IMG/VR virus record: IMGVR_UViG_3300033146_002141
Coordinates: 1-41,549 of that record
Reading direction: 5' to 3' (one strand)
Source of the DNA: a virus
Length of the DNA stretch: 41,549 bases
Shown here: in pieces, positions 1-41,549 of the stretch
Numbering within the stretch: position 1 is the first letter of the stretch
How the letters are laid out: each line of letters opens with the position of its first letter
Notes under the pieces: generated by a model
The model's input: the letters and a program-made list of their open reading frames with translations, nothing else
Database searches by the model: none
Told to the model about the DNA's origin: nothing
Translations under genes and position numbers: made by a program

Positions 1-114
1 CATTTCTGCTCTTTGCTTAGCTGCGTAGCATCAAGGTTTTATTGAATTATACATAAGATACCAAGCTATGTAGATTTGAATAATATCTCATTGCTAGTCT
101 GCGTAGCACCGGTT
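1..114. repeat. 114-bp direct repeat, copy 1
   Basis: This stretch is repeated without any mismatch at 215-328. It may extend to the left of the window edge. Each copy contains two nearly identical internal words around CTGCGTAGCA (near positions 21-30 and 99-108) and a weaker variant (GCTATGTAGA) between them. No open reading frame, tRNA or inverted terminal structure was seen in it. The role is unknown. A recombination site, a replication-linked repeat or the edge of a rearrangement are possible. Confidence 0.95.
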
Positions 115-172
115 CTATGCTTATTAATATTATTTGATTACTGAATCATAATATCATATATATAGATATTTT

Positions 173-188
173 TTCTATTCAAAGTGAT
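173..188 (+). promoter_or_regulatory. 16-nt motif shared with the 33.5-kb divergent region
   Basis: The word TTCTATTCAAAGTGAT lies between the two 114-bp repeats and occurs once more, inverted, at 33550-33565. Both copies are preceded by a run of AT/TA steps and a short ATAGA...TCTAT hairpin, and both lie upstream of outward-reading genes. It could be a phage promoter or protein-binding element. In an AT-rich genome a few 16-mers recur by chance, so this is tentative. Confidence 0.3.
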
Positions 189-214
189 TTGAAAATATCA
201 AAGTTTTATATCAT

Positions 215-328
215 CATTTCTGCTCTTTGCTTAGCTGCGTAGCATCAAGGTTTTATTGAATTATACATAAGATACCAAGCTATGTAGATTTGAATAATAT
301 CTCATTGCTAGTCTGCGTAGCACCGGTT
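215..328. repeat. 114-bp direct repeat, copy 2
   Basis: This is an exact copy of positions 1-114, separated from it by 100 bases. The flanks of the two copies differ, so the duplicated unit is bounded on the right at 114/328. The left boundary of copy 1 is not visible. Perfect identity in non-coding DNA implies a recent duplication or active homogenisation. Confidence 0.97.
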
Positions 329-500
329 ATATTTGAATATTGATCGTGTGAGCAAGCATATTCACTCGATGTAAGGAGCTGATAAGCGACTGGAATTGAT
401 GAATGTGTTCTTGGTATTAAATGTTATATTTAGGAATACTAACCTATTAATTTGAATCAAGCTCCTATTTTCATTCTTTCTGAATAAATATTTTTAATAG

Positions 501-529
501 ATTAAGCATATTTGGATGTTATGCTTGAT
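501..529 (+). other. 10-bp stem-loop
   Basis: Positions 501-510 pair with 520-529, including one G-U pair, around a 9-nt loop. No T-run follows directly, so it is not a typical terminator. Confidence 0.55.
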
Positions 530-553
530 ATTGATTAAATCTTTGTCTATTTA

Positions 554-591
554 TATAGCTTGATAGAATTAATTCTTTCTATCACGCTATA
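554..591 (+). other. 15-bp stem-loop (one mismatch)
   Basis: Positions 554-568 pair with 577-591 with a single internal mismatch and an 8-nt loop. This is the strongest secondary structure in the left leader. The downstream sequence is not a U-tract, so a regulatory or processed RNA element is more likely than a terminator. Confidence 0.65.
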
Positions 592-693
592 ACTTGGTTT
601 AATATCTTCTTATCTTTATCATTTCTTTTTTATATCAATCTTATTGTTTTTTCAATATCTTCTTTAAAAAATCTCGCCTACTATAGACCTTGA

Positions 694-742
694 TAGATCA
701 TAGAATAGATCATAGAATAGATCATTCTAGGTTCTATTCTAT
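694..742 (+). repeat. 12-bp tandem repeat merging into a hairpin
   Basis: TAGATCATAGAA occurs twice in tandem (694-705 and 706-717), followed by a diverged third unit (718-729). ATAGAATAGA at 712-721 then pairs with TCTATTCTAT at 733-742. Short direct repeats of this kind upstream of a DNA-binding protein gene could be iteron-like sites, but nothing proves binding. Confidence 0.55.
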
Positions 743-863
743 ATCTATAATATAATTATAATATAAAGAACTATATTATAATCTAGGTTAAGTTCTCGCA
801 AAAAGAAATTATTTTTTAAAACACATGAATAAATATAAAAATTAAAACACGAAAGGAGTACCA

Positions 864-2156
864 ATGAAGAATAATGATCTTAATATTTTAAAAAATGAAA
901 AGTTTATAAATTATTATCCAGAATTATGTGGATTAACGAATAGATGTGTATTATCATCGATAATGTTATCTTATTTATTAAATAGAAATCCTAATGATCG
1001 TATCACAAGAAAAGATATCCTAGAAGATTTAGGATTTTGTGACACTCAATACAGAAGAACTATTAAAAATTTAATGAATTCTTCAATAGTAAAAGAAATA
1101 AAAATAGAAAATACACATGAAAGACAATATATATTGGATATATCAGCACTCAATGTATATTTAGGATGTTTAGATAGTATAGTAAAAGATTATAATCCAA
1201 AAAGTGAACATATCATGTATAATATGGAATCTAAATGTGTATGGAATGATAAATTAAAAAAATATACACTATGCGGGAAAGTATTTTCATATAGATGTAG
1301 ATATTATCCTATATTATGTAAAAAATTTGATATAGATATAATAGGAGCTATTGTATTACAAAATATATATTATTGTAGTAATTTTGGAGAATATGAATAT
1401 AGCAAGTCTATATGTAAACCTAAGGGATATGTTCCTACATATAAACCAGGTACTGCATTCACAGAAATGTTATCAATGACAGATAGTGTAGTAAGAGGAA
1501 GAATTAATATATTAAGAATAAAAGGATTAATAAAATCTAGACGTTTCAATAATAATATATTTAAATATAATATAGTTAAACAGGCTTTTTATAAACCATT
1601 TGCAAAAGAATGGGATGGCAATAATACATGGGATGATAATATTGAAGTATATGATATATATTCAGATGTAAAAGATGAATTTATAGCAGTAAATGAAAAT
1701 GAACAAAGACAGGTAAAAACACATTTTTCAATGCATAAAAATAAAGATAATAAAATATTATTCAAACAAGTGTATTATGATGCATTACATATAGATACAT
1801 CATTATGTGATGATATACCGGTATCAATACAAGGAATGACTAGACGAATAAATACATTTTTAAATGACACATTCAATAAAGATGAAGTAATAAGATATGT
1901 AAATAAGAAAGAATTGATAGATATTATAGGAAATTTTCAAATATTAGCAGCCAATGATAAACGATTATCATATAAATTATTAGAAAACCTTCAAATGATA
2001 AAAAAGAAATTTATAACTAAAAAATTAAATATGAATTGGATATTTAGAAATATATTACCACTGTTAAATAATAAATATTCTAATATTAACAATGGTAATA
2101 AATTATATAATATAGTAAGGGCAGCAAAATTACCGGATCCTATATATATTTATTGA
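864..2156 (+). CDS. Putative DNA-binding protein with two winged-helix-like segments
   Basis: This is a 430-residue cytoplasmic protein with no signal peptide or membrane segment. Two segments look like winged-helix domains. The first is at about residues 25-95, with ITRKDILEDLGF followed by a recognition-helix-like TQYRRTIKNLMNSSIV. The second is at about 150-235, with LSMTDSVVRGRINILRIKGL. The remaining C-terminal half is charged and helical. The start is well supported by AAAGGAG upstream of the ATG. The gene stands alone on the plus strand behind a long leader with repeats and hairpins, and its end overlaps a leftward gene by 7 bases. Tandem winged helices are typical of plasmid and phage replication initiators and of some regulators. 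Either role is possible here, and no specific family was recognised. Confidence 0.8.
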   Translation: MKNNDLNILKNEKFINYYPELCGLTNRCVLSSIMLSYLLNRNPNDRITRKDILEDLGFCDTQYRRTIKNLMNSSIVKEIKIENTHERQYILDISALNVYLGCLDSIVKDYNPKSEHIMYNMESKCVWNDKLKKYTLCGKVFSYRCRYYPILCKKFDIDIIGAIVLQNIYYCSNFGEYEYSKSICKPKGYVPTYKPGTAFTEMLSMTDSVVRGRINILRIKGLIKSRRFNNNIFKYNIVKQAFYKPFAKEWDGNNTWDDNIEVYDIYSDVKDEFIAVNENEQRQVKTHFSMHKNKDNKILFKQVYYDALHIDTSLCDDIPVSIQGMTRRINTFLNDTFNKDEVIRYVNKKELIDIIGNFQILAANDKRLSYKLLENLQMIKKKFITKKLNMNWIFRNILPLLNNKYSNINNGNKLYNIVRAAKLPDPIYIY

Positions 2157-2479
2157 CAAGCAAGTACTGATTCTGCTATGATACTTTTGATTTGTTTGAT
2201 AGGAATAGATCCTTCTGATCTTTTTATTTCAATTCCTTCATTAAATATTATCATTGTAGGGATATTTTCTATATTATAAGATTCTGATAATGCATCTAAT
2301 TCATTAATATCCATATTAATGAATTTCATTGAATTTTTATCAACTGTCATTTTTTCAACCTTTTTGATTGCAGATTTCATAATTCCGCATGGAAAACATC
2401 CATTTGAGGTGAATAAAGCAACTGTTAATCCTGATTTTGTTGAATCGTTAAATTCTTGTTCATGTAATATTTGTTTCAT
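2150..2479 (-). CDS. Thioredoxin-like protein
   Basis: A 109-residue thioredoxin-fold protein. The active-site motif is CFPC at residues 28-31, and the cis-proline loop is IPT around P74. The usual beta-alpha order and length of about 105-110 residues are kept. The start used here is the second in-frame ATG because AGGAG lies 8 bases before it. An upstream in-frame ATG would add 17 unlikely residues. There is no signal peptide, so it should act in the cytoplasm as a small disulfide reductase or redox partner. The FP dipeptide between the cysteines differs from the common GP and will shift its redox potential. It is the last gene of the leftward fibre cluster. T4-like phages often carry a thioredoxin or glutaredoxin serving ribonucleotide reductase, but no such enzyme is in this window. 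Confidence 0.85.
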   Translation of the reverse strand: MKQILHEQEFNDSTKSGLTVALFTSNGCFPCGIMKSAIKKVEKMTVDKNSMKFINMDINELDALSESYNIENIPTMIIFNEGIEIKRSEGSIPIKQIKSIIAESVLACQ

Positions 2480-2496
2480 ATTATATACTCCTATGA

Positions 2497-2934
2497 TTAT
2501 AAAGTTTGATCTACTACTTCGCCCGTCCATGCTGGCATATTTAATGCTCCGTCATTACCGGATCCTACTGTTATCAAATTATCCATATCTGGCTGATTTC
2601 CTGTTTCCCATTGACCCGGAGACAATGCATCATTTTGACTAAGGATAGAAGATTTTTTCTTATTAAATATATCTTTAACTTTTGATATATCTATTATATT
2701 ATTATTATTATTATTGATTGATTTAGCAACTTGAATATTATCATTTTTATGATTATGGTTTTGTAAAATATGATTATTATTATTAACAGATGCTAAAGGA
2801 ATTTGTTTAATAATCTTTGTATTATTATCTCTCATAATTTCTATTAATTCGCTAGTTAGTTTATTTGATTTATCTAACGCATCTGATATTTTAGTTAATG
2901 CATCAATTAGATCACTACTTTTTAATACTGTCAT
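2497..2934 (-). CDS. Hypothetical protein in the tail-fibre cluster
   Basis: A protein of about 145 residues and unknown function. The N-terminal 45 residues are predicted helical, perhaps coiled coil. An asparagine-rich linker follows (about residues 50-90, several runs of N), then a short lysine-rich patch and a C-terminal tail rich in G, N and W. The layout of helix, flexible linker and aromatic tail resembles small virion or fibre-associated proteins, but no family was recognised. The ATG at 2934 is preferred over the one at 2946 because GAGG lies 6 bases before it. The gene sits between the thioredoxin-like gene and an unknown gene and shares their direction. Confidence 0.7.
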   Translation of the reverse strand: MTVLKSSDLIDALTKISDALDKSNKLTSELIEIMRDNNTKIIKQIPLASVNNNNHILQNHNHKNDNIQVAKSINNNNNNIIDISKVKDIFNKKKSSILSQNDALSPGQWETGNQPDMDNLITVGSGNDGALNMPAWTGEVVDQTL

Positions 2935-2957
2935 ACAATACCTCATTCATTTTTCAA

Positions 2958-3302
2958 TTAGTTAAATTTAATTTCATTTATTTCTGGAGGTATATTTATA
3001 ATTTGATCTTTATTAATATTTTTAATCAATTTAAAATAATACTCCTTAGTATTATTATGTTCTATTTTAATCAATTTGATATCTTTATTTTTAAATGGCA
3101 GTTTAGTAATATATTCTAATTTTTCAATTAATCCGGATCTCGGATCCATACCATCCTTTTTTCTTACAAATAAATCCTTCCATCTATTTGTATACTTACA
3201 ATGCATTTTTTTATTTTTATCATTTTTTATTTCTAAATGACATAATTCATCAGTGAGTCTATGCGTCGATATTGACTGTCCTATTTTTAAATCTATATTC
3301 AT
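2958..3302 (-). CDS. Hypothetical protein
   Basis: A 114-residue lysine-rich protein with no signal peptide or membrane segment and no recognised domain. It starts 12 bases after the large LamG protein gene and has AAGGAG before its ATG. It therefore belongs to the leftward fibre operon and may be an accessory or assembly factor for the fibre. This is inferred from position only. Confidence 0.7.
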   Translation of the reverse strand: MNIDLKIGQSISTHRLTDELCHLEIKNDKNKKMHCKYTNRWKDLFVRKKDGMDPRSGLIEKLEYITKLPFKNKDIKLIKIEHNNTKEYYFKLIKNINKDQIINIPPEINEIKFN

Positions 3303-3313
3303 TTTATACTCCT

Positions 3314-5950
3314 TTATGGGTTGTAGTAAAATCTACCAGCACCGTTGCCATATTGACCAGCAATGAATAAGCTATCTACGATATCATCCATATATATAAA
3401 TTCTTGCAAACTTCCTATATAACCATTGGATTCATTCGTATCCATACCTAATCTAGTACTTGATAAGCTATATCCTATAGCATCATTAGGTAAATTTGTT
3501 TTTTGATATACAAATTTACCATCTATATAAATATTGCAATCATTTCCGTGAATTAAACACCATATCTGATGATATGTGTTGTCTGCATAATTACCAGAAA
3601 CCGTAAATTCTGTTGCTATATTATCATTATATAATGATATTTTAATTCCGGTTGTATTTTCAACAGTCATTCTAAATCCATTAATCGGACTGACTGTTGA
3701 TAAACAAGATATTATAGTTCCTGATCCGCTTACCATATTAGTTTTGAACCACATACCTAAACTAAAATATTGTTTATTAAAATCTCTAGAATAATCTCTT
3801 TCTGATATATCAATATTTAAGTAATTAGATCCGTTAAATTTTGCAGAATATGCTCTACCTATACCTACATCATATCCTACTGAATTAATACTAGTAGCTA
3901 CATAATCATTTTTCTCAGATCTTCTAGAACCAGATACCTCATCTAATGCAAATACATCTATTACATGATCAGATGGATATTGTCTATTTATATTATAATT
4001 GTATGAAGGAAATGATCCCAAACCTCCGTTATATAATTCATTGACAATATCAGCACGAACAGTTTCATTATCTGGTATATCGATATCTTTCCAATATAAC
4101 AATTTACATCTCCTCGCTAGCGCTGCAGTAGATGATGATCCAAAACATAAATTACTTGATGGATATAATGTATTATCATATGATGCAGATCCTTTGTATG
4201 CATTATTTGTATAGTATGATACCTTTCCGTTTGATGCGATTACTACTACATGTCGCCAAGTATTATTTGGTCTTTCATTATGAGGAATTGTTATTGCTGA
4301 ATTATTAGATTGTCTTATTGATACTTCATCCCATGCATCTATATATACAAATGAGTTAGTATTATCAGAATTACCACAACCCAAATCGCATCCACTATAT
4401 CCGCCTTCTACTTTTGTAAAATATGAAATGATAAAACCAGTATTTGGATTATTAAACTGAGCAGTTCTTAAATATAAATAATGAGAAGAAAATCTAGATA
4501 CATATCCATGAATTGAATCATATTCAGTTATTATATTAGAGCTTGATGGAGACATATGACCACAACCATTAATTTTATTATGTTGAATTCCATCTGGATC
4601 ACCTAATCTACAAACCATTTCTAATGATCCAGCAAATTTATCTAATGTATCATTATTGAAAAGCATTTTATTAGTTTTTATATAATCACTATCAAAATCA
4701 GATTTTCCGTTGGTTGGATAAAATGCTCCTGTATAATTAGTACCGCTTGTTTTTTCATAAGCTATTTTATATTTTTTATCTGCATCAGGAAGTATTTTTT
4801 GGAAAGGTGTATTGTCATCATTAAGGATTTCTAAATTTTTAATTTCTAATTTACCCCAACTTGAATCATATTCAGATGCACCAAGAAACATTATCATAAC
4901 AGTTACATAGTCTGTAGCAAAATCATTTTTATTTATTAAATTTGATATTGCAACCGGAGTATCTCCATCTGAATCGGATGTATAATATTCATCTATAATT
5001 CCATTGCCTTTGATGATAGGAGGATTTGGAGGTATAAAATCATTATCATATTTTGAATATTTTCCGTCATATATTCTAAATTTAATAGTATTGCTATTTC
5101 CTAATAAATTAACTGCAAAATATGCTTGAGTTTTTATTTTTTTATTATGTAAAAATTCTTTTTTATATGATCTAAATAATATAGGACCTATATACCAATG
5201 ATCGGAACCGGATACTGGATGTTGAAATAAAAAATGATCTGAAGAAATTGATGCATTCATATTTGTATGATAAGTATACGGATGATTATTCCAATTATAA
5301 TCAACATAATCCCATTGAGGGATTTCATAATTTTTAATATCCCATGATTCATTCTTGCATATAATTAATTCATCTATATATCCATTTACAGGAGATGAAT
5401 AAATGTAATTATTTCCAATTAATAAACTATTTCCTCCGGATAATACATTCTGGGATGGCACATTTTGGCTAAATATAGTAATTCCGTTCATGGTACCAAT
5501 AAATGTGTTATTATCATAACTTATTCTTAAATCATATATTGTATTTGATTCACATTCTATAGCACTTATCATTACATCAGGAGGTGTAACTTTATATATT
5601 TCAAATTCTATCTTATTATTATTTAATCTAATTTCCCATCCATTTCCGGATCCTGTGTATGTAGATAATATAACACAATTTGAAACAGATTCTAATATTA
5701 ATTTAAAATCAATCGTCCATGTATTGCCCAAATCCCAATCTTCTGATGGATCTATAGAAACATAAGAACCAACATTTCCATCTATTTTTAAAGACGATGT
5801 CTTTAAAGCATATTTATTTTTAGATATTTCTGTCCCTCCGTCAAAATTAATATAATGATCTTTTCCATAATCTTTTACAAATTGGGATCCATCTTTTCCA
5901 TTGAAATGCAATAATAATTTTATATTGCTATTGTTATTATAATATGCCAT
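3314..5950 (-). CDS. LamG-domain tail fibre / receptor-binding protein candidate
   Basis: An 878-residue beta-rich protein that is probably an extracellular adhesin at the tail tip. Residues about 5-200 form a LamG-like (concanavalin-type) domain, from LLLHFNGKDGS to the closing GYIDELIIC strand. Residues about 210-400 are a second beta domain. Residues about 430-640 and about 665-870 look like two further LamG-like jelly rolls; the last contains WFKTN, IYIDGK and GSLQEFIYMDD, which are typical strands. LamG domains bind glycans, and phages use them in fibres to recognise capsules, lipooligosaccharide or flagellar glycans. The gene begins the distal half of a leftward fibre operon and follows two fibre paralogues. 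An AAGGA site precedes its ATG. I see no catalytic motif, so binding rather than depolymerase activity is the safer call. Confidence 0.8.
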   Translation of the reverse strand: MAYYNNNSNIKLLLHFNGKDGSQFVKDYGKDHYINFDGGTEISKNKYALKTSSLKIDGNVGSYVSIDPSEDWDLGNTWTIDFKLILESVSNCVILSTYTGSGNGWEIRLNNNKIEFEIYKVTPPDVMISAIECESNTIYDLRISYDNNTFIGTMNGITIFSQNVPSQNVLSGGNSLLIGNNYIYSSPVNGYIDELIICKNESWDIKNYEIPQWDYVDYNWNNHPYTYHTNMNASISSDHFLFQHPVSGSDHWYIGPILFRSYKKEFLHNKKIKTQAYFAVNLLGNSNTIKFRIYDGKYSKYDNDFIPPNPPIIKGNGIIDEYYTSDSDGDTPVAISNLINKNDFATDYVTVMIMFLGASEYDSSWGKLEIKNLEILNDDNTPFQKILPDADKKYKIAYEKTSGTNYTGAFYPTNGKSDFDSDYIKTNKMLFNNDTLDKFAGSLEMVCRLGDPDGIQHNKINGCGHMSPSSSNIITEYDSIHGYVSRFSSHYLYLRTAQFNNPNTGFIISYFTKVEGGYSGCDLGCGNSDNTNSFVYIDAWDEVSIRQSNNSAITIPHNERPNNTWRHVVVIASNGKVSYYTNNAYKGSASYDNTLYPSSNLCFGSSSTAALARRCKLLYWKDIDIPDNETVRADIVNELYNGGLGSFPSYNYNINRQYPSDHVIDVFALDEVSGSRRSEKNDYVATSINSVGYDVGIGRAYSAKFNGSNYLNIDISERDYSRDFNKQYFSLGMWFKTNMVSGSGTIISCLSTVSPINGFRMTVENTTGIKISLYNDNIATEFTVSGNYADNTYHQIWCLIHGNDCNIYIDGKFVYQKTNLPNDAIGYSLSSTRLGMDTNESNGYIGSLQEFIYMDDIVDSLFIAGQYGNGAGRFYYNP

Positions 5951-5960
5951 CTTATATTCC

Positions 5961-6626
5961 TTATGTTAAATTTTCATCATATGTATTCATTTGGGCATTC
6001 CATACTGCAAATGATACTGGATTTGGGGTTTGTATTAATTTTTCATTATATAAACGCATTTGTTGATTCCATGTAGGAAATTGTATTGGATTAGGAATTT
6101 GTATTAATTGGGTATCATATTCCAACATAGATTCCGTCCATGAATCAAAAGGTGGAGCATTGTACTGCATATATGATATAGTAAGTTTATCCCCTACTTG
6201 TAATATGCCATCTAAATCCATACCGCTCCAAGAAATTTTGTTCGGGATATCTCCTATTATATAATCATCTCCATAAAATAAACTCGGAGCATTCTTAACG
6301 CTCATTATTACAGATCCTAATTTAGGAGTTCCTAATGTTAATGCTACATATCCATTAGTTATATCATCAGAATTTAATATAAATCTTTCTGTTTTTATAA
6401 TTCTGATATTAGCGGAACTATTTTCATGCAATTCTATAGCATCTTTAGTTCTTATAGGAGTCATGTATTTATTATCTGACGTACAATTTATTATATCAGA
6501 TATTGATGCTTTGTCATCAATTTTTTTTAATTGTGCATGATTGAGTATATTATGCAAACCCATTTTAGTTTTGCTTACTCGAATTACTGTATGATCAGCA
6601 CTCCAATTTCCGGTTTTTGTTGCCAT
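5961..6626 (-). CDS. Tail fibre protein with C-terminal 22-residue repeats
   Basis: A 221-residue virion protein. Residues about 30-65 carry the fibre motif DDKASISDI...YMTPIRTKDAI, common in phage tail fibre and collar proteins. Residues about 75-155 form a beta module ending in W-x(3)-L-x(3)-LQVGDKLTISY. From about residue 157 the tail is built of imperfect 22-residue repeats with P..F..W...M..Y...L in each unit. It is a clear paralogue of the gene at 6756-7208, which has the same motif and module but lacks the repeats. The ribosome site is weak (TTAGG inside the end of the preceding small gene), so coupled translation is likely. Its probable role is a fibre or fibre-adaptor subunit. Confidence 0.75.
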   Translation of the reverse strand: MATKTGNWSADHTVIRVSKTKMGLHNILNHAQLKKIDDKASISDIINCTSDNKYMTPIRTKDAIELHENSSANIRIIKTERFILNSDDITNGYVALTLGTPKLGSVIMSVKNAPSLFYGDDYIIGDIPNKISWSGMDLDGILQVGDKLTISYMQYNAPPFDSWTESMLEYDTQLIQIPNPIQFPTWNQQMRLYNEKLIQTPNPVSFAVWNAQMNTYDENLT

Positions 6627-6630
6627 ATCA

Positions 6631-6744
6631 TTAACCTAATAATATTTTAGATGTAGATTTAGCACCTGATGTTTTTCTAATTTTTTTATTTTCATCTATT
6701 AAAATATTATCGGTCAATACTTTAACTTTCTTTTTCTTTTTCAT
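6631..6744 (-). CDS. Small lysine-rich peptide between two fibre genes
   Basis: A 37-residue open frame with an ATG preceded by GGAG at normal spacing, filling the gap between two paralogous fibre genes. The N-terminus is MKKKKKVKV and the peptide is strongly basic throughout. The stop lies four bases before the ATG of the next fibre gene, so translation is probably coupled. It could be an assembly or chaperone peptide, a nucleic-acid-binding peptide, or simply a translational link. No homologue was recognised. Confidence 0.65.
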   Translation of the reverse strand: MKKKKKVKVLTDNILIDENKKIRKTSGAKSTSKILLG

Positions 6745-6755
6745 TATTATATCTC

Positions 6756-7208
6756 CTATCTTGCATTATATGATATTGTTAATTTATCTCCAATTTCTAA
6801 TACTGATTCTAATTCACATTCATTCCAAGTTAAAGTTCCATATAATGGATCATATATAAAATCATCGTTTATATATTGACCCGGTGCATTTTTAATTCTT
6901 AATATAAGAGAATTCGGCTCGGCAAGTATTGATAATGTTACACATTTATTTGATATATCAGAAGCACTTAATACAAATCGTTCTACTCGATAGTCGGAAC
7001 CACTATTTCCACCTGTTACTCCATGAGTTTGTATCGCTAATAAAGTTTTACTAGGAGTCATATAATGATCATCATTATCACATAGTGTTATATCAGCAAC
7101 TGTTGCCTTATCAATATCTTTAGAGACCTGTCTGTCATTGGTTACATTCTCTAGATTTAATGAACTTTTATCTAAATATATATGTGTGGATATAGATGTA
7201 TTACCCAT
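6756..7208 (-). CDS. Tail fibre paralogue (short form)
   Basis: A 150-residue protein aligned end to end with the first 155 residues of the gene at 5961-6626. Both share DKATVADI...YMTPSKT and the closing beta module with W-x(3)-L-x(3)-LEIGDKLTISY, but the C-terminal repeats are absent here. Tandem paralogues of this kind usually arise by duplication and let a phage vary receptor binding. GGAG lies 9 bases before the ATG. It belongs to the same leftward operon, directly after a larger fibre gene. A structural subunit of the tail fibre or baseplate rim is the likely role. Confidence 0.75.
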   Translation of the reverse strand: MGNTSISTHIYLDKSSLNLENVTNDRQVSKDIDKATVADITLCDNDDHYMTPSKTLLAIQTHGVTGGNSGSDYRVERFVLSASDISNKCVTLSILAEPNSLILRIKNAPGQYINDDFIYDPLYGTLTWNECELESVLEIGDKLTISYNAR

Positions 7209-7211
7209 AGA

Positions 7212-8003
7212 TTAAGTCTCCGTTATAAGAATTCTTCCGTTAAATCTATTATCAGGAGATTCAGTAACTCTTATATGTATATCACCATTCGCTTTTACCA
7301 TAGTATCAACATCAACCCTAATAAAATCATAACCGCTTAATTCCTCTACTTGTATGTGAGGAAATAACCCACAACCAGATAATGATTCAGTTACTATTAA
7401 GGTATATATGCCTCCAGACGCAGTCCCCCAATCAACAGTATTATTGAATGCTTGTGCATATGATGATTTTGCATCTACACCTTCTATCGCAAATCCTGTT
7501 CTATTTAATATATATCCTACATCGTCTGATATTGCCCATATCATAGCTTTTCTAATATCACCAGTTTGATATATTATAGTATCAATTGATTTTATTTGTG
7601 GAGCATCTGGATCTAATGCATAGGTAGTACCACTTACAAAAGTACCAGATGGGAACTCAGTCATTCCTGAATAAGTAACTCGAAAAACATCACTATTAAT
7701 CACTTCAGTTACGATACCTAGGGATTCGGCATGCTCTTCTGTATCTCCTTGTGCTAATAACCAAGTATTGCCATCATTTCTCACAGGATCTAACACAGAG
7801 AATCCGTGTCCATTCATTGATATAACATCACTAGTTCCTCCGTTACTTCCAGCATTTATCCATCTAACTCCGTTGCTGAAATATACAGTTTCATCTGTCG
7901 GATCATATACTAATCGTCCGTCCATATCTAATGCATCAACAATATCAGTATTAATATGTTGAAGGAATAGTTTTCCTCTTAAGTTTATGCCATAATCTTT
8001 CAT
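7212..8003 (-). CDS. Tail fibre / structural protein with a fibre repeat domain
   Basis: A 263-residue, mainly beta protein. The N-terminus (LFLQHINTDIVDALDMDGR then VYDPTDETVYFSNG) is the common fibre start that ties the shaft to a panel-like domain. Residues about 65-150 contain a segment of the HGFSVLDPVRNDGNTWLLAQ type seen in many phage tail fibre and baseplate proteins. The C-terminal 90 residues are another beta domain. It is preceded by AAAGGA and followed after 3 bases by the short fibre paralogue. No enzymatic motif was seen. It probably forms part of the receptor-binding apparatus. Confidence 0.7.
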   Translation of the reverse strand: MKDYGINLRGKLFLQHINTDIVDALDMDGRLVYDPTDETVYFSNGVRWINAGSNGGTSDVISMNGHGFSVLDPVRNDGNTWLLAQGDTEEHAESLGIVTEVINSDVFRVTYSGMTEFPSGTFVSGTTYALDPDAPQIKSIDTIIYQTGDIRKAMIWAISDDVGYILNRTGFAIEGVDAKSSYAQAFNNTVDWGTASGGIYTLIVTESLSGCGLFPHIQVEELSGYDFIRVDVDTMVKANGDIHIRVTESPDNRFNGRILITET

Positions 8004-8015
8004 AATTTATGTCCT

Positions 8016-8255
8016 TTATTGTTTCTGAATTACTTCTATCGTATATCGTTTATTATATTTATAACTAATTGAATATATAATAGTTCTTATAGCTTGAATT
8101 ACACTGCCTTTTTTGCCTATTATTTTTCCTTGATCTTTTTTATTAACATGAATTTCTATAATAGAAGATATCGATCCTTCAGTTTCTATGACATCGATAT
8201 CATCTGGATATTCACATAAACAAATAACGATATTTTTTATCAATTCTTGTATCAT
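8016..8255 (-). CDS. KhpA-like KH-domain RNA-binding protein
   Basis: A 79-residue protein matching the whole length of the bacterial KhpA/YlqC family. The KH signature is G-K-I-I-G-K-K-G at about residues 43-50, with GxxG at 47-50. It is followed by the helix SVIQAIRTIIYS and a closing strand ending in TIEVI. The N-terminus (helix, then acidic PDDIDV) also fits. KhpA binds RNA, usually with KhpB, and influences small-RNA function and translation in its hosts. The gene lies inside the tail fibre operon with its own GAGGA site, far from any other RNA-metabolism gene in the window. It may be a phage-borne RNA chaperone acting on host or late phage mRNAs. The family assignment is strong and the role is inferred. 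Confidence 0.85.
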   Translation of the reverse strand: MIQELIKNIVICLCEYPDDIDVIETEGSISSIIEIHVNKKDQGKIIGKKGSVIQAIRTIIYSISYKYNKRYTIEVIQKQ

Positions 8256-8273
8256 AATAATATATTCCTCGTT

Positions 8274-9158
8274 TTAATGATATATTACCCATACTGTAGG
8301 AGTAGGGTCTTCTTCATCAAATGATATTATCATCTGATTTCGTGTAGGGAAATTTATAGACCCTGGTTTTATGACATTTCCGGATGAATCTTCTAATATT
8401 TGAACTATAGGATATCTATCCAAATCGTGATCTATAACTAATTGACCATTTACATAATGAACATTCCAATATAATCCTTCATATATAACAGGAAAATCAG
8501 TTCTTCTTTGATATCCGATACTTCCATCTATTGCACTAGATGTAATTACACTATTCCAATTAGAAGGATCTGATGGCTTATGTTCTGTAATAGGGTTTTG
8601 TAATTGAGCAATTCTTGCATCAATATCTGTATATGGTTCTGTAAAATTTGCCATAGGTCGAAAAGCATTAACATTTGTTGCTATATCATCTTGATACACA
8701 CCATTTACTTGTAATTTTAAAGCACTTTGATATATTAATTTAGCAAGAAATACATGATGTGCAGGATTGAAATCATCAATATGCTTCAAAACTCGAATTG
8801 TAGCAATTGATGGAGTTGTGCTCTTAGAATATTGATATGTCAATACTAAATATCCAACAGAAGGGAATGGTCCATCCATTTCTTTAGGATCAGAAGCATC
8901 TCGTATTATATAATTTTCTGGATCTGTAATATCAAATTCTTGATCTTGAGTAATGTCTATTAGCACATCATCTTTTATGCATATTCCTGATGTAATAGGA
9001 ACTCTAACTGTTGCTACATATTGTGCTTTTAAATATTCATCTCTTACTATTTTAGCAATTCCTCCTTTTCCTGTTATAATTCTAGTTAGTTTATTTACAT
9101 TATCAGAATCATACGATGAAAATGGATCAACAGCTCGTTCTTGTGGTTCAGGTATCAT
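8274..9158 (-). CDS. Tail fibre / baseplate structural protein
   Basis: A 294-residue protein with no signal peptide. The N-terminal two thirds are mixed beta with a helical stretch around residues 135-150 (AKLIYQSALKLQ). The last 60 residues (from WNVHYVNGQLVIDHDL to WVIYH) resemble a beta module common at the ends of phage tail proteins, with RYPIVQI.D.SGN.IKP spacing. AGGAG precedes the ATG. It follows the glycosyltransferase gene and precedes the KH-domain gene in a leftward operon. A fibre-attachment or fibre subunit role is likely. No family name can be given from sequence alone. Confidence 0.65.
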   Translation of the reverse strand: MIPEPQERAVDPFSSYDSDNVNKLTRIITGKGGIAKIVRDEYLKAQYVATVRVPITSGICIKDDVLIDITQDQEFDITDPENYIIRDASDPKEMDGPFPSVGYLVLTYQYSKSTTPSIATIRVLKHIDDFNPAHHVFLAKLIYQSALKLQVNGVYQDDIATNVNAFRPMANFTEPYTDIDARIAQLQNPITEHKPSDPSNWNSVITSSAIDGSIGYQRRTDFPVIYEGLYWNVHYVNGQLVIDHDLDRYPIVQILEDSSGNVIKPGSINFPTRNQMIISFDEEDPTPTVWVIYH

Positions 9159-9193
9159 ATTATTATGCTCCTATCAATTTATTAATTTTAATT

Positions 9194-9928
9194 TTATTTT
9201 TGTTCGGATTCATTTGTGGATATAAATATCTTATCATATTTTTTATTTCTGATATATTCATTATCCTTTTTTATTATATCATCCCATTCTTGTCTGGTAT
9301 AACAATTGAATGTTCCAGTTTGATTTGTATGGGTAGTTTGATTACCACATAATAAACTTAACGATTTATCTCCAAATGCTAATTTTATTCGGTTATTAAA
9401 TTCAGTATCAGACCCATATTGTGTTATATTGTGATCATATCCTCCGCATTTTTCGTATACATCTTTTTTATACATAGTGCATCCGGATCCATGATCAGGT
9501 ATATCAATAACAGGATTTGTCTTACTATATTCTAATTTTTTACCAAACCAGCATACTTGGGTTGCGCATGTCATATGAGTATCTAATGCTCTAATCATAA
9601 TATCTATATCCATTTCATTAGTGAATAAAATGTCATCATCTATCATCCAGAATATATCCGATTTATATATATTATAATGTTTTATTAATTCATTAGTTCC
9701 TTTTACAACACCTAAATTTTCTTTCTGCAATAATATATCAACATTCAAAGGATATTCCTTTTGTATTTCTATTAATAATTCCTGATCTAATCCTTTATTT
9801 CCTTGGACTAATATTGTCCATTTCCAATCATACTTACTTAATTGAGGACTTATGTATTCCGAAAAATTCTTATATAATCTATATAAAACATTTCCCCCTC
9901 CATTCATGGTTCCGATAAATAATTTCAT
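9194..9928 (-). CDS. Glycosyltransferase, GT-A fold (GT2-like)
   Basis: A 244-residue family-2-like glycosyltransferase. The nucleotide-binding start (KLFIGTMNGGGNVL), the conserved ENLGVVKGTNELI (about residues 70-82) and the metal-binding IDDDI (acidic triad about 97-99) are in the expected order. An acceptor-side segment with CGGYDHN and D.EFNNR follows. It has no membrane segment and should be soluble. It is the first gene of the leftward fibre operon, next to a divergent promoter region. Its ribosome site is weak (TTGGAA). It may glycosylate a virion protein or remodel a host surface glycan to block superinfection. DNA modification, as in T4, is less likely because those enzymes are of another fold (GT-B). 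Confidence 0.8.
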   Translation of the reverse strand: MKLFIGTMNGGGNVLYRLYKNFSEYISPQLSKYDWKWTILVQGNKGLDQELLIEIQKEYPLNVDILLQKENLGVVKGTNELIKHYNIYKSDIFWMIDDDILFTNEMDIDIMIRALDTHMTCATQVCWFGKKLEYSKTNPVIDIPDHGSGCTMYKKDVYEKCGGYDHNITQYGSDTEFNNRIKLAFGDKSLSLLCGNQTTHTNQTGTFNCYTRQEWDDIIKKDNEYIRNKKYDKIFISTNESEQK

Positions 9929-9971
9929 TTGTTATAATTCCAATTTTAGTTTAAATTTTGAGTTAATTAAA

Positions 9972-10008
9972 TATTTGTTCAAATATTTCTAATTTTTATG
10001 AACAAATA
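9972..10008. promoter_or_regulatory. Inverted repeat in a divergent intergenic region
   Basis: TATTTGTTCA (9972-9981) and TGAACAAATA (9999-10008) form a perfect 10-bp inverted repeat with a 17-base spacer. AAATATTTG and CAAATATTT also overlap as a second palindrome at its left side. It lies midway between the starts of the leftward fibre operon and the rightward packaging operon. That placement fits an operator or a shared control site. The 17-mer TATTTGTTCAAATATTT recurs at 24189-24205, again followed by TTTATGAAC. Confidence 0.45.
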
Positions 10009-10041
10009 ATAATTAAAAAGCGTAAAATAGGAAATTATTTA

Positions 10042-11703
10042 ATGAATCCAAAACCATTATATGAAATTGATTTGAAGTATGATAAATACAATATAGGACA
10101 ATTTGTCAAGAAAATGCGTATATATAATGAAATGAATAAACCATATAGCAGTTTCATTATAATATTAGGAATGGATTATAATTATATTCAGGAAATTAAT
10201 ATGTTTACTCAACAAAAATTGATAATGACTATCCGTTCATATGATTTAGAGGGAAATAGTTTAGAAACTATAAAGATAGATCTTGCAATTTTATATAGTG
10301 ATTTAAAATTAATATCTCAAAAAATAGATATGGGATTATCTGATATTGATCATAGAGATATGCAAGATATAAAATTAGAATGTGCATCAATTCATGCTTT
10401 GAATAAAATGTCTTCTACAGTAAGCTATATAACAGATACTAAAACGACTGCTATTGATGCAATAAAAAATATGCTAGATATACATAAATATGATTCATCC
10501 GGAATATCTACTGCAGGATCTAATGAAGTAGAATTTAGACAATTATGTGTACCGCAAATGTCAATACAAAGTATGTTTGAATACATGAATAGCATATGCG
10601 GAGTATATGATGGACCTTATTATTATTATTGTGATTATAAAGGAAACATCAAATCTGGAAATCTAAAGTATATATATGATTCTGATACCAAAATACATAT
10701 ACATCAAGTGATGCCGGATAATGATAACAATTCAACTAACACAAACAAGATTGCAAAATTAATATTAGATTCTAATGATAATGATGCTCATTATATTACT
10801 ACATCGGAAATAAATGTGGTAAATCAATCAAATGACATAATATTACAAAATGGTTATTATAATATATATATGACACATCCATCAAATGATTTATTTGAAG
10901 TCTCTACGTATAAATTAGATGATGTATTGAAAGAGCATGGATTGACAGAAAGTAAATCATATGAATCACAATTTCATACTGATTTTAAATATAGAAGATC
11001 ATACAACATATCTAAAGCAGGAGATAATGTAGATAAAAAATATTTATCCACTAAAATAGTAGCTCCTTATTTAGCAATGACTCCTATTGAAGTAAAAATA
11101 GGAGGTTCATTGAGATTAAAATCATTATTAAATATATGCAACTCCATATCATTAAAAACATATGCTCCCTCATATAAAAAATATAAAGGAAATTATTTAT
11201 TAGCATCATCTATTATAGATATTGATTTTACGACGAATGCATCAGCATCTGCTAAACTAATAATGCTAAGAAGTTTTACCGGAAATTCAGAACTTATTAA
11301 AAAGACTAAACCGATAAAAGCAGAAACTAAACCATTGGATATAAAACAAAAAAATGTAGTACCAAAGTTACCTATTGTAACTCCTAATATCGAAAAGGAA
11401 CCAAGTGATACAAAGCAAACAGTAGTAAATAATAAACTAGAACTAGATCGGGAATTATCAATTGATTATACGGAATATCTAATGAATGCATCATTAGGAA
11501 AAGGCGATTTCTATAGAGATAATGTTCAAACCAGTTTAGGAGTTGTAGGTATGGGGGATATATCATATCTTAGAGGTCATACTTATTCTAGCATAGATGA
11601 AGGAATATTTAGTGATGATACGTATACATATGATACTTTTGATGAATGGTTAGATAAGAATCCACTTCAAAAACGTAAATATCAAGAATATGCGAACAAA
11701 TAA
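10042..11703 (+). CDS. Putative baseplate hub protein
   Basis: A 553-residue virion protein candidate. The middle portion (about residues 135-215) has IDAIKNMLDI, then VPQMSIQSMFEYMNSICGVYDGPYYYYCDYKG. This is the pattern seen in contractile-tail hub proteins (T4 gp27 and late-control-D-like), where a loop with an aromatic run precedes a basic strand. Beta-rich segments follow up to about 430, then a low-complexity K/P/T linker (about 430-465) and a D/Y-rich C-terminal tail. No lysozyme motif is present. The ribosome site is AGGAAA. It is the first gene of the rightward operon leading to terminase and tape measure. The hub call is moderate, and a tail adaptor is the main alternative. Confidence 0.5.
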   Translation: MNPKPLYEIDLKYDKYNIGQFVKKMRIYNEMNKPYSSFIIILGMDYNYIQEINMFTQQKLIMTIRSYDLEGNSLETIKIDLAILYSDLKLISQKIDMGLSDIDHRDMQDIKLECASIHALNKMSSTVSYITDTKTTAIDAIKNMLDIHKYDSSGISTAGSNEVEFRQLCVPQMSIQSMFEYMNSICGVYDGPYYYYCDYKGNIKSGNLKYIYDSDTKIHIHQVMPDNDNNSTNTNKIAKLILDSNDNDAHYITTSEINVVNQSNDIILQNGYYNIYMTHPSNDLFEVSTYKLDDVLKEHGLTESKSYESQFHTDFKYRRSYNISKAGDNVDKKYLSTKIVAPYLAMTPIEVKIGGSLRLKSLLNICNSISLKTYAPSYKKYKGNYLLASSIIDIDFTTNASASAKLIMLRSFTGNSELIKKTKPIKAETKPLDIKQKNVVPKLPIVTPNIEKEPSDTKQTVVNNKLELDRELSIDYTEYLMNASLGKGDFYRDNVQTSLGVVGMGDISYLRGHTYSSIDEGIFSDDTYTYDTFDEWLDKNPLQKRKYQEYANK

Positions 11704-11820
11704 ATAAAAAATAAAGGATATATTTTCATCTTTTTCTGGAGATTTATTTAAAAATGAATATAAGACAATGTATAAATCATTACTTGATACTTAATATTCT
11801 TAACAGTAGGTATAATTGAT

Positions 11821-13584
11821 ATGACGCCATTAGATAAAGAAAGGTTGATTGAATATAGAAAATGTAAACAGGATGCTATATATTTCATAACTAAATATGT
11901 AAAGATCGAATTGCCTGGCGGATCTATACCGATGCCAATGTATGAGGTTCAAAAAGATTATTTGACTAAATTAATAACAAACCATCATGTAGTATCTTTA
12001 AAATCAAGACAAACTGGAATATCAACAACCACTCAAGCATATATAACATGGGTTCATACTTTTTTTAAAGGAGTTGTTGTAGGTGTAGTTAGTAAAGATG
12101 GTGAAGAAGCTACTGATTTTTGTAGAAAAACGATGTCTATGATAGAATCAATTCCTAAATGGATGAGACCGACATACAAAAAACAAACAGAGCAAACATA
12201 TATATTAGATAATGGATGCAAATTTTATGCAAGCACAATAAATCCAAAAAATCCTGGTAAGCTATTTCGTGGTAAAGCAATAACTATTGCGGTTATGGAT
12301 GAAGCCGCGCATACTGATTATATAGAACAAGCATTTGTAGGATTTGGTCCGGCGTTAGTTAAATCTCAAACTATAGCAAAACAAAGAAATATTCCATATG
12401 GAACTATCGTCATAAGCACACCTAATAAAACAACTGGAATTGGAGCCTGGTATTATGATACCTGGAAAGAAGCCCAAACATCAAAATCTATATATGTTCC
12501 AATTACTATATATTGGAAAGATATTCCAGAATTTGCAGATGACCCAGATTGGTATGAAACACAACGAAGATTATTGAAATATAATGATTTGATAATAAGA
12601 CAGGAATTAGAATTAGAATTTATTGCATCAGAAGGTGCATTTTTCGAACCTGAAACAATTAAAAAATTAAATAAATCTCATAGGGAACCTATTAAATTAA
12701 TTAGATGTGAAAATAATTATATTAAAATATGGGAATTACCAAAAAGAACTTCATTCTATATGATAGGCATTGATACAGCAACTGCATATGGATCAGATTT
12801 ATCTGCATTGATTGTGGTAGATTGGGATACTATGAATATAGTCGCAGAATTCCATTCAAAATTAAGAGTTGATTCATATATAAAAGTTATAGAATATGTT
12901 GAAAAAATGTATAAAAACAATCTGATGATACCTGAAAATAACTCAGTAGGTAATCAGGTAATGGAACACTTTACAAAAGAATTAGGATGGACTGCTAAAT
13001 ATAATATATATTTAGAAAAAGAAGAATATGGAGAAAAAAGAAAATCAGATGGATATAAGGATAAGAAATACGGATTGACTAATACAGGAGTATCTAGACC
13101 ATTGATATTAGATTCTTTGTATACATTTGTATCAGAAGATCCAACTAGAATAAAATCTCAAGCATTATCATTAGAATTGATTGGATTAGAAGAAAAATCC
13201 AATAATAGAGTAGAAGCATCAAGAGGTAAAAAAGATGATATTGCATTAGCATATTCATTTTGTACATATGTCAGACAGTATAAACCGTTATCAAAAGTAA
13301 AATCCCATCAATCAGAATATGCAGAATCTATGGGTAATGATATAATAAATATGAATGATGATACGATGGATAGTCCTTACTTCTCCCATATTAATAATTC
13401 AGATTTAAATAACGATCAAAGAGATAATATGAATAAGATAATAGAAGAAAGAAATAAACTATTAAAAGATATGGCATTCGATCCGCATATAAGTACGAAT
13501 ATGCAGAATATACATTCTGATGCTACTGAAGATGGGGATTTTGTATTCATGCATATCTTTTATAACGAACAAATAAAAAAGTAA
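11821..13584 (+). CDS. Terminase large subunit (DNA packaging motor)
   Basis: A 587-residue gp17-type terminase. The ATPase domain has a Walker A variant SRQTGIST (residues 62-69), Walker B IAVMDEA (157-162, catalytic E161) and a coupling motif ISTPN (199-202). The RNase H-like nuclease domain begins at MIGIDTA with D318, has a second acidic site near E372 and ends with KKDDIALAY (D472/D473). All key residues are present, so the protein should be active. It pumps DNA into the prohead through the portal and cuts it at headful or at specific sites. The small terminase was not recognised in the window. The last 70 residues are a charged extension beyond the usual end. The ribosome site is weak (GTAGG). 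Confidence 0.96.
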   Translation: MTPLDKERLIEYRKCKQDAIYFITKYVKIELPGGSIPMPMYEVQKDYLTKLITNHHVVSLKSRQTGISTTTQAYITWVHTFFKGVVVGVVSKDGEEATDFCRKTMSMIESIPKWMRPTYKKQTEQTYILDNGCKFYASTINPKNPGKLFRGKAITIAVMDEAAHTDYIEQAFVGFGPALVKSQTIAKQRNIPYGTIVISTPNKTTGIGAWYYDTWKEAQTSKSIYVPITIYWKDIPEFADDPDWYETQRRLLKYNDLIIRQELELEFIASEGAFFEPETIKKLNKSHREPIKLIRCENNYIKIWELPKRTSFYMIGIDTATAYGSDLSALIVVDWDTMNIVAEFHSKLRVDSYIKVIEYVEKMYKNNLMIPENNSVGNQVMEHFTKELGWTAKYNIYLEKEEYGEKRKSDGYKDKKYGLTNTGVSRPLILDSLYTFVSEDPTRIKSQALSLELIGLEEKSNNRVEASRGKKDDIALAYSFCTYVRQYKPLSKVKSHQSEYAESMGNDIINMNDDTMDSPYFSHINNSDLNNDQRDNMNKIIEERNKLLKDMAFDPHISTNMQNIHSDATEDGDFVFMHIFYNEQIKK

Positions 13585-13606
13585 AAATATTTAAATGAGG
13601 ATATAT

Positions 13607-14476
13607 ATGAATATAAAGCATGAATCATTCGGATTACCATTTAATTTAACACAAATTGAATCATTATATGGATATCCTTTATATAGTTCAAATAAGGTTA
13701 AATCAATATATAAAAATATCATTAAAAAAGGAAATCTTAAAAGTGTATATAATAAAATCGAAAACCTAATTGATGATAATATATTATTACCAGTATATGC
13801 GGATAAGCATGTTATTGCATATTTGAAAAATAAAATGATAGGTACCAGATTGATTGATGATATGATGGGTGCATATATACCGGAAAAAAATAAAGTATAT
13901 ATAATAATGAACAATAATACTAGATTTTTATTTTGGATGAAAGAGAGAGAAATAAATGAAACTACTATGCATGAATTAGTTCATTATGTAGCATATAACA
14001 AACCGAATGCATTTTATTCTATATTCAAAAATGAGTTGTTTGAATTTTATAAAACATTATTTGATATAACATTCAATTCGGTTAATGTGTTATCGGATTC
14101 TGCTTGTAAAAAATTATTAACATATCTTCATAAAAATTTTGAAAATAAACACATATTGAATAGAAATTCCTTATATAAATATGCAGAATTTTTAGAGACC
14201 ATAATTAAATCTGATAATGGTGATACTAAAGATTATATATTAAATTTAATTACTCCCCTTAAAATATATTTAGATAACCCTCAGCTGTTTATAACATTAT
14301 TAAGAAATAATGAAAAAATTAGAGTATTAGTTGGATCATTATATCGGGCATATAAAGAAATTGGTATTGCCACCAAATCTATGCCGATACAAGAGATAAT
14401 TTTTCCTAGTGAAATAATATCTAATACAGTACATGATCTAAATAATAAACATATCAAACTTATAAAATCTATATAA
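13607..14476 (+). CDS. Putative zinc metallopeptidase (HExxH)
   Basis: A 289-residue protein with the zincin motif TTMHELVHYVAY (H122, E123, H126). A glutamate-rich helix about 70 residues later (YAEFLETI, E194 or E197) could provide the third ligand. Flanking regions are helical and lysine-rich, with no signal peptide. The ATG at 13607 is chosen because GAGG sits 6 bases before it, while the ATG at 13595 lacks a site. It lies between terminase and the tape measure gene. It may process a tail or head protein such as the tape measure, or be a virion component. It is unlike the serine-type prohead proteases, so if it is the maturation protease it would be unusual. The function remains inferred. 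Confidence 0.7.
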   Translation: MNIKHESFGLPFNLTQIESLYGYPLYSSNKVKSIYKNIIKKGNLKSVYNKIENLIDDNILLPVYADKHVIAYLKNKMIGTRLIDDMMGAYIPEKNKVYIIMNNNTRFLFWMKEREINETTMHELVHYVAYNKPNAFYSIFKNELFEFYKTLFDITFNSVNVLSDSACKKLLTYLHKNFENKHILNRNSLYKYAEFLETIIKSDNGDTKDYILNLITPLKIYLDNPQLFITLLRNNEKIRVLVGSLYRAYKEIGIATKSMPIQEIIFPSEIISNTVHDLNNKHIKLIKSI

Positions 14477-14488
14477 TAGGAAATTATA

Positions 14489-17400
14489 ATGGCAATAACT
14501 AGAGAAAAAATAGCTGCTAAAGATGTATTAACAGATAAAACAGCAAAAGAATTCAATAAAAATGTATCAAGTCTGCTAAGTAGCATTGGTTCATTTACAA
14601 AAGAATCCATGAAATTTACAGCTAATATCTCAAAGAATGCAACCTCTCCTATAACGGGAGTTGGTAAAAGTATATTACATGAATTTGCTCCAGATAAATC
14701 TAAATTAATAGCATCCGGATTGGGAGCAATAAATCCAATGCTTGGATATCTAGCAGAAAAAACTATAGAATCAAATAAAGAAGCGATGAAACAATCAGTA
14801 TCTAATATATCAAGCATTACTGGTAAATATATGTCATCTCAATTTAGATCTATGAAAAATCAATTGATAAATACCGGAAATAGAAAGCAAGCAGCAAGTA
14901 GCACTATAATTAACAATATTTCACAAAATTCAAAACCTAGAAAAAGAAATCATAGATTGCAGCATACTACATATAATAGATCATATGGTTCTAATGATAT
15001 AACAGAATCAATAGATTTATTAAGATTGAGTAATGCAGAATGGCTACAAGCAGTAGGAGCCGGACAAACCTCAAATAAAAGATTACCTAGAGCAGAATCT
15101 GGTGGAATTGTAAAATCCACAGGTCAAGCGATTGTGCATGAGGGAGAAACTATAACACCTAAAAATATTATACATAAACAAATAAAAACTCAAATATCTA
15201 TATTAAATGTTTTGAAGAAAGGAACATTGAAAGTTAAAGTAGTAGAAGATCCATATTCCGGATTAAATATGTCATCATCTAAACAAGTATCATCCGTTAA
15301 AAATATACATTCTATATACTCAAAAATTGCAGAAAATCAAAAAATATTAACCAACCAGCTATCTAATTTGGTATCATCAAATAGTGGATCAGCAAAGGGC
15401 AAGACATATGATCAAATGGGATTATCAAGAAAATTGTTTGGTGCATTTAAAGATCCATATAGCGTAGAATCTACTGGATCATATCAATCAAGAATGGTAT
15501 CTAGTTTAGAAAGAATGAGTGCATATTTTGGAGCAAATGCTGCTTATGGAGGAATTGGTAAAAATATAGGATTTATTGAAAGGTTTGATTTAACATTGAA
15601 TAAGTTATTAAGAACTCATCCAGTTTTTAGATATATGTACGGAAGATTTAAAGATTTATCTGTAATATCGAGTAAAATAATGAAATGGGGAACGTTCTTA
15701 GCAGGAGGATTTACATTTAAAAAATTCGGAGGTATGAAATCTGAAGTTCGCGGCAAAACGATACAGGAAAGAACCGCGTCAGCAACAGAATTGACATATA
15801 TTTGGGTCAAAAAACTATTTGGATTTCAAAAGACGGAAGGAAAGAAAGATAAGAAAAAATGGTCTATAATGGGATCTATGTTTAAAACAAGCAAGAAAAT
15901 AAAACCTGATCAGATCGGCATAGGAATATATAATAAATTAACCCATAAAAAGGAAGTCAAAGCTAAAAAAGATAATCTCAGATATAACATAAAGAGGTAT
16001 TTAACTGCAGATACTACCACAAAAGCAGGTAGAAAATCTAAAGAAGAATGGAGAAAGAAGACAGGATTGGATGGGGATGCATTAGAATCTATGTCAAAAC
16101 AAACTAGTTTATTAAAGGGATTATATAATATTACCAAAAAGAGAAATTTTCAAGGAACTGTAGAAGATAGGGAAGAACGCATATTACGAAAATTAGAACT
16201 TGAGGAATTTAGAAAAAAACACGGTAGAGATAAAGGCATCATGGGACTGATAGGTAGTGCAATGGGTCCACTTGGCGCATTATTTACTACTGCAGGAAGT
16301 GGTATTATGTCTTTTATAACAGCACCGCTAATTGCGATGCCTCTAGTAATAGGGGGTTTGGTTGGTGCATTCAAAGAAGGTAGTAAAAAAGATAGTACAA
16401 AATTAAGCATTGGAAAATCTGCATTAGCACATGCGATCGGTGGCATTATGAAAGTTCCTCAAGGTATAGCTAAAATGGGTATTTGGTTTTATGAATCATT
16501 TACTGGGAAAAAAATAGCAAAGAAACATTGGATTAGAAGATTTGCAGAATGGGATGTTATAGGCAGCATAACAAATGCGTTGAATTATATATTCAGAGAA
16601 GATGATTCGATATTTTCAGGGTTAGGGATTATTGGTGATGATTTTATATCAGCAATGACGGGAACAGATAAAGATGGAAATCCTGTGAGTTTAAATGATG
16701 CCATGGGTGATTTATTAATTCACACCCTGCATTATATTATTAAAGCAGCGGGAGATATATTTATTAAGATACCATGGAGAGTGGGAAGAATTACTGCTAA
16801 AAAATTAGGAATAACGGATGCAATAGATAAAGCAGTAGTAAAATCATATATGTCAATACAAGATAAATATCTATCAATGATCAAAAATATAACAGAGGTA
16901 TTTACTGGTTCTCATACAAAACTTAGTATTCAGGAAAGGATATATTCTTGGTTGAGATCTTCACTTCCCAAACCTATATTAAGAAAATTGTATTCGGAGG
17001 AGGAAATAAAAAAATATGATTTGATTATTGATAAAAAGAATAGCAGAAAAACCGCATTATCGAAACGAGGATTGAGTATTAGTGCTGATACTATAAAAGA
17101 ATTTAGAGAAAAACATCCTAAGATTGAACAAGGTTTTAGAACAAGAAAAATAGATACTTCAAAATTAACAGATCTTGAAATTGAAAATATCATAAAAAGG
17201 GATCAATTAGATCGTATATATAAAGCCACAGATAAAGTGACTTCTGATAAATCTGTGATTCAAAATAAGTATATACTTAAAAGATCTGGGGCAATGGGCT
17301 CCAAAAGAAGAGGTAATATGAACAAGGATACTGTATATTATAATCTAAGTGGAGTTGATAAGAATACCTCTAATTTACACTATGGATATAAAAATGTGTT

Positions 17401-18112
17401 AGCAGCAATGTCATCTAAGAAAGATTATAATAAGGTAATACGGGATGATTTGAAAGAAATACTTATGATGTTTAGAAAAGATACCTCAACCATATATGAT
17501 GAAAAATTATTTAAATATTTATATCTAACATTGGATTTAAATAAGTATAATATAAAACCATCTAAATATTTAAAGAATGCTGAAATATTGTATGATATAT
17601 ATTCATCTGTTATGAGTAAGGATAGCAATGATACGAAAAAAACTTTTGAGAGATATGCAGATAAAGGAATATTTACAAATAGTCAAATGTCTAAATTGTA
17701 TTCATTATCCTCAAAACTTATGGAACACGATATAGATAGCAAGATATCAAAATCAAATGCTATTACAAATTGGTGGAATAGGGGATATATTGCTAATAGA
17801 AGATCAACGGCAAAATATTTTAAGCATGAAGCATATATGGCTGACTTGCATGATCCTAATCAAATATACGGAATTAGATCAAAAGCAATAAATACAAAAG
17901 TAGACGAGAAAAGAATAAAAACAGAAGAAAAAGAAAGCAAAGAATTAGATAAATTACTGGATGAAGCATTAAAAGCACAAGCTAATTATAATCAACAAGC
18001 ATTTAATAAATCAGAACAAGCTAATGTGATAACTGATAATAGTAATAATACGATAAATGTGATCAATGATCAAATGGCACAAACAGCAAGATCATTAGTA
18101 ATGATTGGATAA
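14489..18112 (+). CDS. Tape measure protein
   Basis: A 1207-residue protein that sets tail length and is probably ejected with DNA. Features of the family are a helical N-terminal part, the motif AESGGIVKSTGQAIVHEGE (about residues 204-222, very common in phage tape measures), a hydrophobic segment around 582-632 (GLIGSAMGPLGALF to MPLVIGGLVGAF) that can insert in the inner membrane, and long lysine-rich helical stretches to the end. It is the longest gene in the window, as expected. AGGAAA lies before the ATG, 12 bases after the zincin gene. Unusually, the gene is transcribed opposite to the sheath/tube/chaperone operon, whose chaperone normally lies directly upstream of the tape measure. 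Confidence 0.85.
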   Translation: MAITREKIAAKDVLTDKTAKEFNKNVSSLLSSIGSFTKESMKFTANISKNATSPITGVGKSILHEFAPDKSKLIASGLGAINPMLGYLAEKTIESNKEAMKQSVSNISSITGKYMSSQFRSMKNQLINTGNRKQAASSTIINNISQNSKPRKRNHRLQHTTYNRSYGSNDITESIDLLRLSNAEWLQAVGAGQTSNKRLPRAESGGIVKSTGQAIVHEGETITPKNIIHKQIKTQISILNVLKKGTLKVKVVEDPYSGLNMSSSKQVSSVKNIHSIYSKIAENQKILTNQLSNLVSSNSGSAKGKTYDQMGLSRKLFGAFKDPYSVESTGSYQSRMVSSLERMSAYFGANAAYGGIGKNIGFIERFDLTLNKLLRTHPVFRYMYGRFKDLSVISSKIMKWGTFLAGGFTFKKFGGMKSEVRGKTIQERTASATELTYIWVKKLFGFQKTEGKKDKKKWSIMGSMFKTSKKIKPDQIGIGIYNKLTHKKEVKAKKDNLRYNIKRYLTADTTTKAGRKSKEEWRKKTGLDGDALESMSKQTSLLKGLYNITKKRNFQGTVEDREERILRKLELEEFRKKHGRDKGIMGLIGSAMGPLGALFTTAGSGIMSFITAPLIAMPLVIGGLVGAFKEGSKKDSTKLSIGKSALAHAIGGIMKVPQGIAKMGIWFYESFTGKKIAKKHWIRRFAEWDVIGSITNALNYIFREDDSIFSGLGIIGDDFISAMTGTDKDGNPVSLNDAMGDLLIHTLHYIIKAAGDIFIKIPWRVGRITAKKLGITDAIDKAVVKSYMSIQDKYLSMIKNITEVFTGSHTKLSIQERIYSWLRSSLPKPILRKLYSEEEIKKYDLIIDKKNSRKTALSKRGLSISADTIKEFREKHPKIEQGFRTRKIDTSKLTDLEIENIIKRDQLDRIYKATDKVTSDKSVIQNKYILKRSGAMGSKRRGNMNKDTVYYNLSGVDKNTSNLHYGYKNVLAAMSSKKDYNKVIRDDLKEILMMFRKDTSTIYDEKLFKYLYLTLDLNKYNIKPSKYLKNAEILYDIYSSVMSKDSNDTKKTFERYADKGIFTNSQMSKLYSLSSKLMEHDIDSKISKSNAITNWWNRGYIANRRSTAKYFKHEAYMADLHDPNQIYGIRSKAINTKVDEKRIKTEEKESKELDKLLDEALKAQANYNQQAFNKSEQANVITDNSNNTINVINDQMAQTARSLVMIG

Positions 18113-18149
18113 CTAATGAATAAAAATATTAAATCGGAGGATATATAAA

Positions 18150-20291
18150 ATGGCAAATATATCAACAATAGAAGAAAAATATGGGAAGGATGAATGGGTT
18201 GCGCCACCTGATGCGGTAGCTAGAGTTAATATGGAAAGAAGAAATGAATATCAGGATGCAGCTGGTACATATGACGCAGATATTGCACAAGCAGAAAATT
18301 TAAGATTTCAAAATCAAGTAAATGCAAATATTGCAGAAACTGCTGCTGCCAATGATGCAGCAAATGCAAGAGGCATGGCTGAATTAGATGATTTTGAAAA
18401 TCAAGAAAGACAATTGAATTATCGGATTGCTGAGCAGGCAGAAAGAGACAGAATTCAAAATGATCCGTCATTAAGTTATGCTGACAGAAAAAGACAATTA
18501 GCTGGAGTTAAATCTGGTGAAGCTAGAGAGGCAGAGTATCAACAACAATTAGAGGAGAAAGCAGCAGAGGCAAGGGAAAATAAAAGATTATCTGAAGTGA
18601 GTTCTGGTGCTCTAGCAACAGGTTCTCCTATTACAGACCCAGCAGAACGTGAGAAATTAAAAAATCAAGGTGTGCATTTTGATAATCAAGGATATATAAT
18701 ATCTGGTGCTTTGCAAGAACCTGAACCGTGGCATAGTTCTTTATTTGAAAGGCAAAACATAAAGAAAGAAAAAGAAAAAGAAGGCGGGTTTAGTTCTGGT
18801 GTGTGGAAAGGTTCTAAAATAGGAATGGATATATATAAATCTATGGCAGAAAATGGGAGTATTGATCAAGCTCTTGCTATGGGTATAAATGGAGTTCGTG
18901 ATTTATTTGGTTTCGGAGGAAAGCAAGAACGAATATATAAAATACCAAGAATTATAGGACTACCTCCTCTAACATCAAATTTCCCAGGAGGAGATCCTGC
19001 AGCAGAAGCAAATGCAGTTATCGATACTATGCCTATGTTAGAAATTAAGCCATGCGTAAGAAAAACAGGATTTAATGCAGATGGTCAAAATTTATACAGA
19101 TTATATGATGCGTGGGGCAATTATGATGCATATGCAAATAAAATGGGGGAAGATATATTAAAGAATGAAAATATAAAGAAAATTCAAGATCAATCATTTG
19201 ATGATAATTTTTCTATGTTTATGTATAAAAATTATAATATATCATTATCAAATTGTTCAGATAGAATATTAAAATTTTGTTATCTAGCAGAATCACCGAT
19301 ATCAGAATCATTTAGTAATGATTACGGTTCAAGTTTTATAGAGAATGTTACTAATGGATTTAGACAGGAAACATTAGGAGAATTTGCACAAATAGCAGGA
19401 ATGTCTGATGTATCATCTGGTGACATAGGAAAAGTTTCTGGAAAACTATTCGGAAAAGAGATAGGAGATAAAGTAACTTCAGGAATAAATAGGCTGGATA
19501 ATATGGGAAGAAACTTTATGGGCAAGATATCTGGCAATGATGGATTATATAATAAAATAAAAAGTCATGTAAAATCAGGTGCCATGGGTCACGGAATGGA
19601 TTATCCAGATATATGGAAATCTTCAAATTTTTCACCTAGCTATAGTTTTACTATACGATTATACAATCCTCTGCCTGGAGATCAAGAGAGTACTGAAAAA
19701 TATATTATAGGTCCTCTTGCCACTATAATGTCTTTTGTATTGCCTAGAACTCATGACGGTCATCATTATTACTATCCATGGCCTTGTAAATTTAGAGTGC
19801 CTGGTTTAATTCCATGGTATCCTGGATATGTAAAAAATGTAAGCATTATAAAAGGAGGAGATCATAATCAAATAGCATGGAATCAAAGACCTGCTATAGT
19901 TGATGTTAAAATTGATTTTTCTATATTATATAATGTAATGGTATCTGGTTCATATAGCAATGAATATGATACTCCTAATTTAAAGAAATGGTTAGATGAA
20001 TTTGCAAACAAACGGAATTATCAAAAATCCTCAGAAGATGGAAAGCAACCTACTTGGTATGGACCATATACCTCTGCTGAGGGTAAATTTATTGATACTG
20101 TTTTGAAAAAGATTCCTGGAGTTAATAAGATACTAGGAGATGAAAAAAATCAAAAGATTTTATCAGGCGTGAGAGAATACTCGGGTAGGGCTGGAAATTT
20201 ATATAATCAGGTTTCTGGAACTGATCAATCTACAGATGAAGCTGTAACTGGATCACTAAATAAGATGAAATCATATACAGATCTTCTTTAA
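18150..20291 (+). CDS. Putative baseplate tube-cap / hub-associated structural protein
   Basis: A 713-residue protein. Residues about 1-160 are a Q/E/A-rich coiled coil (many NIAETAAANDAAN-like heptads). Residues about 160-260 are a flexible linker. From about 265 onward a folded region includes PRIIGLPPLTSNFPGG and a C-terminal beta domain (about 515-620) with GPLATIMSFVLPRTHDG and PGYVKNVSIIKGG. The latter resembles the tail-tube initiator or cap proteins of contractile baseplates, and the position after the tape measure supports this. GGAGGA precedes the ATG. The gene ends by overlapping the stop of a leftward gene by 4 bases. T4 gp48/gp54-type function is a guess from pattern and context. 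Confidence 0.5.
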   Translation: MANISTIEEKYGKDEWVAPPDAVARVNMERRNEYQDAAGTYDADIAQAENLRFQNQVNANIAETAAANDAANARGMAELDDFENQERQLNYRIAEQAERDRIQNDPSLSYADRKRQLAGVKSGEAREAEYQQQLEEKAAEARENKRLSEVSSGALATGSPITDPAEREKLKNQGVHFDNQGYIISGALQEPEPWHSSLFERQNIKKEKEKEGGFSSGVWKGSKIGMDIYKSMAENGSIDQALAMGINGVRDLFGFGGKQERIYKIPRIIGLPPLTSNFPGGDPAAEANAVIDTMPMLEIKPCVRKTGFNADGQNLYRLYDAWGNYDAYANKMGEDILKNENIKKIQDQSFDDNFSMFMYKNYNISLSNCSDRILKFCYLAESPISESFSNDYGSSFIENVTNGFRQETLGEFAQIAGMSDVSSGDIGKVSGKLFGKEIGDKVTSGINRLDNMGRNFMGKISGNDGLYNKIKSHVKSGAMGHGMDYPDIWKSSNFSPSYSFTIRLYNPLPGDQESTEKYIIGPLATIMSFVLPRTHDGHHYYYPWPCKFRVPGLIPWYPGYVKNVSIIKGGDHNQIAWNQRPAIVDVKIDFSILYNVMVSGSYSNEYDTPNLKKWLDEFANKRNYQKSSEDGKQPTWYGPYTSAEGKFIDTVLKKIPGVNKILGDEKNQKILSGVREYSGRAGNLYNQVSGTDQSTDEAVTGSLNKMKSYTDLL

Positions 20292-21379
20292 TTAGATACT
20301 ATCATATTTGCTAATGTACTAACTATATAATAGGATACATAACTTTTTGATGTAGCTTTTGATTGTACAGATAGTTTATTATACCAAGATACTAGATTCA
20401 TGTCTTTTATTATATCGTCATGGATAGAAATTATTATTCCTTTGTAATATATAGTTTTCTTAGTAATTTTAATTCCCATAAGTTTTTTAGAAAATTCTAT
20501 ATAATTTATTTTTTCTGAATTATTTATTTTATGCTCTATCATTTCTTTTAGGAATTGATATATTGCTAATTTTATATTATCAGAATATTTTGGATTAGAT
20601 AAAGTTTTCACATATTCTATAGAATATTTTTTATTAAATTTAGTAATTTTTTGAGCAATCTTTATTGCTTCTTTATCTATATGTTTATATATAGCAATAT
20701 CTTTAGATATTTTATCTGATAATACATTTATTTTTGCTTCCATAGAAGAATCAAAATATGATTCATTTTCTTTAGATTGATTAATTTCTCCAGAATTATA
20801 TATTTTGTAATATTTATCAGCAAATGATTTCGCAGATTGCATAATTCTGCTTCTTAATTCATTTATCATTAATAGCATTTTGTCGTGGTTGTCATTTAAT
20901 AAATCATTTTTATATCTCTTAAATACTTCAGTAGACAAATGCAATATACTACTTCCTATAGTATCTTTTACATTGAATAAATGATTTTGTGATAGATGCT
21001 GTTTGGCACCACGAAAATAATCTACGTTGCAATGTTTAATAAGTTTATACATAACATTGGTATAATATCTTAATGCTAATGCATTCATTGCAGATAATCC
21101 TCCTGCGGAATCATTATCTTTTATGAAATGTTTGCTTATTAATATAATGAGAGTTGTTTTAGGATCATGGAGTAGTTTAAATTTCGGATTGTTATAAGTT
21201 AATTTTGAATATTTAATTAGATCTTTATCATTAGTACCTGTCTGATGTAATAATTCATTATGCACTCCAGAAATTCTTGGATAATAACAATCAGTTGATA
21301 ATTCAGATAATTCATGGCTGATCTTTGAAATTATAGTATTATGTAATTTTTTAGAATTTGTAATATTAAGAATACTCAT
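20288..21379 (-). CDS. Hypothetical helical protein, last gene of the tail operon
   Basis: A protein of about 363 residues, largely helical and lysine-rich, with no membrane segment or recognised motif. The ATG at 21379 is used; an earlier TTG would overlap the stop of the preceding gp6-like gene. GGGGA lies 6 bases before the ATG, so translation is coupled to the wedge gene. Since it closes the leftward baseplate operon, a baseplate, tail-terminator or assembly role is possible but not shown by the sequence. Confidence 0.65.
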   Translation of the reverse strand: MSILNITNSKKLHNTIISKISHELSELSTDCYYPRISGVHNELLHQTGTNDKDLIKYSKLTYNNPKFKLLHDPKTTLIILISKHFIKDNDSAGGLSAMNALALRYYTNVMYKLIKHCNVDYFRGAKQHLSQNHLFNVKDTIGSSILHLSTEVFKRYKNDLLNDNHDKMLLMINELRSRIMQSAKSFADKYYKIYNSGEINQSKENESYFDSSMEAKINVLSDKISKDIAIYKHIDKEAIKIAQKITKFNKKYSIEYVKTLSNPKYSDNIKLAIYQFLKEMIEHKINNSEKINYIEFSKKLMGIKITKKTIYYKGIIISIHDDIIKDMNLVSWYNKLSVQSKATSKSYVSYYIVSTLANMIVSN

Positions 21380-21380
21380 A

Positions 21381-24164
21381 TTATTCCCCAATCTTTATTG
21401 TTATAGTACTTGATGTAAATTGAACCAATTGAGGCGTATATAAAATTAATTCCTCATGAGTTAATTTATCAATATCATATTTAAATCTAATATCAGTTTC
21501 TGGTTCTATTAATTCAGCATATTTAACACCTGTTGTGGATCTAGTAATTTCTATTATTTCAGATCTATCTATATTAACATCCATGCCGAATTTAGGTATA
21601 AAATGGTTTAGAAGATTATTTTTAATTGAATTTATAATACCTTGTGGTGATGCTGATACAGTACGATCCGGCACTACTTTTAAACTTATTTTAAATGGTA
21701 TATCAAATATCGGATATATCCATCTCTTTCCTGTATATACAAGTTTGCTATTTTGCTCAGGTTCATCAATCGAGTTATATATATTATTTATTTTAATAGT
21801 TTCTCCGATATTAGGTTTTGTGAATTCCCACTCTGATCCATTCCATCTAGCATATTCGTGTATATGAGTCAACCAATCATTATTAAATTCATCGATCCCT
21901 TCTCCTCCATTTACTAAATATACATCATTAATATTTCTAACATCATATACGGCAGGAGGTTCCATTAATGATCTAGTAATAACTTCTCTTTTTTCTTTAT
22001 TATATAACATATTGGTTAATTTTCCGCAGGTATCACAAAATTTAGTATTGATAAAATCAGTAGTCATTCGTTTATCTGAATAATATAAATTGTTCATAAG
22101 TTTTTGCAATACATGAGTGTTGAAGTGTTGTATATCAAGAGATTCTTGAGTTAAATATTCTGATAATATAACAGGAGTGTCATATATAGAATATATAGAT
22201 TCCCCTGTTTCTAAAGTTTCATATTTGACAGTACTAAACATTATATCATCTAATTGTCTTCTTAATGTTACATTAGTAGAATATTGTTTTAATAAATAAA
22301 ATTCAGAATCCCCATCTTTAATTCCATATATGTCAATATCAAATGATATATTTCCTACTTCTAATTCTAATATGCTTTCAAACCTTAATATAAATCCTTT
22401 TAATACCTGATCATATATTATACCAACTTTCCCATCTCGACTATCAAATTTTTGATCATTCCAGCATGTAGTTATTACACAATGATACCCAGCAATATCA
22501 TCATTTTCCGTTTTAACATTTATTATCATACTCATTGCCGGAAATTGAAAACTATTATTTGTATCTTTAGTAAATGATATAGCTTCTATACTCAATGAAG
22601 AATAATAATCAACTTTACTGGATCCTTCAAAATTTATTTCCGAATATACTTGATTTGCTACATATTCATATTTTGCTGTCATGCTAATTGGATCTATCAC
22701 CATAGGGAATATGGTCTCTTTATCTAATTGCATATTGTCATAAAATGAGGATGTGCCTTCTGGAATATATAACCCAACGCTAGATGATGAAGTGCTATCT
22801 GTAAATATCTGTGCTGTGCTATCAGTAGGATATTGAAATTTTATATTTCTGGTAGGGACTAATTCTTCAATACCAACAGAATCTTGATATCTTAACGCAT
22901 TAAATAACATAATTTCATTTATTTTTAAATCACTTCTTTTTAATATAGGTTTGCTATATGCAGTAGGCATATTCGGAATTATTATATTTATATCATTATA
23001 ATCAGTATCAGATACTAATCTATTTCTGCTTCTATTATGAGCAATTGCACCCGCTTTTATTTCATTTAATGTAGGCATATCTTTTCCATCTGTAGATGCT
23101 AATACATTTGAAGCATAAAAATTTAGTTTATTATAGTATCCATTATCTCCTATATAATATAAGGGATCGAATTTGTTTATGGAATTAGGTATTATTTTGC
23201 CATTAGTTCCTAAAGTGGATGATAATAATACTATGACATGAGAATTTCTTGTAGGCTGAGCTCCAACTAATCCATTACCAAAGAATATCTCACCATTTCC
23301 ATATGTAGTAGTCCATAAATATTGTTTATCTGTATTTGATAATGTATATATACCACCTTTTGCTTGATTCCATATTTCATATCTAGCAGATGCCTCGACC
23401 CATTCATCATATTCGGATGGCAATGATATATCTGGATTTGGAGTTTCATCTATATATATTGAAATATTACTAATTTGAACATTTTCATCAAATTCTAATC
23501 GTTTAGTATAAAATTGATAAAATTCTAATTCTGAGGGAATAGTAAATGATTCAAATAATAATTCCTTTTGTTTAAATGGTAATATAAACATTAATGTATT
23601 ATTTGTGGTGTTGATTTGAACTGGATAATATTTACCATTAGAATCATATACTGATGCTGATAGTTTATTTAGCACATTAACTTTGATATGATTGCGTTTA
23701 AATGTATCAAATTCATCTGATATTAAAGATTTATTAAATTTAATATTAGTAGATCCATTGACATCAATAGTAAATGGTATATCTTCTGCATATACTTTAT
23801 AATTATCAGGTATTAATATATTAATATTATCTGTCTCTAATTTAGAAATAGGAATTACAAATAATATATCTACAGTAGACGGAATAGCAACAGTTGGTTG
23901 ATAATCAATCCATTTACTAAGATTAATAACTGAATCTGGCAATCTAGCCTCTGTGAAAAAAAATTCCTTGTATATATTTGAATTATAATACATAAGATTT
24001 GAAGATAAACCAGATAATACATTTACTATATATGATAAAAATTTAGTTTTCGATATATCTATATCTTTTAAATCCATATAATCCTGAGTCATGTTAGTAA
24101 TATCTGCACGGATTTTATCTCTAGATCCAAATATATTGGCTTGATTGTTTTCAAATAATGACAT
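21381..24164 (-). CDS. Baseplate wedge protein, gp6/J-like
   Basis: A 927-residue wedge protein. The N-terminal signature FFFTEARLPDSVINLSKWIDYQPTV, split as FFFTEARLPD (68-77) and SVINLSKWIDYQPTV (78-92), is diagnostic for gp6/J-like baseplate proteins. Later segments include AGAIAHNRSRNRLVSDTDY (about 378-396), another family hallmark. The C-terminal region (about 800-927) carries PFKISLKVVPDRTVSASPQG followed by the pattern for wedge dimerisation. It makes the iris-like ring of the baseplate that triggers sheath contraction. It sits beside the gp25-like gene, as in T4 and many other contractile systems. AAGGAA is the ribosome site. Confidence 0.9.
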   Translation of the reverse strand: MSLFENNQANIFGSRDKIRADITNMTQDYMDLKDIDISKTKFLSYIVNVLSGLSSNLMYYNSNIYKEFFFTEARLPDSVINLSKWIDYQPTVAIPSTVDILFVIPISKLETDNINILIPDNYKVYAEDIPFTIDVNGSTNIKFNKSLISDEFDTFKRNHIKVNVLNKLSASVYDSNGKYYPVQINTTNNTLMFILPFKQKELLFESFTIPSELEFYQFYTKRLEFDENVQISNISIYIDETPNPDISLPSEYDEWVEASARYEIWNQAKGGIYTLSNTDKQYLWTTTYGNGEIFFGNGLVGAQPTRNSHVIVLLSSTLGTNGKIIPNSINKFDPLYYIGDNGYYNKLNFYASNVLASTDGKDMPTLNEIKAGAIAHNRSRNRLVSDTDYNDINIIIPNMPTAYSKPILKRSDLKINEIMLFNALRYQDSVGIEELVPTRNIKFQYPTDSTAQIFTDSTSSSSVGLYIPEGTSSFYDNMQLDKETIFPMVIDPISMTAKYEYVANQVYSEINFEGSSKVDYYSSLSIEAISFTKDTNNSFQFPAMSMIINVKTENDDIAGYHCVITTCWNDQKFDSRDGKVGIIYDQVLKGFILRFESILELEVGNISFDIDIYGIKDGDSEFYLLKQYSTNVTLRRQLDDIMFSTVKYETLETGESIYSIYDTPVILSEYLTQESLDIQHFNTHVLQKLMNNLYYSDKRMTTDFINTKFCDTCGKLTNMLYNKEKREVITRSLMEPPAVYDVRNINDVYLVNGGEGIDEFNNDWLTHIHEYARWNGSEWEFTKPNIGETIKINNIYNSIDEPEQNSKLVYTGKRWIYPIFDIPFKISLKVVPDRTVSASPQGIINSIKNNLLNHFIPKFGMDVNIDRSEIIEITRSTTGVKYAELIEPETDIRFKYDIDKLTHEELILYTPQLVQFTSSTITIKIGE

Positions 24165-24188
24165 TTAAATATTCCTTTTATTTTTTAT

Positions 24189-24211
24189 TATTTGTTCAAA
24201 TATTTATGAAC
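24189..24211. promoter_or_regulatory. Repeat of the 9972 motif between tail genes
   Basis: The 17-mer TATTTGTTCAAATATTT (24189-24205) is identical to 9972-9988 and is likewise followed by TTTATGAAC. GTTCA/TGAAC can pair (24194-24198/24207-24211). It overlaps the stop codon of the gene at 24204 and lies in the 39-base gap before the gp6-like gene. It might be a regulatory or RNA-processing element, though AT-rich words of this length can recur by chance. Confidence 0.3.
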
Positions 24212-24845
24212 CAAAGTATAAATTTGTATTTTTGCTATATGAATCATTCATATCGATATTTGTTTGCATATCTAATAATGATAACATAATAACACTATCA
24301 TCAGCATTATATATAGTTTTTTCATAGTCTAAAAACACAAATGTTTCTCGAGTTTTTTGATCTGCATTAATCTTAATTCTACTAGTTGTTTTTATATTAA
24401 TTTTCCAAAATGAGATATCCGTATTAGTAGCTTTCTCAAATCCGGTTACTTGATATGCGGTGGTTAATTGATCATCATAATTTAAAATATCATTTGAAAA
24501 GATAACAAAATCTTTAGCGGTAGGAGTTATTCCATATATACTAGGCATATTAAATGATGATATTTGATCAAATTTGCCAAATCCTCGTTCATCAGCAGTA
24601 AATGTTGGTTGCATCTGATCTATGTTATATACAGGAAGCATTATTATTTTTTCCCATACCATACCAGATAAATCACCAAATGTCTCATAAGCACCAGATT
24701 CTAAAACATCCAAATCAACATCACTATTTTCAATATCATAATGATAATAAATACATGGATATGCCACTCCGTGCTTAGCATAATAATTGTATACTGTATC
24801 TAAATAATCTGATGTGTAATTATTAAGTCTTGTCCATTTTTGCAT
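24204..24845 (-). CDS. Putative baseplate/tail protein between gp25-like and gp6-like genes
   Basis: A 213-residue protein with no signal peptide. Residues about 25-150 are beta-rich with conserved-looking aromatic and acidic positions (GVAYPCIYYHYDIENSD near the start, then a VFLDYEKTIYNADDSVI strand pair near 170). The gene sits between the gp25-like and gp6-like wedge genes, so a wedge subunit such as T4 gp53 is a reasonable guess by order, but there is no direct motif. AAAGGGG precedes the ATG. Confidence 0.6.
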   Translation of the reverse strand: MQKWTRLNNYTSDYLDTVYNYYAKHGVAYPCIYYHYDIENSDVDLDVLESGAYETFGDLSGMVWEKIIMLPVYNIDQMQPTFTADERGFGKFDQISSFNMPSIYGITPTAKDFVIFSNDILNYDDQLTTAYQVTGFEKATNTDISFWKINIKTTSRIKINADQKTRETFVFLDYEKTIYNADDSVIMLSLLDMQTNIDMNDSYSKNTNLYFGS

Positions 24846-24855
24846 AATATCCCCT

Positions 24856-25275
24856 TTATTCTAATGAATATCCCATATTATATTCATTTAGATCCATAGT
24901 TAATAAACCTTTAACATCATTTCTTCTTAAATAAGCAGTTATATAAAATCCTTTAATATCAGAATAAAAATCAACAGACACATGATCTATTATAATTTTA
25001 GAATCATATACAGTTATCCTATCTCTGACTTCATATATTATTTCTTCTTTTGTTCTATCATCACTTAATTCAAATACTTTTTTATGTAATTCAGAACCAT
25101 ATGTCGGATCCATAAAATAAGTCCCTAATGGAGTAATCAACATATTTCTCAATGTTTTAACATAAACATCTATACCATCAATCATAGTAAAATCGCCAGA
25201 AGAATTTATAACTTCTACAAAATCTTTTATTATATCTGATTTTCCAGCGATTTGTTGTTCATCATGTGATAGCAT
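24856..25275 (-). CDS. Baseplate wedge protein, gp25-like
   Basis: A 139-residue member of the GPW/gp25 family. The hallmark is RNMLITPLGT (about 43-52) followed by DPTYGSELHKKVFEL (56-70), and a beta-rich C-terminal half. In T4, gp25 links the wedge to the inner tube and starts sheath assembly. It is encoded right after the frameshifted chaperone gene (start 11 bases past that stop) and before two other wedge genes. GGAG precedes the ATG. The length is normal for the family. Confidence 0.92.
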   Translation of the reverse strand: MLSHDEQQIAGKSDIIKDFVEVINSSGDFTMIDGIDVYVKTLRNMLITPLGTYFMDPTYGSELHKKVFELSDDRTKEEIIYEVRDRITVYDSKIIIDHVSVDFYSDIKGFYITAYLRRNDVKGLLTMDLNEYNMGYSLE

Positions 25276-25286
25276 TAATTACTCCA

Positions 25287-26325
25287 TTATTTATTATTTT
25301 CTAGATCAATCTCCCTTTGTTTAGCAACGTCCTCATCGAATTTCTGTTTCCATCTCAAATATTCATGCATCTTATATACCGGCATACGCATAACATCAGA
25401 ATAGCTTTGTTTACTAATTTCCATGGTAAGAAAAACTTCTTCGTTATTAGCCTGAATATACGCATCTACCGACGTACTACTGGAATAATGTCCGAAAAAA
25501 GTTGCGCATTAAATCAATATTATCTTTATTGATTTTTTGACAATGTGGACATGTTGATTTCACAGATATTTCTATGTTATATTTTCCAAAATTTTCTTCA
25601 TATTGTTTTTGGATTTTCTTTTTATCTAAACTAGGTAGGGATTTGTATCCAATTAGTATATTATCTCTTTCTATAATTTCATTAGTATGACCTTCTGCAT
25701 CGGTTTGAATGAATTTTTCGATAAATATCATATCAGTACCAATTTTCAAAGTTTCCTCATTTTCAAATAATGCATCAGTTGTTAATACATTTTCATCATA
25801 TAAAGTAGGAGCTTTTATTACTGCGATAACCCCTTTCGCAATATCCAACTCAACATATATTCTTTTCTTTAATATATCGTTTGGTTTAGCTTTTTTGAAT
25901 GTTGAAATCCCTTTATCATCTACAACATCACATCCAGTATATGGATTTATGTTAAATGAGTCTTCTACATTTACTTTGATCGGATATGATTTCTCACATT
26001 CACATACTACTTCATAATCTTGTATTTCCTTATAAGTAATATGATATAATCCATATAACAAAGCATCCCTATCAGATGTAGTAGTATGAGTTAGAAAATC
26101 ATCATATGTTTTTATACAAGCGGGTTTATCTTTCATTACACTCCATATCGTTTTATTGATATGAGATGGTATAGATTTCGTATTAATAAAACTACCTTTG
26201 AGCTTTTCCTCATCTGATACTTCCATAGTACGAAGACTATATTTATTTAAAGTTTGCGGAGTAATAATTTCATATACTGGATATGCTATATCAAATCCTG
26301 TAAAAATTTCTAAACGATCAGCCAT
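25287..26325 (-). CDS. Tail assembly chaperone, +1 frameshift fusion product
   Basis: After residue 277 (the second Phe of NFF), a +1 shift into the next frame gives 68 more residues and a fusion of about 345 residues, ending at TAA (25289-25287). The added part (GHYSSSTSVDAYIQ, then MPVYKMHEYLRWKQKFDE) has normal codon use, no internal stop, no ribosome site of its own, and the MP.Y...L.WK..FD pattern of chaperone C-termini. The stop is 11 bases from the next gene. Long/short chaperone pairs made by frameshifting are conserved in tailed phages, mostly by -1 with some +1 or -2. A base-calling indel in the T6 run is the main alternative. Confidence 0.72.
25477..26325 (-). CDS. Tail assembly chaperone, zero-frame product (zinc-finger type)
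   Basis: The frame-0 product has 282 residues. Motifs include DRDALLYGLYHITY (85-98), the pair C108/C110, LPSLDKKKI (230-238), FGKYNI (246-251) and CPHC (259-262), so a zinc-binding site made of two cysteine pairs is likely. This layout resembles the T4-type baseplate/tail assembly proteins (gp26/gp28-like) and the tail assembly chaperones of other myoviruses. It lies directly downstream of the tube gene, the standard place for the chaperone. The frame ends in TAG shortly after TTTTTT at 25500-25495. A longer product extending past this stop is described separately. Confidence 0.85.
   Translation of the reverse strand: MADRLEIFTGFDIAYPVYEIITPQTLNKYSLRTMEVSDEEKLKGSFINTKSIPSHINKTIWSVMKDKPACIKTYDDFLTHTTTSDRDALLYGLYHITYKEIQDYEVVCECEKSYPIKVNVEDSFNINPYTGCDVVDDKGISTFKKAKPNDILKKRIYVELDIAKGVIAVIKAPTLYDENVLTTDALFENEETLKIGTDMIFIEKFIQTDAEGHTNEIIERDNILIGYKSLPSLDKKKIQKQYEENFGKYNIEISVKSTCPHCQKINKDNIDLMRNFFRTLFQ
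25494..25503 (-). other. Putative +1 frameshift site
   Basis: Read on the minus strand the codons are AAC TTT TTT CGG. A tRNA-Phe on the second TTT can slip forward to TTC, after which the next codon is GGA. CGG is likely rare in this AT-rich genome, which would favour a pause with an empty A site. A -1 shift is ruled out because that frame hits TAG after about ten codons. Confidence 0.65.
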
Positions 26326-26372
26326 AATAATTCCTCTTAGTTTCAGTTATTTAAAATTCAAATTCATATAAA

Positions 26373-26404
26373 ATAAAAGTAGAACACAATTATCCTACTT
26401 TTAT
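26373..26404 (-). terminator. Stem-loop between tail tube and chaperone genes
   Basis: ATAAAAGTAG at 26373-26382 pairs perfectly with CTACTTTTAT at 26395-26404, with a 12-base loop. On the minus strand the stem is followed by TTTATATG. It sits in the 97-base gap after the tail tube gene. A partial terminator here would let sheath and tube be made in large amount and the chaperone and baseplate genes in smaller amount. Confidence 0.6.
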
Positions 26405-26422
26405 ATTTATTCAATAATTATA

Positions 26423-27172
26423 TTAGTTTTCTCCGCCATCTGGTGATGTAGATAATGCAGAATGACCACCTCTATATTTAAGAACTGCATCTTTCGCAGC
26501 TTGTGCTTCATTTTGTGCTTTTACTTTGACCCAATCTTCATGCCAAATTCTATCGACATTAAATTCCATATCAGGCTCTATTTTATCCACTGTTGTAACA
26601 TCACTACCATACATATCTTGTGGATCTTTTTGAGGAAAACATCCCGAGTATAATGCAGAATATTCTACAGATACTCCATCTGGTTTTGTAGTCCAATATA
26701 ATATATTACAAGAATACATAGATTTAGTTTTATAATCAGTAGGACCTTTTGCTATTACTCTAGATAATCCTGTTCTATATTCTCGTATCATTCTAACCCA
26801 TCCGTGCATAATTGCTAAAAATGGAGCAGCACTCATTTCTATGAATTTCATGGATACAGAATCCCCATAATCTACATTACCAGGAACATTCCATTTAGAT
26901 CCACCTAATCCAACAAATTGTACTTTGCTTAAAGTACCACCCGGAGGAGTTACTGATAAACAAGTACCTTGTAGAAATTTAGCAATATCTGCATTAGACG
27001 AAAATCCTGCGTTACCTTGTGATGATTGTACAGATTGTATCAACCCGGCAGGAATATCATAGAATTTAACAAAATGCGTACCTGTTAAATATGGATCTCC
27101 TGTCCCAGCTTTAGTTCCACCAAAATTTCTATCTACAAAATTATTGGCTACAACATTGAAGCTTGTGTTCAT
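26423..27172 (-). CDS. Tail tube protein (gp19-like)
   Basis: A 249-residue inner tube protein. The central beta core contains GGTLSKVQFVGLGGSKWNVP (about 77-96), followed by NVDYGDSVSMKFIEM and MHGWVRMIREYRTG, the pattern of gp19-type tube subunits. Stacked hexamers form the channel for DNA and the support for the sheath. It is the second gene of the sheath-tube pair, with AAGAGG before its ATG, and is followed by a stem-loop terminator candidate. The charged C-terminal 40 residues extend beyond the core. Confidence 0.88.
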   Translation of the reverse strand: MNTSFNVVANNFVDRNFGGTKAGTGDPYLTGTHFVKFYDIPAGLIQSVQSSQGNAGFSSNADIAKFLQGTCLSVTPPGGTLSKVQFVGLGGSKWNVPGNVDYGDSVSMKFIEMSAAPFLAIMHGWVRMIREYRTGLSRVIAKGPTDYKTKSMYSCNILYWTTKPDGVSVEYSALYSGCFPQKDPQDMYGSDVTTVDKIEPDMEFNVDRIWHEDWVKVKAQNEAQAAKDAVLKYRGGHSALSTSPDGGEN

Positions 27173-27197
27173 TTTTAATACCTCTTTATGTTAATTT

Positions 27198-28904
27198 TTA
27201 TTTAATAAATAAATTCAAATGCACTCTTTCAATTATTCCAGTAGGAACTAATACAACGTCACAATGCATAATTTTTTGTTTTTTCTCATATTCAGTGGCT
27301 CCTACATTAACAGAATATCCTTCTAATGCTCTCGCATCTTGAACTGGTTGTAAAAACTCACTAATTTGAGAAGCTACTTCTTCATGTGTAGATGAATCAT
27401 TAAATTCAAATACATAATATTTCACAAATTGTTCTAAAGCTCGTTTGATATATAATACTGATCTTACAGTACTTAAATTCGATAATTTAGAAGGTCTTTT
27501 CTGAGAAGTTAAATTACCCCAAATTGTATATCCTATATTGAATTTAACAATAGGATTGATTTGAGCTAGATATAATTGATCTTTTTGACCTTGTGTAGGA
27601 TTAAATCTCAATTCTTTAATTGAAGGAATAGTTCCTCTATTAAACCCTGCTGATGGATACCATATTTCATATAAATCATCATTTTTAGGAATGATTGAAG
27701 ACATATGATATACTGGGGATACCCAAATATTCTTTCCTGTATGAATATCATATATTTTATTAAATGGTTCATACATGGCAGCATAGAAAGTATTTAAGAT
27801 AGGAGCTTTATTTTGTCGGGTGTCAATACTTGTTACTACATCCGGATTATCTCCATTATCCATTATAGCAACACAATCTCTTCTTAAATCTTCACATAAA
27901 TATCTAATAGCATCTTTGACATCTCTAGAATAACCTGCATCATATACAAGAGAGAAATATATTTCATCTAAATTTTGTACCTTTTCATCAGTAAATCCAT
28001 AATATGCTTCTACTAATAAATTATCAGCAATAGAAGTATCAATACGTCTTCTGCCAGTAATTGAATCAATAGTAATCAATTCCCCTTCAGATCCTCCAGA
28101 TAAATGAATAGCAGGGGATTCTATAGTAGTTCCGCTGTTAATAGGATATTCCTGAAATGAACTAGCATTGCTAAATACGATAGGAACATCTGTCTTTTTC
28201 CATTCATTTAAATTATCTTCATTAATATGACATTTTATACATTTAGAATATCTATTAATCACTTCATCTATATATAAAGATTCTCCTGCTTCATCTACTG
28301 CATATTCATCAAATGAAACTTCAAAAGATTCTTTTATGTCATCAGAATCTCCTTCTGAAGATAATTCATATATTTTGATAACATATACTCCATCTGATTT
28401 TAATACCGGATTAGTATGCTGTTCCATTGTAATACCGAAATCATTATAACTATCCCCACGACCTTCTGGATAGAACATTATTAATGGATATGTAGTACCA
28501 TTTGTCATCAACTCATTATCTTTTTCTAAATCATTGTCTAATGAATTTATAGATCCTGCAGGTTTTGAAGTAACTGAAATATCAGCAGTACTATCCATTG
28601 TTAGATTTACAAATAGATTAGAAAATGATGCATTATCAGGAAGCACTCTTAATGCATACAAAGATCCAGACATTGCTAAATGATTCCATGCAATATAAGG
28701 TCCTTGCCCATATTTTTTACCATAATCATTAATATTAGGTTTTCCGTATTTTCCTTTAAATTCTTCATGACCACTAATTAATGTTAATTTATTATCAGGA
28801 CCTCGCTTTGAGAAGAATGATACAAATCCTGTTGTACCAGGAACTTCTTGTAAGTAGTAACTCAAATCTATTATTTTTGAATATACACCAGGTGATATGC
28901 CCAT
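27198..28904 (-). CDS. Contractile tail sheath protein
   Basis: A 568-residue sheath subunit. The N-terminus GISPGVYSKIIDLSYYLQEV with GTTGFVSFFSKRGP is the standard sheath start for strand exchange between neighbours. The C-terminal part has TIWGNLTSQKRPSKLSNLSTVRSVLYI in two pieces (about residues 457-472 and 473-485) and ends in IERVHLNLFIK, as in the family. It surrounds the tube and contracts during injection. AAGAGG precedes its ATG. This is the first gene of the canonical sheath, tube, chaperone order and is probably highly expressed. Confidence 0.94.
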   Translation of the reverse strand: MGISPGVYSKIIDLSYYLQEVPGTTGFVSFFSKRGPDNKLTLISGHEEFKGKYGKPNINDYGKKYGQGPYIAWNHLAMSGSLYALRVLPDNASFSNLFVNLTMDSTADISVTSKPAGSINSLDNDLEKDNELMTNGTTYPLIMFYPEGRGDSYNDFGITMEQHTNPVLKSDGVYVIKIYELSSEGDSDDIKESFEVSFDEYAVDEAGESLYIDEVINRYSKCIKCHINEDNLNEWKKTDVPIVFSNASSFQEYPINSGTTIESPAIHLSGGSEGELITIDSITGRRRIDTSIADNLLVEAYYGFTDEKVQNLDEIYFSLVYDAGYSRDVKDAIRYLCEDLRRDCVAIMDNGDNPDVVTSIDTRQNKAPILNTFYAAMYEPFNKIYDIHTGKNIWVSPVYHMSSIIPKNDDLYEIWYPSAGFNRGTIPSIKELRFNPTQGQKDQLYLAQINPIVKFNIGYTIWGNLTSQKRPSKLSNLSTVRSVLYIKRALEQFVKYYVFEFNDSSTHEEVASQISEFLQPVQDARALEGYSVNVGATEYEKKQKIMHCDVVLVPTGIIERVHLNLFIK

Positions 28905-28974
28905 AAGTTTACCTCTTTTTATTAGTTAAAATTTATCTATTGATTTTATTTTTAAATTTGTTCGGATTTTCAAA

Positions 28975-29640
28975 TTAAAAATAAATATTCCAGATAAAAC
29001 TAATTTCTCTTGCCACTACTTTTCTAATAGTGCTGAATGTACATCTAGCAAATATAGATATATCTTCAATCGGATCTGGATTTTCTCCTTTTGTAACAAA
29101 TAAAGCTGCTTCATTCAAATCATATGATGCATTTCCGTTAGGTCCATTTGCATCAGTTAGCGAGATATTTGTTTGCAATTGTATTATAACATATCTATTA
29201 CCGTTTGATATATCAGGCACAAATGATACAGAAGATATTGGTTTGATTTGATAATTATTGCCTGATTTTTGTCTTGTTATATATGAAGTTTCTGCATTAT
29301 TTAACATACATGGTGATAATAAATCTACATCTGTAGCATTAGGTACTAATGGAGTTAATATATCACCAGGAGATGCACCACCAGTTCCTAATCCGAAATG
29401 TGTGATATATCCATCCTTACCAGCAGTTTCCCAGGCAGGAGATTTTATATTCACAGCTCTTTGAGCTAGCCATTCTCTTCCTTTATATAATATAAGATTA
29501 TCTGTATCTGCTAATACTTCTCCAGTTACTTTATCAACAGCTGTAACATGTCCTTTAATCCCATGACCCATACTTGTGAATATTTGGTCATCTGTTAATT
29601 TTCTCGGATAATCATTAACAATGATTTTTTGTTGTGTCAT
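28975..29640 (-). CDS. Virion structural protein (tail-associated)
   Basis: A 221-residue protein. It has VTGEVLADTDNLILYKGREWL near residue 40, ITHFGLGTGG near 83, and a C-terminus SIFARCTFSTIRKVVAREIS. This set is common in a family of uncharacterised myovirus structural proteins with a T=4-like beta fold. No signal peptide is present. AAAGGAG precedes the ATG. It lies just upstream of the sheath gene and 130 bases downstream of a large baseplate gene, in the same direction. It could be a tail, collar or baseplate component. Confidence 0.7.
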   Translation of the reverse strand: MTQQKIIVNDYPRKLTDDQIFTSMGHGIKGHVTAVDKVTGEVLADTDNLILYKGREWLAQRAVNIKSPAWETAGKDGYITHFGLGTGGASPGDILTPLVPNATDVDLLSPCMLNNAETSYITRQKSGNNYQIKPISSVSFVPDISNGNRYVIIQLQTNISLTDANGPNGNASYDLNEAALFVTKGENPDPIEDISIFARCTFSTIRKVVAREISFIWNIYF

Positions 29641-29776
29641 TTTTCATACTCCTTTTAAATTATAAAATGTTTTTATTATATGGTATTTAGTTTAGATTGA
29701 ATAGATATTATAAACATTCTAAGCTAGAAATTATTTTAGTGACATCAATAGGTAAGAATTGGATCTGCTCAAATGC

Positions 29777-32434
29777 TTAATATAACCAATTGATTTGATC
29801 CTGAATGATTCCTCCTTCAGTAACTTCTATTTCAATATTATCATCTACGATTGAATTATTATCATATATTCTTCCTGTATCATAGGTTAATTCATTTGTA
29901 TTTCTAATCCCTTCTTTGTATAATTCAGATATTTGAGCTCCTATATTAAATCCAATTTTATCCTGTTTAACGATAGAATCTTGAGTGGGATCTTTTATTC
30001 TATATAATAATTCATATGATAGAAGCCTAGCTCTCTTTGGTTTGAATTCATTTATTAATTTTCTTATATTAGTTTCTAGTTTATTTCCTAAGAATATCTG
30101 GGCAATATTAATAGTAGTTTCTTGTATATTTGTATTAATAAATATGTCAATATAATCAACAAGTTCTGAGCATAAATCTATTAAATTTTCATAATTGTCA
30201 TTAGCTATATTATCAATAGTTTCTTTTACAGAAGAATTTAATCCGATTTCATATTTATACATTCCGTCATTATCAGATTCCCATTGTTCATCTATGGATC
30301 CGGTCGTATTAATGCATTTATAAAATCTAGGCATATTAACAATTTGACCATCAGATGGTCTTGAGAATGTTGTATGGGTTTCATCGAATTGGACTAATAT
30401 TATATCCCCAATATTATTATTAATAATAGGTAAATTTGATTTATGTAATACATGATTTGGAAAAGTGCCATTCAACAATCTTGCTATATCTAATCTATTT
30501 CTGCAAAAGTTTTTATCAAATGTTCGCGACCATTCTTTAACCAAATCTTTTCTATTTTGTAATATCTTATGATATATCCATTCCTCAAATGTTCCATCAT
30601 CCGTAATTTTATTCCATTGATCATTTAAGGAACCGGTTTTTGATATTGATTGGTATAATTGAACTTTATGAGAAGCAGTAGAATCCCTTATTACAACCGC
30701 ATAATCTCCGATTTTATGTTCACTATGCATTAAAGGTAATTCATCCTCTGTTTCTACTACTATATATAAATCTTGAGCATTATTATAATTTTTAATGAAT
30801 GGTTCAAAATATTCTTTTTGTATATCTACATAATCTAATTTATAATTAGGATCATAATTTTTATTAGATGTATTATTAAAATGTCGTATTCTTGCCATCA
30901 ATGAATCTTTGTATGATCTTAAATATGGTTCTGCATATGCATCAAAATATCCAGGGATGCTTGTATCAAAACTAACATCATTATTATCTTGTGATATATC
31001 AATAGCCCCTAAATATATTTCTACACTTGGTGGATATTTTTGATAGCTTTTTATATCAAATAAATCTCCAGATTCATTTCTGGCATGGGTAGATAACCAT
31101 CTCAATGATTTTTCATATTTAAACGGATAAGTTCCTATAAAGGGATTAGGATTATGTGTTTCTATATCAATTCTATATAATCCTAATATATAGGATTTCA
31201 CAGATTGATATTTTACTTCATCATTGTATCTATCATATGTGTATAGCATGGCAGCATATAATGTAATGAACTCAATAGATTGATCAAATGATTCTACATT
31301 AATCATTCCATAATCAGTATTTATCGTATTTTGTAGATAATCAATTAATTGATCATTAACATATTTATTAAAGAAGGAAAATGTAACATCAGCAGTAATA
31401 AATTCTACGTAAGCAGAAATTGAAAAATACGGAAGGATTGAAGGCAATGACAATCCTTCTAATTTATCATCAATTTCCTTTATATGTTCTTCCGTATAAT
31501 ACCAATTGGGTCCAGCTGTATTTTTGAATTCTGAGAAACTCATGAATCTATCTTCTATATCATTATCCCCATTAGTATGCTTTGTAGCAATGGGTTTACC
31601 TGTTAAGTATATATTTCCCGTTCCATGAAGACTTCTATCCCTATATAACCACCATTCATATATGACAATATCATCAATATCCATAAATGTTAATACTTCT
31701 ATTATAGAATCAGGAGTTCCTTTTTTCTTGTATATTTCAACTAGAGCTAATAATAATGCAGCTTTGGCAGTTTTCTTATCTATCAATTCGACATTCTCGA
31801 ATCCAAAACTTTTATGAGCAACTTCTAATAACTCTTCAGATAATAAAAAGGCATCAGATGTTTTCTCTTGTAGTTTAATGAATGTTCTGAATGAGGCATA
31901 CCAATCTATTATAAATTTTCTAAGTCTATTATAATCATCCGTATTAAATGATATTTGATCTATTATATTTTTGAATAATTGTTTAGTTTCATTTCTCATA
32001 TTAATAGCAATTGCTATTATATTAGGATCTATTCCGTATTTACTCACGAAAGATCGTTTTCTTTCTTCTACTATTTCAGAAGTCACAGAAGTATCTGGTC
32101 TAGAAACTTGTAATTCTATTATATATGTATTAATTTCATTTATAATATTATCTTTATCTGTTAAAAATTCTACTCTTTTATATAATTCATTTAAAGTATA
32201 TGCTATTTGATTTTTTATATTATTTATGCTACTAGATCCCATTTCTAATATAAATATATAAGAATTAGCAATTTCAATTTTTCTATCAATTTTATCAGCA
32301 ATTTGAATATTATATAACATCTGATTTAATTTTTCTAATTCCATTTGCTCAGCATTCAGTGCTGATATATCACTTTGATCAGGATTATCTTTTAGATAAT
32401 TAAATATTGAGAAAAAATCATCATGGCTATACAT
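29777..32434 (-). CDS. Large baseplate wedge-type protein (gp7-like candidate)
   Basis: An 885-residue protein with a helical N-terminal part. A region around 235-265 holds YKKKGTPDSIIEVLTFMDID then IVIYEWWLYR. This pattern occurs in large baseplate proteins of giant and T4-like phages. The middle is beta-rich with two copies of a VQLYQSISKTGSLNDQW-like segment (near 600-620 and 700-715). The C-terminus is charged. Size and order (before sheath, with the other wedge genes downstream) suggest a wedge backbone such as gp7. No direct proof is visible. GGAGG precedes the ATG and the gene starts 3 bases after the stop of its upstream neighbour, so they are translationally coupled. Confidence 0.65.
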   Translation of the reverse strand: MYSHDDFFSIFNYLKDNPDQSDISALNAEQMELEKLNQMLYNIQIADKIDRKIEIANSYIFILEMGSSSINNIKNQIAYTLNELYKRVEFLTDKDNIINEINTYIIELQVSRPDTSVTSEIVEERKRSFVSKYGIDPNIIAIAINMRNETKQLFKNIIDQISFNTDDYNRLRKFIIDWYASFRTFIKLQEKTSDAFLLSEELLEVAHKSFGFENVELIDKKTAKAALLLALVEIYKKKGTPDSIIEVLTFMDIDDIVIYEWWLYRDRSLHGTGNIYLTGKPIATKHTNGDNDIEDRFMSFSEFKNTAGPNWYYTEEHIKEIDDKLEGLSLPSILPYFSISAYVEFITADVTFSFFNKYVNDQLIDYLQNTINTDYGMINVESFDQSIEFITLYAAMLYTYDRYNDEVKYQSVKSYILGLYRIDIETHNPNPFIGTYPFKYEKSLRWLSTHARNESGDLFDIKSYQKYPPSVEIYLGAIDISQDNNDVSFDTSIPGYFDAYAEPYLRSYKDSLMARIRHFNNTSNKNYDPNYKLDYVDIQKEYFEPFIKNYNNAQDLYIVVETEDELPLMHSEHKIGDYAVVIRDSTASHKVQLYQSISKTGSLNDQWNKITDDGTFEEWIYHKILQNRKDLVKEWSRTFDKNFCRNRLDIARLLNGTFPNHVLHKSNLPIINNNIGDIILVQFDETHTTFSRPSDGQIVNMPRFYKCINTTGSIDEQWESDNDGMYKYEIGLNSSVKETIDNIANDNYENLIDLCSELVDYIDIFINTNIQETTINIAQIFLGNKLETNIRKLINEFKPKRARLLSYELLYRIKDPTQDSIVKQDKIGFNIGAQISELYKEGIRNTNELTYDTGRIYDNNSIVDDNIEIEVTEGGIIQDQINWLY

Positions 32435-32437
32435 ATT

Positions 32438-33412
32438 CTAAACCTCCATTAGTTCATCTAATTCATCAATTGGTAAATATGCCCACATTATATATAACTT
32501 ATCCCCAATACTTAAATCTGACTTTAATGCTTTATTATTCCATGTTATTTGAGATATATGAGCAGTGCTATCTACAAAATAATCATATTTAGACTTATCT
32601 ATTAATTTATTCTTATGAAATAAATTGATTCGAGTAATATCAATAGGATGAGTATTAAAATCCATCTCTAAATAATTATTAAAAATATTTTCTTCATTTA
32701 ATATAAATATTTGAGATTTACTAGAAGGACTTTCAAAAAATGTTTCATTTAGATAAGAATAGCATAACTGTTTCTTTAAATACATATAATTAATAAACCA
32801 CTGTTCAAATACTTGATCTATAAGTCTTATGTTATCTGTTGATAAATCAGGTAATTCATATATGTCTAACAATTCACATTTTAATATACTTTTTATAATT
32901 TTAGCCAAATTTGAGGAAATTGGAATATTATCGATATCAGATATATCAGGAATTATTCCATTTTTATATTGCTTTAATATGTCAATAAAATAATATTCTA
33001 AATATGTTAATTTATATATATTTTCAGATAATATATCATTATGTTCAGATATACTTTTTGAATTTGGTATGATATCATTTATATTACAAGTAGTATCAAT
33101 ACCAATATTACAAGTAGCATCCGGATTTATCATATAAAAATTTAGATTAGATGGGTTGTATAAATTCAGTCTTTTTGTTAATCTTTTATCTAATCTTTTA
33201 TATATATCAGGTTCTGTTAAATTATAAAATATAATAAATGATTCCTCATCATATGTCCAACTATATAATACGTCTAATTCTGATTGATTGTGTATAATAT
33301 TATATTGATTATCTATATCAGAAATTGTATTTATATACTGTTTATTGATATTATATGACTGTGATGAGATTTCATTAATCCAGGCATTTATATCAAGAAC
33401 AAATTTTTTCAT
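32438..33412 (-). CDS. Baseplate-associated protein with fibre-like C-terminal module
   Basis: A 324-residue protein, the first gene of the leftward tail operon. The N-terminal 230 residues are helical and unrecognised. The last 80 residues match the closing beta module of the fibre paralogues at 5961 and 6756: a strand, YDYFVD, then ITWNNKALKSDLSIGDKLYIMWA, with the shared W, L and GDKL positions. This module probably serves as an interaction or capping domain. The ribosome site is weak (AGGAT, 12-base spacing). It ends in TAG, which shows that TAG is a genuine stop in this genome. Confidence 0.65.
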   Translation of the reverse strand: MKKFVLDINAWINEISSQSYNINKQYINTISDIDNQYNIIHNQSELDVLYSWTYDEESFIIFYNLTEPDIYKRLDKRLTKRLNLYNPSNLNFYMINPDATCNIGIDTTCNINDIIPNSKSISEHNDILSENIYKLTYLEYYFIDILKQYKNGIIPDISDIDNIPISSNLAKIIKSILKCELLDIYELPDLSTDNIRLIDQVFEQWFINYMYLKKQLCYSYLNETFFESPSSKSQIFILNEENIFNNYLEMDFNTHPIDITRINLFHKNKLIDKSKYDYFVDSTAHISQITWNNKALKSDLSIGDKLYIMWAYLPIDELDELMEV

Positions 33413-33459
33413 ATTTTAATAAAATCCTATATTTGGTTTAGTTTTTAATAATGCAATAA

Positions 33460-33488
33460 TTGCTATTTATTTGTTCTGATTATATAAT
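33460..33488 (+). promoter_or_regulatory. Sigma-70-like promoter candidate for the lysis operon
   Basis: TTGCTA (33460-33465), 17 bases, then TATAAT (33483-33488). The -35 part overlaps the palindrome GCAATAATTGC (33453-33463), which could be an operator. ATTATATAAT is itself palindromic, so the -10 could also serve leftward transcription, but no matching -35 was found for that direction. Confidence 0.5.
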
Positions 33489-33549
33489 GAATAAATCTAA
33501 AATTATGATAAAAAATAATTTTGTAAATATTTATTAAGTAGGCATTTAT

Positions 33550-33565
33550 ATCACTTTGAATAGAA
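33550..33565 (-). promoter_or_regulatory. Inverted copy of the 173-188 motif
   Basis: On the minus strand this reads TTCTATTCAAAGTGAT, identical to 173-188. TATAAATG follows on the same strand, which resembles a T4-type late promoter (TATAAATA), and the leftward tail operon starts 137 bases further on. A late-gene control site is possible. The second copy lacks the TATAAAT part, which weakens that idea. Confidence 0.3.
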
Positions 33566-33699
33566 TATAAATTCTATATATATATATTATTGATAGTAGT
33601 CAATTAAACAAAATTTTATTTTATAACATGTTTTGTTTGAATGGATTTATTATCTATATATTTGTTTTTTTTTAATATTTTTTATAAGGAGGGAATGAC

Positions 33700-33759
33700 A
33701 TGATAGTTTTTTATATTTGCACAATGTCATTATTATTAATTTGGGTATGTGCAGATTAG
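33700..33759 (+). CDS. 19-residue hydrophobic peptide upstream of the endolysin
   Basis: An ATG preceded by AAGGAGG at ideal spacing opens a 19-codon frame, MIVFYICTMSLLLIWVCAD, ending in TAG. Nearly the whole peptide is one hydrophobic segment with two cysteines. It lies 75 bases before the endolysin gene and behind the promoter candidate at 33460. It could be a very small holin-like or lysis-regulating membrane peptide, or a translated leader. It is too short for homology to help. The strong ribosome site is the main evidence. Confidence 0.55.
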   Translation: MIVFYICTMSLLLIWVCAD

Positions 33760-33767
33760 TATAGAGG

Positions 33768-33798
33768 ATTTGTTCTGCTTTTAAATAACAGAACAAAT
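33768..33798 (+). terminator. 10-bp stem-loop before the endolysin gene
   Basis: ATTTGTTCTG (33768-33777) pairs perfectly with CAGAACAAAT (33789-33798), loop 11 bases, followed by GAGTTTT. The short T-run makes it at best a weak terminator or attenuator. It could instead stabilise the mRNA end or delay endolysin synthesis. Confidence 0.45.
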
Positions 33799-33834
33799 GA
33801 GTTTTAACATATTAATAAAAAAGGAGATTGATAT

Positions 33835-34320
33835 ATGAAAATATCGATCTTGCTCTTTATGATATCTATTTCTATATTTGCTGATATAGATGTTATGAAG
33901 AGCAGCAAATCCCTCATAATAAAATATGAGGGATTCAGTAAAAAATCATATTTATGTCCTGCTGGAAAAAGGACAATTGGATATGGTTTTGTCGGTTTAT
34001 CTAAAAATAATATTAGCAGAAAAGAAGCTGATATTATATTAGATAAAAAGATTAGAAAGATAATTAAAAAGTTAAAAGATTCCAATTATAAATTTGATAA
34101 TAGGAATCAGATAGTTTCGATATTATCTTTTATATACAATATCGGATGGTATGGATTTAATTCTTCAACCCTTGCAAAAAGATTGCGAGAAAAGAATTAT
34201 ATTGGTGCCCGTCAAGAACTCCTTAGATGGAATAAGATTACTAGAAATGGTAAGAAGGTTATATCTAAAGGGTTGGTAAGAAGAAGAAATTCTGAATACC
34301 AAATATTTAAATGTAATTAA
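33835..34320 (+). CDS. Endolysin, GH24 lysozyme with signal peptide
   Basis: A 161-residue muramidase that cleaves the MurNAc-GlcNAc bond in host peptidoglycan. The N-terminus MKISILLFMISISIFA is a Sec-type signal with probable cleavage after A16, so export may not need a holin pore. The catalytic set is E32, C41 and T47 in the spacing E-8-C-5-T, followed by IGYG. The usual Asp is replaced by Cys, a variant known in lambdoid-type lysozymes. Later motifs are VSILSFIYNIGWYGFNSST and L.RWNKI, then GLVRRRNSE, all normal for the family. AAGGAG is the ribosome site. A strong hairpin overlaps the stop codon. Confidence 0.92.
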   Translation: MKISILLFMISISIFADIDVMKSSKSLIIKYEGFSKKSYLCPAGKRTIGYGFVGLSKNNISRKEADIILDKKIRKIIKKLKDSNYKFDNRNQIVSILSFIYNIGWYGFNSSTLAKRLREKNYIGARQELLRWNKITRNGKKVISKGLVRRRNSEYQIFKCN

Positions 34321-34356
34321 TTGTTAATTATTTATGAGGTAATTATCAATTAATTA
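34314..34356 (+). terminator. Terminator hairpin overlapping the endolysin stop
   Basis: Positions 34314-34330 pair with 34340-34356 with one mismatch, loop 9 bases. The stem contains the TAA stop of the endolysin (34318-34320). T-rich sequence follows (ATTTTATTTT near 34365-34374). The AT-rich stem is long (17 bp) and likely ends lysis transcription. Confidence 0.65.
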
Positions 34357-34420
34357 AGGTATTAATTTTATTTTAACTAACCTTATATAAATTGAGAACT
34401 TATATAAGAAACAAAACAGG

Positions 34421-34491
34421 TCTGGCAAAATGATATTGTCAGAATTTATAATTTATTAAAAAATCCTATTACACATGCAAGACATATGTGT
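34421..34491 (+). other. Two stem-loops in the leader of the gene at 34519
   Basis: TCTGGCAA (34421-34428) pairs with TTGTCAGA (34436-34443), with one G-U pair. ACACAT (34471-34476) pairs with ATGTGT (34486-34491) just before the AAAGGAG site. A direct repeat of CTTATATAA lies upstream (34382-34390 and 34399-34407). The region may be a structured 5' leader controlling this gene. Confidence 0.4.
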
Positions 34492-34518
34492 GTAATATAT
34501 AATAAAGGAGATTAAAAA

Positions 34519-35247
34519 ATGTCAAACGATTTAAATCTAAGTGAAGAGGTAATAAGCAAATTGAGTATAAACAGCAAAAAAGCAATTAAAGGGAATAACC
34601 CTTTGTCAAAATATATGATAAAAAAAATAAAAAAGGAAGTGGATAATATTATAGTAGATGTTAAGCCAAATGAAGTTTTGGCGATAACAAAGAAAGTCGA
34701 AAAAAAATATGTCTTCTCGAAAGAGGAGGCAATAGAGGCGGCGAAAGCCGGAATAGGTAAGGAATTCTGCAAGAGAGGGATTCATGTCAAACAGAATCCT
34801 TCCATGTGGAATGGATATATAGAAAGAGAATGCAGAGTAGCTTTAAACATTTCAATTCCCTTTAGGGAAATTGTCATGAACAGTATAAATCCATATGATC
34901 ACGAAGAAGTGATTGTACTGGAAAAAAAGGCTGGATCTGATCGGATAGAATTCCTAAACAAAGGACAAACTATCGGATGGGGACTAAGAGGATTCAATCC
35001 ATTTGACGGAGAAAAAAATAAAAAAATAAAAGAATTTTTAGATAAAGTAAAAGGGGCAAAATCTGAAAATTTTTGTCAGCCAGATTTTTTTAAGTTTTAT
35101 TCGGAAAAGAAACATGTTGCCATTTATGGCGAAAGCATGAATCTGCTATTTCCGATATCAATGTCAGACCTGACCACTGCGGTCAGAAAACTTGTATATA
35201 GTATACAAGGGGTGGATCCGGGAAATAGATTTATTACATTGACGTAA
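34519..35247 (+). CDS. Hypothetical protein of unusual base composition
   Basis: A 242-residue soluble protein with no recognised family. The first 75 residues are lysine-rich and helical. The middle (about 75-160) contains GIGKEFCKRGIHVKQNPSMW and IGWGLRGFNPFDG. The C-terminus holds ISMSDLTTAVRKLVYSIQG. The DNA is visibly richer in G+C than its neighbours (for example around 34726-34800, with GCG, GCC and CCG codons), suggesting transfer from another source or high-expression codon choice. AAAGGAG is the ribosome site. It is a single-gene unit bounded by terminators on both sides, which is typical of accessory early or moron-type genes. Confidence 0.75.
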   Translation: MSNDLNLSEEVISKLSINSKKAIKGNNPLSKYMIKKIKKEVDNIIVDVKPNEVLAITKKVEKKYVFSKEEAIEAAKAGIGKEFCKRGIHVKQNPSMWNGYIERECRVALNISIPFREIVMNSINPYDHEEVIVLEKKAGSDRIEFLNKGQTIGWGLRGFNPFDGEKNKKIKEFLDKVKGAKSENFCQPDFFKFYSEKKHVAIYGESMNLLFPISMSDLTTAVRKLVYSIQGVDPGNRFITLT

Positions 35248-35258
35248 TAAATCTATTT
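35223..35258 (+). terminator. Perfect 15-bp terminator hairpin overlapping a stop codon
   Basis: AAATAGATTTATTAC (35223-35237) pairs perfectly with GTAATAAATCTATTT (35244-35258) around a 6-base loop. The stop codon TAA (35245-35247) is inside the right arm. TTTAAAA follows. The design matches the endolysin terminator at 34314. Confidence 0.7.
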
Positions 35259-35262
35259 AAAA

Positions 35263-35371
35263 CTCGATATTAATATTATATGATATTTATTATACGTATT
35301 TAATTATACTCGAAAAATGATATTTCGTTTATAATAAAAATATAATTTATATTGTATAATTTAATATCGGG
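35263..35371 (+). ncRNA. Possible structured RNA element
   Basis: CTCGATATTAA (35263-35273) pairs with TTAATATCGGG (35361-35371), closing a region of 87 bases that contains a small inner hairpin (CGAAA...TTTCG near 35316-35332). TTGCTTTTATTTTT follows immediately, as in an intrinsic terminator. No gene lies between 35248 and 35487. It could be a small RNA, a 3' end structure or a leader for the next operon. No known family was recognised. Confidence 0.3.
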
Positions 35372-35487
35372 TTGCTTTTATTTTTAAATATTAATTAAAG
35401 ATAACTAATTGACATAATGCTTAAATAAATTATTAATTTTTATTGTTCATTTGTTTTTTGATTATCTTATGAAAAGGAGATACTATT

Positions 35488-35613
35488 ATGAAAGATATGA
35501 ATATATATGATTTATTGATATTCTCTGCTATCATTATAGGAGTTTTATATTTGATAGTATGGAATATTGAATTATATATAAAAAGAAATATGTCTAAATG
35601 CAGAAAACATTGA
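35488..35613 (+). CDS. 41-residue single-pass membrane protein
   Basis: This frame has an ATG preceded by AAGGAGA at good spacing. Residues 8-27 form one hydrophobic helix (LLIFSAIIIGVLYLIVW), and the C-terminus is basic (YIKRNMSKCRKH), so an N-out, C-in topology is likely. It is the first gene of the long operon that contains the VWA and MoxR genes. It overlaps the next gene by 16 bases. It may anchor a complex to the membrane or act as a small inhibitor. The function is unknown. Confidence 0.7.
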   Translation: MKDMNIYDLLIFSAIIIGVLYLIVWNIELYIKRNMSKCRKH

Positions 35614-35798
35614 TATATGGGAAACTTCATAAATTAAGAGCGTCTATAATCTATAAGTTAGTAAATGACTATGATCACGGATTACTTATTTACAATTATG
35701 AAGCGGAGCTAAAAGATATATATGATATAGATAACATTTTAAACGACATAATAAATAATTCAAACAAGAGGAGAATATTCCGATGCCAGAAAATATAG
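35598..35798 (+). CDS. Hypothetical small protein
   Basis: A 66-residue frame overlapping the genes on both sides by 16 bases. The N-terminus is basic (MQKTLIYGKLHKLRASIIYK) and the middle acidic. No motif was recognised. There is no clear ribosome site, so it would rely on coupling to the membrane peptide gene. Codon use resembles its neighbours and it fills an otherwise empty gap, hence it is kept at moderate confidence. Confidence 0.55.
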   Translation: MQKTLIYGKLHKLRASIIYKLVNDYDHGLLIYNYEAELKDIYDIDNILNDIINNSNKRRIFRCQKI

Positions 35799-36115
35799 AA
35801 ATAGAAATTAACTCAGCGGTAAATGAGTTAATCAATGATTTTGATAATAACAATAATTTAGATAGTGAATTATATTCAATATGGAAACATATATATGATT
35901 TAAAAGAAATAAAATTAGATAATAAAATAAATGAATTTATAACGCAGGTTAGAAACAATGCAGATATATTATATGATATAATAGATAATATTTTAATGGA
36001 TATGCATTATGCATTGAAAATAGATATATTAGAAAATATGATGATATATGCATGTGGTGCTATGTATACAGCATGTGAAAAATTAATCAGAAATATTAAA
36101 GGAGAAATGTTATGA
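35783..36115 (+). CDS. Hypothetical acidic protein
   Basis: A 110-residue, largely helical acidic protein (N/D/E-rich start, IWKHIYDL and ILYDIIDNILMDMHY helices). AGAGGAGA lies 8 bases before the ATG. The end overlaps the next start in ATGTTATGA, showing tight coupling. No family was recognised. It belongs to the operon that leads into the metallopeptidase-VWA gene. Confidence 0.7.
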   Translation: MPENIEIEINSAVNELINDFDNNNNLDSELYSIWKHIYDLKEIKLDNKINEFITQVRNNADILYDIIDNILMDMHYALKIDILENMMIYACGAMYTACEKLIRNIKGEML

Positions 36116-36468
36116 AAGAGAAAAATGGTGTCGTTGTTATTATAAATGAGCAACACAAAATATTAGAGGATCAAAAAAATTTAATTGATACATATGATAT
36201 CTTTAAAGGATGGGAATTTTTAAAAGTTCCATCTGAAGGATGGACTATTGATCAAATGGAAGATTTGATATTCGGATCATTGATAAATAAGGTAGCTGTA
36301 ATATTTATATCACCGATACCTGCGATGATAAAAATGATGACGCAAAATAGAGCAGAAGATAAAAACTTTCCAATCATTAGAGTTTTTCATAATGATAATA
36401 GAGAGAAAAAAGAGATCTCAGGAAAGGTTATTATGACAGTTGCTAAAACTGGCTGGATATTGGTATGA
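36112..36468 (+). CDS. Hypothetical protein, Rossmann-like
   Basis: A 118-residue alpha/beta protein. A hydrophobic first strand (GVVVIINEQ), a second (KVAVIFISPIPAMIKMM) and a third (FPIIRVFHND) suggest a small Rossmann-like fold, but no cofactor motif is visible. It overlaps the start of the VWA gene in ATGA form, so the two are probably made together. This favours a functional link with the metallopeptidase-VWA protein, for example as a substrate adaptor. The link is inferred. Confidence 0.7.
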   Translation: MKEKNGVVVIINEQHKILEDQKNLIDTYDIFKGWEFLKVPSEGWTIDQMEDLIFGSLINKVAVIFISPIPAMIKMMTQNRAEDKNFPIIRVFHNDNREKKEISGKVIMTVAKTGWILV

Positions 36469-37988
36469 TAGATACGGATAAAATAACTAGATGGATTGAG
36501 CGTATTCATGCTAATCTGTTTAGAGACAGTATGTATATGCCATTTGGCAAAGCCCTTCTTGGGTTTGATTTTGAGGTTGGTGAGTTTCAGAATATACCAG
36601 CTCCTGCATGCATTATAATAGAAAAACAAAAGATAATGATTAATACATCATTGATTGATGAAAATCTGACTTTTGAGCATTTATGTTTTATTATATTGCA
36701 TGAAATATGTCATGCTATGTTTAACATTGATAAAAGACGTGGATCACGGGATCCTCAGTTATATAATATAGCAGAAGATTATGTTATCAATTTATTACTG
36801 GAAGAGATGGCAGAAATTTGCAAAGATAAAAGCACATGTAATGTTGTTACTGACATAGATGGTGCTAAGCAAAAATATTTATTTGATGATGATTTTGTTA
36901 ATATGACATCAGAAGAAGTTTATGATATCCTTATTAAAGAAGGAAATTATAAAAAAGAGACAAAAGAAATGTCTATTTCTGATTTCATGAAACAATTTAA
37001 TATGGATAAAGATGTTGATGGAAATGGAAATGTTGAATCATATGATGAAGATAGCAATGAAGAATCTAAACCACAAGATGAGGATGGAGATAAAGATTCT
37101 GAAAAAGATGATAGCAATAGTAAATGTGAAGAGGAAGATTCTAAAGATAATAAAAATAAAAATGAAGATAACCCTTCAGAACCTATGGTTAAAGTGACTA
37201 AAACATCATTTGAAAGAAATAATGTAAAGATCAATCATACATCTGTAGAATTTCCACAATCAACATCAGAACCATCAGATAATGAATCTGGGGATGATGA
37301 TCAAAGAAGATCTAAAGCTGAAAAGCAAATGGATAAAGCATTAGCATCAGCAAGACATACTATGAAAGATATTGGTCATGAAAGTGCTAGATTAAAAAAA
37401 TTAATTGATTATCTTTTAGCAGTAGAAATCCCATGGGATAAAATTCTAGAACAATGCTTAGAAGAATATATTTGTGATCAAAATGAGGTAACCTGGTCTA
37501 AACAAAGATTGACATCTTGTTTGATGGATTATATATTGCCCGGATACGAGGATGACCGAGTATACAACACAGTCATTTTTGTCAACGATGAATCAGGATC
37601 TATATCAGAAGATGATAGTGCTAGATTTCACGATGTGATATTTCAATCAAAACAATGGTTTAAAGAACTGATTGTTATAAAACACGATGATAAATTGGTA
37701 TGGGAACATGAGTACCAATCAGATGAAATCGGTAAAGATGAAGAAAATGAAATTATGACAAGACGTGCATTCGGCGGTACAAGTCATAAGGAAGTCTTTA
37801 CAAGAATATCAGAATTATCAGAAGATAAAGAAGTAATTTCTTGTGTGATTTTATGCACGGATTTATATAGTGATATAGAAAAATATCAACATCTAATTCC
37901 TATGGATATTCCTATTATATATATAGGTGGTCCTGATATGATGAAGGATATTGATAAAATAAAGGGAATGATAATACGGACATCGTAA
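36465..37988 (+). CDS. Metallopeptidase-like and VWA-domain protein (MoxR partner)
   Basis: A 507-residue protein. Residues about 1-160 form a zincin-like domain with IILHEICHAM (H79, E80, H83) and NIAEDYVIN (D105 as possible third ligand), as in the DUF2201-type putative metallopeptidases. Residues about 170-290 are a highly acidic low-complexity linker. Residues about 295-507 contain a VWA domain with an intact metal-binding site: D375-E-S377-G-S379, T439 and D466. DUF2201-plus-VWA proteins occur next to MoxR ATPases, and the MoxR gene follows here after 60 bases. Such pairs act as metal-insertion or remodelling chaperones. The substrate in this phage is unknown. Start coupling (ATGA) links it to the gene before. 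Confidence 0.9.
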   Translation: MIDTDKITRWIERIHANLFRDSMYMPFGKALLGFDFEVGEFQNIPAPACIIIEKQKIMINTSLIDENLTFEHLCFIILHEICHAMFNIDKRRGSRDPQLYNIAEDYVINLLLEEMAEICKDKSTCNVVTDIDGAKQKYLFDDDFVNMTSEEVYDILIKEGNYKKETKEMSISDFMKQFNMDKDVDGNGNVESYDEDSNEESKPQDEDGDKDSEKDDSNSKCEEEDSKDNKNKNEDNPSEPMVKVTKTSFERNNVKINHTSVEFPQSTSEPSDNESGDDDQRRSKAEKQMDKALASARHTMKDIGHESARLKKLIDYLLAVEIPWDKILEQCLEEYICDQNEVTWSKQRLTSCLMDYILPGYEDDRVYNTVIFVNDESGSISEDDSARFHDVIFQSKQWFKELIVIKHDDKLVWEHEYQSDEIGKDEENEIMTRRAFGGTSHKEVFTRISELSEDKEVISCVILCTDLYSDIEKYQHLIPMDIPIIYIGGPDMMKDIDKIKGMIIRTS

Positions 37989-38006
37989 AAATAATTTTGA
38001 TATAAT
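37977..38006 (+). promoter_or_regulatory. Possible internal promoter for the MoxR gene
   Basis: An extended -10 (TGATATAAT, hexamer 38001-38006) lies 18 bases after a weak -35 (CGGACA, 37977-37982). It sits just after the VWA gene stop and 43 bases before the MoxR start. It may allow extra ATPase synthesis. The weak -35 keeps confidence low. Confidence 0.35.
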
Positions 38007-38048
38007 TAAAACAGAATCTAATGATTCAATTAAAAAAGGAGTTCGTTT

Positions 38049-39248
38049 ATGAAAAACGACATGAATAAATTAAATTTATCGGAGCTATTAGCTCCAATTA
38101 CTGTATCTATAATCAACCAAATGGAACTATGCAAAAAAGGTATGTTTAGTTCTATTCCAAGAATAGTAGGCCCTCCAGGTATGGGAAAAAGTGACTTCTG
38201 TAAACAGTTAGTAAGTCATTTAGAAGGCGTTACAAAATCCCAATGGGGATTAGTTGTGCACTATTTGGGCACATTTCCTCTAGAAAAGATGACAGGTCTT
38301 CCTTTAAATATAAAGGAATCAGATGATGAAATGAAGTCAGAAGGTCCTAAGTTTGCGAAATGGAGCTGCCCGGACATCTTCGATTTTAAAACATTAGAGG
38401 TTCCTGTAAAGGATTATAAAAAGCCTTATAACATATTGATGCTATTAGATGATATTCACTTGGTGAAGTCAAATATGGCACCTTATTTGTATCAGCTGTA
38501 TTCGTATAGAACTATACATGGTTATAAAATGCCGGACAATGTAGTTCTTATATCAGCCGGAAATGGTAAGGATGATAATGCTGGATTTCAAAAGACTCAA
38601 AACCCGATCATAAATAGGGAAGTTTATTTTCAGGTCAAATGCGATGTTGATCAATGGACTAGGGATTATGCGATTCAAGCGAATGTCAAACATGAGATAA
38701 TCTCATACTTGAATCACGATCCAAGTATGATGCATACCAAATGTGTTAATTCAGAACCATTTGCGACCCCGAGGTCATGGGTAAGCTTATCTGATCAGAT
38801 GAAAATAATGGATAATATTAATATAGATAAAAATAATATTGATATATTATATAACATATCAGCAGGTACTGTTGGCACTACAGCTGCCAGCAATTTCATT
38901 GAGTATATAGAATTAATATATAAATGGAATGCCGGAAAAATATTAAAAGGAGATGAAAATATTAATTACAATGATCTAGATAAGATTGACGCATACTCGC
39001 TGTTATCAGCATGCGTAGGAGAATTCATAAAGATGTTCAGAAATCCAGAATTATTGGAAGATGAAGATCTATATGTAGACAATATGAAGTCTATAATAGT
39101 AGAATGCTCCAAAAAGCATAAACCGATTATCCCAGTCGTGCTGGGACTTATTGTCAAATCAGAAGGATCTATATTAAAAAGCACGAAAGTGTCTAGAAAA
39201 ATATTAGATGCAAATATGACAGATATAGTTAATCATATGGTTAATTAA
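38049..39248 (+). CDS. MoxR-like AAA+ ATPase
   Basis: A 399-residue AAA+ protein. Walker A is GPPGMGKS (41-48), Walker B is ILMLLDDIH (129-137), sensor 1 is in ISAGNG (168-173), and a likely arginine finger is R190 in IINREV. The C-terminal lid domain spans about 240-399. MoxR proteins form hexameric rings and work with VWA-domain partners to remodel or activate substrates. The VWA gene lies just upstream. AAGGAG precedes the ATG. The base composition is a little higher in G+C than the small genes around it. All catalytic motifs are intact, so activity is expected. Confidence 0.92.
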   Translation: MKNDMNKLNLSELLAPITVSIINQMELCKKGMFSSIPRIVGPPGMGKSDFCKQLVSHLEGVTKSQWGLVVHYLGTFPLEKMTGLPLNIKESDDEMKSEGPKFAKWSCPDIFDFKTLEVPVKDYKKPYNILMLLDDIHLVKSNMAPYLYQLYSYRTIHGYKMPDNVVLISAGNGKDDNAGFQKTQNPIINREVYFQVKCDVDQWTRDYAIQANVKHEIISYLNHDPSMMHTKCVNSEPFATPRSWVSLSDQMKIMDNINIDKNNIDILYNISAGTVGTTAASNFIEYIELIYKWNAGKILKGDENINYNDLDKIDAYSLLSACVGEFIKMFRNPELLEDEDLYVDNMKSIIVECSKKHKPIIPVVLGLIVKSEGSILKSTKVSRKILDANMTDIVNHMVN

Positions 39249-39254
39249 TTAAAA

Positions 39255-39863
39255 ATGTATATTGCATCAGTTAATATATCTTCCTCTCGCAGATGTGTAA
39301 TACGTTGCGGGTTTAAGATTATTAAATTAAAAAAGAAAAGTTCTATTTATATTATTAATAATAGATCTTTTCGATATAAAGGAAAAAGGTTTGAGTTAGA
39401 AAAAGATCAGACTAAATTCCATATCGAATTTGATGATAATAATATAGTTCATGATACAATGAATATTATGACTATTGATGATTTTAAGTTATATCCTGAT
39501 GTTATATCTAGTGATTATAGAAATTACTATTTTGATATTAATATGATTCCTTGTCCAATCTTATGGATATATCCAAACAATAGAATGTATGCTATTCAAA
39601 AGAAAAGAATATGTTTTAAATTAAAAGATCATAATTTATCTCAGATAACACATGATGATTTTGAATTAATGACTAATGTAGATTCATTGGATATTAATAT
39701 GGTGTGGATGAAATTTAGAAAAATTGATTTAACTACTCAATTTAATATTGTGAATGGTTTTAATAAATCTATTCATAAATCTGATATGAATCATCGATTA
39801 TGGGAGAGATTTAGTAGACATTATAACATCAAAGATACGTGTATCAGCAATATGGTATCATAG
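39255..39863 (+). CDS. Hypothetical protein ending at an in-frame TAG (upstream part)
   Basis: A 202-residue, mainly beta protein with basic N-terminus (IIKLKKKSSIYII) and a mixed C-terminal half. No family was recognised. The ATG has no ribosome site, but it lies 6 bases after the MoxR stop, so re-initiation is possible. The frame ends in TAG (39861-39863), and the same frame stays open for another 81 codons with normal codon use. The gene is thus either interrupted by a nonsense mutation or read through. Confidence 0.65.
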   Translation: MYIASVNISSSRRCVIRCGFKIIKLKKKSSIYIINNRSFRYKGKRFELEKDQTKFHIEFDDNNIVHDTMNIMTIDDFKLYPDVISSDYRNYYFDINMIPCPILWIYPNNRMYAIQKKRICFKLKDHNLSQITHDDFELMTNVDSLDINMVWMKFRKIDLTTQFNIVNGFNKSIHKSDMNHRLWERFSRHYNIKDTCISNMVS

Positions 39864-40109
39864 TATTTAGACGATCATATATTAAAAAATAAATATCAGT
39901 TTGATATAGTAGATATTACAAGATACGATCACGATATAATTGGACATATCGATATAAATGATGATATATCAATACTTAATAGTTTAGATGTAAATAAATA
40001 TTATTATTTAAGATATGTAGTAGGGGATATGTATGAATACATTTCGTTCAAACCAAATGAATTAATGGAATGTTTGCAAAAAAGATTATTAGATAAATTA
40101 ACACAATAA
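39864..40109 (+). pseudogene. In-frame extension after TAG (81 codons)
   Basis: Downstream of the TAG the frame continues from YLDDHILKNKYQ to ECLQKRLLDKLTQ and ends in TAA (40107-40109). The segment has ordinary composition for this genome, and it has no start codon with a ribosome site. Together with the upstream part it would give a 284-residue protein, counting the TAG position. TAG terminates other genes here (for example at 32438), so global recoding is unlikely. A recent nonsense mutation, a base-calling error or amber readthrough remain. Confidence 0.6.
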
Positions 40110-40129
40110 ATAAATAGGAGGTATCCAAT

Positions 40130-40330
40130 ATGATATTAACAAAAAGAGAAAAAGAGATATGGGATAATCATATAGAAAAATCTCAGAATGATATATATCT
40201 TCCGATGCCTCCGGTATTCGAGAAGAAATTATTAAGAATTTTAAGAAATATGGATATAGACGATAGAAAAAAAGAAAATGATAGATTAGTAAAAGAAGGC
40301 ATTGCTAATATAATTAAAATGCTTTCATAA
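40130..40330 (+). CDS. Hypothetical small protein
   Basis: A 66-residue, helical, highly charged protein (TKREKEIWDNHIEK at the start, DDRKKENDRLVKEG near the end). TAGGAGG precedes the ATG at ideal spacing. It lies 20 bases after the interrupted gene and 14 before the secreted protein gene. No family was recognised. Confidence 0.75.
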   Translation: MILTKREKEIWDNHIEKSQNDIYLPMPPVFEKKLLRILRNMDIDDRKKENDRLVKEGIANIIKMLS

Positions 40331-40344
40331 AAAGGAGAACTAAA

Positions 40345-41082
40345 ATGAAAAAAATGATGATTATAATATTGATGATATACATGATTCCTCAGTACCTAAT
40401 AGGTGGTTGGTTTGAGGATTCTGAAGAGGAAAAACAAAGAAAGAGAAAAAAGCAGATTGAGATAAATATAAGAAATTATGAAATTAAACGTAAAAGAGAG
40501 GAAAAGGAGAGAAGGGAAAAAGAATTAAAGAAAAAAAGAAAAAAGGAGTTAGAAGATAAAAGAAAAAAAGATCTCATTGATAAATGGATAAAAACATATA
40601 ATTCTAAAGATAATGATGGTAATATAAACAAAATATCAAAATATACAATTAATATTATAATAGAAGATAAAAAGAAAATGCCATATAGATATATAAAAAA
40701 TTATTTTATAGGAGCTCCTGCTAGCATTATATACAGATTAGCATGCTGTAATAATGCAAAGATTGAAGTTATTAATAATAATAATATTATTATCAATGGA
40801 TTAACGATACATGTAGAAGATAATAAAATTAACAAAATAATAGCAACATATGAATCATTAAATTTAATAAATTATGAGCAAAAAGATGTAGCTAATGCAA
40901 TTATGGAATATTATAAAATAGATCAAATGAATGTAGAAAACGTAAGATCTAAATATATCAGTTATTTGAATGAATATGTTACTACATATCATTACGTAGG
41001 AATTTCTAAACCAGGAAGAATGAAAATTTCGGTTGGTAATGCAGGAATTTTATTTGAGGAATATCATGTTCCGAAATTCTAA
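40345..41082 (+). CDS. Secreted or membrane-anchored coiled-coil protein
   Basis: A 245-residue protein. The first 20 residues (MKKMMIIILMIYMIPQYLIG) are a signal peptide or membrane anchor without a lipobox cysteine. Residues about 25-90 are an extremely charged K/R/E coiled coil (EKERREKELKKKRKKELED). A small alpha/beta domain follows (about 95-245) with IIIEDKKKMPYRYI and ends in GILFEEYHVPKF. It probably acts in the periplasm or at the inner membrane. Anchor plus coiled coil recalls inner-membrane spanins, but the extra C-terminal domain does not fit, and superinfection exclusion is another option. AAAGGAG precedes the ATG. Confidence 0.75.
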   Translation: MKKMMIIILMIYMIPQYLIGGWFEDSEEEKQRKRKKQIEINIRNYEIKRKREEKERREKELKKKRKKELEDKRKKDLIDKWIKTYNSKDNDGNINKISKYTINIIIEDKKKMPYRYIKNYFIGAPASIIYRLACCNNAKIEVINNNNIIINGLTIHVEDNKINKIIATYESLNLINYEQKDVANAIMEYYKIDQMNVENVRSKYISYLNEYVTTYHYVGISKPGRMKISVGNAGILFEEYHVPKF

Positions 41083-41284
41083 ATATAATAATTTGTCAAT
41101 AGAAGAATTATATGAGAAGTTGGAAAATCCTTATATAAATCAATATGATAAAAAATTGATAGATAAAAAAATAAAAGAATTAATAACAATCTGTGATTTA
41201 GAAAATTACGGAATTAAGATAAATATCATTAAAAATAAACCATTTGGTAATATAGCCAATGCGTTTGATATGATTAATATATAA
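41066..41284 (+). CDS. Hypothetical small protein
   Basis: A 72-residue protein, mostly helical (LSIEELYEKLENP and KLIDKKIKELITI). The ATG at 41066 is chosen because GAGG lies 6 bases before it. It overlaps the end of the preceding gene by 17 bases, so translation is coupled. It is the last gene before a strong terminator. No family was recognised. Confidence 0.7.
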   Translation: MFRNSKYNNLSIEELYEKLENPYINQYDKKLIDKKIKELITICDLENYGIKINIIKNKPFGNIANAFDMINI

Positions 41285-41291
41285 AATAATT

Positions 41292-41340
41292 GATTATCCT
41301 CTGCCATTAATTTGGTAGAGGAATATCTTTTTTTTTTTTT
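41292..41340 (+). terminator. Strong intrinsic terminator ending the MoxR-VWA operon
   Basis: TCCTCTGCCA (41297-41306) pairs with TGGTAGAGGA (41313-41322), with one G-U pair, and GAT/ATC outside extend the stem. A run of 13 T follows (41328-41340). This is the clearest Rho-independent terminator in the window. It faces a convergent leftward gene. Confidence 0.92.
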
Positions 41341-41350
41341 GATCAAAATT

Positions 41351-41549
41351 TTATTCGATTTTGCGAATCAACTCAAATGCCTCTGCACAATGCAAATTAG
41401 ATTCTATGCCACGCTGTTGTGCTAATGTCATTATTCCCTGTATGGATCTAGCATGAGGATATTGTTCTAATTCGTTTTTATATAAAATAGCAGCTTGTAT
41501 TTTATAATCAATATATTCTAATGTATCTATATATACATTCGGTTTAAAT
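41351..41549 (-). CDS. Partial leftward gene (C-terminal part only)
   Basis: A frame open from the right window edge to TAA (41353-41351) gives 65 residues, from FKPNVYIDTLEYIDYK to ESNLHCAEAFELIRKIE. It looks like the helical C-terminus of a longer protein. Codon use is normal and the stop lies just past the convergent terminator, so it is taken as real. No family was recognised and the start is outside the window. Confidence 0.75.
   Translation of the reverse strand, partial: FKPNVYIDTLEYIDYKIQAAILYKNELEQYPHARSIQGIMTLAQQRGIESNLHCAEAFELIRKIE

Follow-up and report, generated by a model that had tools for sequence, protein, structure and literature searches.

A phage MoxR ATPase and metallopeptidase-VWA protein pair, and a branch of it with a signature beside the tail genes

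What does a MoxR-type ATPase, encoded next to a VWA protein that carries a metallopeptidase domain, do for a phage? Of the phage gene pairs whose function is unproven it is one of the more widespread, and it has been masked by a misleading 'HNH endonuclease' label. I addressed the question in a stretch of viral DNA, IMG/VR virus record IMGVR_UViG_3300033146_002141 (41,549 bases, linear, 28% G+C), which is hereafter called the window and is probably a fragment of a viral genome. An earlier note on this DNA had described the pair as a remodelling module with small partner genes and had linked it to conflict settings. Since the window encodes a terminase, a contractile tail sheath and baseplate-type proteins (Table 1), its phage is a large myovirus; tRNA genes were sought across the whole window and none was found.

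Table 1. Features of the window that bear on the pair
Feature	Position	Strand	Basis
Terminase	11821-13584		
Tail sheath gene, neighbouring tail module	27198..28904	-	phrog_19666 1.9e-83, phrog_23 1.2e-36
Baseplate-type protein with Tail_P2_I domain, in the tail module adjoining the pair	29777..32434	-	PF09684 1.2e-4, above cut-off
324-aa gene, end of tail module, divergent from the cassette	32438..33412	-	Homologue in L008 and L009
Four small overlapping ORFs (41, 66, 110, 118 aa)	35488..36468	+	ORF list and overlaps
VWA protein, 507 aa	36465..37988	+	DUF2201_N, DUF2201, phrog_1314, motif conservation, AF2/Foldseek, MJ1213 profile match
MoxR-type AAA+ ATPase, 399 aa	38049..39248	+	phrog_1297, alignments, AF2, Foldseek
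202-aa gene, 6 bp past MoxR	39255..39863	+	BLASTP, reading frame
Terminator-like hairpin closing the gene run	41297..41322	+	10-bp stem

The two proteins

Both open reading frames reported by the earlier note are present, as neighbours on one strand, 60 bp apart. The first encodes a protein of two halves (phrog_1314, E 1.7e-45), separated by an acidic low-confidence linker (residues ~183-232) that is disordered in the AF2 model (pLDDT 74.5). The N-terminal half is a zincin-like metallopeptidase domain with an HEICH motif at residues 79-83 (H79, E80, H83); the protein matches PF13203 DUF2201_N (metallopeptidase) with E=3.7e-17, above the gathering score, and in profile comparisons this half matches the solved minigluzincin MJ1213 (E=7.6e-4) and, weakly, projannalysin (E=0.43). 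The C-terminal half is a VWA domain with a complete MIDAS (D375-x-S377-x-S379, T439, D466). The match to PF09967 DUF2201 (VWA-like) falls just under the gathering score (E=5e-5), and Foldseek assigns this half of the model to the VWA fold, with matches that include NorD of NorQD and the midasin MIDAS domain. Both metal sites, which had been read off the window beforehand, hold across the family: HExxH and the MIDAS DxSxS are invariant in all 79 aligned VWA homologues, T439 and D466 being kept in 77 of them. The residue equivalent to D105 is also invariant among the 79, partly by selection since it sits inside the pattern used to fetch the loci; HExxH and MIDAS lie outside that selection. phrog_1314 and RefSeq records name the protein 'HNH endonuclease'. 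No HNH Pfam domain was matched in the window protein, and profile and model give zincin and VWA domains; the HNH identity was therefore dropped, and the label looks wrong.

The second protein is a MoxR ATPase by homology (phrog_1297 ATPase family, E=2.2e-47), and its predicted fold agrees: for the AF2 model (mean pLDDT 91.7) the top Foldseek match is NorQ, and the leading matches also include CbbQ and several NorQ-NorD complexes. It had been thought to keep all AAA+ motifs, which needs correction at one residue. Walker A (GPPGMGKS), sensor 1 (N172), the arginine finger and sensor 2 are in place, with R190 and R242 conserved, but Walker B reads LLLDDIH, the canonical LDE glutamate being replaced by D135, as also in near relatives. 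Walker B carries DE in 66 of the 72 aligned MoxR proteins and DD in the other 6. This change may lower ATP hydrolysis and turnover. Because it is kept across proteins that are down to 22% identical, the alignment suggests that it is functional rather than a sign of decay.

The pair across phages and its tail-side branch

In tblastn searches the MoxR protein matched 600 annotated phage records and the VWA protein 154, with homologues in N4-like phages (LIT1), T4-like jumbo phages, Bacillus phage G, PA5oct, XaC1 and GAP32. Searches of viral contigs with single window proteins gave no match; relatives were obtained there with alignments as queries, and a VWA-driven scan confirmed at least 471 VWA relatives. 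Almost all of the fetched phage loci carry the two genes together on the same strand, as do 66 of the 79 loci of a second, MoxR-driven set, and a MoxR gene is found near the VWA gene in 78 of 80 loci from bacteria, most of them actinobacteria. The proposal of a phage MoxR-VWA-metallopeptidase remodelling module is thus supported by sequence, by fold and by the conserved pairing.

Within this family the window stands in a distinct branch. The VWA gene precedes the MoxR gene in the window, in the viral loci L008, L009, L168 and L169 and, with genes between, in L012; MoxR comes first in the remaining fetched loci where both genes were detected. Gene order marks the branch and does not define the family. 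A Walker B of the form DDxH is carried by the window, L008, L009 (identical to L168/L175), L169, L010 and L012, and the VWA proteins of the same viruses have GGTSHK after the MIDAS threonine. The five DDxH MoxR proteins included in the tree form one group, with support 100/99; the placing of that group needs care because its stem is long.

The branch also has a characteristic position. The pair of the window, L008, L009/L168 and L169 begins on the opposite strand, immediately past the sheath/baseplate module. At ~30% identity, the nearest relatives of the window sheath belong to jumbo phages such as phiR1-37, AR9/PBS1 and S6, and the sheaths of L009/L168 and L169, where the pair has an equivalent position, are 52-53% identical to it; the baseplate-type protein has homologues in L008, L009, L168 and L169. 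Since L009 and L168 are the same virus (VWA and sheath proteins 100% identical), the tail-adjacent set comprises four distinct viruses. The genes around the pair of L010 include one that matches a baseplate family, and in L012 a primase lies a few genes from the pair. A tail-adjacent pair is absent from the sheath relatives L170, L171, L172, L174 and L176, within the limited stretch beside their tail genes that was covered. The module is real and intact, and its parts are ordinary for a known phage family; what is new is the branch signature, namely inverted order, DDxH, GGTSHK and a fixed tail-side position, in the window and three further distinct viruses.

The small upstream genes and the end of the gene run

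Do the genes coupled to the pair determine its target? The four small ORFs are joined by overlaps of 16, 16, 4 and 4 bases (35598/35613, 35783/35798, 36112/36115 and 36465/36468), the last one with the VWA gene. All four overlaps, as first described, are real, and from this arrangement the ORFs are apparently translationally coupled to the VWA gene. One possibility is that they are lineage-specific adaptor subunits that give this copy of the pair its target. The short overlaps with the VWA gene, which suggest coupling, and the good Shine-Dalgarno sequences seen by eye in three of the four ORFs are consistent with this idea, and yet I regard it as very improbable: dense overlap is normal in phage operons, and no homologue of these ORFs lies beside other pairs, the nearest included. 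None of the four has a family match in Pfam, PHROG, NCBIfam or PADLOC, and tblastn across 178 loci (2.5 Mb, most with the pair) returned no credible homologue (best E 0.03). L009, L168 and L169, which have the sheath module and the VWA-MoxR order as in the window, lack an overlapping run of small genes ahead of the VWA gene; in L008 that place is taken by a glycine-rich protein of secreted type and by a gene weakly homologous to the one at 34519. The suggestion in the earlier note that the small genes are extra partners of the module is not supported by these searches, judged by the note's own standard, and conserved partnership was dropped as a general feature. As for the single-pass membrane peptide said to be among them, direct reading bears out a hydrophobic stretch in the 41-aa ORF at 35488.

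Downstream, further genes were expected to run to a strong terminator. A terminator-like hairpin does close the run, and the region holds 8 terminator-like sites against a mean of 1.7 in shuffles. The first gene past MoxR is less straightforward: its in-frame TAG (39861-39863) is followed by 81 open codons, to 40109, so that the gene may be broken or may in fact be longer. In the corresponding position L008 encodes a weak homologue of its product (23% identity over 202 aa, pairwise E 7e-9). As the 324-aa gene of the tail module likewise ends in TAG with an open frame beyond, genome-wide readthrough of TAG (an alternative code) was considered; it was rejected because table 11 leaves every large gene open and TAA is the usual stop. 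The open frame past the TAG of the 324-aa gene is the start of the next gene.

Two observations concern other small proteins. An 83-aa ORF at 41033 weakly matches a short helix of the VWA protein (E 0.001; 0.08-0.5 in a second search), a likeness that was judged to be chance or a short motif. Just downstream of the pair, L009 and L169 encode small proteins in tandem, a family whose C-terminal tail, -LFKIEHDIA, is nearly invariant.

Candidate targets and known systems

The homology, the folds, the conserved pairing, the invariant HExxH and MIDAS and the fixed tail-side place in the branch form the basis of what I take to be the best explanation, on which the evidence nonetheless leaves me evenly divided: the pair would be a chaperone acting on a virion protein, most likely of the tail or baseplate, or on an assembly intermediate. 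By analogy, a NorQD-like machine is the best-supported reading of the mechanism. MoxR would assemble into an ATP-driven hexamer, and one VWA protein would dock on the ring; the MIDAS metal would grip an acidic residue of the target, which ATP turnover by the ring would remodel and which the zincin domain may be able to nick.

Several observations in other phages argue for a role in assembly. Past the sheath gene of E. coli phage 121Q comes a row of structural genes, and the MoxR gene is the next one after them. Virions of phAPEC6, a phage of that species, yielded 6 peptides (19% coverage) of gp265c, a 49.5-kDa 'ATPase' whose gene lies between those of the sheath and thymidylate synthase (PMC7247149); because of synteny with 121Q, gp265c is taken as the putative MoxR of the pair. 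The record of the PA5oct ATPase bears an ESI-MS/MS note of the same kind as those on the structural proteins of that phage. The VWA subunit is unmarked in the virion lists of both phAPEC6 and PA5oct. Since the mass spectrometry of phAPEC6 virions also detected thymidylate synthase (PMC7247149), carry-over is possible for the ATPase as well.

Other placements count against assembly. The pair lies near replication genes in N4-like phages and near nucleotide-metabolism genes in many others, and that of the window is transcribed away from the tail genes. The primase of L012, the sheath relatives without a tail-side pair (L170, L171, L172, L174, L176) and the possibly lower ATP turnover were counted on the same side. 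The pair might act in mid-infection, remodelling or cleaving a replication or transcription complex of the phage rather than virion parts. N4 transcribes gp24 and gp25 in the middle and not the late phase (PMC4193335), an argument against an assembly role confined to late infection in that phage, and DNA polymerase, helicase, thymidylate synthase or exonuclease genes are neighbours in many phages, as the primase is in L012. A replication or transcription target nevertheless appears somewhat unlikely, given that the pair adjoins tail or structural genes in the window branch and in 121Q, that MoxR was detected in virion preparations, and that no recurrent replication gene adjoins the pair in the branch.

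A target in the host is another alternative: in takeover or counter-defence, and perhaps at the membrane, the pair would inactivate, cleave or activate a host complex. The fusion of a peptidase to a VWA domain that binds targets would suit such a task, MoxR-VWA pairs in cells work on membrane enzymes (NorQD; PMC9976466), and a small hydrophobic ORF is coupled upstream. The pair is, however, stable, old and common to very different phages and bacteria, unlike fast-changing conflict effectors, and the small genes are not conserved. PADLOC found no match to a known defence system in the window, so a known defence or counter-defence system was dropped as a candidate, and nothing was found that ties the module to known conflict systems as the earlier note had envisaged. 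A conflict or host-attack role is possible, with no positive support, and on balance I judge action on host proteins unlikely.

A more specific form of the assembly reading would see the branch pair as a machine devoted to tail assembly, with its ATP chemistry altered (Asp-x-His for the Walker B glutamate, together with GGTSHK at the MIDAS) and with an ATP-gated zincin that matures a tail or baseplate protein, the -LFKIEHDIA proteins of L009 and L169 possibly being tagged substrates; I consider this quite improbable. A branch with the pair fixed beside the tail genes is a concrete place to seek the substrate. If the assembly role is true, phage morphogenesis gains an ATP-driven chaperone with a peptidase domain; if the pair proves to be new only as a branch, the addition is modest.

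How does the window pair compare with known systems? The MoxR-vWA ternary conflict systems (Kaur et al. 2020; PMC7159879) share its MoxR and vWA core, and no VMAP, iSTAND or FtsH-type third component was found beside the window pair with Pfam, NCBIfam and PADLOC, whose sensitivity for short divergent genes is limited. The cellular MoxR-VWA chaperones NorQ-NorD, CbbQ-CbbO and RavA-ViaA, which have a VWA with MIDAS, are the best structural matches for MoxR. In NorQD the MIDAS binds the target and the hexamer supplies the force, and MIDAS mutants retain NorQ binding while target activation is abolished (PMC9976466). MoxR identity between these cellular systems and the window is ~10%, NorQ keeps the Walker B glutamate, E109 (PMC9976466), and an HExxH peptidase domain, which the window VWA protein carries, is not described for NorD in that paper.

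Among phages, a two-subunit MoxR-type chaperonin was named in 2007 in Bacillus phage 0305phi8-36 (orf66/orf63; PMC2147016), likewise a MoxR protein with a linked partner, here likened by description. The gp24/gp25 pair of N4-like phages (Schitoviridae), for instance gp33/gp35 of LIT1, is homologous to that of the window, the ATPase matching phages such as Erwinia phiEaP8 with E down to 2e-15; unlike in the window, MoxR comes before VWA, the pair lies near replication genes and, in LIT1, one small gene separates the two. The phage pair of MoxR and metallopeptidase-VWA protein is itself already known, including a published proposal for its role: Iyer et al. (2021; PMC7824862) described it in group 2.2 jumbo phages as a MoxR-vWA chaperone pair with a fused metallopeptidase and, drawing the analogy to Acidianus two-tailed virus, proposed a part in virion assembly. 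Their pair is like that of the window in both proteins, in the domain order of the VWA subunit and in its phrog_1297/phrog_1314 family. The window pair differs from it by having VWA before MoxR, LDDxH as Walker B, GGTSHK, ~20-25% identity and a sheath/baseplate module alongside, in a different phage lineage.

Small ORFs and other genes flanking the MoxR-VWA pair

In L009 and L169, two viral loci of the window's branch, small ORFs in tandem, which encode proteins of 91-136 aa, lie a short way downstream of the MoxR gene. Their sequences are divergent apart from the C-terminal tail, a near-invariant -[LM]FK[IL]E(H/Y)DIA that ends nearly all of them. Since the tail codons vary synonymously, the conserved entity seems to be the peptide. 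Tandem small ORFs carrying this tail are not found in the window.

Between tail module and cassette, the window carries a phage lysozyme gene, whereas L009 has an M15-type peptidase gene (10789-11526) directly after MoxR. The 242-aa gene that follows the lysozyme gene has a weak homologue (~20% identity, E 4e-5) at the equivalent place in L008 (6156-6911), another locus of this branch. The 456-aa ORF inserted in L008 gave no match in a Pfam search; judged by eye, it looks like a TnpB/IS605 OrfB-type protein.

In the window, the reading frame of the gene directly after MoxR is interrupted by an in-frame TAG (39861-39863) and then continues open for 81 further codons, while the L008 homologue is unbroken (346 aa). 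The TAG is possibly a nonsense change, a readthrough site or a sequence error.

Features flanking or containing MoxR genes
Feature	Location	Strand	Placement or basis
Phage lysozyme gene	window 33835-34320		between tail module and cassette; PF00959, 4.4e-27
242-aa gene	window 34519-35247		between lysozyme gene and cassette
Gene after MoxR with open frame extension	window 39255-40109		reading frame, L008 homologue
456-aa ORF	L008 4159-5529	-	inserted between tail genes and cassette
Tandem small ORFs (n=11)	L009 11547-14947	+	closely 3' of MoxR
Tandem small ORFs (n=3)	L169 394-1389	-	closely 3' of MoxR
MoxR and 609-aa protein	L002 (MT835968.1) 6066-9056		

Doubtful records and labels

L002 is a human-faecal contig recorded as phage, whose 609-aa protein seems to contain two metallopeptidase-like repeats. 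Its phage label is doubtful, because its remaining genes (transketolase-like, glycerol-kinase-like) appear bacterial by eye.

Both PHROGs (phrog_1314) and many phage records, RefSeq entries for LIT1 gp35 and phage G gp576 included, give members of the metallopeptidase-VWA family the name 'HNH endonuclease'; this looks like a wrong annotation that has been propagated.
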